Shown piece by piece: positions 1 to 64,000 of a stretch of DNA of 64,000 nt. The position numbers and the translations under genes are program-made. The DNA comes from Hyphomicrobiaceae bacterium (GTDB taxonomy: Bacteria; Pseudomonadota; Alphaproteobacteria; Rhizobiales; Hyphomicrobiaceae). A model generated the notes under the pieces. The model had not been told where the DNA came from and did not search any database. It was given only the letters and a program-made list of their open reading frames with translations. The stretch covers positions 124,001-188,000 of the forward strand of contig JAHDXT010000004.1 of the NCBI GenBank assembly GCA_023384095.1, written 5' to 3'. Each line of letters starts with the position of its first letter. The first letter of the stretch is position 1.

Positions 1-841
1 CGGTGTCGATCCAGAAGACGGTCGCCGCAGCGCCGTTGATGACGCGCAACCGGATTCTCCCACCGCGCTCGACCTGCACCACCTCGGGGTCCGACAGAGT
101 GCGATCGTTGGCGAGATAGGCGTCCCAATTGTAGTCGTTGAGGTCCATGGCCATGGCGCCCATGTGCCCCGCGCCCATCGTGACACCTATCGCCCCGTGA
201 TCCATGCCGCTCATCGGCATTTTGCTCATTGCACCATGGTCCATGCCCGACATTCCGCCCATGCCAATGCTGTGGCTGCCACCATGGCTGACAGCATCGC
301 CATGGCCACGAACGATTTCGGCCATCACCTCTTCCGGCGCCTTGAACGAGAAATCGTGTAGGAACAGCACCACCTCCTGCCGGTCCGCAGACATCTCCTC
401 GGCACTCCGCACGATCAGCGGCGCGGCCAGAAGGCGCATCTCGTGCAGCGGCACATGAGCATGCATCCAGTAAGTGCCTGGCAAGGGCGCGAAGTCGTAG
501 CCGCGGGCCTCACCGGGCGCGAGCAGGGGCATGGGCATGTCGGGCGCGCCATCCTGAGCGTTGGGCGGAATCTGGCCGTGCCAGTGGATTAGTGTGGCGA
601 CGTCGAGATTGTTGGTCAGTTCGACAAGGAAGCGGGCGCCGGTGTCCAGCGTCAGACCCTGGCCAGTTGGCCCGGCAAGGCCGTAGACAGTGGCCGCGCG
701 GCCGTCGATATCCAGTGTGCGGCTGGCAGCCCTCAGCCCTAGGGGGGCAGTGCCTCGAGCTGTCGCCACATGGGGGAGATGGGCGTAAGCTAGCGCCGAG
801 GCGCCAGCGGCGAGAAAGCCACGTCGAGAAATCCTGGTCAT
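1..841 (-). CDS. Multicopper oxidase, N-terminal part (truncated by window edge)
   Basis: Minus-strand translation begins MTRISRRGFLAAGASALAYAHLPHVATA (Tat-like signal), then LIHWHGQIPPNAQDGAP and GTYWMHAHVPLHEMRLLAAPLIV, typical cupredoxin copper-ligand motifs; a Met/His-rich insert follows. Not in the ORF track because it runs off the left edge. Confidence 0.85.
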   Translation of the reverse strand, partial: MTRISRRGFLAAGASALAYAHLPHVATARGTAPLGLRAASRTLDIDGRAATVYGLAGPTGQGLTLDTGARFLVELTNNLDVATLIHWHGQIPPNAQDGAPDMPMPLLAPGEARGYDFAPLPGTYWMHAHVPLHEMRLLAAPLIVRSAEEMSADRQEVVLFLHDFSFKAPEEVMAEIVRGHGDAVSHGGSHSIGMGGMSGMDHGAMSKMPMSGMDHGAIGVTMGAGHMGAMAMDLNDYNWDAYLANDRTLSDPEVVQVERGGRIRLRVINGAAATVFWIDT

Positions 842-912
842 GCTGGTCTCCCGGGACATGTTGTCCCGTCTGGTCACGTCGGAAGCCCCCAAAAAGTGGG
901 AGCCGGTTGCGA

Positions 913-1269
913 TCAGAGGAGACAGAACCTGGGTGGTCGTTCGTTGAGATCAGGAATCTGTCCTGCCACCGGGGTGTCAGATGGGAGTCCGTAGTCGACC
1001 AGGTGGATGGCAGGTCGCCATTCCGTTTGCGTTGCGGCTAGTGCACTGGCGCCAGCCGTGCAGGCAAAGGCACAGAGGGCACTGTCGACCGATCCGCCGC
1101 AGTCATTGCCGCATCCCTCTGTGCCGTCATCCACGCCGGACTCGGCCATGTGGTGCAAGGGCATTGCAGAGCCCATGCTGTCCGCCATGCTCCCCGCATG
1201 CGAAGCCGACATCACCGCGACGACGGTGAACAGGACGACGACCAGCAAGCTGACGAGGTTACGGATCAT
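913..1269 (-). CDS. Small secreted Cys/Met/His-rich protein, CopL-like
   Basis: Signal peptide, Met/His-rich segment, CGNDCGG...CAFAC cluster, C-terminal PPR; lies just upstream of a multicopper oxidase on the same strand. Confidence 0.5.
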   Translation of the reverse strand: MIRNLVSLLVVVLFTVVAVMSASHAGSMADSMGSAMPLHHMAESGVDDGTEGCGNDCGGSVDSALCAFACTAGASALAATQTEWRPAIHLVDYGLPSDTPVAGQIPDLNERPPRFCLL

Positions 1270-1548
1270 GTGGACAGATTATGTCAGCCCAGCCTGGCTG
1301 TCTATATTGCCCTCACGAAAGGATGATGTTGTGCGGCCACCGGCCCCTCCAGCTTGCGCCAGCGCGCCATGCAAAGGCCGTCAGAGATGCACGCCGGACA
1401 GAAGCCGGAGCACGAGCCACATCCGCCCTCAGGTCCAGGCGAAGAAATAGCCGGCGGTCTCGGCCAGAGCTGCGTCGGGTAGGTGGCGAGCGTCGCAAGG
1501 GTCGTCAATCGACGATCTATCTGGCCATGGACGTCATGTACGCAGAAG

Positions 1549-1911
1549 CTATGGTCGTCCCGCCAGAGGCTTCGTCTTAATTTCCTGTCCTCCGTACTGC
1601 GCGGGAATCACGGGCGTCGACCTGATGAGCTTCAGCTGAGAGGCCACCATGGCGCGCAACCGGTCGAGCGGATCCGTCGGGCCGGGCTCGGCGAGCCAGA
1701 TTGGCCTCCGGCTTGCCACGCTTTTTCCTTCATGGAACAGGGGGACCGCGTATTCGCCGGCTGGGAGGTCGGTCAACGCCACCCGCGGGACGGTGGCCGA
1801 CATTGCCGTGAGTGCCGTGCACCCGTCACCTGCTTCTTTGAAATCTGGCCGGCGGACCGGAACTGATTTTGGAGAGCAGTGTTGCCTCGGCGGCAGGCTA
1901 CGCCGCAGCAC
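1549..1911 (-). pseudogene. Chimeric remnant: DUF2141-like segment joined to a TetR-family segment
   Basis: VPRVALTDLPAGEYAVPLFHEGK matches APRAALKDLPSGEYAVSLFHDEK of the DUF2141 protein at 5229-5696; WLAEPGPTDPLDRLRAMVASQLKLIRSTPVIPA matches WLAVERQPAEPVAQLHGIVAAQLRLIQSVPAIPA of the TetR at 16939-17619. Confidence 0.65.
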
Positions 1912-2001
1912 GGAACCGACTGCGCGATAGAAGTGACGGGCGGCTCATGCGGTCAGCCCTCCATCGGGCCGCTAGGCTCGATCCATCGCATCGAGGAAGA
2001 C

Positions 2002-3006
2002 ATGAGGAAGACTTCATGCACATACATTGACCGGCTCGTCATCCTCGTCGCCTTGCTCACCCTGCCGGCGACCGGAGTCGGCCCGATCACCGTGTCCGCC
2101 CAGGAGCGGACACCGACCGAGCAGACGGCTAGCCTGCTCTACCGCCCGCCCGCCGAGGTGCCCGCCGGTCCCCTTGGGGAGCAGGCGTTGCGCGGTCAGT
2201 TGATCGACAGCAAGAAGACTTCCTGCGGCCAACTCGAACTGCTCGCCGGCATCATCGTCAGCACCGGTATCCTGGCCGACGTGCCGCCGACGATTTCTAG
2301 GCTAACGGGGCTGCCGATCGACGAGCTGGAGGCGCGCGAGACGGCGGCCTGCCAGCAGGTCGCGGGGGAGGCTCCGGATGAGGAGAAGACGACGATCGAG
2401 CTCCTCAACGAGGCCAACACCGTGCGGTGGCTGGTCCAGATCCACCTCGGCGCCATGGACTACGTCCTGATGGGCAAACCGACCTACCGCCCGATCGCGG
2501 CCGAGGGCTGCTTCGCTGCCTTCTTCAAGATGCACAATCTCAACGTCCAAGCGATGCGGCAGGGCTACCGGGCCCTGGCCTCTGACCCGACGCTGGACAA
2601 CGGACAAGCGCTGGCCGCCTTCTGGACCGGCGTGCTGCAGCCGCACGCTGCCGCCGAGGACGCGACGATGTGGGATTTGGCGCGTTCCGTCGGCGACCCG
2701 AACCTGACCCGCTCAGTGAATCTGGTGGAGGCCGAGCACGCCACGATCGACGAGGCAATCGCAGCGTACATGAAGACGCTGGCGGCGGTGGAAGCGGGTA
2801 GGGCCGAGCCGAGCGCGCTGATTCCCGTGGCGCAGGACGCGCGCATCCGCACCGAACTACACTTTGGCAAGGAGGAGATCACCGTCGTACGTCCCATGCA
2901 GGAGCGACTCAGCAACGAGGAGTTCCGCCCGGTGATGGAGGCGTTTGATCGGGAGATTGGCGACTGGCTGAAAGAGCGCGGCTGGTCGATGGAGGGATGT
3001 GCCTAG
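2002..3006 (+). CDS. Secreted hemerythrin-like (HHE) protein
   Basis: MRKTSCTYIDRLVILVALLTLP signal-like start; HAAAED, EAEHATID and HFGKEE motifs fit a hemerythrin HHE four-helix bundle. Start chosen at 2002 within the longer ORF. Confidence 0.6.
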   Translation: MRKTSCTYIDRLVILVALLTLPATGVGPITVSAQERTPTEQTASLLYRPPAEVPAGPLGEQALRGQLIDSKKTSCGQLELLAGIIVSTGILADVPPTISRLTGLPIDELEARETAACQQVAGEAPDEEKTTIELLNEANTVRWLVQIHLGAMDYVLMGKPTYRPIAAEGCFAAFFKMHNLNVQAMRQGYRALASDPTLDNGQALAAFWTGVLQPHAAAEDATMWDLARSVGDPNLTRSVNLVEAEHATIDEAIAAYMKTLAAVEAGRAEPSALIPVAQDARIRTELHFGKEEITVVRPMQERLSNEEFRPVMEAFDREIGDWLKERGWSMEGCA

Positions 3007-3204
3007 CAGGAGTGTAGGCGCATCCGCCTCAGGTCCACCTCGACCGAGGCGGCAGAGCGCGGGCCCAATCCTGGATCAGAGTGAGTGGTCACCGATGAGG
3101 CTTTCTAACGAAATCGCGAGAGATTACAATCCTCCTACTGACATGCGCGCTCGGAAGTAAAGAGCATAGTGCGTAGCTCCGATCTAAATCGGAACCGCTC
3201 GCCT

Positions 3205-5082
3205 TTAGCCGTCAGCCAGATACTTCGCAAGGATTGCCCTGGCTGTCGGTAGAACCGCGTCAGCAATAGCGGCTTGCCCCTCGGCGGTGGGATGGAAGGC
3301 GCCACCGAAGGTGCTTGCCTTGAGCAGATCCATCGGCCGATAGTTGCCATTGAGCAGGAACTTGCGCTTGATCTCGGTAGACAGATCGACGTGCGCCGTC
3401 AGAAATGCGTCGTTGGAGGTCCGTATCCATCTTTGCCGAGGCACATAGGCGCGATACTGCGAAGGGGCATAGGGATACCAGGTACTGCCTGTCCAGCGCG
3501 GTAGCATCAGTTGGTCAGAATGGATCTCCCGGCCGCGCTGGAGGCCCGCGCACATGCCACGCCCGGCAAACTGAGGACGATATCCGGACACGAATGTCCA
3601 GCCGTACTTTCGCGCAGTATCACGCATCAAGGTGGTCAGTCTTGCGGCCACCTGCTCGGCTTCCGCGGCGCGGCGACCATCGAGGCGGTATCCGGGGAAG
3701 CCGTCGAGTCCCGCGCTGGCGGTTCCGCTGCATGGCGTGCGGCCGTCCCTCTGGAGCGCAACGACGGGATAGGCGGTGAGAATGATACGATCGGGCTCCG
3801 TCCAGGGCACATGGAGGTGGTTGTGAAGAGCGCGCCGGAGCAGCTTGTATCGAGCCTGAAGCTCCGGAAAGCGTGACAAGGCCTGTCGCGGAGTAAGCAC
3901 TCCGGTGGAAAGCTCGCTGAAACGTCGAAGTGGGGTGTTCTCTTTCAGAATTGCGTAAGCCACGAGCTTGGCAAACCCGATGTCATTTCCGCCGGCGGAG
4001 AGGAGAATGAGATCGATCTTGCGTGCCCGTTCCGGCGGGCAGCGCTGGAGCGTGAGGCCATCGAGGGCCGGCACCGCGCCGCCGGAGGTGAAGCTTGGTC
4101 CGTAGGTGCGCGTCTCGTAGCCCGTTCCGCCGCATTGGGCGACGGCAACCTCGCCAACTTGTGAGCGCGTTGGAGACGCGGGAAACGGCTCAACTCCTTG
4201 CCAGGGAGCCAGGAGGCCGGAAGCGATATCTGCGCCCGAGCACGAGACGCCGAGGAACGTCACGGCACGATGGGGATCCTCCAGCGCAAGCTGAAGTGCG
4301 ACCCGCACCTGGTACGAATACAGTGATCGGTGGCAAGGCTGGCTCAGCCAGAACGCACTCGGGCCGTGAACCTTGCGCCCGGCATAGGCGACCGTTGTCG
4401 TCAGGCGTTCCGGGTAGCCGTCGAGGCGGATTCCGCTGGCGAATGATCCGAAGCTGGCGACCCGATCATCACGCCAACGTACAGGCCGATCGGGATTCCC
4501 CTCGCCCGAGGCATAGGAGTCGCCAAGCCCCACGATGAAGATGTCATTCACGCGAATAGTTGTTGCCGCACGGATCTGTCCATCATTGGACACCGACACG
4601 TCGGCGCCCGTTGGATAGGGGATATCAATTTCGACAGCTGCAGTGCATGCGCGCTCGAGAACTTTCGCCGTCGATTGGGGGCTGCCGCGCATTCGAACAC
4701 GCCACGTGCATGTCACTTCCTTCTGCTGCAGCGCCACAACGCGTGCAATGATCCTGTGCGATCTCGGCTGGATGTAATTCGCCAGGCCGCCACAAGCGCT
4801 CAGGTCCTGACGAACGAGATGCCAGCACGTCCGCATGAACGCCTGCTCTGCCCATCCGTGTGGATATTGCGTGCTGAGCCAACGCTCGGCTGCGAGCACG
4901 GATCGTTCGCCAGTCGTGCTCGAAATTCGCGCAAAGGCTTTGCGGTGAGGCTCCAGTAGTCCGCTGTCGGTGAAGAACCGAAATGGATTCTCAATTCGCC
5001 ATTGGATCGTTGCTCCAGTCGCCGCGAGGGGGTCAGCCGCAATGATGGTCGCTGCCGCGAGCGTTAAAGCGAGAGCTCTCAT
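3205..5082 (-). CDS. SGNH/GDSL-family hydrolase, secreted
   Basis: Signal peptide; GLGDSYASGEGNP block I and LLSAGGNDIGF block III of SGNH hydrolases. Confidence 0.8.
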   Translation of the reverse strand: MRALALTLAAATIIAADPLAATGATIQWRIENPFRFFTDSGLLEPHRKAFARISSTTGERSVLAAERWLSTQYPHGWAEQAFMRTCWHLVRQDLSACGGLANYIQPRSHRIIARVVALQQKEVTCTWRVRMRGSPQSTAKVLERACTAAVEIDIPYPTGADVSVSNDGQIRAATTIRVNDIFIVGLGDSYASGEGNPDRPVRWRDDRVASFGSFASGIRLDGYPERLTTTVAYAGRKVHGPSAFWLSQPCHRSLYSYQVRVALQLALEDPHRAVTFLGVSCSGADIASGLLAPWQGVEPFPASPTRSQVGEVAVAQCGGTGYETRTYGPSFTSGGAVPALDGLTLQRCPPERARKIDLILLSAGGNDIGFAKLVAYAILKENTPLRRFSELSTGVLTPRQALSRFPELQARYKLLRRALHNHLHVPWTEPDRIILTAYPVVALQRDGRTPCSGTASAGLDGFPGYRLDGRRAAEAEQVAARLTTLMRDTARKYGWTFVSGYRPQFAGRGMCAGLQRGREIHSDQLMLPRWTGSTWYPYAPSQYRAYVPRQRWIRTSNDAFLTAHVDLSTEIKRKFLLNGNYRPMDLLKASTFGGAFHPTAEGQAAIADAVLPTARAILAKYLADG

Positions 5083-5228
5083 TGTTCTCGTCCAATCTCC
5101 GTGAGTCTTCGTGGCTGGTATTTTGCGCCTCGGCCGCTTGAAGGTATCGGCGCGAGGCGCTGAGCGCGCTGAAACGTCATCCGCCGGATCGTGGGCCTGG
5201 CCGCCTTACTGGGGGCCGCCCAGTCTTT

Positions 5229-5696
5229 TCAAAACAGATACTTGACCGTGATGTCGAGCGCCCCCGTAGCGGGAACGACGACCCGGGTCTTTTCGAACGT
5301 GGGCGGGCTTGTCGGCCCGAACCGCGGATTATTGGCGAGCCCGATACCCGAGGTGGGCAAGCCCAGGAAATTCGTCTCCACCTTGCCGCGCTTCTTTTCG
5401 TCATGGAACAGGGAGACCGCGTACTCGCCAGAGGGGAGGTCTTTCAGCGCCGCGCGGGGAGCAGTGGCTGGCACAGTCAGCTTCTTGAATGGCCGCCCCG
5501 TCCCACAGTTTGGGAAACCCTTGTCCTGCACGCGCCATATGCAAATGACGACGTTGCCGTTGCTGTTCCGAAGGCCGCTGACGGTAATGTCGAGCGCCTG
5601 AGCGGGTGCCGTTCCAGCCGTAAGGACAGAAGCAGCGCCTACCATAAGGCCCATCACAAGGCCGACCGCGGGCGTCTGCCGAAAACGACTCTTCAT
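5229..5696 (-). CDS. DUF2141 domain secreted protein
   Basis: Signal peptide; NGNVVICIW...GFPNC...LPSGEYAVSLFHDEKKRGKVETNFLGLPTSGIGLANNP is characteristic of DUF2141. Confidence 0.8.
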   Translation of the reverse strand: MKSRFRQTPAVGLVMGLMVGAASVLTAGTAPAQALDITVSGLRNSNGNVVICIWRVQDKGFPNCGTGRPFKKLTVPATAPRAALKDLPSGEYAVSLFHDEKKRGKVETNFLGLPTSGIGLANNPRFGPTSPPTFEKTRVVVPATGALDITVKYLF

Positions 5697-5814
5697 CGTA
5701 CGACTCCAATCGGAATGGAAGATTTGCGATTGATCCTGGCGGCCTTGTCGATCTGTAGCGCTATGGCCGCCTGTTGCTCGTGATCAGTGTTTATCCTTAT
5801 GACCGTTCATCTCG

Positions 5815-8800
5815 TCATGGTTGGACCTCTTCTGCGTATGCTTTGCTCCAGACTTGCGGATTGAGACGATCGCTCCGGCGCGTGACCCCGAAGTCGTCGA
5901 GGATGGCATAGAGGCTCGGCACAGCCACCAGCACGAGGACGGTGGAGGCCAGAAGGCCGAACCCGACAGAGATCACCAGCGGCTTCAGGACCTGGGCCTG
6001 CGTGCTCGTCTCAGCGAGCAGCGGTAGTATGCCGGCGATCGTGGTCGACGCTGAAACGAAAATGGCACGGAAGCGGTCGCGGCTCGCCTGTCCGGCGGCG
6101 GTGGCGATGTCGAGGCCGGCGGCCGTATGAGACTTGATGAACTGGACCATCAGAATCGAGTTGTTGACGACGATCCCGGCCAGTGAGGCAGCTCCGACGA
6201 GGGACGGCATCGAGATGGCGTAGCCCATCAGCACATGACCCCAGAGCGCGCCGAGAAAGGCGAGCGGGATTGCCGTCATGACCACCAGCGGCTCGATGTA
6301 GCTGCGGAACTGGAACGACAGGACGACGAAGATGCCGATCACACCGATCAGGAACCCGCGGCGGATCGAGGCCGCGGTCTGCTCCGATCTTGCAGCCTGC
6401 CCCCTTATCTCAAAGCCAACTTCGGGATAGCGCCGGGCCAGCTCGGGAAGCACGGTAGCTTCGACGTGACTGACGATTGCCTGGGCGTTACCCTTCCTGC
6501 CGTCGACATTGGCCTCGACGGTAACAGTTCGTTCCCCATCGATGCGGGTGATCTTCGCCCAGCCCCGCCCGCGCTCAATGTTGGCTATGGTGCCCAAGGG
6601 CACCTGGCGGCCATCCGCCAGCATGATCGTGAAGTCTGCGACGTCGCCGAGATCGTCCCTGTCCTGCACGGCGTGGCGAACCTGGACTTCATAGGATTCG
6701 GCACCGATCTGCAGGTTGGCCGCAATGCTCCCCAGAAAAGCCGAGCGCAATTGACCCGCCACCTCCTCAGCGGTGAGCCCGAGCGTATGGGCTCCATCGG
6801 CAAGGGAAAGGCGCACCTCGGGTTTTCCCGGCCGCAGGTCATGAAGGACGTTGTAAGCGCCGGTGTAGGTCTCGAGTGAACGCGCGAGGTCGTGCGCCGC
6901 GCGCTCGGCCACGTCGAGATCACCGCTCGTGATCCTGATCTCGATCGGAATCCCCTGTGGGCCGAGCCCCGGCTCCTGGATAATGAGCGAGATCAGGCCC
7001 GGGACCTCACCGATCTCCGCACGCCAACGCTCCACCACCTCGTCGAGGGTCGCCATGCGCTTTTCAGCGCTGAGCAGGTCCACCGTCACAGTCGCGACAT
7101 GCGGCCCGGCCTCTCCCGCCGTGGCATTCTCGTTGAAGCGCACCTGCACGGCTTTGACGAGCGGCTCGCCTGCCGGCTGACGGGGTGCAAAGGCCCCGTC
7201 GACCCGCTGAATGGCCGACGTCACCTGGGCCACGACACTCTCCGTAGCTCCCAGCGGTGTGCCTTGCGGCATTAGAATGCGGGCCTCCAGGACATCGCCA
7301 TCGATCTCCGGCATCGCTTCGCGTCCGATGTAGCCGCCGCCGACGTAGCCGGCGGATGCCAACAAGGCGATGAGGAAGACACCGGCAACACCATACCGGT
7401 GGCGGATGGCCAGATCCGCCGCAGTGCCCACGACCGAATCGCGAACCCAGGCGAAGCCCCTGTCGAAGCGATGGCGCAACCGCGAGGGCGTCGCCACCCT
7501 CGAGTGTTCCACCGGGTGCCGCAGGTGGTGAGGGAGAATCCAAAATGCCTCGGTGAGGCTGGCAGCCAGGGCGGCAATCAGCACGACCGGAAGCACCTCG
7601 AGGACGGCGCCCAGCTCACCGGAGAGGAAGGACAGCGGGGCGAAGACCGCAACGGTGGTCAGGAACGAGGAGAGCACACCGGGCAGAACTCTGCGGGTCC
7701 CTGCTACGGCAGCCTCGAGACTCGAGCCGGTTCTGCGCGCCTCCTCGGCAATGCTGTCTGCGATGACGATGGAATCGTCCATCACGATGCCGATCGCCAT
7801 CAGCAGGGCCACCAGGGTCATCATGTTGATGGTCAGGCCGAGCAGCGCCATGGCCGCAAACGCGCCGAGAAAGGCAACCGGCAGCCCCATGGCGGCCCAC
7901 ACGGCGATCCTGGGCCGGAAGAAAAGGCTCATTACCAGAATGACCAGCGCGAGACCCACGAACCCATTCTCGACCAGCATCTGCAGGCGATCGCGCACGA
8001 TCGACGTCATATCCTGTGCGATGACGAGCGTGACGGTCTCGGGGAGCTGCGCCTTTTCCGTCTCGATCAAACTCTTGATGAGTTCGAGCACCACGAGCGC
8101 ATCCTGGGCACGGGCTTTGTGAACCTCCAGCACGGCAGCCCGCTGACCATTGAATGTGATCTTGTCCTCAGTTTTTTCGAAACCATCCCGGATCGTCGCG
8201 ATCTGGCCGAGCCGCAGCTCGCCACCGGTCTCGCCGGCCAAAACGACGAGGCCGGACAGCGCGCCAACCGATCGGCGCTCGTCCGTAAAGCGGATGAGAA
8301 TATCCTGCTCTCGGGTCTCGACGGTGCCGGCGGGCAGGTCGACGCTCTGTTGCGCGACCAGCCTCGTGAGCTGGCTCGCCGTCAGCCCATACTGGCGCAG
8401 AACATCCTTCGATGCCTCGATCTGAAACTGACGTTGGGAAAACCCCTTCAGATCGACGCGTGAGACGCCCGGCAGGGCCAGCATGCGGTCCTGGAGATCT
8501 TTCGCGTAGGCCTTGAGATCTCCGGCAGACATCGGGCCAGCGATCGCCACGGCGGCGACGAGGTCGGTTCGATGGAGCTCGCGAACGACTGGCGTCTCGG
8601 CGTTGGGCGGCAGATCGTCGATCGCGGCGACCTCGGTCTGAATATCATCGAGAAACCGGCTGACGTTGCCGCCCGCCCGCATTTCCGCGATCGCACTCGC
8701 ACGGTTGTCCTGGGCGACACAGGTGAGCTCCGCGAGATTCTCGATGCCCTTGAGTACTTCGATCAGCCGGCGGCAGACAGCATCCTCGACATCCGCTGCC

Positions 8801-8958
8801 GTCGCGCCGCGATACGCGACCTCCACCTCGACCTGTTTGGCCTGGTAGTCTGGAAACGTCTCCCGCTTGAGCGTCGGGGCAGCGAAAAGGCCGGCCGCAA
8901 CGATGAGGAGAAAGAGGAGATTGGCCGCGGTCGGATGCGCAGCGAACCAGCGGATCAT
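5815..8958 (-). CDS. RND efflux transporter permease (AcrB-like)
   Basis: 1047 aa; MIRWFAAHPTAANLLFLLIVAAGLFAAPTLKRETFPDY start, duplicated RND TM architecture, GIVMDDSIVIADSI and GIVVNNSILMVQF TM4/TM10-type motifs. Confidence 0.92.
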   Translation of the reverse strand: MIRWFAAHPTAANLLFLLIVAAGLFAAPTLKRETFPDYQAKQVEVEVAYRGATAADVEDAVCRRLIEVLKGIENLAELTCVAQDNRASAIAEMRAGGNVSRFLDDIQTEVAAIDDLPPNAETPVVRELHRTDLVAAVAIAGPMSAGDLKAYAKDLQDRMLALPGVSRVDLKGFSQRQFQIEASKDVLRQYGLTASQLTRLVAQQSVDLPAGTVETREQDILIRFTDERRSVGALSGLVVLAGETGGELRLGQIATIRDGFEKTEDKITFNGQRAAVLEVHKARAQDALVVLELIKSLIETEKAQLPETVTLVIAQDMTSIVRDRLQMLVENGFVGLALVILVMSLFFRPRIAVWAAMGLPVAFLGAFAAMALLGLTINMMTLVALLMAIGIVMDDSIVIADSIAEEARRTGSSLEAAVAGTRRVLPGVLSSFLTTVAVFAPLSFLSGELGAVLEVLPVVLIAALAASLTEAFWILPHHLRHPVEHSRVATPSRLRHRFDRGFAWVRDSVVGTAADLAIRHRYGVAGVFLIALLASAGYVGGGYIGREAMPEIDGDVLEARILMPQGTPLGATESVVAQVTSAIQRVDGAFAPRQPAGEPLVKAVQVRFNENATAGEAGPHVATVTVDLLSAEKRMATLDEVVERWRAEIGEVPGLISLIIQEPGLGPQGIPIEIRITSGDLDVAERAAHDLARSLETYTGAYNVLHDLRPGKPEVRLSLADGAHTLGLTAEEVAGQLRSAFLGSIAANLQIGAESYEVQVRHAVQDRDDLGDVADFTIMLADGRQVPLGTIANIERGRGWAKITRIDGERTVTVEANVDGRKGNAQAIVSHVEATVLPELARRYPEVGFEIRGQAARSEQTAASIRRGFLIGVIGIFVVLSFQFRSYIEPLVVMTAIPLAFLGALWGHVLMGYAISMPSLVGAASLAGIVVNNSILMVQFIKSHTAAGLDIATAAGQASRDRFRAIFVSASTTIAGILPLLAETSTQAQVLKPLVISVGFGLLASTVLVLVAVPSLYAILDDFGVTRRSDRLNPQVWSKAYAEEVQP

Positions 8959-10313
8959 GGCTGTGCTCCCGCGAGTGAAGCGGCGAGACGCCCGGCACTT
9001 TCGAGGTCCCGCCTGGGCGCCAAAGCCATGCCTTCGATCGCCGGCACGAGATCGTCGATAACGACGATGTCTCCGGGCTCGAGACCACTACCGATGATCG
9101 CCACGCCATTCTGGCGGAACGCGACCTCGACCGGGCGCAGCTGAAGCCGATTTCCGCCGCCGGCGATCGGGACCATACCGTCACGGACAACCGAGTCGGG
9201 CACTGCAAAGTGAGGCGGGCCCGGCTGCCCGACAAGCTCGACCTCTACGTACATGTCCTTCAGCAGCGCAATCTGCTCCGGTGATTGCAGCTTCTGGTAT
9301 GGCTCATCGACGACGAGTACGGCCTGAACCGTTCGCGTGCGCGGATCGAGTCCGGCCTCAACCCGTGCGAGCCGTGCCTCCCAAACGACGTCGACACCGG
9401 CGGTCAGCCAGGCCGTGGCATCGATTTTGGAAAAATCGACGTGGCTGAGGGCGTTGACGTTGCGTTTGGCCGCGATCTCCCGAACCGATCCCACCACACG
9501 ATGCATCGCATCGAGCGGTATTTGCGCCCGGATTTCTGCAGCCGCGATTCCGTCCGCCGTAAACAGGATCTGCCCCGTGCTGACGAACTGGTGGCGCTCG
9601 ACCTTCACCTCTCCAATGCGGAGGTCGAACGGCGTGGTGATGAGGGTGTCCGCAAGATCGCGCTCGGCGCGGCCGAGACGCGCTTGAATGCGCTCGGCCT
9701 CGGCTTCCAGGCGGCTTCTGCGGCTCGGTGCCAGACGGAGCTGATTGTCGAGCTCCTGGACGGCGCGCCGCTGCTGCAAAGTGGCCCGCTCCTGCTCATC
9801 CAGCCGCGCTGGCGAGCTCGTGCCGCTGCGAGCGAGAGACCTTATGCGCTCCACCTCCCGTTCCGCGAAGCTGAGCCGATCCCGCTCGATCGCTGCCAGC
9901 TTCTCGGTATTCTCGATTTCAGCATCGAGCTGCCTCAGCTCGGCCTGCGTAGCGGCGAGGTCGGCCTTGGCTTCGGCGGTCGCAAGCTTGTATTCCGTCG
10001 GATCGATCTCGAGAACGCGCGTGCCGGCCGGAATGTTGTTACCGCTCGCGAGCTGAGGATGGCGGTAGACGATGCTGCCCCGCACTTTGGCGATGGCCTG
10101 CCAGGTCTCGCTCGGCCGGACGATGCCGAAGCCGCGCGCCCTCGGCCGAACAGAAAACTGCTGTACTTCGATGACACCCACGGCCCGTGCCGATGCTGCC
10201 TGCGCGTGCCGAGGCGGCTCCTCAGCACCGGAAATGAGCCACGCCGCAACGCCTGCGCCGATTACGAGCGCGGGGAGAAGAAGAAGGGCGCGAAACCGCG
10301 GCCGCGTTTTCAC
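8955..10313 (-). CDS. RND periplasmic adaptor (HlyD/MFP family)
   Basis: Single N-terminal TM, lipoyl/coiled-coil organisation, overlaps the downstream RND gene by 4 bp; GTG start. Confidence 0.88.
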   Translation of the reverse strand: MKTRPRFRALLLLPALVIGAGVAAWLISGAEEPPRHAQAASARAVGVIEVQQFSVRPRARGFGIVRPSETWQAIAKVRGSIVYRHPQLASGNNIPAGTRVLEIDPTEYKLATAEAKADLAATQAELRQLDAEIENTEKLAAIERDRLSFAEREVERIRSLARSGTSSPARLDEQERATLQQRRAVQELDNQLRLAPSRRSRLEAEAERIQARLGRAERDLADTLITTPFDLRIGEVKVERHQFVSTGQILFTADGIAAAEIRAQIPLDAMHRVVGSVREIAAKRNVNALSHVDFSKIDATAWLTAGVDVVWEARLARVEAGLDPRTRTVQAVLVVDEPYQKLQSPEQIALLKDMYVEVELVGQPGPPHFAVPDSVVRDGMVPIAGGGNRLQLRPVEVAFRQNGVAIIGSGLEPGDIVVIDDLVPAIEGMALAPRRDLESAGRLAASLAGAQP

Positions 10314-10643
10314 TGTTTTGTTTCCTGCAATTTGGCGCCCAGGCAGCAGAGATGGATGTCAAGCAACCTGCTGCCCTCCTCGGCCAGACTGAAATTCCGC
10401 CCAGAAACCGACCAGCGCAGCTAGGTGCCCTGCACGAGGTCGATGATCAGCAAAGCACATCCGCGGCCTCGATCTCCGGAGCTGAGAATATTCGGCTGTT
10501 GGCCTGCTGCGATCGGTGTCTTCTCCCGCGCGTGGACCGTTTTCATGGACTCGGCCGAAAATGATCCGCAGAGCTTTGTTCCCGATGTGCAGCTCACGGA
10601 CGATTTCGGATTTAGGCTGACCGGTGGGCTTTCTTGTGCGCAT
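10310..10643 (-). pseudogene. TetR-family regulator pseudogene with internal in-frame deletion, frameshift and nonsense codon
   Basis: MRTRKPTGQPKSEIV|RELHIGNKALRIIFG matches residues 1-15 and about 110 onward of the TetR at 16939-17619 (MRVRKPAEERKSEIV...RELHVENRALRVIFAEF); then a frame change to ...LIIDLVQGT*LRWSVSGRNFSLAEEGSRLLDIHLCCLGA. Confidence 0.85.
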
Positions 10644-11314
10644 TAGCTCACCGTTCCCTCTTCCGGATCTGCAACGCCGGATGAATGACTCGCGCCGCCT
10701 CCAGGCTCCAGTAAAATGCAGCGCAGGAGCTCATCGAGCGGAGCCCATGCCCCTTCGCCGGAGTCGCCCTGGGCCTCGTCCAGCGACCAGCTTACGACCC
10801 TGCCCTGAAGTGCATCGATGATGCGCTGGGCTGCGCCCTCCGGATCGAGATTTCGTGGAAACTGACCGGCGCGAATGGCGTCGCGAATGATGCTGCATAG
10901 GAGCGCTCTAAAATGCACTCGTAAGGCAATTATTCCTTCCCTGAAGGCTGGATTGGCCCCACGGAGGCTCTGTCCGTGCAGAACCCCTTGCAGCGCGGGT
11001 AAGCGCATGATCAGGCCGACCTGGATGGCGAGCAACGCGCGCAGCCGCTCAGCTGGTGACTGCCCACTTGCCAGGACGGGCTGCCAAGCCTCGATCATGC
11101 GCTGTTCGATGAAATCGGCGGTCAGGCGCCACAGGTCATCCACTGTCGGGCAGTAGCGGACCATCGCGGCACGGGTGATCCCGGCTGCCTTCACGACGTC
11201 GGAGCTGGTGACGTTGTCCAAGCCATGCTCGACAATCAGCCGCAGCATTGTCTTGGCGAGGTGCTCCTGAGCCGTCTCGCTTCGCTGTGTGCGCTTCTGA
11301 AACATGACGTTCAC
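10643..11314 (-). CDS. TetR/AcrR-family transcriptional regulator (paralog of 17496-18287)
   Basis: N-terminal HTH (AGITRAAMVRYCPTVDDLWRLTADFIEQRM); near-identical layout to the ORF at 17496-18287; stop overlaps the start of the TetR pseudogene (TAATG). Confidence 0.85.
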   Translation of the reverse strand: MNVMFQKRTQRSETAQEHLAKTMLRLIVEHGLDNVTSSDVVKAAGITRAAMVRYCPTVDDLWRLTADFIEQRMIEAWQPVLASGQSPAERLRALLAIQVGLIMRLPALQGVLHGQSLRGANPAFREGIIALRVHFRALLCSIIRDAIRAGQFPRNLDPEGAAQRIIDALQGRVVSWSLDEAQGDSGEGAWAPLDELLRCILLEPGGGASHSSGVADPEEGTVS

Positions 11315-11325
11315 AGTCTCACATC

Positions 11326-11352
11326 AAGTTAGTGATTATTCACTTACTAAAT
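11326..11352. promoter_or_regulatory. Putative TetR operator
   Basis: AAGTTAGTGATTATTCACTTACTAAAT contains AGTGA-N4-TCACT dyad, directly upstream of the TetR gene; shares CATCAAGTTAG with the site at 18286. Confidence 0.5.
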
Positions 11353-11754
11353 GATCGCGATAAGCTTCGTCAACTGTTATCTGTGTGCGTGCCTTCACTG
11401 CGCTTACGACGCCGCACACCACGAGCATCGCTGACAGCAAAGAGCTCGCCGGAGTTGGCACGAAAATCGAGTGATGTGTTTCGTCGAGCTGTCCGTGATC
11501 CAATCGCTCTGCCGGTGATCAGAATTGCGGTCCTGGCATTTCGCTGAAGCCGACTAGATTCACCCCTGAAACGCCTGGCGCTGTCGAAGCCTGATCTCCC
11601 GAGCGAGAAATCCACGGTCAGCACGCTGAGGAGGAGAACAAGGCGGTATCCGCCTCTCAGCCACTGACATGGATGCAGGAACCCTGTCCGGCTGGCGATC
11701 GCCGTTTTTCGCGGTTACCTCGGAAGATCGAGTTCCCGTCCGAATTCACGGGAC

Positions 11755-12885
11755 TCAAGACAGGGTCTTGCGGAAACGGCTCGCTGCGAGCCACAGCAGG
11801 GCAACACCCAATACCGCAAGCGCGAGCATCTGCGGCCAAAGGATCTCCGGGCCGACGCCCTTGAGAAAGATGCCGCGCACCACGACGAGGAAATAGCGGA
11901 GCGGGTTGAGATAGGTGAGCCACTGAATCACCTCGGGCATGTTGGCGATCGGGAACATGAATCCGGAGAGCAGCACGGCGGGAAAATAGAAGAAGAACGC
12001 GCTCATCATCGCCTGCTGCTGCGTGCGGCTCACTGTCGAGATCAGCAGCCCGATGCCGAGGGTGGTCATCAGGTAGAGTGCCGTCGCGAAGAAGAGCAGT
12101 GCGAGGCTGCCGTGAACGGGCACACCGAACCAGAAGACGCCGACCACCGTGACCAGGACCACGTCGAGGAAGCCGATCAGCGCAAAGGGAATGGTCTTTC
12201 CTAGGATGAACTCCGAAGGCGTGATCGGCGTGACCATGATCTGCTCGATCGTGCCGATCTCCTTCTCGCGCACGACGGCCATGCTGGTCAGCATGAGCGT
12301 GATCAGCATGACAACGATGGCGATGACGCCGGGGACGTAGAAATTGCGGCTTTCCAGATTGTCGTTAAACCAGGCGCGGGTTGCGAGCTCCACGCGTCCC
12401 GGCCTCTGGAATGAGCCTTTGACGTGCGTAAAGCGCGTGATCAGGACCTTTTGCGACAATTCCTTGGTGATTTTCGCGCTGTAATCGAGGACGACCCCGG
12501 CGGTATTCGAATCCGTGCCGTCCACGATCAGTTGCAGCTCGGCCGTGCGCCCCGCCCGCAACGCATTTCCGAAGCCTTTGTTCATCTGCAGGACGGCGCT
12601 GACCTTGCCGCGGTCCAAGAGCGCGCGGACACGCTCGCGACTGTCGACGTTTTCGACGACCTCGAAATAGCCCGACTTTACGAACCGGGCGACCAGCTCG
12701 CGGCTCGCCACGCTGTTGTCGAGGTCATAGACGGCGGTGGCGATGGTGTTGACGTCGAGCGACACCGCGTATCCGAACACCAGCACCTGCAGCACCGGCA
12801 TCACGAAAATGATGCCGCGCATCTTCGGGTCGCGAAAGACCTGGATGAACTCCTTGATCAGCATATGCTTGATGCGCTCGAACAT
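11755..12885 (-). CDS. ABC-2 type transporter permease (YbhR-like)
   Basis: MLIKEFIQVFRDPKMRGIIFVMPVLQVLVFGYAVSLDVNTI; ABC2 membrane C-terminal half. Confidence 0.88.
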   Translation of the reverse strand: MFERIKHMLIKEFIQVFRDPKMRGIIFVMPVLQVLVFGYAVSLDVNTIATAVYDLDNSVASRELVARFVKSGYFEVVENVDSRERVRALLDRGKVSAVLQMNKGFGNALRAGRTAELQLIVDGTDSNTAGVVLDYSAKITKELSQKVLITRFTHVKGSFQRPGRVELATRAWFNDNLESRNFYVPGVIAIVVMLITLMLTSMAVVREKEIGTIEQIMVTPITPSEFILGKTIPFALIGFLDVVLVTVVGVFWFGVPVHGSLALLFFATALYLMTTLGIGLLISTVSRTQQQAMMSAFFFYFPAVLLSGFMFPIANMPEVIQWLTYLNPLRYFLVVVRGIFLKGVGPEILWPQMLALAVLGVALLWLAASRFRKTLS

Positions 12886-12888
12886 GGG

Positions 12889-14022
12889 CTAGACCAGCTT
12901 CTTGCGGAAACGGCGGTTGGCGAGCAGCACCAAGGCGAGGCCGAACACCACGAGCAGGCCGGCCTCCAGCATCAGGACTTCGAGCCCGACGCCCTTGAGG
13001 TAGATGCCCTTGAGCATCGTCACGAAATATGAGGCCGGGACCAGGCGGGTGAGCGCCTGGATCGGCACCGGCATGTTGGCGATCGCGTACATGAACCCGG
13101 AGAGCAGGAACGAGGGCAGAAACGTCAGCACCATGGCGAGCTGGCTGGCCAGGAGCTGGCCGCGGGCGAGAATGCTGATCAGCATGCCGAGCGAGAGGGC
13201 GCCGGCAAGAAAGATCGCGGCCATGGCGAAAAGGAGTGCGGGCGAGCCGCGCAGCGGCACATCGAACAGGAATTCGCCCATCACGACGGCAAGGGCGACA
13301 TCGAGCATGCCGATGCCGAAATAGGGCAACAGCTTGCCAAGGATCAGCTCGTTGCTCCTGACCGGCGTCGCGATCAGCTGCTCCATGGTGCCGTGCTCCC
13401 ATTCGCGCGCGATGGTGAGCGAGGTGAGCAGCGCTGCGATCACCATCATGATCACGGCGATCAGCCCGGGGATGATGTAGTTTTTCGATTCGAGGTCGGC
13501 GTTGAACCAGGCACGCGCGCGCAGATCGACGGGCGGGTGCACGACCTGCCCCGTCGCCCGGCGGATTTCGCGCAATGCCACCTCCCGGGAATAGGTGAAC
13601 GCCACCACGTCCAGATAGCCCATGGCGATGGTGGCGGTGTTGGGGTCACTGCCGTCCACGATCGCCTGGACGGGGGCCACTCTCCCCGACTCGATGCGGC
13701 CGGCAAAATCCGTCGGGATGACCAGCGCGACGAGGGCCTGTCCGGAGTCGATCGCCCGCTCCACCTGTCTGTAGCTGCTGACGTGGTCAACGATGGAGAA
13801 GTAGCGGGACCCGTCGAAGCGGCTGATGAACTCACGGCTCTCATGCGAGGCGCTTTGATCCCAGACGATCGTCGGCACATTGTCGACATCGAGCGACAGC
13901 GCGTAGCCGAACAGAAGCAGCAGCAGCATGGGGATGGCGATCGCCATGCCGAGGCTGCGCGGATCGCGGAGAATATGGATCGCCTCCTTGCGCGCGATGG
14001 CCCAAACGCGAAACGGCTTCAT
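12889..14022 (-). CDS. ABC-2 type transporter permease (YbhS-like)
   Basis: MKPFRVWAIARKEAIHILRDPRSLGMAIAIPMLLLLLFGYALSLDVDNVPTIVWD; start chosen at the internal Met. Confidence 0.87.
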   Translation of the reverse strand: MKPFRVWAIARKEAIHILRDPRSLGMAIAIPMLLLLLFGYALSLDVDNVPTIVWDQSASHESREFISRFDGSRYFSIVDHVSSYRQVERAIDSGQALVALVIPTDFAGRIESGRVAPVQAIVDGSDPNTATIAMGYLDVVAFTYSREVALREIRRATGQVVHPPVDLRARAWFNADLESKNYIIPGLIAVIMMVIAALLTSLTIAREWEHGTMEQLIATPVRSNELILGKLLPYFGIGMLDVALAVVMGEFLFDVPLRGSPALLFAMAAIFLAGALSLGMLISILARGQLLASQLAMVLTFLPSFLLSGFMYAIANMPVPIQALTRLVPASYFVTMLKGIYLKGVGLEVLMLEAGLLVVFGLALVLLANRRFRKKLV

Positions 14023-14047
14023 CGCCCAACGTGCAATGCTGCACCCT

Positions 14048-15019
14048 TCATGCTTCGACCTCGGCCGTCTGCTGTGCCCGGTCGCGCGCCTCCACCAGTG
14101 AGACGAAAACATCCTCCAGCGAGGGCGTGATCGGCTCGATTCTGTCGATGCGATACCCCTTGGCCTGGAGCTTTTGCCGTATGGCCGCTGCTGCAGCTTT
14201 GCCGTCGGCCCCCACCACGTGCAGCCCCTTGCCGAACAGTGCCACTTCGCTCACGGCCTCGATGGCCCGGATCTCGGCCATGGCGTCCTGCGGCCGCTCG
14301 CAGACCACGTCGAGCACATCCTCGTGCATCAGCGTGGTCTTGAGCTCGCGGGGAGTGCCGACGGCGATGAGATCCCCGCGGTGAATGAGGCCGATGCGGT
14401 CGCAATACTCCGCTTCCTCCATGTAGTGAGTGGTCACGAACACCGTGACGCCTTGGCCCGACAGCTCGTAGATCAGATCCCAGAAGCGTCGGCGGCTTAA
14501 GGGGTCCACGCCCGACGTCGGCTCGTCGAGGAAGATCACCGGCGGCTCGTGCAGCACGGCGCAGCCAAGCGCGAGGCGCTGCTTCCAGCCCCCGGACAGG
14601 ATCGTCGTGCGCGAGCTGCGATGGTCGGTGAGGCCGGCCATTGCGATCACCCATTCCTTGCGCTCGCGTCGCCTTTCCTTGGGGATGCGATAGATGCCGC
14701 CGTAGAAGTCGATGTTCTCCTCGACCGTCAGGTCCTCGTAGAGCGAGAAGCGCTGGCTCATGTAGCCGATGTGGGCCTTGATCTTCTCCGCCTCGGTCAG
14801 GATGTCGAAGCCGGCGACCGTTCCCCCGCCGCCGCTCGGCGCCAGGATCCCGGTGAGCATGCGGATCGTGGTCGATTTGCCGGATCCGTTGGGACCGAGA
14901 AAGCCGAAGATCTCGCCCTTCGCCACATCGAACGAAACGCGGTTTACTGCAACGAAGCTGCCGAACCGGCGCTCCAGGTCGCGCACCGTCACCGCCGGAC
15001 CCTGCTCAGGCACGCTCAT
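14048..15019 (-). CDS. ABC transporter ATP-binding protein
   Basis: GPNGSGKST Walker A, LSGGWKQRLALG signature, VIFLDEPTSGVD Walker B. Confidence 0.9.
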   Translation of the reverse strand: MSVPEQGPAVTVRDLERRFGSFVAVNRVSFDVAKGEIFGFLGPNGSGKSTTIRMLTGILAPSGGGGTVAGFDILTEAEKIKAHIGYMSQRFSLYEDLTVEENIDFYGGIYRIPKERRRERKEWVIAMAGLTDHRSSRTTILSGGWKQRLALGCAVLHEPPVIFLDEPTSGVDPLSRRRFWDLIYELSGQGVTVFVTTHYMEEAEYCDRIGLIHRGDLIAVGTPRELKTTLMHEDVLDVVCERPQDAMAEIRAIEAVSEVALFGKGLHVVGADGKAAAAAIRQKLQAKGYRIDRIEPITPSLEDVFVSLVEARDRAQQTAEVEA

Positions 15020-15941
15020 GCCCGGCCTCCCTGGACAGGACCGAGACGAAGACATCCTCGAGCGATGGCTCGATCGTGCGAATGCTCTCGACAGCGAGTC
15101 CCTGGCCCTGCAGGATGTCTGCGACCTCCGTCATCACGGCATCGGGGCTCTGGGCGACGACGTGGACACGATCGCCGAACAGGCCGATGCTCTCGGCCCG
15201 TAGCCATTTCCGCAGGAGCTCGACGGCGCGGCGGGATTGGGTCGTGCGAATCTCGATCAGCGAGCCGCGCATCAGCCCCTTGATCTCGTCCGGCGTCCCG
15301 ACGGCGATGAGCCGTCCGGTGTGCATGAGGGCCACGCGACTGCACCGCTCGGCCTCGTCGAGGTAGGCGGTCGAGACGAAAATGGTCACCTTCTCGCGCA
15401 GGAGCTGATAGAGGATTCGCCAGAAGTCGCGGCGGGAGACCGGATCGACGCCGTTGGTCGGCTCGTCCAGGAAGAGCACCTTGGGCGTATGGATGAGGGC
15501 GCAGGCGAGACCGAGCTTCTGCTTCATGCCGCCCGACAGCTTACCGGCCTGACGCTTCTTGAACGGCGTCAGGTTGCTGAAGGCGAGCAGCTCCTCGATG
15601 CGTGCGTCGCGGCCCTTGCGCGGCATGCCGTAGAGGTCGGCGTAGAAGTCGATGTTCTCCAGGACCGTGAGATCGGGATAGAGCCCGAAACGCTGGCTCA
15701 TATAGGCGATATCGTCTTTGACGGCTTCGGCCTCGCGAACGACGTGGCGGCCGGCAACCCAGGCGTCTCCCGCCGTCGGGTCCATGATCCCGGTCAAGAG
15801 GCGCATGGTCGTCGTCTTGCCGGCCCCGTCCGGGCCGACCAGGCCGAAAATCTCCCCCTCCTCGACCGAGAGCGTCAGCTCGTCGACCGCCACCAGGTCG
15901 CCGAACGCCTTCGAGAGCCCTTCTGCCTTTATCGCAGGCAT
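15006..15941 (-). CDS. ABC transporter ATP-binding protein
   Basis: GPDGAGKTT Walker A, LSGGMKQKLGLA, VLFLDEPTNGVDPVSRRDFW; overlaps the next ATPase gene by 14 bp. Together they resemble a split YbhF. Confidence 0.9.
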   Translation of the reverse strand: MPAIKAEGLSKAFGDLVAVDELTLSVEEGEIFGLVGPDGAGKTTTMRLLTGIMDPTAGDAWVAGRHVVREAEAVKDDIAYMSQRFGLYPDLTVLENIDFYADLYGMPRKGRDARIEELLAFSNLTPFKKRQAGKLSGGMKQKLGLACALIHTPKVLFLDEPTNGVDPVSRRDFWRILYQLLREKVTIFVSTAYLDEAERCSRVALMHTGRLIAVGTPDEIKGLMRGSLIEIRTTQSRRAVELLRKWLRAESIGLFGDRVHVVAQSPDAVMTEVADILQGQGLAVESIRTIEPSLEDVFVSVLSREAGHERA

Positions 15942-16942
15942 GGCGGGTCTCCTTCGCCGAGCCAGATATCCGCGTCGGCCGGCATGCCGGGCTTGAGCTC
16001 GAGCTCCGGGTTGGGGACATCGATCTTGACGCGGTAGACGAGCTTCACGCGCTCCTCCGACGTTTGCACGTTCTTGGGCGTGAACTCGGCTTCGGAGGCG
16101 ATGAACGACACCCGCCCCCGATAGACCTTGCCCCGATAGGTGTCGGTCGTCACGCAAACCGGCTGGCCGAGCTTGACGCGGCCAAGGTCCGTCTCGTTGA
16201 CGTAGGCACGCAGCCATGCGTTCTCGAGGTCGCCAACGGTGACCACCGGCACACCGGGCACGACGTATTCGCCGGCCTCGACGTTCTCCGACAGCACGAT
16301 GCCCGAGATCGGCGACTCGAGCGTTGCGTAGTCGAGCCGGGTCTTGGCGATCGCGAGACTTTGCTTGACCTGCTCCAGGCGCGCGCGGGCGCGCGCAATC
16401 TCCTCCTGGCGCGGGCCCTCCTCGGCAAGCTTCAGCCGCTCCTCGGCCTCCGCGACCTGGCTCTTGGCGACCTCGTGGTCCGCTTTGGCCTGGTCATAGA
16501 GTTGCTGAGAAATGACCTTGCGTGCGAGGAGCTCCTTCCGCCGTTCGTACTCCGCCGCCAGCCGCTCGAGATTGGCCTCGGCGTGGCGGACGGCGGCGCG
16601 GGCGACGGCGATCTCCTGCGGGCGGGAGCCGGCCTCCAGCGCCGCCAGCTCGGCGGCGAAGGCCCGTGCCTCAGCCTCGCGCAGGGCCACCTCCTGAGCG
16701 AGCTCCGTGCTCTCGAGCCGTGCTATGAGCTGCTCGGCCTCGACGGGCTCTCCCTCGGATACCCGGCGCGCTTCAACCCAGCCAGGAATGCGAAAGCTCA
16801 CCTCGACATCCGTCACCTCGACGTTGCCCGACACCCGCAGCAAATCGGTCGCCGGCTGGGGCCTGAGCTGAAAATAGGCAAAGGCGGCCGCAGCGCCGGC
16901 GGCGGCGATGAGGGCGGGAATGATCAGCCGGCGCCTGCTCAT
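15929..16942 (-). CDS. HlyD-family secretion adaptor (YbhG-like)
   Basis: Single N-terminal TM and HlyD biotinyl-lipoyl/coiled-coil domain; overlaps the ABC gene. Confidence 0.88.
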   Translation of the reverse strand: MSRRRLIIPALIAAAGAAAAFAYFQLRPQPATDLLRVSGNVEVTDVEVSFRIPGWVEARRVSEGEPVEAEQLIARLESTELAQEVALREAEARAFAAELAALEAGSRPQEIAVARAAVRHAEANLERLAAEYERRKELLARKVISQQLYDQAKADHEVAKSQVAEAEERLKLAEEGPRQEEIARARARLEQVKQSLAIAKTRLDYATLESPISGIVLSENVEAGEYVVPGVPVVTVGDLENAWLRAYVNETDLGRVKLGQPVCVTTDTYRGKVYRGRVSFIASEAEFTPKNVQTSEERVKLVYRVKIDVPNPELELKPGMPADADIWLGEGDPPCLR

Positions 16943-17619
16943 GGGGAGCCCTCACCAGCGTTGCCGCCCCCGCTCATCCGCCGCTTGCGCGCCTGCCGTT
17001 CGGCTGCCGCGGCGCCCACGGGCGCAACCGCTCCGAGACCGGAAAGTTGCAGGCTGAGCAGCCGCTCGGCCTCCGTCGGGAGATCGAAATTGCGACCGCT
17101 CACCGACCAGCGCAGGACAAGCCCCTGGACGAGACCGATGACGAGAAAGGCGGCGTCCGCAGCATCGAAATCGCCGCCCAGCGTGCCATTGCGCTGCGCC
17201 GCTGCGATCAGCCGCTCGATGCGCAGATGAAAGCTCTTCATGAACTCGGCGAAGATGACGCGCAGTGCCCGGTTCTCGACGTGAAGCTCGCGCGAGAACA
17301 GAATGGCCGGAATTGCGGGCACCGACTGGATCAGCCTGAGCTGCGCGGCCACGATGCCGTGCAACTGGGCAACCGGCTCGGCCGGTTGCCGCTCGACGGC
17401 AAGCCAGCGCTGCTGGAATTTCTCTCCAATGCGCGTTGCGACCGCTTCCCATAAATCCTGCTTCTTCGGAAAGTGGCGGAAGAGGGCCGCTTGGGTCAGG
17501 CCAACCGCCTCGGCAATCTGCCCGGTCGCCAGCCGGTCGGGCCCGAGCTTGTCGGCGAGCCGCAAGGTCGCCTCGACGATCTCTGATTTCCGCTCTTCTG
17601 CCGGCTTTCTGACCCGCAT
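16939..17619 (-). CDS. TetR-family regulator (CecR-like by gene context)
   Basis: RKSEIVEATLRLADKLGPDRLATGQIAEAVGLTQAALFRHFPKKQDLWEAV TetR HTH; 4-bp overlap with hlyD. Confidence 0.85.
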   Translation of the reverse strand: MRVRKPAEERKSEIVEATLRLADKLGPDRLATGQIAEAVGLTQAALFRHFPKKQDLWEAVATRIGEKFQQRWLAVERQPAEPVAQLHGIVAAQLRLIQSVPAIPAILFSRELHVENRALRVIFAEFMKSFHLRIERLIAAAQRNGTLGGDFDAADAAFLVIGLVQGLVLRWSVSGRNFDLPTEAERLLSLQLSGLGAVAPVGAAAAERQARKRRMSGGGNAGEGSP

Positions 17620-18287
17620 CGGTCATGCTCCTTGTGTGTGGTTGCGTGCGGCAGCGCCCGGCGCTGCGATCGCCCGCCGCCTCTGGATGTGCCCGCCAGT
17701 GCATCGAGCCTGACCCAGGCCTCCTCGATGACATCGCCGCCCGATGCGTCGAGAGACCAGCTCAGGACCATGCCCTGCAAAGTCTCGGTCAGCCGGCGGG
17801 CAGTCCTTTCCGGGTCGAGGCGTGACGGGAATTGCCCGGCTTCGATCCCTTCGCGCAAGATCTCGCACAGGAGCGCCCTGAAGCGGCTGCGCAATCTGCA
17901 GAGGCCACGCCGTAGCGCCGTGTCGCCGCGATGCAACCTGCGGGAAAACAGCATCTCACGCAGCGCGGGCGTATTCATGATCAGCCCGAGCTGTATCGCG
18001 ACAAGCGAGCGCAGCCGTTCGACCGATGATTGTCCACTCGACAGGATCGGGTCCCACGACGCAGTCATTTGTCGCTCTATGAATTCAGCCGTCGTGCGCC
18101 ACAGGTCGTCCTCCGTCGGGCAATACCGGTCCATGACCGCGCGTGTCGTTCCCATCGTCGTAAGGACGTCGGCAGTGGTGACGTGATCGACACCCATTTC
18201 GGTGACCAGCCGCAGCGTCGTCCTGGCGATCTGGTCCGGGAGCCCGTCGGCCGTTCCTGGTGACCGTGACATCTTTTGCCTCATCAA
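17496..18287 (-). CDS. TetR-family regulator (paralog of 10643-11314), C-terminus possibly frameshifted
   Basis: TTADVLTTMGTTRAVMDRYCPTEDDLWRTTAEFIERQM; the last ~40 codons overlap the next TetR gene out of frame. Confidence 0.75.
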   Translation of the reverse strand: MMRQKMSRSPGTADGLPDQIARTTLRLVTEMGVDHVTTADVLTTMGTTRAVMDRYCPTEDDLWRTTAEFIERQMTASWDPILSSGQSSVERLRSLVAIQLGLIMNTPALREMLFSRRLHRGDTALRRGLCRLRSRFRALLCEILREGIEAGQFPSRLDPERTARRLTETLQGMVLSWSLDASGGDVIEEAWVRLDALAGTSRGGGRSQRRALPHATTHKEHDRCGSESRQKSGNQRSSRRPCGSPTSSGPTGWRPGRLPRRLA

Positions 18288-18309
18288 GTTAGCGTGTGAT
18301 TACTAACTT
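18286..18309. promoter_or_regulatory. Putative TetR operator
   Basis: Perfect inverted repeat AAGTTAG-N10-CTAACTT immediately upstream of the TetR gene. Confidence 0.55.
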
Positions 18310-18626
18310 ACGGCGTGGCCTGCGTCAAGCTTGTTCTTTGATCACTGATGTTCGGGACCCTCGATCTTTTCCGCGATGCGGTTGGCAGCCCAATCCTTAC
18401 GGAGAAGATGTCAACGTGAGGCTTCGCGCTCGCGGACACCAACTACAGCTTTCCGCAATCGAGTTGGAGCGCGTTTGTCGCCTTGAGCTCCGCACTCGCT
18501 GGCGAGCTTGGATCTGCAGTCAGTTTGGGCGGTCCGGTATCGTACGCTTTGCTGGATTGGGAGCGAGCCAGCTTAGAATTGCTTTCTCGACGGGCAAGTC
18601 GGGGCCAGTATGAGATTGGAAGTAAG

Positions 18627-19268
18627 CTATAGGCGCCCTTTGGATTCTCCTTTAATCTCCGATGCACGGAGCGAAATCAGCTTGATCAGGTCATCGACGA
18701 CGAACCGTGACTCCAGAAGCTCCAAACCGCTCTCGGGCACGTGCTGCTCGGTATGGCGGTCGAAACCTGCACCGTAAGCCCACGCCATCCAGGGCTCCCA
18801 CAGACGAGCCAGCGCTGAGCGCAGAGCTCCCTTCGGGCGTACGTACTCGAGCAGCCGCAGAATGCCGCCGGGCTTGAGAACACGTCCGATCTCGCGCAGG
18901 GCCGCAACCTGGCGCTCGTCGGGCAGCACGCAGAACAGGAAGGATGCCACGGCCGCATCGAAGGACCGGTCCGGCATGTCCAGGCGGGTGACGTCCATCC
19001 GGTGAAGCTCGACCGAGCGCCCGAGCTTCCGTGCCCTTCGGGCGGCACGCGCCAGCATTGCCGGGCTCAGATCGATGCCGACGACCTGCGAATCAGGCGG
19101 ATAGAAGGGGATGTTGCGCCCGGTGCCTACGCCAGCATCCAGAATGCGACCCGATACGCCCTGGAAAAGCAGCGGGCGGATGCGGCGATAGCGTCCGTAT
19201 TCGAACGGAAGATCAAGCAAATCATAAAGGGATGCGATCCGCTGGTATCGCTCGAGCGTAGAACGCAT
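18627..19268 (-). CDS. Class I SAM-dependent methyltransferase
   Basis: GRILDAGVGTGRNIPFYP motif I, VVGIDLSPAMLARA; start reassigned to Met at 19268. Confidence 0.85.
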   Translation of the reverse strand: MRSTLERYQRIASLYDLLDLPFEYGRYRRIRPLLFQGVSGRILDAGVGTGRNIPFYPPDSQVVGIDLSPAMLARAARRARKLGRSVELHRMDVTRLDMPDRSFDAAVASFLFCVLPDERQVAALREIGRVLKPGGILRLLEYVRPKGALRSALARLWEPWMAWAYGAGFDRHTEQHVPESGLELLESRFVVDDLIKLISLRASEIKGESKGRL

Positions 19269-19313
19269 TCGAATATCCTCAAAATGAGAGTGTAGGCCAA
19301 GTAAGGTGCGCGA

Positions 19314-19394
19314 CGCCGCTGCCGCCACGCCCGTGGCGATGCTGGTATCGGCCCCCGCCAGCGCCGGCGCGTCGTTGATGCCGAGCGTAAGAGC
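19314..19394 (-). pseudogene. P-type ATPase remnant (hinge region)
   Basis: LTLGINDAPALAGADTSIATGVAAA matches VGDGINDAPALAAADTSIAMGAAGS of the ATPase at 21565-23541; no other P-type domains around it. Confidence 0.75.
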
Positions 19395-19479
19395 AGCGTT
19401 CACCACCCGGAAGGTGCGTGGGAGCAGGCTCGCCCAGACTGGGTTCGATTTGGGAATTCCTCGCCGGGATGCAAGGAAT

Positions 19480-20823
19480 TCAAGGCAAACTGCCGTCCAC
19501 TGTGAGCGCCAGTTCTTCGATGGCAGAACCGGCGGCATTGCTTGCGGTTATCACGACGGCGTAATGGCCGGGTGCGACCGGTACCCCCATTATCTCGCCG
19601 GTGTCCTGATTAAGTTGCAAGCCTTGCGGCAGACCCTCGGCGCTGAGAATGGCCGGCTTGTTGCGGATGGAAAGTTGGAGCTGGAACTGACGGCCGACGG
19701 TTGCTGTCGCCGCTATGGGGCCATCGATGAGGGGATATCCAGCCCCCTCGTGCCGGGCCAGGAAGGCTACGAGGCGGCGGCGCGCGTTGGCGCGCAGGTC
19801 CACCCAGAACAGGCTGATGTCGTAGACGTGATTATTGCCCTGTTCGAATGTGCCGCCGTCGTCGAACAGGTCGGACGGCAAGGCGGGCGATACCAGCGTG
19901 TAGCCATGCTCCACGCGGGCCGTCACGAGATGCGGAACCGGTCGCGAAAAATGCGTTGCCGCGACGCCGAATGGCACCGCGCCCTGATGCAGCCGAGCCG
20001 GGACGGGCAAGCCATTCTCGCGCCAGCTCACCGGGTTCGTGCCGATGAGAGGCATTCCAACGGCCGAGCGCCAGCGTCGCGCAGCGGCATCCCAATAGAC
20101 ATTGATCGCTTCCCACGCGCCGAATTCCCGATAGCCTTCCGCAAATACCCCCCAGATTGCCACACAGCCGATCTGCTCGGCCGTGGCACACGTTGGAATT
20201 CCTGTCAGGTGCCGAGTGAACACCGTGCGTGGCGTCGGCATACCGGGGAGATACGCAGCCACAAGGCGTGATTGCAGTGGCCTGCCCTGGATCGATTCCA
20301 TGAGCAGGCGGAGTGCGTGGTTGCTGCCCTGGCTGTGGGCGACGAGAAAGAACGGCCGCCCCTGGTTCCAATGCTCCACGTAAAAGCTAAAAGCCCGGCG
20401 CACGTCCGCATAGGCGAGATTCATCGGGCCCTGCAGCGTCGCCTCCTCCTTGTCGTAGACATGGAGAGCGATCTGGCGATAGCGCGGCGCATAAATCCGT
20501 GCAATTCCGTTGAAAGGTGTTGCCTGCGCCATCAGCATGATTCGCCCGGTGGCGATGGCCTGCGGATCGTCGATCGGTACGTTAGCGATATCCTCGCGCA
20601 TCCCGGTCGTGGGGTGGACATAGAAGACGTCGGCGCGCGCCGTTTCTGCCAGATTGCTATAGCCGCTTCCCTCAGGGACAAGGTCGGCTGCCGAATGAAG
20701 GCCCGGGTGTGCGAGCCAGGCATCGAGGCGACTGTAGTCGATATTCGCATCCGAGTCGGATGCGAGTGCAGCGGTGGCACAAACTTGTGTCAGAACGAGC
20801 AAGAATAAGAGAATGCGTCGCAT
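19480..20823 (-). CDS. DUF3089-family alpha/beta hydrolase with C-terminal Ig-like (He_PIG-like) domain
   Basis: DVFYVHPTTG, FFLVAHSQGSNHALRLL nucleophile elbow; C-terminal GLPQGLQLNQDTGEIMGVPVAPGHYAVVITASNAAGSA. Confidence 0.7.
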   Translation of the reverse strand: MRRILLFLLVLTQVCATAALASDSDANIDYSRLDAWLAHPGLHSAADLVPEGSGYSNLAETARADVFYVHPTTGMREDIANVPIDDPQAIATGRIMLMAQATPFNGIARIYAPRYRQIALHVYDKEEATLQGPMNLAYADVRRAFSFYVEHWNQGRPFFLVAHSQGSNHALRLLMESIQGRPLQSRLVAAYLPGMPTPRTVFTRHLTGIPTCATAEQIGCVAIWGVFAEGYREFGAWEAINVYWDAAARRWRSAVGMPLIGTNPVSWRENGLPVPARLHQGAVPFGVAATHFSRPVPHLVTARVEHGYTLVSPALPSDLFDDGGTFEQGNNHVYDISLFWVDLRANARRRLVAFLARHEGAGYPLIDGPIAATATVGRQFQLQLSIRNKPAILSAEGLPQGLQLNQDTGEIMGVPVAPGHYAVVITASNAAGSAIEELALTVDGSLP

Positions 20824-20826
20824 ATC

Positions 20827-21306
20827 TCATTCCAGATGTTTGGCTGCCCGGTGCTTGAGTGTAAGGAGGCCGAGAAGACTGATGGCGATAAGTGCGTCGA
20901 CGAAAATCATCTGAAAATTGTTTGGTGCGTAATTCCCGTGCAAGATCGTGTCTTGCAGGTGACCGTAGGCGGCACCGAGCATGAAAAAGGACCACCCGAG
21001 GCCGGTCGCCAGCCAGAAGCGGTCACGAATCCAGATGCACAGAAAGCCGAGGATGCCCCAGGCACCATCGTGAAAGCCGACCTCGAACTGGAAATGGCTG
21101 CCGGCCTGCCAGCCGATGGCGGCTGCAGCATAATCGGCAAAGAAGACATGCGGGATGAAGCCAAAGAAGAATCCTAAGAAGCCGACATTGAATACCAGAG
21201 AATAGAGCAGGAAAATATCGATGATGGCTGTGCGCCTCTTGGGGCGCTTGATTGCGATATGGACGAGTGCCCCCGCGAGACTGAGTATAAGGAAGATGAA
21301 CCCCAT
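20827..21306 (-). CDS. Conserved membrane protein, DUF6790-like
   Basis: Four predicted TM segments; IGWQAGSHFQFEVGFHDGAWGILGFL and GHLQDTILHGNYAPNN motifs. Confidence 0.55.
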   Translation of the reverse strand: MGFIFLILSLAGALVHIAIKRPKRRTAIIDIFLLYSLVFNVGFLGFFFGFIPHVFFADYAAAAIGWQAGSHFQFEVGFHDGAWGILGFLCIWIRDRFWLATGLGWSFFMLGAAYGHLQDTILHGNYAPNNFQMIFVDALIAISLLGLLTLKHRAAKHLE

Positions 21307-21514
21307 CCTGATGCCCTCCCCACTTTGTTTCGATTGGATAGGATGATTATTGACGCACTGAGAATACTTATGGTGATCGGAACGCGAAGCGGTCGCTTCA
21401 ATATCGAATCAGGTCTTAGACAAGTCGTCTTGCCTCCCAGCTGCACGCAACAGTCGCCTTGACCGATGTTAAGCCGCGCCTTTGCCCGAGCCTGAAGAGT
21501 TGAGCAAATCACAA

Positions 21515-21538
21515 GCCCCCGCGTCTTCGCGCGGGGGC
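21515..21538. terminator. GC-rich hairpin, possible terminator of the ATPase gene
   Basis: GCCCCCGCG-TCTTCG-CGCGGGGGC, 9-bp perfect stem just downstream of the minus-strand ATPase; weak T-tract. Confidence 0.45.
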
Positions 21539-21564
21539 CCCGTGGCGCCGGCATGCCCTCAGCT

Positions 21565-23541
21565 TCATGCTGCGGCTGCCTTAGGCTGCGCAACGCCTGC
21601 TTCAGGCGCTGCCGGACGCGGCGCAGTGCCCTTGGGCGCGGCCGGCACGCGCAGGAGGCGCACGCCGTTGACGATGACGATCAGCACTGAGAGCTGGTGG
21701 ATCAGCATGCCGCCCGCCATGTGGACGTGACCGCTGAAGACCCCGGCGAGCAGACCCGCCACCGTCAGCAAGGCGATAACGAGGTTCTGGCGCATGTTGC
21801 CGAGCGTCGCGCGCGAGATCGCCATGGCCTCGGGGATCTTTCTCAGATCGTCCTTGAGGAGCGCAATGTCGGCGGTCTCGATGGCGACATCGCTGCCGGC
21901 CGCACCCATGGCGATGCTGGTGTCCGCGGCTGCGAGCGCCGGGGCGTCGTTGATGCCGTCACCGACCATCGCGACATGCGCGCCCTCGGCCCGGAGTGCC
22001 CGGATGCGGGCGAGCTTGTCCTCCGGCATGAGCCCGGCGTGAACCTCGCCGATCCCGACCTCGCCGGCGATCGCTTCCGCCGCCTCGCGCTGATCGCCGG
22101 TCAGCATGACGACGCGCCGGATCCCGATCTCGCGCAGCCGGGCGATGGCAGCCGCGGCGCCCTCGCGGGGCATGTCCGAGAGGCCGAGGAGGCCGACGAG
22201 CCGGCCGTCGAGCGCCACCAGCACCGGCGTCTGACCGGCCGAGAGCAGGCGCGAGAGCGCCGCCTCGCCCTCCGGTCCGAGCGGGATACCGAGCTTGTCG
22301 AGCAGCCGCCGGCTGCCGGCGACGATCTCGCGGCCGTCGTGGCGGGCGCGGATGCCCATGCCGGCGTGCTCGTCGAACTCCTCCGGCGTCGGCAGCGTGC
22401 CGAGCGCACTTCCCTCCGCGACGATCGGCCGGCCGAGCGGGTGGTCCGAACCAGCCTCAGCGATGGCGGCAAGTCGCAGCACATCCGCCTCCGCTGCGGT
22501 CCAGCGGCCCTCGACCGATCCGCCCTGCCCGTTACCGAGCGCGACGACCGTGGCCAGCCGCGGACGACCCTCGGTTATCGTTCCCGTCTTATCGACCGCG
22601 AGCGTGTCGATCCGGCCGGCGTTCTCCAGGTGCTGACCGCCCTTGATGAGGATGCCGCTGCGCGCGGCGCGGCCAATGCCGGCGACAATGGAGACTGGCG
22701 TCGAGATCACCAGCGCGCCGGGGCAGCCGACGACGAGCAGCGTCAGCGCGAGCCGCACGTCACGTGTGAAGGCGAAGGCGAGGACCGCAAGGCCGATGAT
22801 GGCCGGTGTGTACCATTGGGCGAAGCGCTCGATCATGCGCTGGGTCGGCGCCTTTTCCTCCTGGGCCTCCTCGACCCGTTGGATGATGCGCGCCAGCGTG
22901 GTGTCGGCGCCGACACTGGTGGCCAGGATGCGCAGGAGGCCATTCTCGGCGATGGTGCCGGCATGGACGCGGGCACCCGGTGCCTTCTCCGCCGGCATCG
23001 GCTCCCCGGTGATCGCCGCCTCGCTGACAGCGGCGGTACCCTCGACGACCTCGCCGTCCACCGGGATCCGCTGCCCGGCCTTGACGAGCACCATCTCGCC
23101 CGGCCGCACCGCATGAGCCGCGACCTCGACCGGCTCGCCATCGCGCAGCACGACCGCCGTGGCCGGCGCTGCACTGAGGAGCTCCTTCAGCGCGCCGCGG
23201 GTCTGGCCCATGGTTCGCATCTCGAGCCAGGCGCCGAGCATGAACAAGAAGGTGACAGCAGCCGCCTCCCAGACCTCGCCGATGATCAGCGCGCCAACTG
23301 CGGCGATGGTGACAAGAAGCTCGATGCTGAGATGGCGCACTTCGAGCGCCCGCCAGGCCCGAACGGCGATGTCCGATCCGGCGAGCAGGGCAGCGGCCAC
23401 CATCAGCGCTGTCCACACCTCGACCCAGCCGAAGCCGTAGCGCGCCAGCAGGCCCGTGACGATCAGCCCGCCGCTGCCTATTGTCAGCCAGAGACGCCGC
23501 CGCGCCGGATGTCCCAGCGCAGCCTTCATCCTCGCAATCAT
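21565..23541 (-). CDS. P1B-type heavy-metal-translocating ATPase with CPG motif
   Basis: VGCPGALVISTPVS TM6 motif, DKTGTITEG, TGEPMP, GDGINDAPALAAAD; lacks an N-terminal HMA domain. Confidence 0.9.
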   Translation of the reverse strand: MIARMKAALGHPARRRLWLTIGSGGLIVTGLLARYGFGWVEVWTALMVAAALLAGSDIAVRAWRALEVRHLSIELLVTIAAVGALIIGEVWEAAAVTFLFMLGAWLEMRTMGQTRGALKELLSAAPATAVVLRDGEPVEVAAHAVRPGEMVLVKAGQRIPVDGEVVEGTAAVSEAAITGEPMPAEKAPGARVHAGTIAENGLLRILATSVGADTTLARIIQRVEEAQEEKAPTQRMIERFAQWYTPAIIGLAVLAFAFTRDVRLALTLLVVGCPGALVISTPVSIVAGIGRAARSGILIKGGQHLENAGRIDTLAVDKTGTITEGRPRLATVVALGNGQGGSVEGRWTAAEADVLRLAAIAEAGSDHPLGRPIVAEGSALGTLPTPEEFDEHAGMGIRARHDGREIVAGSRRLLDKLGIPLGPEGEAALSRLLSAGQTPVLVALDGRLVGLLGLSDMPREGAAAAIARLREIGIRRVVMLTGDQREAAEAIAGEVGIGEVHAGLMPEDKLARIRALRAEGAHVAMVGDGINDAPALAAADTSIAMGAAGSDVAIETADIALLKDDLRKIPEAMAISRATLGNMRQNLVIALLTVAGLLAGVFSGHVHMAGGMLIHQLSVLIVIVNGVRLLRVPAAPKGTAPRPAAPEAGVAQPKAAAA

Positions 23542-23655
23542 TGCACTCGGTCCTTCTTTCGATGGCGCGGCCGCGGGATGTGAGACGGCCGCGCAGCAGG
23601 TTGCCCTGCGATGTCTGGGTTATCCGGTCTGGATCGACCCGGATGGAACGGGTGA

Positions 23656-23682
23656 GGCGGCAGAGGCCTCGCCCCTGCCGCC
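23656..23682. other. Perfect 8-bp stem inverted repeat between HMA gene and ATPase gene
   Basis: GGCGGCAG-AGGCCTCGCCC-CTGCCGCC. Confidence 0.4.
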
Positions 23683-23693
23683 AGCGGCTCATC

Positions 23694-23930
23694 TCAGCCG
23701 AAGGCCGAGGGCCGCGCCTCGTAGCCGGTTTCGCGGACCGCCTCGACCAGCGCCTCGACGCTCGTCCGGGCCGGATCGTACTCCACCTCGATCTTGCCAC
23801 TGTTGAACCGGACCTCGGCCTTCTCCACGCCCGGCAGACTCCGGAGCGCCTTCTCGATCTTTGGTATGCAGGACGGGCAGGACAGCTCATCGCTGCGCAA
23901 CACGGCCCGGATGATGGTGTTCTGAGACAT
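23694..23930 (-). CDS. Heavy-metal-associated (HMA) domain protein / metallochaperone
   Basis: ELSCPSCIPKIEKALRSLPGVEKAEVRFNSGKIEVEYDPA: HMA fold with CxxC. Confidence 0.88.
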   Translation of the reverse strand: MSQNTIIRAVLRSDELSCPSCIPKIEKALRSLPGVEKAEVRFNSGKIEVEYDPARTSVEALVEAVRETGYEARPSAFG

Positions 23931-24162
23931 GATTACCTCCTTTCTCTCAGGGTAGGGCTCGTCTTGGAGCCCTGCCTTGACTGAGATCTATGTCGACCCG
24001 GCCCACTTCGCGATTGGCAAAGCCGGCAAGTTCATCTTGCACGAATGCACAGGCAGAACCGCACTGTGTCTGGTGGGACTGAAGACGACAGAGTCCGCCG
24101 CAACCTTGCGAGGCCGCCGGACCGGCAGAGCGAAGCTCGGCTTGGCGCCATGCAAAGATCGA

Positions 24163-24187
24163 CGGCGGAGCGCATAATGCTCCGCCG
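24163..24187. terminator. Hairpin downstream of the DUF6448-like gene
   Basis: CGGCGGAGC-GCATAAT-GCTCCGCCG, 9-bp perfect stem. Confidence 0.4.
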
Positions 24188-24229
24188 CCGGGAAATGCTT
24201 TAATTATCGGTGAGCTTTCGCGCCGCCGC

Positions 24230-24817
24230 TCAGTGTGCGTGACCTTCGGCCTTGAGGGCGGCGTGGATGCCTTCGGCATACTCGATGAAGGCGAACTCCG
24301 CGTTCACCCGCTCCCGGGCCTCGGCGACCGTGTCCGCGGTTTGGGGCGGAGTGTTCCGTGTGCTCTCCAGCACCTTCTGCGCCGCCTTGAACCGATCCTC
24401 GAGCAAGCGCTCGACGGCGCCGCTGAGAAGTGTTTTCACCTGCGCCGGATCGCCCGTTTCGAGCGCCTTCTCGGCGGCGGGAATGACCGGGCCATGGTTG
24501 ATTCCCGCCGGCTGCAGCCCGGTATAGGCTGCGCCTTCACCTTCCCGGTGCAGGCGGACCACCGTTTCCATGAACCAGCGTTGGGCGACCTCTGCAGCGG
24601 CTTTTCCGTCGCCCTTCGCCTTCAAGGCCATCCGGTGGGCTGCCTTGATCTCATCCTCGGCCGAAGCCGGCGCGTAAGGCAGCGCCAGGTTCACGTTGCC
24701 GGTCTCGAGCGCTTCAATCGCGGCGCCTGCCACCGGCCCATCGACGCTGTCGCAGTGGGCGAAAGCGGGACTGGCGAGAAAGCCGGCGATTACGGTAGCC
24801 ATCACTAATCTGCGCAT
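24230..24817 (-). CDS. Secreted DUF6448-like protein
   Basis: MRRLVMATVIAGFLASPAFAHCDSVDGPVAGAAIEALETGNVNLALPYAPASAEDEIKAAH; start reassigned inside the spurious 499-aa ORF. Confidence 0.65.
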   Translation of the reverse strand: MRRLVMATVIAGFLASPAFAHCDSVDGPVAGAAIEALETGNVNLALPYAPASAEDEIKAAHRMALKAKGDGKAAAEVAQRWFMETVVRLHREGEGAAYTGLQPAGINHGPVIPAAEKALETGDPAQVKTLLSGAVERLLEDRFKAAQKVLESTRNTPPQTADTVAEARERVNAEFAFIEYAEGIHAALKAEGHAH

Positions 24818-24934
24818 GACGATACTCCTCAGCTCTTGCGTTGGCGGCCCGGCCTCGATTGGACCTTGCCTCGGCAGGAAGCTAAGACTTTCGACGCGGC
24901 GCAGGGATTGGCCAAGGTCGCAAGGCGGATTTGC

Positions 24935-25846
24935 ATGAATGCACAGCATGCCAACTGGGACGACCTCCGGCTGTTCCTCGCGGTGGCGCGCGCCGGCTCG
25001 CTCTCGGGGGCGGCGCGGGCGCTCGGCGTCAACCACTCCACCGTCTTCCGGCGCGTCGGCGCCTTCGAGGAGGCGATCGAGGTCCGGCTCTTCGAGCGGT
25101 TGCCGAGCGGCTACGTCCTGACCGAGGCGGGCGAGGAGATGCTGGAGACGGCGTTGCGGGTCGAGGCGGAAATCTCGGAGCTCGACCGCAAGATCGCCGG
25201 CCAGGATCTGCGTCTGAGCGGCACCGTCCGCATCACCACGGTCGACATGCTGGCGCTCGGCCTGCTGCCGCGTCACCTCGCGGCCTTCCACGCGGCCTAT
25301 CCGGGCATCGAGCTCGAGGTCGTCGCCACCAACGCCGCGGTCAGCCTCAGCCGGCGCGAGGCCGACGTCGCGCTCCGGGTGAGCAATCAGCCGCCCGAGA
25401 CGCTGGTGGGGCGCCGCGTCGGCCGCCTCGTCTTCGCCGCCTACGGTGCCGCCGCGGCGACGGACGGGACCGCGGACGTCCCGCTGGCGGAACGGGACTG
25501 GATCGGGTTCGACTCCGACCATGAGGCCCTCGTCCGCCGCTTTGCCGACTTCCTCCCCGAGACCCGGCCGATCTTCCGCGCGAACTCGGTCGCCGTGGCC
25601 ATTGCAGCGGCCAAGGCCGGCATCGGTCTGGCCCCGCTGCCTTGCGGCATCGCCGACCTCGAGCCCGACCTCGTGCGCGTCGCGCCGCTGCCGGACGACT
25701 TCATGCGCGACCTCTGGCTCCTGACCCACGAGGATCTGCGGCGGACGGCACGCATCCGCGCCTTCCTTGACTTCCTCGCCGCCGCGCTTACTGCCGAGGC
25801 GCCGTTACTGGAAGGGCAAAGGCCGCGTGCCTGGAGCAACGGATAA
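24935..25846 (+). CDS. LysR-family transcriptional regulator
   Basis: WDDLRLFLAVARAGSLSGAARALGVNHSTVFRRVGAFEEAI wHTH; LysR substrate domain; divergent from the DUF6448-like gene. Confidence 0.9.
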   Translation: MNAQHANWDDLRLFLAVARAGSLSGAARALGVNHSTVFRRVGAFEEAIEVRLFERLPSGYVLTEAGEEMLETALRVEAEISELDRKIAGQDLRLSGTVRITTVDMLALGLLPRHLAAFHAAYPGIELEVVATNAAVSLSRREADVALRVSNQPPETLVGRRVGRLVFAAYGAAAATDGTADVPLAERDWIGFDSDHEALVRRFADFLPETRPIFRANSVAVAIAAAKAGIGLAPLPCGIADLEPDLVRVAPLPDDFMRDLWLLTHEDLRRTARIRAFLDFLAAALTAEAPLLEGQRPRAWSNG

Positions 25847-25939
25847 ACAAAACCTGTAACTCCCCAACTGCACCCTCAAAGGGACGAAAGCGTGCCCAAT
25901 TGAGGTGTTTGATAGCGCAGTTCCGTCCCAATCCGAGGA

Positions 25940-27925
25940 TCACCGCCACCCGGGTGTGCCGCAACTCCGAGATTCTTGCATAGCTCGACCGATCTCCTGC
26001 GGCCGGATGACATCCTTTACGGCGTCGATCGCTGCCGACCGCGAACTCACGGACCGCACCGAGTCGAACAGCAGCCGCAGGCCGTTCATAACGACCAGCA
26101 CGGTGCCGCCCTCGTGCCCGATCACTGCCAGCGTCAACGGCAGCTCGAAGAACAGGGCGCCGGACACGAGCACGAGCATGGCTCCCATCGCAAAGACGAG
26201 GTTCTGCCGGATGATGCGGGCCGCCCGCCGCGCCAGACCATGGGCGGCAGGCAGGCGGGCCATGTCTTCCGAGAGCAACGCCACGTCGGCGGCTTCCAGA
26301 GCGACATCACTGCCCGCAGCGCCCATCGCGATACCGACCTCGGCTCGGGCCAAGGCGGCTGCGTCATTCACGCCGTCGCCAACGAAGGCAACCTTGCCTG
26401 CCTTCGCCATTTCCCCGACCAGATGCACCTTGTCCTCAGGCAAGAGATCAGAATGGATTTCGTCAGGCGACAGGCCGAGCTCTGCGCCTATCCGGAGGGC
26501 AACCGGCCGCCGGTCTCCGGTCATCATGGCGATGCGGTCTATTCCGGCCTCTCTCAATTGATCGAGGGCGGGGCGTGAGCTTGCCCGAACGCTATCCGCG
26601 ACGGCAACTGCCCCCAGAATACGAGCACCGCGCCCGACCCAGATGACCGTCTCGGCCTCGTCGAGCAAAGCCGCGAACGCCGGTTTCTCCACATCGACGC
26701 CCATCCGGGCGGCCATGCGCCGGTTGCCGGCCCATAGCATGCCCATGGCATCGCGTCCTGTGATCCCTTCGCTCGGTCTCGTGACCACGTCGGACACGGA
26801 CGCCGGGGCAAGCCCTCGCTTATTCGCAGTCCGATGGACTGCTGCAGCAATGGGATGCTCCGAATGGGCCTCCAGGCCGGAGACAAGGCTCAGAAAGTCA
26901 TCCTCGGGCATGCCCAAACTGATGATGCCGGTGACTTCTGCCCGCCCTGTGGTCAGGGTGCCCGTTTTGTCGAAGGCGAACTGCGAAACAGCCGCAAATG
27001 TCTCGAGCGCAGCGCCGCCCTTGAACAGAACGCCGCCTCGCGCTGCCGCCGACAATGCCGAGAGGATCGCTGCCGGCACGCTGATCACGAGAGCACACGG
27101 GCTCGCGGCGACCAGGACGACCGCGGCGCGGTAAGCCGCATCACTCCATTCCCGGCCAAGCCACAGGAAAATGGCAAGCGCGATCACGGCCCCGGCGAGG
27201 ACGCCGATGGTATAGCGCTGACCAAACCACGCGCTGAACCGTTCCGAAGGCGCCCGAGCGGCCTGAGCTTCCGTCACCAGCTGGATCATACGGGCGACGG
27301 TGCTGTCGCTCATGGTGGCGGACACCCTCATCTCGAGCACGGAGCTCTGGTTGACGGTCGCTTCGAACACCTTGGCGCCCGGAGCCTTGCTCACGGGCAT
27401 CGACTCGCCGGTCACCGTCGACTCGTCAATCTCTCCTTCTCCGCTCAGCACGATGCCGTCGACCGGGATCTTCGCCCCCGGACGCACCACCACGACATCG
27501 TCGACCTCGAGCTGCGCGATTTGCACTTCCTCGACGTCGGCGCCGGTCTTGCGGAGTGCCGTTTCCGGGCGCAGACCCATGAGCGCCTCGACCTCGCGCC
27601 GGGCCCTGCCCAGGGCCAACGTTTCCAATGTGGTGGACAGACTGAACAGGAACAGCAGAATCGCACCCTCGGCCGGTGCACCTACGCCGGCTGCGGCCAG
27701 GGCGGCAATGATCATCAGAAGATCGATGTCCAGCGACCGCTCGTGCCACAGGCTCTTGAGGGCGCGCCGTGCGGTCGGCACGCCGCCCGCCAGATAGACC
27801 AGTCCGAAGCCGAGCGGGCTGAGAGCCGCCCACCCGACATAAGGCGCGGCAAAGCCGACGACGATGCCGATGAACGTGAGCGCGCTCAGCACAACGCTGA
27901 ACCGCTCGGCTGCTCGATCATCCAT
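25940..27925 (-). CDS. P1B-4-like metal-translocating P-type ATPase (SPC motif)
   Basis: AASPCALVISVPAAILSALSAAARGGVLFKGG, DKTGTLTTG, VGDGVNDAAALARAEVGIAMG; start at Met 27925. Confidence 0.9.
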   Translation of the reverse strand: MDDRAAERFSVVLSALTFIGIVVGFAAPYVGWAALSPLGFGLVYLAGGVPTARRALKSLWHERSLDIDLLMIIAALAAAGVGAPAEGAILLFLFSLSTTLETLALGRARREVEALMGLRPETALRKTGADVEEVQIAQLEVDDVVVVRPGAKIPVDGIVLSGEGEIDESTVTGESMPVSKAPGAKVFEATVNQSSVLEMRVSATMSDSTVARMIQLVTEAQAARAPSERFSAWFGQRYTIGVLAGAVIALAIFLWLGREWSDAAYRAAVVLVAASPCALVISVPAAILSALSAAARGGVLFKGGAALETFAAVSQFAFDKTGTLTTGRAEVTGIISLGMPEDDFLSLVSGLEAHSEHPIAAAVHRTANKRGLAPASVSDVVTRPSEGITGRDAMGMLWAGNRRMAARMGVDVEKPAFAALLDEAETVIWVGRGARILGAVAVADSVRASSRPALDQLREAGIDRIAMMTGDRRPVALRIGAELGLSPDEIHSDLLPEDKVHLVGEMAKAGKVAFVGDGVNDAAALARAEVGIAMGAAGSDVALEAADVALLSEDMARLPAAHGLARRAARIIRQNLVFAMGAMLVLVSGALFFELPLTLAVIGHEGGTVLVVMNGLRLLFDSVRSVSSRSAAIDAVKDVIRPQEIGRAMQESRSCGTPGWR

Positions 27926-28291
27926 GTATACCTCAACACCCTTCAGGCACTGTAGGTGGTTCGCACCCGGTAGCAAGGAGCGTAGCCGCGCACCCAGTTC
28001 CCGGCGCATCACCTGGCCGGAGCGAAAGTTGGGATCTGCGTCGTATGCAAAAGAACCCTTTTTGAAGGTTAGCGACGGGAATGACCCTCATTCAACTTTG
28101 TCGTGATAAGGCGGCGGCGGTCGAAGCCGGAGCAGAAGTTGGCGTCTACACACGATACAAGGCCGGCGGAAAACAGCTATCCGAGTAGGCAGTTAACCGG
28201 CGCGTCGCAGCCACCGACGTGCAGATTTCCCGCATCCGGGTCCTCGCCCGCGAGCTTCGCTCAAGAAACGTGAGTATCAAGTCTCGTCACC

Positions 28292-29674
28292 TTAGCAAAT
28301 CGGGCTCTTGTCGGAGTGCCCTGGCAACCTGTCATATGTGCTGAACGTGAATCTGGCTTCGAAACCGTCCTGACGGCCTTCCCGCGGCGAAATCAGTTCG
28401 ATCTTGCCACCAGTGCCGGAAGCGATTGCCTTCGCGATGGCCAGCCCCAGCCCGGCGCCATCTACTTGAGCCCGGCCACGCTCGAACGGCTCGGACAGGC
28501 GGGCGAGCACATCCGGGAGAACCACTGGTCCAGCGTTGGAGACGCTTAGCTCGCCGCTTGGCGACAGCGCGACGCGCACCGGCTCGCTGCGGGAGCCGTG
28601 CTTCAAGGCATTCTCGATCAGGTTCCTTGCCAGGATTGCGAAGGCATCGGGATCGATGCAGGAGAGTACCGGGCTGCCGGGTAGGATCAGTTCGAAGCCC
28701 TCTGCGCAATCGACGCTCCCCGTCATTTCGTCAACGACCATCCGTAGGATGGCGGCGACGTCGGTCGGCTCCGCTGCTTGCAGGCGCCCGCCTTCGGCCC
28801 TCGCCAGTTGCATCAACTTTTCCGATAGCCTGGAGAGTCGCCGCAGTGCCGTCTCGATCTGCTGCGCCCGCTCGCGCGTGGTGTCGTCCGCCGCCTCTGC
28901 GATGAGCCTTTGGGTCTGCGCGAGAGCGGCTGCGACTGGGGTACGCAGCTCGTGCGCCGAATTCGCTGTGAAACTGCGCTCCGCCTCCAGCGTGCGCCTG
29001 AGCCGCGCGAGCAGGCGATTGACCGCTCTTGCGATCGGCCGGATCTCGGCGGGTAGGTCATCGGCCGCAACAGGGCTCAGATCGCCGCCGCCACGCGCTT
29101 CGATTCCTGAACGGAGGGTCCGGATCGGCGCCATCGACACCCGCACAATACCCCAGACGCCGATCAGGCTGAGGGGGACGATCAGGCCGAGCGGCAGGGC
29201 GAGCCCGAGCAGCGCCTCCCTGGCCGCCGTGCGGCGGTGGGCGAGCGGCTCGGCGACGGCGATGGAGATCGTGCCTCGCAGGGCGGCGTCGAAATAGAGG
29301 CGGTGGGTCGGCGTGTCGGCAAAACCCATGTGAGTGAATGGAGGAAAGACGGCCAGATCGGCGTTGTGCGAGCGCAGCAGGACCTTGCCCTCGGCATTCC
29401 GCACCACGTAGGTGAAATATTCGTCGTGCTGGCGCAGTGTCGCTACGCGTCGGGTTGTTTCGTCGTCGTCCTCGTCGCCATCACGGCCGATGATATCGAG
29501 GACGGCCAGCGGCAGGATGCGCTGCGCCGTTTCCTCCAGCGCGCTGTCGAAGACCTCGTTCATCTCATGGCGCAGATTATGCGCTGTCACCGCGGCAGCG
29601 ATAGCCCACAGCAGCGCCACGCCGAGCCCCAGTCCGAGCGAAAGCCGCCATTGCAGGCTCTTGGGCCACATCAT
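28292..29674 (-). CDS. Sensor histidine kinase (QseC-like)
   Basis: FTANSAHELRTPVAAALAQTQ H-box, GAGLGLAIAKAIA G-box; 4-bp overlap with the response regulator. Confidence 0.88.
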   Translation of the reverse strand: MMWPKSLQWRLSLGLGLGVALLWAIAAAVTAHNLRHEMNEVFDSALEETAQRILPLAVLDIIGRDGDEDDDETTRRVATLRQHDEYFTYVVRNAEGKVLLRSHNADLAVFPPFTHMGFADTPTHRLYFDAALRGTISIAVAEPLAHRRTAAREALLGLALPLGLIVPLSLIGVWGIVRVSMAPIRTLRSGIEARGGGDLSPVAADDLPAEIRPIARAVNRLLARLRRTLEAERSFTANSAHELRTPVAAALAQTQRLIAEAADDTTRERAQQIETALRRLSRLSEKLMQLARAEGGRLQAAEPTDVAAILRMVVDEMTGSVDCAEGFELILPGSPVLSCIDPDAFAILARNLIENALKHGSRSEPVRVALSPSGELSVSNAGPVVLPDVLARLSEPFERGRAQVDGAGLGLAIAKAIASGTGGKIELISPREGRQDGFEARFTFSTYDRLPGHSDKSPIC

Positions 29675-30333
29675 CTGGCACTTCCGAGCCGGTAGCCGAT
29701 GCCGCGCACCGTATCGACTATCGAATGCCCCAGCTTCTTGCGAAGGCGGCTGACGTGAACCTCGATCGTGTTGCTTTCCACCTCGGCGCCGAAAGCATAA
29801 AGCCGCTCTTCCAGCTGCGTCTTGGACAACACCTGGCCGGGGCGTTGAACGAAAGCCTCGAACAGCGCCCACTCCCGGGCGGTCAGATCGACCAGGCGGC
29901 CAGCGCGTACTACCGTTCTCGCGGCCAGGTCGACCTGCAGATCGCCGAACTCGATCAGTGGATTTGGATTGCCGCTGTAGCGCCGCGCCACGGCGTTCAG
30001 CCGCGCCGATAGCTCGGAGAGATCGAACGGCTTGATCATGTAGTCGTCCGCGCCCGCGTTGAGCCCCTGGATGCGGTCGGAAATCTGATCCAGCGCCGTC
30101 AGGATCACGACTGGCGTAGCGCAGCCCTTCATCCGCAGCTTGCGCAGGAAGCCGAGGCCGTGTCCGTCGGGAAGCATCATGTCCAGGAGGATAAGGTCGT
30201 AAGCCGCGCTGTCGAGATGGTCGCCTGCCGCGTCGAGACGGGTCACCCAGTCGACCGAATGGCTATCGGCGACGATGTGGTCACGCACTGCGGCGCCCAG
30301 GATCGTGTCGTCTTCGACCAGAAGGATTCTCAT
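29671..30333 (-). CDS. OmpR-family response regulator (QseB-like)
   Basis: MRILLVEDDTILGAAVRDHI, LILLDMMLPDGHG, Trans_reg_C (VESNTIEVHVSRLRKKLG). Confidence 0.92.
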   Translation of the reverse strand: MRILLVEDDTILGAAVRDHIVADSHSVDWVTRLDAAGDHLDSAAYDLILLDMMLPDGHGLGFLRKLRMKGCATPVVILTALDQISDRIQGLNAGADDYMIKPFDLSELSARLNAVARRYSGNPNPLIEFGDLQVDLAARTVVRAGRLVDLTAREWALFEAFVQRPGQVLSKTQLEERLYAFGAEVESNTIEVHVSRLRKKLGHSIVDTVRGIGYRLGSAR

Positions 30334-30474
30334 GCGCTCGGTCCTTCCCGCTCCCCCGTCGGATGGCAGCCAAACCTGTCAGGAAGCTGACGCGGAGATC
30401 GAGCCCGCTTCAGGTGTTCGTCAGGGAAGATTGCCATCGTCCGTTCCAATGAACCTTGAGCGAGGACAACTGAA

Positions 30475-30870
30475 ATGATGAAGCACGCAATGGCAGCATT
30501 CCTGGTGATCGCGCTCGCCGGCTCCGGCGCCGCGATGGCGGACGACGACGACTGTCAGGTCCCCATGGACCAGTGGCAGCCGCGCGAGGCAGTGCAGAAG
30601 ATGGCCGAAGCCCGTGGCTGGAAGGTGAGCCGGATCAAGATCGATGACGGCTGCTACGAGATCAAGGGGACCGATGAGACCGGCCAAAGATTCAAGGCCA
30701 AGATCGACCCCGCGACCCTTGCGACCGTCAAGCTGAAGCGCAAGGGGCAGGACCATGAGTCTCGCGAGATGCGCGACCAGCGCCAGCCGGTACAGGCCGG
30801 CGGGAGCGGCGAGCTCCCCTCCAACGAACTATTCAAAACGGGCAAGCCACCGAAAATTGAAGTCAAGTGA
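30475..30870 (+). CDS. PepSY domain periplasmic protein
   Basis: Signal peptide, EAVQKMAEARGWKVSRIKIDDGCYEIKGTDETGQRFKAKIDPATLATV. Confidence 0.8.
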   Translation: MMKHAMAAFLVIALAGSGAAMADDDDCQVPMDQWQPREAVQKMAEARGWKVSRIKIDDGCYEIKGTDETGQRFKAKIDPATLATVKLKRKGQDHESREMRDQRQPVQAGGSGELPSNELFKTGKPPKIEVK

Positions 30871-30924
30871 AGTGAGCAAGGCTCCTTGCCGCAAAGCTGA
30901 ACGTCAAAGCTTCGGAAAAAGACC

Positions 30925-31440
30925 ATGCCCACCAATTCCGCCCGCTATTCGAAAATCATGATCGTCATTCATTGGTTGACCGCCCTCGCTGTGGTCGGCG
31001 CATGGCTGACCTCGGAAGGCGGCCGGCACATGGTAGAGAACCCGCCTCTGCTGCACTTTTCGTTGGGGCTCGCGGTGCTCGTGCTCATTGTGCCGCGTCT
31101 CATTCTGTTGCTCACGGGAGGAGCGCCCGATGTGGGAAGGAAGCGTGATCGGCTCGCCATCGCGACCAAGGCCGGTCATGTGGCGCTTTACCTGTTCCTG
31201 ATCGCCCTGCCGCTGACCGGCTGGTACGCCGCATCACGCATGGGCGTGCCGGTGTCGTTCTTCGGCCTGGAGCTTCCGGCGATTGCCGCGCCGGTCAAGG
31301 GCCGTCCCGGCCTGATCGCCGAGCTGCATGAAAATGCCGGCACCTTCATCCTTTACGTCGCCGGCCTGCACGCCCTGATGGCGCTCTGGCATCAGTTCGT
31401 TTTGCGCGACGGCACTCTGCAGCGCATGAGCCTGCGCTGA
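30925..31440 (+). CDS. Cytochrome b561
   Basis: YSKIMIVIHWLTALAVVGAW, LLHFSLGLAVL, GLIAELHENAGTFILYVAGLHALMALWHQFV: 4-TM b561 with His ligands. Confidence 0.88.
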   Translation: MPTNSARYSKIMIVIHWLTALAVVGAWLTSEGGRHMVENPPLLHFSLGLAVLVLIVPRLILLLTGGAPDVGRKRDRLAIATKAGHVALYLFLIALPLTGWYAASRMGVPVSFFGLELPAIAAPVKGRPGLIAELHENAGTFILYVAGLHALMALWHQFVLRDGTLQRMSLR

Positions 31441-31811
31441 CAGAATTGGAACGCCACTGTTCTCGCTCGGCCTTCCCGCCTGTGCACTCAGGCAGGGGTG
31501 CCGAGCGGCCATTTCCCCTTACGGTGGCTTTCGCAAGGGCGTTTTTTGGCTCTGCATCTGATCGCGGCTGACCTGGCGGGAAATCATCTGATCCCGCCAT
31601 TTTTATCGCACGATCCCTAATCACCGGACCAGTAACCCGCACCATCATTTCCTGACGCCAAGCTTAAGCAAAAACCGCGGCACCGTCAGGAAGCACTCAG
31701 CTGCTTTCTCCAGATTGATTGCACCGGAACGGCGGAGGTGAAACTCCAAAGGTCTGGTCCGTACGAAGACAAATCCATGTTTCAGCCCTGACATAAAGAG
31801 GCAAAGTCGAC

Positions 31812-32282
31812 ATGAAATCCTTTCTCGCCGCGCTGGCGCTGACCACGGCGCTCACGTCCCCCGGCCTTGTCTTGGCCCGGCCCGTCACGCTGACCACAAC
31901 GATGAACAGCTACGGCGGCGATGGCGCCTACCTCGCGTTCTATGTCACCGATGCGAAGGATGCCTATGTCGGCAGCCTGTGGATGGCCGGCGACAAGTCG
32001 AAGTATTACGAGCACCTGTCGGGCTGGTATCGCGCCCCGGGCGGCAAGCCTGCCGAGATCAACGGCATCACGGGCGCCAGCGTCGGTGCGGGCCGCACGC
32101 TCGAAATCACACTCGATCTGGCCGACGCGCTGTTCGACGCGGGCTACACACTGCACATCGATGCCGCTGTCGAGGACATGCGCGACAGCCCCAACGATGT
32201 TGCCGTGCCGCTGACGACCGATGGTGCCGGCAACCCGGTGCGCGGGCGGCGCTACATCGCCAGCTTCGCTTACGGCATGTGA
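31812..32282 (+). CDS. DUF2271 domain periplasmic protein with GITGAS motif
   Basis: Signal peptide; YLAFYVTDAKDAYVGSLWMAGDKSKYYEHLSGWYRA is typical of DUF2271; NGITGAS at codons 84-90. Confidence 0.8.
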   Translation: MKSFLAALALTTALTSPGLVLARPVTLTTTMNSYGGDGAYLAFYVTDAKDAYVGSLWMAGDKSKYYEHLSGWYRAPGGKPAEINGITGASVGAGRTLEITLDLADALFDAGYTLHIDAAVEDMRDSPNDVAVPLTTDGAGNPVRGRRYIASFAYGM

Positions 32283-32293
32283 CCGGGGGAGCC

Positions 32294-34501
32294 ATGATCC
32301 GTGTACTCCACCGCTGGCCGGGGCTTCTGGCCGCGCTCTTGCTGATAGTGCTGAGCCTCAGCGGTGCGGCTCTATCAATATTTCCCTCCGTAGAGCGCCT
32401 GTCAGCACCGCAGGCCGAGACCACGCTTTCGGTAGCGGACCTCGCAGAACGCATTCAGGCCGTCTACCCGGAGGTGGAGCAGATCCGAAGGGCAGCCTCG
32501 GGCAAGATCACCGCCTACTGGTTCCAGGATGGCGCGCCCCAGGCGGCGGTGATCGATCCAGCGAGTGGTCGCGCGGTCGCATCCGCCGATCCGAACCAGC
32601 TCGAGCGGTGGCTGACCAACCTGCACCGCTCGCTCTTCCTCGACGACGGTGGCCGTCTGATCATGGTGGGTGGCGCCGCTGCCATGCTGGTGCTGGCCTT
32701 GTCCGGCATTGTGCTCATCGCCCGCCGCGTTGGCGGCTGGCGGCGCTGGTTCGCGCCGATGCGCGGACCGCTCAGCGGGCGGCTCCATGTCGAGACCGCG
32801 CGGGTTGCCGTTGCCGGTCTCCTGCTGTCCTCGGCCACGGCACTGTGGATGACCGCCTCGACTTTTGATCTTCTTCCAGACGGCAGCGCACGGCTTGCCA
32901 TTCCGGCCGAGGTGAGCGGTCAAACAGGTGCAGCTGTTTCGACAATGGATGTTCTGAAAAGGACGCCAGTTGCTGAACTGCGCGGGCTGACATTCCCCGC
33001 CCCCGGCGACGCTTTGGATGTCTTTACCCTCAAGGCCGATCGCGGCACCGGATATCTCGATCAGGGCACCGGCGCGCTATTAGCCTGGAGCGATCTGACG
33101 GGATGGCAATACGCAACTAAAACCATTTACATGCTGCACACCGGCCAGGGTGCAGCCGTGCTGGGACTCGTCCTGGGGCTGATGGCGCTCGGCGTGCCGG
33201 TGATGGCGGGTACGGGCTTGGTCCTCTGGTTTGCAGCCCGGCGCGGGCGCCCGCGCATTCGCGGCAACGCCCCTGCCGGACGCGCCGATACCATCGTGCT
33301 CGTCGGCAGCGAAGGCGGCAGCACCTGGGGCTTCGCCGCAACGCTGCATGCTGCGCTGTCGGATGCGGGGCAGGCCGTTCACGCTGCCTCGATGTCATCC
33401 TTCGATCCGGCACGCTACGGCCGAGCGCGGCGCATCCTGATCCTGGCCGCCACCTATGGCGACGGCGACGCACCCGCCTCGGCCAAAGGCTTCCTCGATC
33501 GGCTGAAGTCCCTGCCCGCAGCCCCGAACGCACAGCTGGCGGTTCTCGGCTTCGGTGACCGCAGCTTCCCGGCCTACTGCGCCTTCGCAAAGGCGGTCGC
33601 CGAGACGGCGAAGGCCAGAGGCTGGGAAACACTGATCCCGTTCGAGACAGTTGACCGCCAATCGACACAGGACTTTGCCCGTTGGAGCCGATTGCTGGGC
33701 GCGGCAATAGGCATCGAGCTCGAGCTTGTCCATCAGCCGGTCCTGCCCGCGGCATGTCGGCTGGAGCTTGTTTCGCGACGGGATTACGGGGCCGACGTGC
33801 AGGCTCCGACAGCCATCTTGCGTTTCGAGCTGCCCAAGGCGCCGCTCTGGCAGCGGCTGACGGGGCGCGGCTTCGGCCGCTTCTCTGCCGGGGATCTCAT
33901 CGGCATCCTGCCAGAGGGCTCGGCCGTGCCCCGCTTCTATTCACTGGCCTCGGGAAACCGCGACGGCTTCATCGAGATCGTTGTGAGGAAACATCCGGGC
34001 GGCCTGTGCTCCAGCCGGCTCATCGACCTCGAGCCGGGCGATACCGTCTGCGCTTTCCTCCGGCGCAACCCAAGCTTCCATCCCGGCCGCAGCCGCGCAC
34101 CCCTGATCCTGATCGGAGCCGGGACGGGGATCGGGCCGCTCGCGGGGTTCGTGCGCGCCAATTCACGGCGCCGCCCAATCTACCTGTTCTTCGGCATGCG
34201 CCACCCCGACAGCGACTTCCTTTATGGCCAGGAGCTGGCGTGTTGGCAGCGGGAGGGTCGACTTCGGCAGCTCTCGACGGCTTGCTCCCGCGGGCGGAAG
34301 CCTCGCTATGTGCAGGACGCATTGCGCGGGGAAGCCGCCGAGATCAAACGCCTGATCGGCAAGGGCGCGCGGGTCATGGTCTGCGGCGGGCGCGACATGG
34401 CGGCCGGGGTTTCTGCGGCACTCGCCGACATTCTCGCGCCCGCAGGATTGACACCGGCCCTGCTGAAAGCGGAGGGGCGCTATGTCGAAGACGTCTACTG
34501 A
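32294..34501 (+). CDS. PepSY-TM / flavodoxin / FAD-NAD(P)H reductase fusion (CysJ-like flavoreductase)
   Basis: PepSY TM helices, then GSEGGSTWGFAATLHAALSDAG flavodoxin P-loop and GAGTGIGPLAGFVRA NAD(P)-binding motif; start at ATG 32294. Confidence 0.88.
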   Translation: MIRVLHRWPGLLAALLLIVLSLSGAALSIFPSVERLSAPQAETTLSVADLAERIQAVYPEVEQIRRAASGKITAYWFQDGAPQAAVIDPASGRAVASADPNQLERWLTNLHRSLFLDDGGRLIMVGGAAAMLVLALSGIVLIARRVGGWRRWFAPMRGPLSGRLHVETARVAVAGLLLSSATALWMTASTFDLLPDGSARLAIPAEVSGQTGAAVSTMDVLKRTPVAELRGLTFPAPGDALDVFTLKADRGTGYLDQGTGALLAWSDLTGWQYATKTIYMLHTGQGAAVLGLVLGLMALGVPVMAGTGLVLWFAARRGRPRIRGNAPAGRADTIVLVGSEGGSTWGFAATLHAALSDAGQAVHAASMSSFDPARYGRARRILILAATYGDGDAPASAKGFLDRLKSLPAAPNAQLAVLGFGDRSFPAYCAFAKAVAETAKARGWETLIPFETVDRQSTQDFARWSRLLGAAIGIELELVHQPVLPAACRLELVSRRDYGADVQAPTAILRFELPKAPLWQRLTGRGFGRFSAGDLIGILPEGSAVPRFYSLASGNRDGFIEIVVRKHPGGLCSSRLIDLEPGDTVCAFLRRNPSFHPGRSRAPLILIGAGTGIGPLAGFVRANSRRRPIYLFFGMRHPDSDFLYGQELACWQREGRLRQLSTACSRGRKPRYVQDALRGEAAEIKRLIGKGARVMVCGGRDMAAGVSAALADILAPAGLTPALLKAEGRYVEDVY

Positions 34502-35444
34502 TCTGACGCGCTGGGCGCTGAACGGACCCACCATGGGCACGCGCTGGTCGGCATTGTTTTACACACCGGAGGGGTTCGATGCGAAACCTGTCCAGGATGC
34601 GCTTCAAGCTGCGGTGGATGAAGTGGACACCCAGATGTCCACTTGGAATCCCGACAGCGACTTGATGCGCCTGAATGCTGCCCGGCCGAAGCACTGGGTG
34701 GCGATCCCCGGTCAGTTGAGGGACGTGCTGAGGATTGCGCTGAGGATCGGCCGAGCCTCGGGCGGCGCCTTCGACATCGGCCTGGGTGATGTGGTAAGGG
34801 CGTGGGGCTTTGGGCCCGAAGCCGCCGACCAGCACCTCATTCGGAAAGCACTCGATGCCCCACGCCGGCCCGCTCACGAGGTGCTGGAACTCGACCCTGA
34901 TGGTGAAAGGGCGCGCAAGACTGCCCCCATCGTCCTTGACCTCAACGGCATCGCCAAGGGTTACGGCGTGGACCGGCTGGCCGAAACCCTGCGCGGCTTC
35001 GGGATCTCGTCCGGGCTGGTTGGCATCGACGGCGAAATGCGGGCGCTTGGCCTGCGCGCCGACGGCGAGCCCTGGAGCATCGCGGTCGAGGCCCCCGACC
35101 CCGACCGCCGCGCGCCGCATTCGATCCTGGCATTGCAGGATGCCGCGGTCGCGACATCCGGCGACTACCGGCACTGGATCCTCGTCGGGGGGCGCCGCCT
35201 GTCCCACACGATGGACCCGCGCCGCGGCGCGCCCCTGATGACGCCGCCCGCCTCGGTCACCGTCGTCGCACGAACCTGCGCCGAGGCCGATGCCTGGGCA
35301 ACGGCATCGATGGTCCTTGGGCCGAAGGTCGGCCAGGAGCTCGCGCAGCGCCTCCGTCTCGACGTGCTGTTTTTCACGGGCGATGTGGAAGGTGTCAGGG
35401 CCTTAGCAAGCGGGCCCTTGTTTTCGGGAGAGCTTTCGCGATAG
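34482..35444 (+). CDS. apbE: FAD:protein FMN transferase
   Basis: GPTMGTRWSALFYTPE, STWNPDSDLMRLNA, DIGLGDVVRAWGFGPE, VLDLNGIAKGYGVDRLAE; overlaps the upstream gene. Confidence 0.92.
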   Translation: MSKTSTDLTRWALNGPTMGTRWSALFYTPEGFDAKPVQDALQAAVDEVDTQMSTWNPDSDLMRLNAARPKHWVAIPGQLRDVLRIALRIGRASGGAFDIGLGDVVRAWGFGPEAADQHLIRKALDAPRRPAHEVLELDPDGERARKTAPIVLDLNGIAKGYGVDRLAETLRGFGISSGLVGIDGEMRALGLRADGEPWSIAVEAPDPDRRAPHSILALQDAAVATSGDYRHWILVGGRRLSHTMDPRRGAPLMTPPASVTVVARTCAEADAWATASMVLGPKVGQELAQRLRLDVLFFTGDVEGVRALASGPLFSGELSR

Positions 35445-35828
35445 CTCATTTTGCTACCATTGATTTGATGGCGGCGCGGCATAGGTTGAGGAGCAAAACG
35501 ATCATCTGATCGGATAGATTACTGTTATTCTGGGACTTTTTTTCGATGCACGCTGCTTACGGCTGTGCGCTCGACTTCGGCCCGGGACGGCATGATGCGT
35601 GCCAAGCGTCAAACGGGGAGGGCGTCCATTCCCGTCTAGCGCCGCCGCTAAGGTGGGCTCGTGGGCAATTGGCCGCTGGTCCTGATCATCGCCGGGGCTG
35701 CGTTGTTCCTTGCGGGCCGCCGCGTGCTTCGCGACAAGCCTAACAGCTTCCGTAAAGCCGATTGGTCGTGAGTACCGGTCGCAGGTCGATCGTTAATCGT
35801 TCCTCGGCGACAAGCGCACGGCTCAGCT

Positions 35829-37211
35829 TCAAGAGCATGCCCAGTCCCCTGTGACACGCGCCGGTATCGAAACATTGGCAGAAAGCCCTCGCGGGTCACG
35901 ATTCATAAGCTCCAGAGAACCGCCAAGCCGCTCTATCGCGAGTTGCGCGATTGCCAGTCCAAGGCCGCTCCCGATCTCTGTTTTATTTCTACCCCGAAAA
36001 AACCTTTCGGTGGCGCGAGGCAGTTCCTCCTCAGGAATGCCCGGTCCCTCGTCTTCGATCATAATCCGAACATCCGTCCCGTCCTTCGCGCTGCTGCACA
36101 CGATTGTGCCGCCTTTAGGCGAATGACTGATACTGTTTTCAAGCAGATTGCGAAGCGCCAGCATCAAGAAATGCGGCTCGATCCATGCTTTGGTCTTGCC
36201 ATCGCCAAGCTCAATCCTGATCGCCACGCCGCAGCGGCTCGCCAGGGCTTGTTGCTCCGCGATGACAGTCTGCACGAGGCTGGAAATGCTTTCATTGGTG
36301 GGGCTCGGTTCGGCCTCGCTGGCCTCCAATAAGGCCAAATCGAGAAGTTGCTTCACAAGGCGGCCGGTGCGATCGACGCCGGTGGCAATCTGGCGAAGGG
36401 CGTTGGCGTGCACCTCGGCATCGGCACTGCCGAGCGCGATTTGCGCCTGCGTTTTTAGTCCGGCCAGGGGAGTTCTGAGTTCATGGGCCGCGAAAGCTGT
36501 GAAACTACGCTCCCGCTCCCTCGCGGCATCGACCCGCTTGAATAGTGAATTCAGTGCGTCGACAGCAGGCGCGATCTCGTCCGGCATATCGGAGATCGGC
36601 AATGGTCTAAGGTCGCTGGCTTTACGCGACGACAGCGTGCGCGCCATGTCGCTGAGGGGCCTGAGCCCACGCTTGACACTCAGCCAGATCAAGCCTCCGA
36701 GAAACGGAAAGATGATGGTTGCCGGCAGCAGGAGCCCCTTTATGACGTCCCCAACCAACCGCTCGCGGACACCCAGGCTATCGCCGATCATTACGCTTAC
36801 GCCGAGCTCAGCATTTTCGATGGAGTAGACGCGCCAAATTTCGCCGTTGATTTCGTTTTCTGAAAAGCCCTGCTTAGCTTTCGTCAAGCGCGCATCAGGT
36901 GCTCCTGTGGAACGGGCGATCAGCGCGCCGCTGAGCGACCAGATCTGACACGAGAGTTGGCGTCCATAGGATGACGGATTGCTGCCGGCTTGCAAGGCTG
37001 CACTCACGGCAGCACCCTGCGCAACGCCGATCGCGATTCGCTGATCAGTCAAAAGTGAATTCACCATGCGGGCCGCTTCGGCGAGCCGTGCATCGAGCAC
37101 ACGCTCCACTTCGGCCTGGGTGCTGGCATAAATCCAAATTACCGCCGAGAGCCAGACAAGACCCGTCGTGCCAATCAGAATGGCAATGAGACGCGTTCTG
37201 ATGGAATTCAC
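35829..37211 (-). CDS. Sensor histidine kinase (QseC-like)
   Basis: RSFTAFAAHELRTPLAGLKTQAQIALGSADAEVHANALRQIATGVDRTGRLVKQLLDL; GSGLGLAIAQLA. Confidence 0.92.
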   Translation of the reverse strand: MNSIRTRLIAILIGTTGLVWLSAVIWIYASTQAEVERVLDARLAEAARMVNSLLTDQRIAIGVAQGAAVSAALQAGSNPSSYGRQLSCQIWSLSGALIARSTGAPDARLTKAKQGFSENEINGEIWRVYSIENAELGVSVMIGDSLGVRERLVGDVIKGLLLPATIIFPFLGGLIWLSVKRGLRPLSDMARTLSSRKASDLRPLPISDMPDEIAPAVDALNSLFKRVDAARERERSFTAFAAHELRTPLAGLKTQAQIALGSADAEVHANALRQIATGVDRTGRLVKQLLDLALLEASEAEPSPTNESISSLVQTVIAEQQALASRCGVAIRIELGDGKTKAWIEPHFLMLALRNLLENSISHSPKGGTIVCSSAKDGTDVRIMIEDEGPGIPEEELPRATERFFRGRNKTEIGSGLGLAIAQLAIERLGGSLELMNRDPRGLSANVSIPARVTGDWACS

Positions 37212-37873
37212 GGGGTATCCTCGGCCAGCCGGTAACCGAGTCCCCGGACCGTCTTTATGAAGTTTGGTCCGAGCTTCGTACGCAAATGGTGGACGTGGAC
37301 CTCCACCGCGTTGCTCTCCACCTCCTCCTGCCAGCCGTATAGAGTTTCCTCCAGTGCCGCCTTCGGGACAGTGGCCATCGGCCGCTCCATGAGCGCCCGG
37401 AGCACTGAGAATTCACGCCGGGTGAGCTTCAGTGGAGCGCCGCCTCTGGTCGCGGTAAGCTGCGCCGGATCGAGCATGACGCCGCGCCACTCCAGAATAG
37501 CATTGGCGCGCCCCACCCCCCGCCGTGCGACGGCGCGCAGGCGGGCCGCCAGCTCATCGAGGTCGAAAGGCTTGCCCATATAGTCATCCGCGCCGGCATC
37601 GAGCCCGGAGATGCGATCTGCCACCTGATCGCGTGCGGTAAGCAGGACCACCGGCGTGCTGTCCTTGGCGCCGCGCAATTCAGCGAGAACATCGAGCCCG
37701 GACCCATCCGGCAGCATGAGATCGAGCACGATCGCATCATAGCGCTGGGCGCGGGTCGCCGTCGCCGCGTCCTCACAGCTCGATACGGCATCGACAGTAA
37801 ACCCTGCGAGCCCGAGGCCGACGGTCAAGCCGTCGACCAGCATCGGATCGTCTTCCACTACGAGTATGCGCAT
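37208..37873 (-). CDS. OmpR-family response regulator (QseB-like)
   Basis: MRILVVEDDPMLVDGLTVGL; LMLPDGSGLDVLAELR; VESNAVEVHVHHLRTKLGPNFIKTVRGLGYRL. Confidence 0.93.
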   Translation of the reverse strand: MRILVVEDDPMLVDGLTVGLGLAGFTVDAVSSCEDAATATRAQRYDAIVLDLMLPDGSGLDVLAELRGAKDSTPVVLLTARDQVADRISGLDAGADDYMGKPFDLDELAARLRAVARRGVGRANAILEWRGVMLDPAQLTATRGGAPLKLTRREFSVLRALMERPMATVPKAALEETLYGWQEEVESNAVEVHVHHLRTKLGPNFIKTVRGLGYRLAEDTP

Positions 37874-37980
37874 GCTGCTTCTTCTATAGCCCACCCGCCA
37901 GCAAGCAATCCTGGCTTAAGGCTGCCTTAAGCTGGCCATCCCACCTCCGTGCCGCGCCAATTCGCAATGCCTCAGGGGCG

Positions 37981-39843
37981 ATGGAGATGATGAGACTATT
38001 TCTGCTCAGTCTGCTTTTTCTCAGCTTCTTTGCCGCACCGCTGCAAGCAAGCCCCCTACCAGCCGACAGCGCTTTCCAGCTCACGGTGTCACGCAACGAG
38101 GACGGCTCGCTCAGGTTCGATTGGTCCATAACCAATGGATACTATCTCTATCGGGAGCACATCAGCATCAAGGCCGCGGATGGTCGCGAGCTGCCGATCG
38201 AGACACCTGCGGGCGAGCGGAAGGACGACCCGACGTTCGGGCCAACCGAGGTCTATTACGGCGCGGCAACAGCCACAACCCGCGCCACCAGTGATGGGCC
38301 GCTGGAACTCACCTACCAAGGCTGTCAGGAAAACGGGATCTGCTACATACCGCAGATCAGGCTCATTGATCCGGTAGCGCTCGCCGTTTCCAATCCATCC
38401 GAGCAAGTGGGGTCGGCCGGCCGTGCGCCGTCCTCCGGAAGCGGGCTTCCTCGGGCGGCAGCACCTGAGGCGAGTTACGGAAGCACACCTGAAATTGCGT
38501 CGACGGCTGCCCCCGCAGCGGGCGCAAGCACCTTTAATCTAGCTTCGGATGACAGCCTTATTCAGTCGATCCGCAGCCGCGGCGGCACACTGTTGGTCGT
38601 TGCCAGCTTTCTCTTCTTCGGTCTGCTGATCGCGTTCACGCCTTGCGTCCTGCCGCTATATCCCATTTTGGCGGGAGTGCTGGTGCGCGGAGGCGGTCAG
38701 CTCAAGCCGGGTCGCGGTTTTACCCTGTCCAGCATCTATGTCCTGTCGTTTGCCACCGCTTTCGCCCTGCTCGGCGCGGTGGCCGGCTGGTCCGGCCAGA
38801 ACCTGCAGATGCTACTCCAATCGCCGGTCACGACGGGCGCCGTCGCCTTGATCTTCGTGGTGTTGGCGCTGGCCATGTTTGGCCTCTTTGAGCTGCAGCT
38901 CCCCGCGAGTTGGACGAACTGGATCGCGCAAAGCACCGGCGCGTTGAGCATCTCGAAGCGCACTGTCGCCGTGCTTGGGTTCTCTTCGGCGCTGATCATC
39001 GGACCCTGCGTTACGGCCCCCCTTGCAGGCGCGCTCCTCTACATCGCGCAGACGGGCGACATGGCGCTCGGCGCGACGGCTCTCTTCGCACTTGGAATCG
39101 GCAAGGGCATTCCCCTGATCGCTCTCGGAACTATGGGCGGCAGCATCCTGCCTCGCGCCGGTGCCTGGATGGAAAGCGTGAAGCGCGTGTTCGGCCTTGC
39201 GTTCCTGGCCACGGCAATCTGGATGGCGTCGCCGCTTCTGCCCGCAGGACTGGACCTCGTCTTCTGGTCCGCTCTGCTGGTCGGCGCGGGAACCTGGGGG
39301 CTCAGCAGCGAAAATGCCACTGCTCATCAACGCATACCGACACGGGCCTTCGGCACCATGGCACTCGTCTACGGCACGCTCCTTTTGATCGGGGCGGCAT
39401 CTGGCGCAACCGACCCCCTGAGGCCGCTCGCTGCCCTGGCTTCCCGCTCCGCACCGGCGGTGGAGAAAAGGGAACTTGAATTTGCGGATGTCACATCTGC
39501 ACCCGAACTCCAGCAGTTTTTACAGGCCAGCAAAGCAGCGGAACCAACCCTCGTTTATTTCACTGCGGACTGGTGCATTACCTGCCGCACGATTGAACGA
39601 TCGGTTTTGATCGACAATCAGGTACGCCGTGGACTCGACGGATTTCATCTGATTAAGGCCGATCTTTCCGATATGGACGGGGACAAAATCGAGCTGATGC
39701 AGCAGCTCAAAATCGCCGGTCCACCCACCATGGTGTTCTTCGACCGTGTCGCCCGGGAGCCCGCCGGCAGTCGTCTCGTCGGCAATGTGACGGTCGAAGG
39801 TTTGTTGCAGTCCGCAGGTTTCGCGGGAGCCCCACAAAAATGA
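37981..39843 (+). CDS. dsbD: Thiol:disulfide interchange protein DsbD
   Basis: N-terminal periplasmic domain, FTPCVLPLYPIL TM Cys motif, C-terminal YFTADWCITCRTIE thioredoxin domain. Confidence 0.93.
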   Translation: MEMMRLFLLSLLFLSFFAAPLQASPLPADSAFQLTVSRNEDGSLRFDWSITNGYYLYREHISIKAADGRELPIETPAGERKDDPTFGPTEVYYGAATATTRATSDGPLELTYQGCQENGICYIPQIRLIDPVALAVSNPSEQVGSAGRAPSSGSGLPRAAAPEASYGSTPEIASTAAPAAGASTFNLASDDSLIQSIRSRGGTLLVVASFLFFGLLIAFTPCVLPLYPILAGVLVRGGGQLKPGRGFTLSSIYVLSFATAFALLGAVAGWSGQNLQMLLQSPVTTGAVALIFVVLALAMFGLFELQLPASWTNWIAQSTGALSISKRTVAVLGFSSALIIGPCVTAPLAGALLYIAQTGDMALGATALFALGIGKGIPLIALGTMGGSILPRAGAWMESVKRVFGLAFLATAIWMASPLLPAGLDLVFWSALLVGAGTWGLSSENATAHQRIPTRAFGTMALVYGTLLLIGAASGATDPLRPLAALASRSAPAVEKRELEFADVTSAPELQQFLQASKAAEPTLVYFTADWCITCRTIERSVLIDNQVRRGLDGFHLIKADLSDMDGDKIELMQQLKIAGPPTMVFFDRVAREPAGSRLVGNVTVEGLLQSAGFAGAPQK

Positions 39844-40643
39844 ACGGAATTGCCTTGGGTCCGCTGGTGCTCGCAGCCGATCGGTTCGCCGTGGTGCTCG
39901 GCGTCATGGTCTTCATCGCGGTATCGGCCATCTTGGCGCGCCGCGTCGACCAGAAGTTCGACAGCTGGTCCTGGTGGGTGCTCGCGGGCGGCATTGCTGC
40001 TGCCCGAATGGGCCACGTTGCGCTCTACTGGAATAGTTTCGCCCAGGAACCCTGGCGCATGATCGCGCTGTGGGAGGGCGGGTTCTTTTGGCCGGCCGGC
40101 GCTGCCGCCATCCTCCTCACCATCCCGTTCGTTCTCGAGACGATGCGGCAGCGGGCGTGGTCGCTCGTGCCCCTCGCTGCGGCACTGGTGGTCTGGAATA
40201 CCGCCTGGCAATTGACCGGCGGCACACAGGCAACCCCCCTTCCACAGCAACCCTTGCCCGCGCTGACCGGCGAGACTTATGCGCTCAGCGCAAATACCGG
40301 CCGGCCGAAAGTGATCAATCTCTGGGCGTCGTGGTGCCCGCCCTGCCGGCGGGAAATGCCGATGATGGCCGAAATCGCCGCGTCTTCTGCAGACGTCAAT
40401 TTCTATTTCGTTAATCAAGGTGAGGGGCAAGAGGCGATCACGCGCTATCTCTCCAACGAGGGGCTCGCACTCGAGACAGTCCTGCTCGACCAATTCGGCA
40501 GCGTGGCCCGGCACTACGGCGCTCTGGGACTGCCTGCAACGCTTTTCATCGGCGCGGATGGAGTGCTTAAGAACGCTCATCTCGGAGAGATCTCGCGTGA
40601 AATTTTGCAGACCAATGTGGCCCGCCTGAGCAGCGGAAACTAG
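39840..40643 (+). CDS. TlpA-like thioredoxin with N-terminal Lgt-like membrane domain
   Basis: C-terminal VINLWASWCPPCRREMPMM; N-terminal GGIAAARMGHVALYWNSFAQEPWRMIALWEGGFFWPAGAAA resembles part of prolipoprotein diacylglyceryl transferase; 4-bp overlap with dsbD. Confidence 0.85.
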   Translation: MNGIALGPLVLAADRFAVVLGVMVFIAVSAILARRVDQKFDSWSWWVLAGGIAAARMGHVALYWNSFAQEPWRMIALWEGGFFWPAGAAAILLTIPFVLETMRQRAWSLVPLAAALVVWNTAWQLTGGTQATPLPQQPLPALTGETYALSANTGRPKVINLWASWCPPCRREMPMMAEIAASSADVNFYFVNQGEGQEAITRYLSNEGLALETVLLDQFGSVARHYGALGLPATLFIGADGVLKNAHLGEISREILQTNVARLSSGN

Positions 40644-40670
40644 GAGGCACGCTTGACTGAAAGGACTCAT

Positions 40671-41372
40671 ATGCGGATCACGCCACGTGTTCTGTTGCGT
40701 ACCGCGCTGATTGCACCGATGCCGCTTATTTTCGGCGCCTGCTCATCCATTTCGCAGACGGTGGCGGATTCCGCGCACGCGGCGGAGTCCGATGCCAAAT
40801 CGGGCTATGCGAAAATTTACGGCAAGGTCATCGATAATGACACCATCATCCCCGCCGTCGACGTCTCCAAAATCGATGAGCGCTATCTGCGCCAGATCGT
40901 AGGCTACAAAACCGACGAGCCGGTCGGCACGATCATCGTCGATCCCCATGCCCGATTTCTCTACCTCGTCATGGAAGGCGGCAAGGCAATGCGCTACGGC
41001 GTCGGCGTTGCCAAGGCTGGCCTCGAATTTCAGGGCGAAGCCGACATCTTGCGCAAAGCGGCCTGGCCGGGATGGACGCCGACGCCGAACATGATCAAGC
41101 GCGAGCCGGAGCGCTACGGTCCTTATGCCGGCGGCCTAAGTGGCGGACTTCATAATCCGCTCGGTGCACGCGCCCTTTATCTTTACAGGGACGGAAAGGA
41201 CACCCTCTATCGAATTCACGGGACGAACGAGCCATGGTCGATTGGAAAGCCCGTTTCGTCCGGCTGCATTCGCCTCCTGAACCAAGACATTCTCGATCTT
41301 TACAAGCGTGTTCCCAAAGGAGCGCGTATCGTCGTGCTCGATGAAAGCCAATCAGGCAAAGGAGAAATCTGA
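40671..41372 (+). CDS. L,D-transpeptidase (YkuD domain)
   Basis: HNPLGARALYLY...YRIHGTNEPWSIGKPVSSGCIRLLNQDILDLY catalytic motif; lipoprotein-like LIFGACSS. Confidence 0.92.
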   Translation: MRITPRVLLRTALIAPMPLIFGACSSISQTVADSAHAAESDAKSGYAKIYGKVIDNDTIIPAVDVSKIDERYLRQIVGYKTDEPVGTIIVDPHARFLYLVMEGGKAMRYGVGVAKAGLEFQGEADILRKAAWPGWTPTPNMIKREPERYGPYAGGLSGGLHNPLGARALYLYRDGKDTLYRIHGTNEPWSIGKPVSSGCIRLLNQDILDLYKRVPKGARIVVLDESQSGKGEI

Positions 41373-41373
41373 A

Positions 41374-41988
41374 ATGATCAGCCGCCGCCAGATGCTCACC
41401 GCAAGTGCCGCCGGAGCGACAGCGCTCGTCTACCCGTTTTCAATGGCCCGCGCGCAGGGCTCGCCTACGCCAGATCAAGTCTTCTTCGATCCTGAAATTC
41501 CCGCCCTCGGAAATCCAAAAGGCGACGTCACGATTGTGGAGTATTTCGATTATCAGTGCCCCTATTGCAAAGTCGGTCATCCGGAGCTGATGAAGGTTGT
41601 TGAGCAGGATGGCAAAGTGCGGCTGGTGATGAAAGACTTCCCGATATTCGGCTCGGTCTCGATTTATGCTTCGACTCTGGTGCTTGCTGCCCATTCCGAG
41701 AAGGCCTATGAGCAGGCTCTCAATGCTCTCATGGCCACCGAGGGTCGACTGAGAAAAGAACAGGTCGATGCGGCTTTGTTGAGAGCCGGCCTCGATCCGA
41801 CCGGGTTGCATCTTGCTTTCAAAAGAGACGCCAAGCGCATCGATGCGATTATCGCCCGCAACATGGCTCAGGCCAGCGCTTTCAATTTGGGCGGCACCCC
41901 AGCATTCGTCATCGGCCGAAAGATCTATCCGGGTCTGATGAATGAAAAGGCGCTCAAAGAAGCGATTGCAGAAGCGCGAAAGGCGTGA
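41374..41988 (+). CDS. DsbA-family thioredoxin (DsbA/DsbG-like)
   Basis: Tat-like signal MISRRQMLTASAAGATALVYPF; VEYFDYQCPYCKVGHPELM. Confidence 0.9.
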   Translation: MISRRQMLTASAAGATALVYPFSMARAQGSPTPDQVFFDPEIPALGNPKGDVTIVEYFDYQCPYCKVGHPELMKVVEQDGKVRLVMKDFPIFGSVSIYASTLVLAAHSEKAYEQALNALMATEGRLRKEQVDAALLRAGLDPTGLHLAFKRDAKRIDAIIARNMAQASAFNLGGTPAFVIGRKIYPGLMNEKALKEAIAEARKA

Positions 41989-42060
41989 GTGCCCAATGTG
42001 GGCCACAAATGAAGGCTGACAACCTTCTGACGGGAATGGTTTCATGGTGTGAGGTTCAGG

Positions 42061-42200
42061 CGGGACTTTCTCGACGCCCCTGCGCCAGTCCGCCGGAGTG
42101 CAGTTTGAGGGCGCAGGGCCATCAGCGCCTCGACGTCCCGGCGGGCGCGCCCAATGGTGAAGGATTTTAGTGTGGTGGACAGACTGAGCTAGTACAACAG
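42061..42200 (-). pseudogene. SPC-type P-type ATPase remnant
   Basis: LSLSTTLKSFTIGRARRDVEALMALRPQTALRRTGA matches FSLSTTLETLALGRARREVEALMGLRPETALRKTGA of the ATPase at 25940-27925, with an in-frame TAG. Confidence 0.8.
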
Positions 42201-42724
42201 GGAGGTGGCGTGGGGCTCGACGCCGGTCCAACAACCACGGGGAGCGACAGATGCAAAAATCGCAGATGTCCAAATCCAGTACGAGTTCGCGCGGGAGTGT
42301 GCTGGAGCGCACGATCGATGAGCTGTACCGCGATGGCCCCGAGCGGGCTGACGCTGTGGTGTTCGGCCGAGAAGTCGGGGCTACCCGCCGCCGACATGCC
42401 CGGCTGATGGCCGGCTCCGTCTCAGTGAACAGCACAGCTTGGGCGCAAGCCGAGCCGTCGGTAGAAAACCCCATGTTCTGACCTTCCGCCTTCCGAATGC
42501 CCTCAAGCGGACCCTCGTATCTCGGATCGATTTATTTCAAGCCGCTGTTTCGGAGTGTGGGCTTTCCGAATACATGTTACGTGCTGCTTTTGGCACAGCG
42601 GCAAGTGCGCCTTGTCGCTGTTTCGCCTGATTTGCCGGCCGCTCAAGTCCATGTCGAGCTTTGCCTGAGGATGCTAGGTCGGTTGCGCTTGATGAGACAT
42701 TGCTGCCAACGCATGAACGCGCTC

Positions 42725-42849
42725 GCGACCACGGCCTATCTGGAGACTGATCTAGAAATTAACGTGGTTTTTATGAGACGCTTGGCTTTCTTGTTGTCAA
42801 GCACGAACTCGCGCCTGTCGTGCCGAATCGGTTTATGAGCCGTCCGTCG
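42725..42849 (+). pseudogene. GNAT acetyltransferase C-terminal remnant, frameshifted
   Basis: AYLETDLEINVVF then (shifted frame) FYETLGFLVVKHELAPVVPNRFMSRP matches the C-terminal pattern of GNAT proteins. Confidence 0.5.
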
Positions 42850-43029
42850 TCATATAGCACGAAGCGCTCACTAACTTTCGTGGGATAATCACACAGCTAC
42901 GCAGCTTCCGTGAAGAAGGTTAGACTCCAGTCCCATCGCTTCCGCCCGAAAGTTCTTCAATCCTAAGAATCGTTTGTGATTCTCAGGCTGTTGAATTTGC
43001 CGTCAGCGTAGACTGGCGATCTCTCACTT

Positions 43030-43256
43030 GTCGGGTTTGTGGTGGGCTCTTCCTTCGGCGCGATCGGTTGCTGTCTGCGGCCGACGTCCTCTCCCGCTGC
43101 TGCCAGCAGCCTCGGCATCCGGATCAGATTGTAGACAGCCATCGCCACGGTACCGCATCCGCTTTCGACGAACCGTCCGCCACGCGGTACAGCGCCCAGC
43201 AGAGCTCGTCCGAGCTGTGAGTTGCGGGCTCGACCCTGATCCCGTTCGTCCGGCAC
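43030..43256 (-). mobile_element. Transposase C-terminal remnant (IS5-like)
   Basis: GTVAMAVYNLIRMPRLLA resembles the conserved (A)AYNL(I/V)R(L/M)PKLLA end of IS5-type transposases; no intact ORF or inverted repeats seen. Confidence 0.45.
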
Positions 43257-43350
43257 AGCCTTAAGGGCTGGAGGTTAGCGGTTCGAGAATGAGTTTAGCG
43301 TCTTCTTAAGAGTGGCCTGCCAAGCTATCGTTCTCACCCAACCCGAGGGG

Positions 43351-43992
43351 ATGCCAATGCGCGCCACCAGCGTTCCCGCCGCGATCGTTCTGCTTTGCTT
43401 ACAGCCATCCGTGGCTTTCGGGAGCGGCCACACCCAGCAAGAGTATGCAAGATTTGCTCGCGCTTACAGCGCAGCTAGCCCACCTCACGGCTTTGTCCGG
43501 TTCTGCAAAGCCAACCCGCAGGAGTGCACCGGTCAGTCCTTCGGGGCTATCCGGATCAGAGCAACTGCTGACCGCCTGGCCCAGCTCGACGATGTCAACC
43601 GCGCTGTCAATCGCGCGATTGAGCCAGTCACGGACAGGGATCAGTTCGGCGTCGAAGAACTGTGGACCATGCCAAGTACGGGCAAGGGGGATTGCGAGGA
43701 ATATGTCTTGCTCAAGCGGAAGCGCCTGCGGGAGATGCGTTGGGCGAGCAGTGCACTGCTGATCACAGTCGTACGCGATGAGAATGACGAGGGTCACGCA
43801 GTGCTCACGGTCCGTACCGATGCAGGGGACTTCATCCTCGACAACAGACATGACGACATCAGGCTCTGGAGTGAGGTCCCTTATACCTTCGTCATGCGCC
43901 AGTCGTACCTGGATCAGATGGCTTGGGTATCGCTGATCCCCGGTGAGCAACAGCCACCGGTCGGTGTCGCCAATGTCAAGCGCGCCTTCTGA
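43351..43992 (+). CDS. Transglutaminase-like cysteine peptidase (BTLCP family)
   Basis: VNRAIEPVTDRDQFGVEELWTMPSTGKGDCEEYVLLKRKRL...GHAVLTVRTDAGDFILDNRHDDI: Cys-His-Asp arrangement of the family. Confidence 0.85.
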   Translation: MPMRATSVPAAIVLLCLQPSVAFGSGHTQQEYARFARAYSAASPPHGFVRFCKANPQECTGQSFGAIRIRATADRLAQLDDVNRAVNRAIEPVTDRDQFGVEELWTMPSTGKGDCEEYVLLKRKRLREMRWASSALLITVVRDENDEGHAVLTVRTDAGDFILDNRHDDIRLWSEVPYTFVMRQSYLDQMAWVSLIPGEQQPPVGVANVKRAF

Positions 43993-44630
43993 CTCGGCGA
44001 CTTGCTGACCTGTGGCATTGGCGCAACTAGTCAATTGGAGCTGCCTCTCCGGAGGCTCGCATCCTGGGGTTACGGACGCTAGTGTATGCATCTGATGCCA
44101 ACAGATCATGCCGCAATAGACACGCTCACGACCTTTACGGAAAGGCGTTGGATGCCGGTCCGCAGTCTTTTGCGTGCTGCAATCGTGCTCATCGCGCTAC
44201 TGATGCAAACTCCGGCTGCTGATGCATTGGTGCGCGTGGCAGACCAGCCGCTTATCAGTGCCATTGGCGATTGTCATTTCGGAAAGGATCGCCACCGGCC
44301 GATTGATCATCATTGCTTCCATTCTGTTCGTTCCCATATCGCATCGGGGCAGCGCAATGCGGCTCCGGAAAATACGCCTGAGGGAGCTTCAAGGCCGAAC
44401 TTAGCCCAACTAGATGTGCGAGCCGAGCGCGCGCTCGCGTGCGCAGATGGCCTGGCCTGCTCTGCGGCTGATGATTTCAAGAGCGTATACGCCAGAACAC
44501 GCCGCATGCGCCCGTAGCGCGTCCATCTCTGTCCAGTGCAGGTGTCGTCCCCTGCGCGGACTCCATCAAGCGCAACCTTCTTCCAGCGTATTGATCCGAG
44601 CGCATTTTTCGCTCAAGAGAGGGATTTGAC

Positions 44631-45275
44631 ATGGATTCGAAGCTTCTCAACTTCTTCAGAATCACCTCGACCTGCATCTTCGCGATCTGCACACTGTTAA
44701 TCACTATCCAGGCGGCCAGCGCGCAATCTCTCCTCGACTGGTTCTCAGGTAATGAGGACACCGTGTCGGATCGGAGGTTGGTTGGATTCGACCCCGACTA
44801 CTCGCCCAATCAGATCATCGTAAGCTTCGGGGATCGGCGCCTCTATCACATCGTTCAACGAGGACAGGCAATCAGCTATCCGATTGCGGTTCCCAGTGGC
44901 GACAGCCGCTGGGATGGTACGCTTCTAGTGTCCCGAAAAATGGTGAACCCGCCCTGGACACCGACGCCGTCAATGCGGCGCGAGAATCCCAGTCTGCCAG
45001 CCACGGTGCCGGGCGGGCATCCACGCAATCCGCTTGGTGTCCGCGCCATCTATTTAGGCGATACACTCTACCGGATCCATGGAACTGACGCGCCATGGAC
45101 AATCGGCAAGAACGTGTCGCGTGGTTGCATCCGTATGCACAACGAGCACGTGATTGAGCTCTACGACAAAGTTCGCCGAGGCATGCGGGTGACTGCGACT
45201 TGGCAGCGGTTCAATCCAGACTCCATTGCGACCAGTCAGTCAGTAGAAACAGTACAGGACTGGCGTCCTTGGTAG
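44631..45275 (+). CDS. L,D-transpeptidase (YkuD domain)
   Basis: NPLGVRAIYLGDTLYRIHGTDAPWTIGKNVSRGCIRMHNEHVIELY. Confidence 0.92.
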   Translation: MDSKLLNFFRITSTCIFAICTLLITIQAASAQSLLDWFSGNEDTVSDRRLVGFDPDYSPNQIIVSFGDRRLYHIVQRGQAISYPIAVPSGDSRWDGTLLVSRKMVNPPWTPTPSMRRENPSLPATVPGGHPRNPLGVRAIYLGDTLYRIHGTDAPWTIGKNVSRGCIRMHNEHVIELYDKVRRGMRVTATWQRFNPDSIATSQSVETVQDWRPW

Positions 45276-45311
45276 GTGATCCTGCTGGCGGCCATGATCA
45301 CCACGCTGACC

Positions 45312-45349
45312 CAAATAGCCGCTAATCGGAATCAATCGGCGGCTATTTG
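45312..45349. terminator. Strong inverted repeat between convergent genes, possible bidirectional terminator
   Basis: CAAATAGCCGC-N16-GCGGCTATTTG, 11-bp perfect stem. Confidence 0.5.
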
Positions 45350-45385
45350 CGAATACGGTCGTTGATTGCGAAGCGGAACTCGTCG

Positions 45386-45697
45386 CTAGTTCTGCTTCTC
45401 GATTCTCATTAAGGTGAACTGCCCGTTCACCTTGTCCGCTTCAAAGCGGATTTTGTCGCCCGGCTTCACTTGTTTCAGCATGGCGGGATCGCTGGCGCGG
45501 AACACCATCGTCATGCCGGAGTCCATATCGAACTTCTTGATCGGCCCGTGCTTGATCGTGATCTTGCCGGCCGACTCGTCGACCTTCCTTATCTCACCCT
45601 CGACCATCTCGGACTGAGCTGCGGCCCCACCGACTCCTGCGAGTGCTGCCATGGCCAAGAGCGCCGCCGCTGCAAAAAACTTCCTCCTGCTCATCAT
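45386..45697 (-). CDS. CusF-like periplasmic copper-binding protein
   Basis: Signal peptide; EGEIRKVDESAGKITIKHGPIKKFDMDSGMTMVFRASDPAMLKQVKPGDKIRFEAD. Confidence 0.88.
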   Translation of the reverse strand: MMSRRKFFAAAALLAMAALAGVGGAAAQSEMVEGEIRKVDESAGKITIKHGPIKKFDMDSGMTMVFRASDPAMLKQVKPGDKIRFEADKVNGQFTLMRIEKQN

Positions 45698-45720
45698 CAC
45701 TCCGAACTCCTTCCTGCTCA

Positions 45721-46272
45721 TCACTGCTTCTTGGTTTTCGAGATGGCGGCCTCGACCGCCGGGCCGGCTTTGGCCGGCTTGACGACGATGACGCCCTTCA
45801 TGCCGGCTTCCATATGGCCGGGAATGAGGCATGCGAACTGGAATTCGCCCGCCTTGGTGAAATGCCAGACCGCGCTCGTGCCGGCCTTGGGCTTGAGCCG
45901 TTTCATGTTCGGCTCGTCGTGCTCCATCTCCGGGTTCTTCGCCATTTCCTCGGCGTGCTTCAAGTTCTCCTCGAAGGTCGCCAGCACGAACTCGTGCTCG
46001 AGCTCGCCATGGTTTTTCATGACGAAGCGGATCTGCTCGCCCTGCCGCACCTCGATCCGGCTCGGCACGAACTCCATTTTGCCGTCGCCCTCGCGCATGA
46101 TCACCTCGACCGTGCGTGACTTCTTCTTCGGGTCACCCGGCCGGCCGAAGTCGGTCTCCCCGTCGTGGGAATGGCTGTGACCGGCTGCACCCGGCCCTGC
46201 CGCGGCCAGTCCGGCGGACGCGACCAGGACCGCAAGCGACGCAAGTGCAGCGCCCATGCCTCGTAATTTCAT
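45721..46272 (-). CDS. Cupredoxin-like copper-binding protein
   Basis: HSHSHDG..., RQGEQIRFVMKNHGELEHEFVL, FTKAGEFQFACLIPGHMEAGMKG (type 1 copper site). Confidence 0.9.
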   Translation of the reverse strand: MKLRGMGAALASLAVLVASAGLAAAGPGAAGHSHSHDGETDFGRPGDPKKKSRTVEVIMREGDGKMEFVPSRIEVRQGEQIRFVMKNHGELEHEFVLATFEENLKHAEEMAKNPEMEHDEPNMKRLKPKAGTSAVWHFTKAGEFQFACLIPGHMEAGMKGVIVVKPAKAGPAVEAAISKTKKQ

Positions 46273-46297
46273 CGGGGTATCCTTCTTGCTGTTGATG

Positions 46298-47701
46298 CTA
46301 ATAGTGAGACTGACCGCCGCGGCCCGGCTTCACCGCCCGCAACTCGACACCGCTGGCTGTCGCCCCGACGCGAGTCGGTTTGCGCGCCGGCTGTTGCAGC
46401 GCTGCCTTGGATCCCTTGTATTCGTAAGCAACCGTGCCCTCGGGGTGGTTGAACCAGCCGGGATCCTTGTAGTCGTTCGCATCGAGCCCCTCGCGCACCT
46501 TCATCACCGTGAACATGCCGCCCATCTCGATCGGCCCGAACTGGCCGAAGCCCGTCATCATCGGCAGCGTGTTGGCCGGCGCCTCCATCTCCATCTCGCC
46601 CATCTCGGCCATCCCCGCCGAGCCCATCGGCATGTAGCCGTCGACCAGCCGCGAAATCTTCTTTTTGATCTCACGCTGATCGACACCGATGTAGGTCTTC
46701 ACGTCGTGTCCCATGGCGTTCATCGTGTGGTGCGACTTATGACAGTGGAGCGCCCAGTCGCCCGGCACATCGGCCACGAAATCGTAGGCGCGCATGGCCC
46801 CGACGGGGACGTCGATGGTGGTCTCCGGCCAGCGCGCGCTCTCCGGCACCCATCCGCCATCGGTGCAGGTGACGGAGAAGTGATAACCGTGCATGTGGAT
46901 GGGATGGTTGGTCATCGTCAGGTTGCCGACGCGCACCCGGGCGCGATCCCCCTTGCGCACGACGAAGTGATCGATGCCCGGGAAGACGCGGGAGTTGAAC
47001 GTCCACATGTTGAAGTCGGTCATCTCGTTCACCCGCGGCACATAGGTGCCGGGCTCAATGTCGTAGCTGGCGAGAAGGAACACGAAATCGCGATCGACGC
47101 GCATGAATTTCGGGTCCTTGGGATGGATGATGAAAGAACCCATCATGCCCATCGCCATCTGCACCATCTCGTCCGCATGCGGATGGTACATGAACGTCCC
47201 GCTCGACTTCACTTCCCACTCGTAGACGAACGTTTTGCCCGGCTTTATGTGCGGCTGGGTCAGACCGCCGACGCCGTCCATGCCCGAGGGCAGCAGCATG
47301 CCGTGCCAGTGAATGGTCGTGTGCTCGGGCAGCTTGTTGGTGACGAAGATGCGGACCTTATCACCCTCGACGCACTCGATGGTCGGGCCGGGGGACTGGC
47401 CGTTGTAGCCCCACAGGTGCGCTTTCATACCGGGCGCAATCTCGCGCACCACGGGTTCGGCGACGAGATGAAATTCCTTCCAATCGCCGTTCATGCGCCA
47501 CGGCAGCGTCCAGCCGTTGAGCGTCACCACCGGCTGGTAATCCGGCCCTGAAGAGGGAAACAGCGGCGGCTGCATCAGCGGCGAGGTCTGAATCGGGGCC
47601 TCGGGGATCGAGGCCGCCGCTGCGCGCCCGCTGACCTGGCTCGCGCTCATCAGCGCGAGCCCCGAGCTCGCCAGAAATGCCCTACGTGAGACTGTCATCA
47701 C
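46298..47701 (-). CDS. Multicopper oxidase (CopA-like)
   Basis: TIHWHGMLLPSGMDGV, GTFMYHPHADEMVQMA, HPIHMHGYHF, ALHCHKSHHTMNAMGH copper motifs. Confidence 0.93.
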   Translation of the reverse strand: MMTVSRRAFLASSGLALMSASQVSGRAAAASIPEAPIQTSPLMQPPLFPSSGPDYQPVVTLNGWTLPWRMNGDWKEFHLVAEPVVREIAPGMKAHLWGYNGQSPGPTIECVEGDKVRIFVTNKLPEHTTIHWHGMLLPSGMDGVGGLTQPHIKPGKTFVYEWEVKSSGTFMYHPHADEMVQMAMGMMGSFIIHPKDPKFMRVDRDFVFLLASYDIEPGTYVPRVNEMTDFNMWTFNSRVFPGIDHFVVRKGDRARVRVGNLTMTNHPIHMHGYHFSVTCTDGGWVPESARWPETTIDVPVGAMRAYDFVADVPGDWALHCHKSHHTMNAMGHDVKTYIGVDQREIKKKISRLVDGYMPMGSAGMAEMGEMEMEAPANTLPMMTGFGQFGPIEMGGMFTVMKVREGLDANDYKDPGWFNHPEGTVAYEYKGSKAALQQPARKPTRVGATASGVELRAVKPGRGGQSHY

Positions 47702-47719
47702 ATACTCCTTGAACGAATA

Positions 47720-49201
47720 TCAATGGCCTGCAGGCTCGGCCCCGCCGCCGGCCGCGACGGTCATCGGCGCTTCACCGTCTCCGGCACCACCTCTGCCGCC
47801 GAAAATGGCGGTGGAAAGATCGACGGTGGCGAGCCAGAACTCGCGCCGGGCCTCGATGGCCTGCACGTTGGAAGTGATGCGAGCGCGCACGTCGCCGAGC
47901 AGCTCGAAGACGTCGGTAATCATGGCGTTGTAATTGAGCAGCGCTTCATCCGAGATGATCTGCCGTAAGGGCAGGATCTCGCGCTCGTAATGGCGCGCGA
48001 TGTCGTAGGTGCCGCGATAGGCCTGGTAGGCCTCGCGCGCCTCGGAGCGCACATTGACTGCCCGCTCCAGCAGCCGATTGACCGCCTGCATGTAGGTCTC
48101 CTCGGCGCGTACCAGTCGTGCCTCGCCGAAATCATAGATGGGGATCTGGAACTCGACCTCGAGACCGCGCTTGCGGGTGATTTCAGTCTCCTTCTTGCCG
48201 TGCTCGATCGTTTCCTCCTTCTCCTTGCTGGAGAGGCCGGCAACCTCGAGCACGTTGATGAAGCGGGTGCGCTTCGTGAGCCCCAATTCCTGGGCCAGAA
48301 TATCGAGCTCCATCTGCGAGATAATGAGGTCGATTCGGCGGCTGACCGCCTCCTTCTCGACCGTCTCCATCGCGCGCGGGCTCTTCGGCAGCGGCGGAAG
48401 ACTGTCCGGGAGCCGGAACTTCGTCTGCTCACCCCATAGTCCCAGCGTACGGATCAGGCGTTCGCGCTCGGTGCGCTGCCCGAGCCGCGCCATGGCAAGC
48501 TGACTGCTGACCTCGGCGTAGAGCACATTCCCGCGGGCCTGGTCGAGCTTGGACATGGCCCCGGTCTCGCCGAGCTGCTTGGAGAGATCGGCGATCGCCT
48601 CGGTCGACAGGCGCGCGCTCTCGAGGGCCTTGGCACTTTCGTTGGCCGCAACCGCCCGGTAATAGGCGCGACGCGCGTCGGCCGCGGTGCGCAGCGTCGC
48701 TTCCACGGCGCGCATCTGCGCTTGGGCGAATCGCGCCTCGGCAATCTCGCGGCGGCGCGGCAGCGTCAGCAGCCCGAGCACATTCTGCAGGATCTGGCGT
48801 TCGACCTCGTAGCCGCCGGACCAGACGAGCCGCGCCAGCGCCACCGTCGGCGGCGGCGGCAGGCTCGCTTCGACCATCTGCGCCTCAGAAATGCCGAGCT
48901 CATTGTAGGCCGCCTGCAGTCCGCGATTGTTGAGCAACGCGATCTGCACGGCGCTCGATGCGGTCAGCGGTTTGGCGAGCAGGGCCTTGACCCGCGCCTC
49001 GACGATGGCCGCCTCCTCCGCCGTTCGAACCTTGACCGCCTCCTTGCCGAGTTGCTCGCCCGCCAATGCCGCGACGGTGAACATCCCCCCATCAGGCGAG
49101 AAATTCGCGCAGCCCCCGGTCACCAGAGGCAGCATCAGGACAGCGGCGATCCACCATCCCATTCCGTAGCCCTGGTACCGAGCATTGCCCCTCATAAGCA
49201 T
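47720..49201 (-). CDS. TolC-family outer membrane protein (lipoprotein)
   Basis: LVTGGCANFSP lipobox-like; OEP repeats with long coiled-coil; directly upstream of the copper oxidase. Confidence 0.85.
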   Translation of the reverse strand: MLMRGNARYQGYGMGWWIAAVLMLPLVTGGCANFSPDGGMFTVAALAGEQLGKEAVKVRTAEEAAIVEARVKALLAKPLTASSAVQIALLNNRGLQAAYNELGISEAQMVEASLPPPPTVALARLVWSGGYEVERQILQNVLGLLTLPRRREIAEARFAQAQMRAVEATLRTAADARRAYYRAVAANESAKALESARLSTEAIADLSKQLGETGAMSKLDQARGNVLYAEVSSQLAMARLGQRTERERLIRTLGLWGEQTKFRLPDSLPPLPKSPRAMETVEKEAVSRRIDLIISQMELDILAQELGLTKRTRFINVLEVAGLSSKEKEETIEHGKKETEITRKRGLEVEFQIPIYDFGEARLVRAEETYMQAVNRLLERAVNVRSEAREAYQAYRGTYDIARHYEREILPLRQIISDEALLNYNAMITDVFELLGDVRARITSNVQAIEARREFWLATVDLSTAIFGGRGGAGDGEAPMTVAAGGGAEPAGH

Positions 49202-49246
49202 CCGTATGATCCCGTGTGTTCTTGTCTGCGGCCACTGGCGCGGGCG

Positions 49247-49558
49247 CTAATGCCGCTGCAAGTCCTGATGCCCTGAACGTGCGGCCCCCTGCGATGGTGC
49301 AGTTTGGCCGCGTGGCGCTGTCGGCTGCGGCAGAGCGCCCCGAGGCGCAACCCGGCGGTTGACGTCACCCCATGGCAGCGGCTCAACCGGGCGATAGCTC
49401 CGCGTTCCCGCGAGTACCGACTGGTATGGTGCTGGCGGCACTGCAGCCCACGGATCGGCAGAACTGCCTGCCCAGGTGCGCGCTGGATCAAGAGCTAGAA
49501 CGGCTGCCGAGATGAGCACTGCGGCCAAGGCTGCACGAGCCAACGAAATGTGACGCAT
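49247..49558 (-). CDS. Hypothetical secreted protein
   Basis: Signal-peptide-like N-terminus, Pro-rich body; same strand, upstream of tolC. Confidence 0.35.
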   Translation of the reverse strand: MRHISLARAALAAVLISAAVLALDPARTWAGSSADPWAAVPPAPYQSVLAGTRSYRPVEPLPWGDVNRRVAPRGALPQPTAPRGQTAPSQGAARSGHQDLQRH

Positions 49559-49688
49559 GGTTTGACGTCCAAAGCTTGCAGTTTGGATTTGATTGGGATG
49601 ACGGCCATGGCAGGCCGCATGCCCAGTGCTGCCGGGAGAGCCGGGATCGCGCGCCGCACGCCCGAGCTTTAGCGAGCGTCAGATCCCA

Positions 49689-50105
49689 TCAGGACCGTCG
49701 TGGTGGTCGTTCCAGGCCTGAAATCATCTGGCTTGCTGGGACCGCAACTAGCGGGGCGCGCATCCTCTCCCCGAAACGCTGCGGGACCCACGCCGTGGAG
49801 GCCGTCTCTTCGACGGCGGCGTGACAGGCAAGGCTGCCGCAGCAGGATTGGCGGTCCATTGGAGCGATTGGCGGTGCCGATCCGTCGTCGCCAGATCCGA
49901 CGTTAAGGCTGTCGGTGCGGGTAGCGCCAACGTTTTCTGTAGCGGCGACCGGGGAGATGGAGGGTTGAACCTGCAGGGAAGCCGAAGCGATCGGTTTCTG
50001 CACATGCCCGAAATGGGCCAATGCGCGGTCCGCAGTGCCAAACAAGGTGAATATGGCTGCGATGAGTGCAGCCCAGATCACCGTCTTGGTAGGCCTTTGC
50101 GCCAT
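49689..50105 (-). CDS. Small secreted protein, CopL-like
   Basis: Signal peptide; SCCGSLACHAAVEE and C-terminal MISGLERPPRRS similar in layout to the other two CopL-like ORFs. Confidence 0.5.
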   Translation of the reverse strand: MAQRPTKTVIWAALIAAIFTLFGTADRALAHFGHVQKPIASASLQVQPSISPVAATENVGATRTDSLNVGSGDDGSAPPIAPMDRQSCCGSLACHAAVEETASTAWVPQRFGERMRAPLVAVPASQMISGLERPPRRS

Positions 50106-50429
50106 GCGGCGAAACAGGTTCCGAGTCGTGTCCGATACTTCCCCTAGGTACGTGCGCGACCCTGGAGCGTCAACCGGCAACGGTCAACTAACCAAGCCAT
50201 GTGGCAGTCAGGTCGCACGATGAGCGGTCGACGAAACTGTTGCTGCCGGCCCAGTGTTTCTGGCGAGCCGCGTGCGCCGATTTTGTCCGGCGAAAGCGGC
50301 GAAAAGAGGTCCAGCTTCCATCGTATCGGCTTGACGATATTGAGGGACGAGCCTCGACGAAAGCTCGGGAACTTGGTGCAAATTGCCGAATTTGGGAGCA
50401 ATCCGAGGCAGCGGCGCTGGAGGCTCCAC

Positions 50430-51231
50430 ATGCGCAGGCTCCTCGTAGTCGCTCTGAACGCGTTTATGGCGGCCACTGTCTACGCGACCGAGGTGTCTAT
50501 CTTCGACGCTCATATCCATTAGGGCACGATGTCTGGAAGGCCATGCCGCCCGAAAAGGCCATCGCGACCTTGCGAAGGGCCGGCATCCGGCACGCAGTCG
50601 TCTCGAGTGCCAATGACGGCGGCACGCTGATGCTCCTGCGCGAAGCGCCGGAACTGGTCGTGCCGGCATTGTCGCCTTACCGCAAGCTTGGGGAGATGAA
50701 ATCCTGGCTAACGGGCGACTCAGTTCCAGCGCATGTCGAGGCGCGGCTGAAAAAGGCTCGATGTGTCGCCCTCGGCGAGTTCCACGCTTATGGCGCCGAA
50801 GCGGAACTCCCGGTGTTCAAGCGCGTGGTGGAGATCGCCAGAGAGCACCGGCTTTACCTTAACGCCGATTCGGACCGCGGCGCCGTCGAGCGCATCTTCG
50901 AGCAGGACCCTGACGCACGCGTGATCTGGGCCCATGCGGGCTTAGAGCCGCTCGACCGCGTGCTCGCGATGCTGCGCAAGCACACAAACCTCTGGATTGA
51001 CCTGGCCGTGCGTAGGCAGATCGCCAGCAACGGCGAGGTCCACCCGGACTGGCGCGCAGCTTTCGAGGAGTTTCCGGACCGCTTCATAGTCGGCACCGAC
51101 TCATTCTCGGTCGCGCGCTGGCACGAAGTCGAGGGGATGCAAATTCGGTGCGCCAGTGGCTGCAGAATTTGCCGCCGGAGATCGCCGAGCGCATCGCTTG
51201 CAAGAACGCCACAGCATTGTTCATCAAGTAA
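50430..51231 (+). pseudogene. Secreted amidohydrolase pseudogene (two single-nucleotide frameshifts)
   Basis: Near-colinear with the intact copy at 62206-63045; DAHIH|(TAG) at ~50521 with one base missing relative to DAHIHYGHD, second one-base loss around 51131-51140. Confidence 0.88.
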
Positions 51232-51240
51232 GCGTTGACG

Positions 51241-52120
51241 CTATTTCTGCCGAGCGCAGTTCCTATAGCCGCAGCCGGGTCGTGCTTCCGCTATCAGGTT
51301 GCCCGGCGCGGTTCGCGCGTGATGTCGATCTCCTTGGGCGCCCTCCTCGTCCTCGAGACACGTTTCCTCGATCTGCACCGTCGAGAAATAGATCTTGAAC
51401 TTGTTCTTGAGCAGATCGTGTACCATTCTCTGCACGCGCGCGCCATCCTGGGCGAGATCACGCACGCAGACATGGGCAGAATACACATAACGCCCCGAGG
51501 TCAAGCTCCAGGCATGGACATGATGCACGTCGATCACGCCGTCCATCTCGCGGATTGCCTCAAGGACCGCATCGAGATCAAGATCGTCGGGTGTCGCTTC
51601 CAGTAAGATGTTGAGCGCGTCGCGGAGAATTTGCCAGGAGGCCCAGAACAGGACGAGGCCGAACGCCATGCCGAGCAGCGGGTCGATGGCGAGAATGCCG
51701 GTAAAGCGGATGACCAGAGCCGAGATGTAGGCGGATGGCGATCACCTCTGTGACGATGCCGCCTGCCGCCACGAGTAGCATCGGTGTTGTGGCAAGCTCG
51801 ATCGGCTCCATCAGGCGCATGGCGCCCATCCAGAGCACGTAGAGCGCCATGATGGCGAGAAACAATCCGTTGAACAACGCACCCAGGATCTCGGCCCGGA
51901 TCTAGCCGTAGGTTTGCTGAGTGCTGGCTCGCGCTCAGCAAGACGCTGGGCGACAAGCGCGATCAATACACCGCCAACCGCCGAGAAGGTGTGGAAGGCA
52001 TCCGAGGTGACCGCGATCGACCCGGTCCACAGACCGATGCCCAACTCGATGAAGAAGTAAACGCCTGTCAGCCAGGCGGAGATGACCAGTGCCCGCCGGT
52101 CCCCGGTTGCCGGAACTCTA
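51241..52120 (-). pseudogene. Cation diffusion facilitator (CzcD-like) pseudogene
   Basis: Three overlapping frames give WTGSIAVTSDAFHTFSAVGGVLIALVAQRLAER, TYG*IRAEILGALFNGLFLAIMALYVLWMGAMRLMEP, and DGVIDVHHVHAWSLTSGRYVYSAHVCV; internal stop TAG and frameshifts. Confidence 0.85.
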
Positions 52121-52730
52121 AGTCAGTTGCCATTCCGTTTCTCCGATCGAAGCAAGCGGTTGGTTATTCCGCCGGGACGATGGAGACCATTTCTGAAGTC
52201 CGGTCGCCCCGGAACCAGGCGCAATCGTCGTGCAGGCTCGGCCCGCGCACTTCGAACGCCAAGGCTCAGCAGGGGTTGCTGCCAAGCCGTGGCTTGCCGC
52301 GTACGGACTCCAAGTGAAGCTGTACGGCCGAAAATGGCCAACACGCCCGCGACAAAGCCGAGCGCCGCAGCCTCCTTAATGCGTAACGCCTGTCTCTTAC
52401 CCGCCGGCCAACATTGGGCGCTATGGACGGCCTGCTGCTATCACCAGCCCTGGCAGCGAGCGTGCGTTCCGCTGGTTTCGTCGGCTACCGCGAGCGAACG
52501 CCATCCGCCCAGCCGCGCGAGTGTTCGATGCCATTAACTCCAGGGTGTCGCTCAACTTAACCAGTGTGGGACGTTTTTCAGGGCTCGCGACCGGCATGTG
52601 TTCGCTTGGCAGCCAGACCGGGCAGACGGTCAACGCTCTTTGCACCCCGGGGCGCAATTCCCCATTGCTCCTTAGGCTAGTCGCGCGTAGACGCCTTGGT
52701 GAGGCGACCAGCCCGATCACGGAGGCCATT

Positions 52731-54821
52731 GTGGAACACTCACACGAGCATCGGGATGAGGGCGTCCTCCGCAGGGCCACCGCGGAGGAGCATGGCCCCG
52801 AGGCGGAAGCCGTCGACGTCGCGCGGCGCGCGCGATCCAGCGATGTCGGTCACGACAAGCACGCCGGCCACTCCGTCGAGATGTTCCGTGACCGGTTCTG
52901 GATCTCATTGGCGCTGACGATCCCGGCCCTCATCTGGGATCCTATGATCCAGGACTGGTTCGGCTACCGAGCGCCTGTTTTCCCAGGATCCCGGTCCATC
53001 CCTGCCGTCTTTGGAACGGCAGTCTTCATCTACGGCGGACGTGTTTTCCTGGAGGGGGCGGTCCGCGAGCTGGCCGACCGCTTGCCCGGCATGATGACGC
53101 TGATCGGCTTGGCGATCAGCGTCGCCTTCATCTATAGCGCCGCCGTCACGCTCGGCCTTCCGGGCCATCCGCTGTGGTGGGAGCTGGCGACGCTGGTCAC
53201 CATCATGCTGCTCGGGCACTGGATCGAAATGCGGTCCATTTTTCAGGCCCAGGGCGCGCTCAAGGAACTGGCCAAGCTGTTGCCCGACAGGGCTCTCAAA
53301 ATCACGGACAGCGAGCACACTGAGGAGGTCGCGGTCGACGAGCTGCGCAACGGGGATCTCGTTTTGATCCGCCCCGGGGCGAGTGTGCCCGCCGACGGCG
53401 TCGTCCGCAGCGGCAAGAGCTCTGTCAACGAGGCGATGATCACCGGCGAGTCCCGGTTGCTCGACAAAAGCCAGGGCGACCGGGTCATCGCCGGAACCGT
53501 TAACGGGCAGGGCTCGCTTCGGGTCGAGGTGACCGGTACCGGCGAGAAGACGGCGCTGGCCGGCATCATGCGAATCGTCGAGCAGGCGCAGCATTCACGC
53601 TCGCGGGCTCAGGCGCTCGCCGACCGCGCCGCGTTTTTGCTGACGTTGGTCGCCATTGGGGCCGGAGGACTGACGCTGATCGCGTGGTCCGTGCTCGGCG
53701 CGCCATTGGATTTCACCATCACACGCGTGGTTACCGTGCTGGTGATCGCCTGTCCTCATGCCCTCGGGCTCGCGGTGCCGCTGGTGATCGCCATTTCCAC
53801 CACGATTGGTGCGCAATCAGGTCTTCTCGTGCGCGACCGCCGCGGCCTCGAGGAGGCGCGGTATTTGGATGCCGTGGTGTTCGACAAGACCGGAACGCTC
53901 ACGCTTGCCGAGCACCGGGTCGTTGACATGATGACGGCCAGCGGCGTCGAACGGGATGAGGTTCTGCGGCTTTCAGCGGCCGTGGAGCGCGATTCCGAGC
54001 ATCCGATCGCGCAGGCATTGTTCAAGAGCGCGCAGGAGCGCGGCCTTCCGGTGCCTCACGCAGAGAGCTTCCAGGCTGTTCCCGGACATGGCGTTCAGGC
54101 GCGGGTCGAGGGCCGCAAGCTCAAGGTCGGTGGTCCTGCGCTCCTCAGCCGGCTCAAGATCACCCCGCCGGCAGAACTGGCCGCAGCGGCAGAACGCTTC
54201 GGTGAGAAGGGCCAGGCCGCGATCTATCTGATCGAAACCGATCACGTCCTCGCCACCTTTGCCGTGGCAGACGCCATCCGGCCCGAGTCCGCCGAAGCTG
54301 TGCGGCGGCTCCATGAGGAAGGAATCGAAGTCGTCATGCTGACCGGCGACTCGGAGGCCGTGGCACGGAGTGTGGCCAGAGACCTCGGCATCGACACGGT
54401 ATTCGCGCAGGTGTTGCCGGAAGACAAGGCCAAGAAGATCGAGGAGCTACAGGCTGAGGGTAAGCGCGTGGCGATGGTCGGCGATGGCGTCAATGATGCT
54501 CCGGCGCTGGTCACGGCAGATATCGGCATTGCGATCGGGGCCGGAACCGATGTCGCGGTCGAGGCGGGCGACGTCGTACTGGTCCGCAGTGATCCTCGCG
54601 ACGTGCCGCGGATCGTCCGCCTCAGCCGCGCCAGTTACCGGAAGATGCTGCAGAACCTCTGGTGGGCAGCCGGCTACAACATCTTCGCCATTCCGCTGGC
54701 CGCGGGTGTTTTGGCGTGGGCCGGCGTCATCCTGACCCCGGCTGTGGGAGCCATCCTGATGTCGGCCAGCACTGTCGTCGTCGCCATCAACGCGCAGTTG
54801 CTGAGGCGGGCGGAGATCTAG
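52731..54821 (+). CDS. P1B-3-like copper/silver P-type ATPase (CPH motif, CopB-like)
   Basis: His-rich N-terminus (HSHEHRDE...HDKHAGH), ACPHALGLAVPLVIAIST, DKTGTLTLAEH, VGDGVNDAPALVTADIGIAIGAG; GTG start with upstream GGAGG. Confidence 0.92.
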   Translation: MEHSHEHRDEGVLRRATAEEHGPEAEAVDVARRARSSDVGHDKHAGHSVEMFRDRFWISLALTIPALIWDPMIQDWFGYRAPVFPGSRSIPAVFGTAVFIYGGRVFLEGAVRELADRLPGMMTLIGLAISVAFIYSAAVTLGLPGHPLWWELATLVTIMLLGHWIEMRSIFQAQGALKELAKLLPDRALKITDSEHTEEVAVDELRNGDLVLIRPGASVPADGVVRSGKSSVNEAMITGESRLLDKSQGDRVIAGTVNGQGSLRVEVTGTGEKTALAGIMRIVEQAQHSRSRAQALADRAAFLLTLVAIGAGGLTLIAWSVLGAPLDFTITRVVTVLVIACPHALGLAVPLVIAISTTIGAQSGLLVRDRRGLEEARYLDAVVFDKTGTLTLAEHRVVDMMTASGVERDEVLRLSAAVERDSEHPIAQALFKSAQERGLPVPHAESFQAVPGHGVQARVEGRKLKVGGPALLSRLKITPPAELAAAAERFGEKGQAAIYLIETDHVLATFAVADAIRPESAEAVRRLHEEGIEVVMLTGDSEAVARSVARDLGIDTVFAQVLPEDKAKKIEELQAEGKRVAMVGDGVNDAPALVTADIGIAIGAGTDVAVEAGDVVLVRSDPRDVPRIVRLSRASYRKMLQNLWWAAGYNIFAIPLAAGVLAWAGVILTPAVGAILMSASTVVVAINAQLLRRAEI

Positions 54822-54919
54822 TACCCGGAATCACTGATTTGCGAAACGTGGTTTGGGGCGTTCTTGGTGGACCTTCAAGAAGGCCACCGAAAGAAATCCG
54901 CTTCACAGCTTTGCTGAGC

Positions 54920-55660
54920 TCAGCCGACGCGTGCGAGCACCGGGAAGACGTCGAGCAGCCAGTACGCGAACGCGGAGAGCTGTCCGGTTATCATCGCGAT
55001 GCCCATAATGATCATGATGGCACCAGCAAGCATCTGAAGAACCCGCCCGAGACGGCTGATCGTCTTCAGCCGGGCAGTCAGCGCGTCGGTGAAGAAGGCC
55101 GCAAGCAGGAACGGCAGGCCGAGACCCAGCGAATAGACTGCAAGCAGCGCCACGCCATCGGCGACGGTCGCCGAGGCCGCGCCGACGGTCAGGATCGCCC
55201 CGAGGACCGGTCCTATGCACGGGGTCCAGCCGAAGGCGAAGGCAAGGCCCAGCACGTAGGCGGCAATCGGCCGACCACCCGGGAGCGACGCGCGGAAGCG
55301 GGCCTCCCGCATCATCAAGGACGGCCGGAGGAGACCCGTCAGGAACAGCCCGAAGAGAATAACGACCGCGCCGCCAATGATGTTGAGCTCGTAGCGATAG
55401 CTGATCAGGAGCTGGCCCAGCGCCGTCGCGCTTGCGCCAAGAACTATGAAGACGGTCGAGAAGCCGAGGACGAAGAAGAGGCTGAGGGCCAGAGCGGGCA
55501 CCCTGAGCGCGATCGCTCCGCCAACCGGCTTCTCGATAGCGGTGCGGCCCGCAATATAAGAGACATAACCGGGTACGAGCGGCAGCACGCAGGGCGAAAG
55601 GAACGAGATCACGCCCGCAACGAACGCGGTCAGGACGCCGATATTGGAAATCTCAAGCAT
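54920..55660 (-). CDS. CcdA-like cytochrome c biogenesis / thiol transport protein
   Basis: FLSPCVLPLVPGYVSYIAG and FGWTPCIGPVLGAIL Cys motifs. Confidence 0.92.
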   Translation of the reverse strand: MLEISNIGVLTAFVAGVISFLSPCVLPLVPGYVSYIAGRTAIEKPVGGAIALRVPALALSLFFVLGFSTVFIVLGASATALGQLLISYRYELNIIGGAVVILFGLFLTGLLRPSLMMREARFRASLPGGRPIAAYVLGLAFAFGWTPCIGPVLGAILTVGAASATVADGVALLAVYSLGLGLPFLLAAFFTDALTARLKTISRLGRVLQMLAGAIMIIMGIAMITGQLSAFAYWLLDVFPVLARVG

Positions 55661-55674
55661 GGATCAGATTCTTT

Positions 55675-56487
55675 TCACTTGGATGCGCCCTCCTGCCGGC
55701 GAGCTCTCGATTCGGCGATCCGGGCCTGCAGAGTCTCGAGGTCGGTCGCACCGCGCAGGATCTGGTCGCCGATCACGAATCCCGGCGTGCCGTTGATGCG
55801 CAGTGCCTGGGCGAGCTGGAGGTTGCGATCAATCGCTCCTTGGATGGCGGGATCGTCCATCTCGGCCTTCAGCCGGTCGATGTCGAGCCCGATCTCGTGG
55901 GCTACTCGGAGAACGGCACTTTCGTCGACGGCGCCCTTGAACTGCATGAGCGCCTTGTGGAACTCGAGGTAGCGGCCCTGCCGGTGGGCTGCGAGTGCCG
56001 CCTTGGCCGCGTAGGTCGAGCCCGGCCCGAGGATCGGGAACTCCTTGTAGACAACCCGGAGTTCAGGGTCGGCAGCCTCGGCCTCGGCCATCACAGGCGC
56101 CACCTGGCGGCAGTAGGGACAGTTGTAGTCGAAGAACTCGACCAGGCTGATATCGCCCTGCGGATTGCCGCCCACGGGACTGTCGGGATCGCGGAAGACC
56201 TCCTCGGCGCGAGTCCGCAGGACCGCCTCTGCCTCACTCTCGTCAGCTTGGCGCCTACGTGCCTCGAGTCCTTGAACGGCGGCGATGATGACCTCGGGAT
56301 TGGCGAGGAGATAATCGCGAATACGCTGCTCGAACTCGTCCTGCGGCATGTTGGCTGCGATCAATGGAGCTTCGCGGCCCGCTCTGAAACCTGGATCGAG
56401 TACGTACCACGCAGCGCCTGCGGCTATGAGGACGAGCCCTAGAACCGCTCCGACGACGAGCGAGGATCGATGACGCCTTTCCATCAT
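55675..56487 (-). CDS. DsbA-family thioredoxin (ScsC/DsbA-like)
   Basis: LVEFFDYNCPYCRQVAPVM...INGTPGFVIGDQILRGA. Confidence 0.92.
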   Translation of the reverse strand: MMERRHRSSLVVGAVLGLVLIAAGAAWYVLDPGFRAGREAPLIAANMPQDEFEQRIRDYLLANPEVIIAAVQGLEARRRQADESEAEAVLRTRAEEVFRDPDSPVGGNPQGDISLVEFFDYNCPYCRQVAPVMAEAEAADPELRVVYKEFPILGPGSTYAAKAALAAHRQGRYLEFHKALMQFKGAVDESAVLRVAHEIGLDIDRLKAEMDDPAIQGAIDRNLQLAQALRINGTPGFVIGDQILRGATDLETLQARIAESRARRQEGASK

Positions 56488-56996
56488 GATAGATCTCCTG
56501 ATTCGGCCGCCCGCGCCTCGGACACGGATAACCGCTTAGCCCACCAGAAAGCCGCGAGCGGAATGACAATCCATTGCGTGAGCGGCGCGATGCCCGTGCC
56601 AAGCAGCGGAAGCCGCGGCATATGGCTCGTGTAAGCCCAGCTCCTCCGGACCTCGGTATTGAGCCATTCGCTGAAGATCGTATAGCCGATGCCGGCGAAA
56701 ACGGCGGTCGCGGCAACGCTGAGAAATCGGTCGTGCGGCCAGCGGCTGTTTCCGGCGATAAGCAGGCCCGCCAGGAGCGCCGTGCCGGCGATCAGGATGT
56801 CGCCGCCCGTGCAGTGCAGAACCGCGAATGCGATTTCACGCGCACTGCCGTCGTACCAGATCGTATAGAGCGGTAGCTGTGCGATCTCCCAGGCGAAATT
56901 GCCGAGCGCGACGACGACGAAATAGCGGCGCAGCGCGCTCAACCATGACCCGCCTCGCTCCACTACGCGATTCTCAACGGGTTTATGGCTGACCAT
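56484..56996 (-). CDS. Uncharacterised membrane protein, paralog of 60631-61098
   Basis: NFAWEIAQLPLYT...GDILIA...EW...WAYTSHMPRLPLLGTGIAPLTQWIVIPL; overlaps dsbA-like gene by 4 bp. Confidence 0.7.
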   Translation of the reverse strand: MVSHKPVENRVVERGGSWLSALRRYFVVVALGNFAWEIAQLPLYTIWYDGSAREIAFAVLHCTGGDILIAGTALLAGLLIAGNSRWPHDRFLSVAATAVFAGIGYTIFSEWLNTEVRRSWAYTSHMPRLPLLGTGIAPLTQWIVIPLAAFWWAKRLSVSEARAAESGDLS

Positions 56997-57197
56997 CGGG
57001 ATCGCCCCTGCGGTTTGTCGCTGCGATCTCGTGCGATGCCAGGTGCAGCTCGAGTGTAGACTGCCTCTTGTAAAAAGGGGTGCAGGACAGCATGGTCGTG
57101 CCGATGGTTCGCGTGTCCTGATCCTCGGCGATGGCCGGTTGGACGAAGAAAAAAGCATATCGTGCGTACGGCTCAATTCTGGTTTCGCTCGGCGTCA

Positions 57198-57521
57198 TCA
57201 GAACCAGTCCTTCACCCGCTCCCACAAGCTCCTATCCTTGGGTTGCTTCGCCGCCTCGTGGCCGTCGATGACGTAGCCGTCGATGAACATGGTATGGCAG
57301 CCCTGAAAGTCCTCCGGCACACCGGCCTTGCGGCTGATCTCGCTGAGGTCGTAGGTCGGCTTGACCTCCACCGCGAAGCCGTTCTTGCGCAAGTAACTCG
57401 CGTAGCCTTCGCAGCAGCTGCACTGCGGGTTCTTGTAGAGCGTCGCCTGGCGCGCTTCCTCCGCGTGCGCATGTGTCATTCCGAAGAGAAGCAGGGAGGC
57501 AAGTGCGAGGAGTCGGAGCAT
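57198..57521 (-). CDS. DUF411 metal-binding protein with atypical short C-terminus
   Basis: ATLYKNPQCSCCEGYASYLRKNGFAVEVKPT...GCHTMFIDGYVIDGH then divergent EAAKQPKDRSLWERVKDWF. Confidence 0.8.
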   Translation of the reverse strand: MLRLLALASLLLFGMTHAHAEEARQATLYKNPQCSCCEGYASYLRKNGFAVEVKPTYDLSEISRKAGVPEDFQGCHTMFIDGYVIDGHEAAKQPKDRSLWERVKDWF

Positions 57522-57554
57522 TCGTAGATTCCTTTCGGTCTAGGTTGGTTGCAT

Positions 57555-58259
57555 TCAGCACTTGTCCTCGACGAGCTGCTTGAGCTCGTCGAGGCTGGAG
57601 AAGATCACTGAGATGCGGTCGCCCATCATGCCGGCACCGGCAACGACCGGCTGGCCCGGTGCGGGCCCAGTGCTGCGGCTGTCGACCTTCAGTCGGACGT
57701 TCATTTCCCAGTACGGGGTCTGTCTGCCGTCGGCCGTCGTGATGAAGTAGCTGTCGGCGCAATGGCGGATCGAGCTCACCTGCGCGTTCTCGGGAGCGCC
57801 CGACAGCGACTCCGGCTGCTGGCCGCGCGCGTGTTCGGAGGGCATGAGGCCCTGATGCACAACAGCCTTCGCCCCGCCCGGCGCCATGGCAATCTCGAGG
57901 AAGGCGATCAGGTCCGAGCGAGCTTGATCGTTCTCGATCCCACGAAAGATCATGTAAGTGCCCGGCACCATTGCATTCGGATCGGCCAGCCAAGCATTCA
58001 GCGTGTCCGCATCCCAACGAAAGTCTGCCGATTTCAGCCCGCTCGAGTAGCGAACGAATTCTTTGACTTTGCCGGCCGGGTGCCTCCACAGGCCGGCGAG
58101 GCTGGGTCCGGTCAGATGCACGCCGGGTTTCAACGAATGACAGGCAACACAAGCGCGATAGGGCTTGCCGCCGCGCTTGGCATCGCCCTCGGCCGCGAGA
58201 GCGTTATTGGCACTGACCACCACGAAGGCGGTTAAGATCCATGCTGTACAGTGCTTCAT
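57555..58259 (-). CDS. Class I c-type cytochrome with C-terminal extension
   Basis: Signal peptide, CVACHSLKPGVHLTGPSLAGLWRHPAGKV, ATGA overlap with the multicopper oxidase. Confidence 0.85.
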   Translation of the reverse strand: MKHCTAWILTAFVVVSANNALAAEGDAKRGGKPYRACVACHSLKPGVHLTGPSLAGLWRHPAGKVKEFVRYSSGLKSADFRWDADTLNAWLADPNAMVPGTYMIFRGIENDQARSDLIAFLEIAMAPGGAKAVVHQGLMPSEHARGQQPESLSGAPENAQVSSIRHCADSYFITTADGRQTPYWEMNVRLKVDSRSTGPAPGQPVVAGAGMMGDRISVIFSSLDELKQLVEDKC

Positions 58260-59683
58260 GTCCTGATCCTCCCGTTGCCGACGCGCAGCACGGTCATCAG
58301 CCCAGCCGTCTGATGGTCCGTTACATGACAATGCAGCATCCAGTCGCCGGGACTGTCCGCGACGAAGGCGAACTCGACGATATCCTTGGGCGCCATGAGC
58401 ATGGTGTCGGCCCATTGATTGTGCGGGACTGGCACACCGTTCCGGGTGAGCACCCGATAGCTGAAGCCGTGCAGGTGCATCGGGTGCCACCAGGCGGTGT
58501 CGTTGCGCATGGTGATCACGTGACTTTGCCCTTGGGCAAGCGTCACGAGCGGAGGCATCCCGGCATGGCCGTCGCCGGTCATGGAGGTACCGTTGATCGC
58601 CCACACGGCGCGGCCGTGCCCCATCATGCCGCCCATGCCCTGCATCATGCCGCCCTCGAGCTTGAGCTCGTGACGCTCGGCGGTGGTGAGGTCCGGTCCG
58701 GGCAGCGGGTTGGGTGGCAGTCGCAGCGGCCCATCGAGGGGATCGCGGCGCAGCGGCGGCTCGTCAGTGTAGGCGAGGTGGGTGAGCCAGTAGGCGAGAC
58801 CCTCGTAGAAGTCGTCAATGACGCGGTAACGGCGGCTGGGCTCGCCTTCCATATCGATCGCGAGGTCGATCCGCATCGCCGGGCCGAGAAGAATGCGGCC
58901 GCTTGCCGGCTCGTGCGGTTCGCAGGGCTGGCCGTCGATTGCAACGATGACCGGCCGATGGCCTTCGAAGCGGAGCGCCATGATGCGCGCGAGCGAGGTA
59001 TTGACGAGGCGGAGACGGACGCGTTCGCCCGCGCGCACCGGCTGATCGTCGGGGACGACGCCATTCAAGGTCACCGTATTACCGATGCGACCCGACATTG
59101 CCGCTTCCATGCGGTTGCCGAAGCCGGAAGCGATCTCGCCGTCGGCGGTAAGGCGCCAGTCGCTCAGCACCCACAGCACGTCGCGGTCAACGGCGACCGG
59201 CTCGCGCTCCTCCACGATCAGGGCACCGGCGAGGCCACGGCCAAGCTGCTCGAGGCTGTTGGCGTGCGGGTGGTACCAGAAGGTGCCTGCATCGGGCGGC
59301 GTGAACTCATAGGTGAAGGTTTCGCCAGGCATGATCGGCGGCTGGGTTAACCCGGGCACGCCATCCATTGCGTTTGGCAGGCGAATGCCGTGCCAATGGA
59401 CCGTGGTCTCCTCGTCGAGCTTGTTCTCGACGACGATGCGGACCGGCTCGCCCTGTTTGAGGCGAAGCGTTGGGCCTGGGATCTTCCCGTCATACACCCA
59501 GACCGCTGTCTGAACATCGCCGCGGCAGATGAGGGAAGCGGTTCCTGGTGCCGCCACGACGCGCAGCTCGCTGCCCGTAGCGGCGATCACCGGTCGGACC
59601 AACGGCAATGAGCTGGCGACAATGCCTGCGCTCGCTTGGAGAAATCTCCGACGCGAGACGAGACGGCTCGATCGATTGTTCAC
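58256..59683 (-). CDS. Multicopper oxidase
   Basis: TVHWHGIRLPNAMDGVP, GTFWYHPHANSLEQLG, HPMHLHGFSYRVL, WMLHCHVTDHQTAGLM; Tat-like signal SRRRFLQASAGIV; likely GTG start. Confidence 0.92.
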   Translation of the reverse strand: MNNRSSRLVSRRRFLQASAGIVASSLPLVRPVIAATGSELRVVAAPGTASLICRGDVQTAVWVYDGKIPGPTLRLKQGEPVRIVVENKLDEETTVHWHGIRLPNAMDGVPGLTQPPIMPGETFTYEFTPPDAGTFWYHPHANSLEQLGRGLAGALIVEEREPVAVDRDVLWVLSDWRLTADGEIASGFGNRMEAAMSGRIGNTVTLNGVVPDDQPVRAGERVRLRLVNTSLARIMALRFEGHRPVIVAIDGQPCEPHEPASGRILLGPAMRIDLAIDMEGEPSRRYRVIDDFYEGLAYWLTHLAYTDEPPLRRDPLDGPLRLPPNPLPGPDLTTAERHELKLEGGMMQGMGGMMGHGRAVWAINGTSMTGDGHAGMPPLVTLAQGQSHVITMRNDTAWWHPMHLHGFSYRVLTRNGVPVPHNQWADTMLMAPKDIVEFAFVADSPGDWMLHCHVTDHQTAGLMTVLRVGNGRIRT

Positions 59684-59830
59684 TCTCGGACCCTTCTGCG
59701 ATCGGTACACGGCGAAGGGCGCCGGCGCTGATCTGCCGGCATCACGCCGCGACGTTGCCATTGCGTGCTCGTCCACGCTCAGGCGCACTCATGACGCAGA
59801 GATCAGCCGTCCAGGACAGCCGACGATGCG

Positions 59831-60187
59831 TCAGGCGAGATCGCTGGATTTGGGAGGGTAGGGGTCGGGCCCAGCGGTTCGTCCGCTCAGGACCGGATAT
59901 GCCGCGAGCCGGGGGCGTGGCGCCGACGTTGTCGCGACCGTCGGAGCCTTCGGCAGCAAGGCAGAGACGGGGGCCGTGCAGGCGAGCGAGCACGACGCCA
60001 TGGATCCGTCATCGCCTCCGTCCATCGGACAGCCCTGGCAATCCTCATGAGAGGAATCGGCCATATCGGACGCCATGGACATCTTGACCGTCATGTCGGC
60101 GGCCTGGACAGCAGACAGGCCCAGACCCACGGCCATGAGAACCGCAAGGAGCAGTGTCATTACCTGTCTAGCCGACCAATGACTCAT
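59831..60187 (-). CDS. Small secreted Cys/Met-rich protein, CopL-like
   Basis: Signal peptide; EDCQGCPMDGGDDGSMASCSLACTAP; upstream of a multicopper oxidase on the same strand. Confidence 0.5.
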   Translation of the reverse strand: MSHWSARQVMTLLLAVLMAVGLGLSAVQAADMTVKMSMASDMADSSHEDCQGCPMDGGDDGSMASCSLACTAPVSALLPKAPTVATTSAPRPRLAAYPVLSGRTAGPDPYPPKSSDLA

Positions 60188-60502
60188 AGCTTTCAGGATG
60201 GCAGCAAAGCCACGACAGGACAAGACACGGAACTGTGACCATCCGACACTGTTTGTCCGCACCAACCGGAAGACCTTCACACAACTAACCGGTCCCAGGC
60301 CCCATAGTGCTTTTGGCTTCTGACCCCCGCGGCAGGCTCAGCGCGATCACGAGGAGTCCGGCGGATGTTCTCACGTGGCATTTTCGGAACTACAGGCGCG
60401 ATCGCCAACAGCGAGTGAACGGGATCATGATCAGCATGGCCAAAGCCAGTTGCGAGGAGTGGCCACGGAATTGTGACGCCGGCGCGGCGCTTGCCGATCA
60501 TC

Positions 60503-60597
60503 GACATGATGCCGCGCCTTGCCCGCTTGTCGCGCTTGTCGGCGAGCACCGTCGTCGTCGCCATCAACGCGTGGTTGCTGCGGAGGGCTGAGCTGTA
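60503..60597 (+). pseudogene. P-type ATPase C-terminal remnant with an internal deletion
   Basis: PRLARLSRLSASTVVVAINAWLLRRAEL* joins PRIVRLSR and MSASTVVVAINAQLLRRAEI* of the CPH ATPase at 52731-54821. Confidence 0.75.
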
Positions 60598-60630
60598 GGT
60601 CGCTATTCGGTCTGAGCACAGGGAGTTCCG

Positions 60631-61098
60631 ATGACGAGAACCCTCCGCGATTCTGCTTTTCTGACAGCATTTATGCTTTTCGTGTGGGAAATTTTGCAAG
60701 TGCCGTTTTTCGTCCAGATGCCTGCGACGGAGCATTGGCAGGCGATAGAGATGTGCCTGAAAGCCACGATAGGCGATGTCGCCATCGCTCTCGTATCGTT
60801 CGCCATCGCCGCTTTGGTGGACCGAAGCTTTCGCTGGTTCCTGCAACCCTCAGGGCGAGCCCTAAGCGCCTATTTGACGACCGGGCTGATCGCGACGATT
60901 TTCCTCGAGCGCCACGCCATCGCAACAGCTCGATGGAGCTACTCCGATCTGATGTCCGATCTGATGCCGGTTCTGCCTGCCATCGGCATCGGGCTCATTC
61001 CGATCGTTCAGTGGACAGTACTGCCTCTCGTCACATTGCTGCTGACGCGGCGGCTTCATATGGGCTCGACGGGCAGGCGACATCCTGGCGGCCAGTAG
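60631..61098 (+). CDS. Uncharacterised membrane protein, paralog of 56484-56996
   Basis: LFVWEILQVPFFVQ...GDVAIAL...LER...WSYSDLMSDLMPVLPAIGIGLIPIVQWTVLPL. Confidence 0.7.
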   Translation: MTRTLRDSAFLTAFMLFVWEILQVPFFVQMPATEHWQAIEMCLKATIGDVAIALVSFAIAALVDRSFRWFLQPSGRALSAYLTTGLIATIFLERHAIATARWSYSDLMSDLMPVLPAIGIGLIPIVQWTVLPLVTLLLTRRLHMGSTGRRHPGGQ

Positions 61099-61114
61099 CA
61101 CACCGCCGCTGTCA

Positions 61115-62116
61115 CTAGACGACGTTCTGCGGCCGGCCTTGCGCGAACGCTCTTATGTTGGCGATGGTAGTGTCGAGAATGCGCCGCAGTGCATCCTCGG
61201 TATCATAGGCGATATGCGGCGTCACGATCACGTTCGGAAACCGCAGCAGGACGTGGCTGGCGAGCAGCGCCCGCAGCTCGGCATTCGTGTCCTGCCGCTC
61301 GCCCCGGAATATCTCCGCCTCGTCGCGGAGCAGTGGCTCCTCGGGCAGGACGTCCAGCCCGGCAGCCCCCACCTTCTTGTCGGCCAGCGCGCGCACCAGA
61401 GCTGACACATCGATAATCGATCCGCGCGCGGTGTTGATGAGGATCACGCCGTCCCTCATGGCCGCGAGCTCGCGATCCCCGATGAGATGGTGCGTCTGCG
61501 GGGTGGCCGTAACGTGCAGCGTCACCACGTCGGACCGCCCGAGGACATCCAATAGATCGCCGTAACGGAAGCCGAGGGCCTGTGCGGCGCTGTCGTCGGG
61601 CCGCATGTCGAAGGCGAGGACATCCATGCCGAAGCCCTTGGCGATCTCGATCACCCGCCGGCCGATGCGTCCGGTGCCGATGACACCCAGCGTCTTGCCG
61701 CGCAGATCGAAGCCGCGGAGCCCCGTCTGGGAGAAGTCGCCGCGTCTTGTTCTTTCGACAGCAGGAATGATGTGGCGGTCGAGGGCGAGAAGGAGTGCGA
61801 ACGCATGCTCGGCGACGGTGGTATCGCCGTAATCGGGCACGTTGCACACCGTGATGCCGTGCTCCCGGCAGTAGTCGAGGTCGATGTGATCATAGCCTGT
61901 CGACCGCGTTGCAATCAGCCGCAGGGAGGGGAAGTGCGCAAGCACCTCAGCGCTCAGTTTGGAGTTGACGAACGTGGTGATGGCTTCGGCATCCGGGTAG
62001 CTCGAAGAAGTCCGCGCATTCAGCGGCTCTCGCGTGCAGGAAACCTCATGCTCAGGAAGAAGCCGCAGGCAAGCCGCATGCTCCCATTCCTCCGTCTCGA
62101 AGACGATCAGCTTCAC
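61115..62116 (-). CDS. D-2-hydroxyacid dehydrogenase (D-lactate dehydrogenase-like)
   Basis: LGVIGTGRIGRRVIEIAKGFGMDVLAFD Rossmann motif, INTARGSIIDV, GLDVLPEEP, NVIVTPHIAYDTEDAL; likely GTG start at 62116. Confidence 0.88.
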   Translation of the reverse strand: MKLIVFETEEWEHAACLRLLPEHEVSCTREPLNARTSSSYPDAEAITTFVNSKLSAEVLAHFPSLRLIATRSTGYDHIDLDYCREHGITVCNVPDYGDTTVAEHAFALLLALDRHIIPAVERTRRGDFSQTGLRGFDLRGKTLGVIGTGRIGRRVIEIAKGFGMDVLAFDMRPDDSAAQALGFRYGDLLDVLGRSDVVTLHVTATPQTHHLIGDRELAAMRDGVILINTARGSIIDVSALVRALADKKVGAAGLDVLPEEPLLRDEAEIFRGERQDTNAELRALLASHVLLRFPNVIVTPHIAYDTEDALRRILDTTIANIRAFAQGRPQNVV

Positions 62117-62205
62117 ACTTGCACCATTCCGGCCCTTTTGCCGGGAAACGCCAGCCGGTTGATGTGGTTTCGCATCCGGTATCACGCGATGCGCGGAGGA
62201 TCGGG

Positions 62206-63045
62206 ATGCGCAGTCTGATTGCGATGGGCTTAAGCGCTTACTTGTCAGTGACCGCCTGCGCTGCAGAGATCCCGCTTTTCGATGCCCACATCCATTATGG
62301 GCACGATATTTGGGACACCATTTCACCGGAGAAGGCCATCGCGAAGCTGAGGAAGGCAGGAATCAGGAAGGCGCTCGTTTCCAGCGCCAACGACGACGGC
62401 ACGCTCATGCTCCTGCGCGAAGCGCCTGACCTAATAGTGCCGGCACTGACGCCCTACCGCAAGGAGGGCGAGCTCGCCATCTGGCTGAGGGATGAGAGCG
62501 TGCCGGCGTACCTGGAGGAACGGCTGAAGAAGGCAGGATACGTCGCTCTCGGCGAGTTTCATGCCTATGGTGCCGAAGCGGACCTCCCGGTGGTCAGGCG
62601 GGTGGTCCAGCTTGCCAGGAAGCACGGCCTTTATCTTCACGCCGATTCCGATGCGCAGGCGATCGAACGCATCTTCCAGCAGGACCCGAACGCACGCGTA
62701 ATCTGGGCACATGCGGGCAATGATCCCGCACATCGCGTCCTCGCGATGCTGCGCAAATACGAGAACTTGTGGTGTGACCTCGCCATGCGGGACAGAATTG
62801 CGCAAAATGGTGAGCTGCTTCCGGAATGGCGCGCTGCCTTTGCAGAGTTCCCCGACCGTTTCATGATCGGAACCGATACGTATTCCGTCGGCATCTGGGG
62901 CGAGGTCGAGGCGCATGCCGCCTCGGTTCGGCGCTGGCTGTCGGGCCTGCCATCGGAAATCGCCGAGCGTATCGCCTACAAGAATGCCGAGACACTGTTC
63001 AGTCGGCCTCCGGCGGGGTCGTCGGGCGATCCTGATAATAAGTGA
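62206..63045 (+). CDS. Secreted amidohydrolase (intact paralog of the pseudogene at 50430-51231)
   Basis: Signal peptide, FDAHIHYGHD, GEFHAYG, IWAHAG, IGTDTYS motifs. Confidence 0.85.
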   Translation: MRSLIAMGLSAYLSVTACAAEIPLFDAHIHYGHDIWDTISPEKAIAKLRKAGIRKALVSSANDDGTLMLLREAPDLIVPALTPYRKEGELAIWLRDESVPAYLEERLKKAGYVALGEFHAYGAEADLPVVRRVVQLARKHGLYLHADSDAQAIERIFQQDPNARVIWAHAGNDPAHRVLAMLRKYENLWCDLAMRDRIAQNGELLPEWRAAFAEFPDRFMIGTDTYSVGIWGEVEAHAASVRRWLSGLPSEIAERIAYKNAETLFSRPPAGSSGDPDNK

Positions 63046-63167
63046 GAGGAGCCAGCCTGCAGCGAATCGCAAGGCAAAGCCTGAAATGCACAGCCGATAA
63101 TGATGACAACAATGTGCCCAGGCGGCGAATGGGCTGGCGGATGCCCCTGAAGGCACCCGCCTGAACC

Positions 63168-63695
63168 TCATATCATGCAGCCCATTCCGGTAAGAAGGTC
63201 GTCAGCCTTCTTTTTCTGCGCATCGTTGAGCGCGGCGTAGAGCGCCTCGAGTGGCGCTTTGATGTCCTTAAGGGTGGCGAGCCGGCCTTCCATGACAGTG
63301 ATATGGGCATCGAGCCGCTCGACGGGAGACTTGGCTTGCGACGCTGCCAGCATCGTCTGGCGCATGCCCTGCATGCTCTCCAGGTTTCTCTTGAGGGCAT
63401 TCGCGTACGTGTCCCAGGCGGAACTTTGGGCGTCGGTGATTGCAAGCTCGGCCTTCAGGAAAGCGACCCTTCCCTCCGCGAATGCAGGCGTGTCGGTGCT
63501 GCCCCACATCGGGCAATTGCCCATCCCCATGCCCATTCCGCGGCCCATCGGCATGCCCCAGCCGAATCCACCCATCATTCCCTGTCCGCCCATCATGCCC
63601 CAGCCAGGGCCACGCTGTTGGGCTGTCACCTGCGTCGCCGCTCCCATAATAAGGCTCAGCGCCAGAAGCGATGGTAAAAGGACTGAGGGTTTCAT
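63168..63695 (-). CDS. Spy/CpxP-like periplasmic protein with Met/Gly-rich N-terminus
   Basis: Signal peptide; GWGMMGGQGMMGGFGWGMPMGRGMGMGMGNCPMWG; helical ELAITDAQSSAWDTYANALKRNLESMQ. Confidence 0.75.
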   Translation of the reverse strand: MKPSVLLPSLLALSLIMGAATQVTAQQRGPGWGMMGGQGMMGGFGWGMPMGRGMGMGMGNCPMWGSTDTPAFAEGRVAFLKAELAITDAQSSAWDTYANALKRNLESMQGMRQTMLAASQAKSPVERLDAHITVMEGRLATLKDIKAPLEALYAALNDAQKKKADDLLTGMGCMI

Positions 63696-64000
63696 TGCGG
63701 TGTCTCCCAATGTAGGTTTTTCCAAGAATGTGAGCATCGCCAATTCTGCTCGGCGATTGTCCTGCTACTTGAAGAAGAACGAAATTCGCCGAGCCAGATG
63801 CTGCGGCCAGGAATATGCCGATCAGCCGCGAAGCGGTTCCCTCGACTTCTTCCCGGGTATGATTCGCGAGAAGCAATTCGCAAGCATTGACCGGAGTCAA
63901 CCAATGCCCGCCCCCGCCTGAACCAGAAGCTTTCCGTAATCCGGTACTGGGCTCAGGCAAGTTCCTTCACGGGCTCTTAAGCGACTGCGACGCTCATGGT

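Follow-up and report, generated by a model that had tools for sequence, protein, structure and literature searches.

A serine-acceptor branch of DUF2271 proteins with a leaderless ApbE and a putative two-component-controlled electron-transfer module

Does a small exported protein encoded beside the flavin transferase ApbE carry a covalently bound flavin and, if so, where would its electrons come from and go to? The locus that raises this question lies in a 64,000-nucleotide stretch of a Hyphomicrobiaceae bacterium contig (JAHDXT010000004.1; hereafter ‘the window’, to which all coordinates refer). Its DUF2271 gene (31812-32282, plus strand) encodes a 156 aa protein matching PF10029 (E 3.9e-34; 117.8 bits, Pfam cut-off 27.3) with a Sec-type leader that, as judged by hydropathy only, is hydrophobic as expected of an export signal. 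The first-pass annotation placed the motif NGITGAS at 32061-32081 (plus strand), which is exact (N84-G-I-T87-G-A-S90), and likened it to the D-x-x-[S/T]-G-A-[S/T] sites modified by ApbE. The likeness holds for TGAS, which aligns with the SGAT/TGAT of threonine-acceptor DUF2271 proteins in the very column that holds the family's published site, probed there by mutagenesis, but not for the first position, where Asn replaces the consensus Asp in 59 of 62 near relatives. As a review reports only a minor effect of Asp-to-Ala substitution at this position in one substrate, N84 weakens the flavinylation claim little. The proposed conservation check found GITGAS unchanged in all 62 distinct close relatives; in a 36-row alignment of diverse DUF2271 proteins G88 and A89 do not vary and position 90 holds Ser or Thr, as it does in 78/78 rows of a wider set. 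Invariance, together with column identity with the published site, rules out a chance motif. T87 and S90 had both been named as key residues; by published convention FMN is attached to the last Ser/Thr of the motif and residue 90 is Ser/Thr throughout, which rules out T87 and leaves S90 (codon 32079-32081) as the predicted acceptor. A sequence search for a solved homologue of DUF2271 returned none; its AlphaFold model is a beta-sandwich with weak C2/Ig-like matches, in which the motif loop is modelled with low confidence (63-90). Taken together, these comparisons make a periplasmic DUF2271 protein with a covalent flavin almost certain, FMN on S90 being the predicted form.

The electrons could be supplied by the product of the next gene (32294-34501, plus strand; 735 aa), a PepSY_TM protein fused to a CysJ/P450-reductase-like diflavin reductase, in which Pfam recognises PepSY_TM (PF03929, E 2.2e-33), Flavodoxin_1, FAD_binding_6 and NAD_binding_1 (PF00175). 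H6, H111, H165 and H282 are invariant in 27 sequences and are expected to ligate two haems. The four conserved His are shared with the di-haem PepSY ferrisiderophore reductases FoxB/HiuB; unlike in those proteins, PepSY here forms one polypeptide with a cytosolic diflavin reductase and has a predicted flavinylated protein as its partner. A fold search with the whole model gave matches dominated by the diflavin reductase half. The route suggested earlier, from NAD(P)H through the reductase and PepSY to a flavinylated DUF2271, agrees with the published family, the invariant His residues and the predicted reductase domains. Upstream lie genes for a small secreted PepSY_2 protein (30475-30870, plus strand; 131 aa, PF13670 E 1.7e-30), which is conserved beside two-component system genes across loci and is a candidate regulator of the kinase HK1 or metal binder, and for a cytochrome b561 (30925-31440, plus strand; 171 aa, PF01292 E 1.9e-23), replaced in other loci by another PF01292 cytochrome or a ferric-reductase-like flavocytochrome. 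Pfam bears out the proposed gene content (cytochrome b561, two PepSY proteins and ApbE). Instead of a single simple operon, there seem to be two transcription units that share control by one two-component system. A terminator-like hairpin followed by a U-run is predicted between cytochrome b561 and DUF2271 (31574-31607, plus strand; fold z-score -3.08), although it is not among the predictions of the consensus scan, and a composite operator precedes both the PepSY unit and the DUF2271 unit.

The two-component system is encoded divergently. The sensor histidine kinase HK1 (28292-29674, minus strand; 2CSK_N-HAMP-HisKA-HATPase by Pfam) is listed as an open reading frame from 29872, its likely true start being the ATG at about 29674, and has an HExxE motif (HEMNE) directly after TM1; ExxE is present in 61 of 68 distinct HK1 homologues, but it is short and could also occur in kinases with other signals. 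RR1 (29671-30333, minus strand) is an OmpR-family response regulator by Pfam, with BasR/PmrA as the nearest solved relative in a PDB search. We define the composite operator as two outward-facing TCAG-N6-GTCAG sites spaced 34-35 bp apart. Operator 1 (30376-30424) lies between RR1 and PepSY_2, with sites at 30376-30390 (minus strand, one mismatch) and 30410-30424 (plus strand, exact); operator 2 (31652-31700), upstream of DUF2271, has the same geometry, with sites at 31652-31666 (minus strand) and 31686-31700 (plus strand), each with one mismatch. The spacing is 34 bp in both, and the position before DUF2271 is matched in loci L015, L056, L059 and L106. The composite operator was found in 94 of 102 loci of the branch to which the window belongs and in 0 of 44 others (184 pairs at 34-35 bp), and all five matches to its exact form in a blind search of 385 genomes fell in RR/PepSY intergenic regions of sensor/PepSY loci. 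RR1 is presumably the protein that binds it, and the operator offers a direct handle on the inducing signal, and hence on the acceptor, of PepSY/DUF2271 systems.

Two known regulatory systems resemble this arrangement. The Fe(II)-sensing BqsRS/CarRS of Pseudomonas (PMC4682146, PMC12666569) share an OmpR/BasR-like regulator, PepSY neighbours, ExxE in the periplasmic kinase domain and the pentamer-N6-pentamer operator geometry. Their operator is TTAAG-N6-TTAAG, whereas that of the window is TTCAG-N6-GTCAG, paired outward 34-35 bp apart, and a metal response, known for BqsRS/CarRS, is at most putative for HK1/RR1. TTAAG-N6-TTAAG is absent from the RR1 region and occurs once in the whole window, before DsbD. 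DbfQRS of Vibrio cholerae (PMC12714742) shares a small secreted PepSY gene beside a kinase/regulator pair; in the window, in contrast, these genes adjoin a cassette for electron transfer across the membrane, and control of HK1 by PepSY_2 is putative.

How much of this is new? ApbE-dependent flavinylation of DUF2271 at [S/T]GA[S/T] has been published (eLife 2021, PMC8238504), as have PepSY/DUF2271/ApbE clusters, in keeping with the survey link between ApbE, PepSY and DUF partners noted in the first-pass annotation; ApbE flavinylates the A. ursilacus DUF2271, which loses the modification on T-to-A substitution at the site. The core – DUF2271 flavinylation and the PepSY/DUF2271/ApbE association – is not new, and novelty is lower than that annotation, unaware of DUF2271 as an established ApbE substrate, had supposed. 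The systems described by Meheust et al. 2021 (PMC8238504), with an NAD-binding domain in 1077 PepSY genes and VIT1 in 167 clusters, share with the locus the [S/T]GA[S/T] site, ApbE, PepSY_TM and the NAD-binding domain, and with its branch VIT. The locus differs in having a Ser acceptor in place of Thr, in adding a divergent two-component system with its composite operator, a small PepSY_2 and a cytochrome b561/ferric reductase, in lacking DUF4198/TonB, and in its leaderless ApbE, which that paper does not discuss.

By sequence comparison, the window DUF2271 belongs to a distinct, plasmid-borne serine-acceptor branch, about 21-26% identical to the threonine-acceptor branch. Its partners are a divergent two-component system, a small PepSY and a cytochrome b561 or ferric reductase, often with VIT and P-type ATPase genes nearby; the threonine-acceptor branch is without this set. 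When neighbouring genes were tallied, VIT, P-type ATPase and ferric reductase proved frequent in the serine branch and absent, or nearly so, in the threonine branch. The cassette HK-RR / PepSY - cytochrome or ferric reductase - DUF2271 - PepSY reductase - ApbE is found in most of 80 loci and also on plasmids. The serine-acceptor branch with its two-component partners, the composite operator and the leaderless cognate ApbE go beyond what was found in print, and make of a ‘flavinylation-like motif’ a branch that is defined, can be tested and has a regulator and an operator of its own.

While the leader of DUF2271 fits the periplasmic picture drawn at first, ApbE (34482-35444, plus strand; 320 aa, PF02424 E 1.9e-77, PDB matches 5mgy/6nxi) is left unexplained by it. 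Its start overlaps the preceding PepSY/reductase gene by 20 bp, and a search for a lipoprotein, Sec or Tat leader found none. Only 1 of 95 ApbEs of the branch scored above the leader threshold, owing to a false start inside the domain, as compared to 18 of 21 control ApbEs at >=2.0 and 20 of 21 at >=1.8; ApbEs elsewhere in genomes of such loci do carry export signals. An upstream start with a hidden leader was rejected, as nearly every homologue has an in-frame stop within a few codons before its start. It is possible, if doubtful, that a dedicated leaderless ApbE adds the flavin to DUF2271 while it is still in the cytoplasm, ahead of Sec export, under two-component control via the 34-bp-spaced composite operator. 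Tat export of pre-flavinylated DUF2271 was discarded, its leader lacking twin Arg. We consider it improbable that ApbE instead modifies a cytosolic protein, with the DUF2271 motif being a relic or served by another, exported ApbE. This would account for the missing leader, for the second, NosX-like ApbE of the genome, which has a Tat-type leader, and for Klebsiella/Marinobacter plasmid copies of the cassette without an adjacent ApbE; however, ApbE adjoins DUF2271 in nearly all other loci, and several complete genomes (e.g. G267, G490 in the same branch), whose sole ApbE is the leaderless one beside DUF2271, keep the motif invariant. If cytoplasmic modification is correct, it constitutes a second topology of ApbE-dependent flavinylation, with the flavin crossing the membrane on its substrate, and the accepted extracytosolic flavinylation of exported flavoproteins needs a second route.

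We consider the module to be, on balance, a two-component-controlled, horizontally mobile extracytosolic electron-transfer system, and its function is most likely that of a predicted sensor-controlled NAD(P)H-to-periplasm metal reductase, with Fe(III) as the probable substrate. The signal for HK1/RR1 would come from the envelope or from a metal, PepSY_2 being a likely co-sensor, and RR1 would bind both composite operators to switch on PepSY_2-cytochrome b561 and DUF2271-PepSY/diflavin reductase-ApbE. Once ApbE had placed FMN on S90, cytosolic NAD(P)H would donate electrons to the FAD/FMN of the reductase half, from which they would reach the DUF2271 flavin by way of two PepSY haems and finally an oxidised metal, Fe(III) being the likeliest; cytochrome b561 may supply the periplasm from quinol in parallel. 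The motif, domains, gene order, operators and leaderless ApbE can be read from the sequence, whereas we infer haem binding and the direction of electron flow; the iron acceptor and the signal are the least certain parts. This scheme best explains the invariant motif at the published site column, the four invariant His and flavodoxin/FAD/NAD domains of the PepSY fusion, cassette conservation across loci and plasmids, the recurrence of VIT, P-type ATPase and ferric reductase in the serine branch, an operator confined to branch loci whose blind-search hits are all RR/PepSY regions, and ExxE, typical of iron-sensing kinases, in most HK1 homologues. Counting against it are the leaderless ApbE beside a Sec-exported DUF2271, the shortness of ExxE, N84 in place of the usual Asp and the lack of Fur-type partners, DUF4198 or a TonB receptor, beside the genes.

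Nor is iron the sole candidate acceptor, since the locus sits among copper/heavy-metal genes: a multicopper oxidase, a cupredoxin, an outer-membrane efflux protein, an RND efflux pump, three P-type ATPases, DsbD and a TlpA-like redoxin. The P-type ATPase beside the module carries an SPC motif, which we take to mark the exporter class. With these neighbours and many cassette copies on conjugative plasmids, the module could belong to the surrounding resistance region as a device against stress from copper or some other toxic metal, setting periplasmic metal or envelope thiol/methionine redox state. We regard this as rather unlikely: instead of copper genes, the relatives recurrently have VIT, ferric-reductase-like proteins and P-type ATPases as partners, and the published functional data on DUF2271/PepSY clusters concern iron. 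We found no literature combining PepSY, ApbE and copper. An ordinary iron-assimilation PepSY system with Fur control swapped for a two-component system is somewhat unlikely. VIT also occurs in published PepSY clusters, and the core triad of DUF2271, ApbE and a sulfite-reductase-flavoprotein-type protein is that of Caulobacter CCNA_03155-03159, a locus with a fitness defect in the presence of EDTA (PMC3751524, PMC11870441). The Caulobacter locus, however, is under Fur control and has a transporter-annotated gene and DUF4198, neither of which was found in the window locus; neither DUF4198 nor a TonB receptor gave a Pfam match among the scanned window neighbours, and annotated relatives are likewise without them. 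Further arguments against iron assimilation are the separate, Ser-acceptor DUF2271 branch and the adjoining SPC-motif ATPase, which points to excess rather than shortage. Finally, spread on conjugative plasmids suggests that the cassette is of genuine selective advantage, probably through its part in the redox handling of metals.

The open reading frames named by the first-pass annotation are real and correctly placed: Pfam searches identify a DUF2271 gene (31812-32282; PF10029, E 3.9e-34), a gene joining PepSY_TM to flavodoxin, FAD-binding and NAD-binding domains (the PepSY fusion, 32294-34501), an ApbE gene (34482-35444; E 1.9e-77), a small PepSY_2 gene (30475-30870) and a cytochrome b561 gene (30925-31440). 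Absent from that account are a histidine kinase (HK1) and an OmpR-type response regulator (RR1), encoded directly upstream on the opposite strand (28292-30333). The NGITGAS observation (32061-32081, residues 84-90 of DUF2271) is confirmed, and shown to be no chance match, by the alignment check that the annotation had proposed: GITGAS does not vary among 62 distinct sequences (from 81 close homologues, a set chosen partly with a pattern overlapping the motif site), 59 of which carry Asn at residue 84. DUF2271 proteins from two genome samples, selected by Pfam profile alone, provided a further check. G88 and A89 are invariant in a diverse alignment of 36 rows; in a wider DUF2271 set the last motif residue is Ser or Thr in 78 of 78 rows, and the middle Gly-Ala is variable in some of them. 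In published work, one DUF2271 protein receives its flavin from the cognate ApbE, and changing the acceptor abolishes modification (PMC8238504). Of the two candidate residues, T87 and S90, the published convention that FMN sits on the motif's last residue points to S90 as the predicted acceptor. At least one ApbE is encoded in all 56 genomes tested, a set of DUF2271-positive genomes only. ApbE-DUF2271 fusion proteins also occur (L159, L162, L192 and L194), mostly with a leader and with a motif lacking Gly-Ala, e.g. DGVSRPTR.

While the core of this supported interpretation is already in print, the DUF2271 branch with a Ser acceptor, its own regulator, a putative operator and a leaderless ApbE appears to be new, judging from the literature searched. 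A tree built by a quick method, with the motif columns left out, divides the rows into two branches with 100 percent SH-aLRT support: 34 rows whose acceptor is always Ser, and 44 in which it is almost always Thr (SGATRAP-like sites). The window's protein belongs to the Ser branch and shares ~21-26 percent identity with the Thr branch. A response regulator gene lies within 4 kb in 30 of 34 Ser-branch rows, as compared to 1 of 44 in the other branch.

Gene order is shared by the majority of 80 related loci, almost all of them alphaproteobacterial according to their record titles: the kinase-regulator pair diverges from PepSY, which is followed by cytochrome b or another gene, DUF2271, PepSY-reductase and ApbE. 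In annotated plasmids, with Pfam checks, the place of cytochrome b561 may be taken by another cytochrome b or by a ferric-reductase-like flavocytochrome, and genes for a heavy-metal P-type ATPase and a VIT-family transporter are often found after the cassette. By a query-based tally, 102 Ser-branch loci have PepSY (98), P-type ATPase (65), VIT (54) and ferric reductase (45) neighbours; the remaining 45 DUF2271 loci have 0, 1, 0 and 0, respectively. The DUF2271 protein was found on 97 plasmid records (71 predicted conjugative), 38 of which are near-identical Pseudosulfitobacter plasmids. Near-identical cassettes on Klebsiella michiganensis (L108) and Marinobacter (L109) plasmids adjoin shared phosphonate/phosphite genes and have no adjacent ApbE. 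A DUF6448 gene lies in the window at 24230-25729, and such genes also flank the cassette in L108, L109, L043 and L150.

Between RR1 and the first PepSY gene lies TCAG-N6-GTCAG, an 11-bp direct repeat. Of 61 distinct intergenic sequences, 59 have it exactly on one strand and 52 on the opposite strand, compared with 1 of 410 random stretches from the same loci. In the window, the sites are paired 34 bp apart, at 30376 (-) and 30410 (+), and again with the same spacing just upstream of DUF2271, at 31652 (-) and 31686 (+); the latter pair is likewise positioned in L015, L056, L059 and L106. Allowing at most one mismatch per site, outward pairs spaced 34-35 bp (n=184) are found at 94 of 102 Ser-branch loci and at 0 of 44 other DUF2271 loci, with almost no other spacings, although many loci are closely related and the counts are therefore not independent. 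A blind search of 385 genomes of the class for the exact composite gave five matches, all in regulator/PepSY intergenic regions, and its reversed control gave none. Two matches accompany DUF2271, and three accompany PepSY and cytochrome b with no DUF2271 in the 3-kb stretch examined. We conclude that the DUF2271 cassette was apparently joined onto a two-component/PepSY/cytochrome module that also occurs without it. A predicted terminator-like hairpin (~31574-31607) fits two transcription units, both most likely under the control of RR1, which would bind the putative operator. A lone exact TCAG-N6-GTCAG lies at 42016-42030 (minus strand), with no partner at 34 bp.

The most surprising point is an ApbE that, as judged by hydropathy, lacks a leader, beside a DUF2271 that has a Sec-type leader without a twin Arg. 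The window's ApbE begins MSKTSTDLTRWALNGPTMGTRW, and an in-frame stop lies a few codons upstream of its start, as in nearly all homologues. A generous hydropathy criterion assigns a leader to 1 of 95 ApbEs in the Ser branch, where the hit is an internal false start, to 2 of 26 in the Thr branch and to 18 of 21 located elsewhere in such genomes, the last being mostly lipoproteins or Tat-type. In several complete genomes, e.g. G267 and G490, the leaderless protein is the sole ApbE. Either flavinylation would precede export, or ApbE would exit the cytosol by another way. A review describes cytosolic ApbEs, but these act on a cytosolic Klebsiella substrate, and the signal-peptide passages of the DUF2271 paper (PMC8238504) make no mention of a leaderless DUF2271-linked ApbE. 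The second ApbE of this genome (L003, contig C89) is NosX-like, has a Tat-type leader and adjoins a NosR-like gene.

The proposed electron route from NAD(P)H through PepSY to flavinylated DUF2271 is well supported by anatomy, since in the PepSY fusion the reductase half is similar to CysJ and P450 reductase, and the membrane half has four invariant His (6, 111, 165, 282), the pattern expected for binding two haems, as described for FoxB. Electrons would pass from NAD(P)H via FAD, FMN and haems to the FMN on DUF2271. As the final acceptor we favour Fe(III), because PepSY/DUF2271 clusters have published iron links, VIT and ferric-reductase genes are frequent partners in the Ser branch, and 61 of 68 HK1 homologues carry the ExxE motif of iron-sensing kinases, although copper genes also lie within the window. 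The P-type ATPase beside HK1 has an SPC motif. We take this motif to be that of Fe/Co exporters.

The cassette's surroundings (21565-28012 and 45721-54821) encode several P-type ATPases, one with SPC and one with CPG replacing CPC, together with a multicopper oxidase, a cupredoxin and an outer-membrane efflux protein; taken together with an RND pump at 5815-10313, these genes suggest a metal-resistance region. The window's only TTAAG-N6-TTAAG (37916-37931), the exact published form of the BqsR operator, lies between a second, BasR/CarR-like response regulator (37208-37894) and DsbD, possibly reflecting an Fe(II)-type system that controls DsbD and a redoxin gene.
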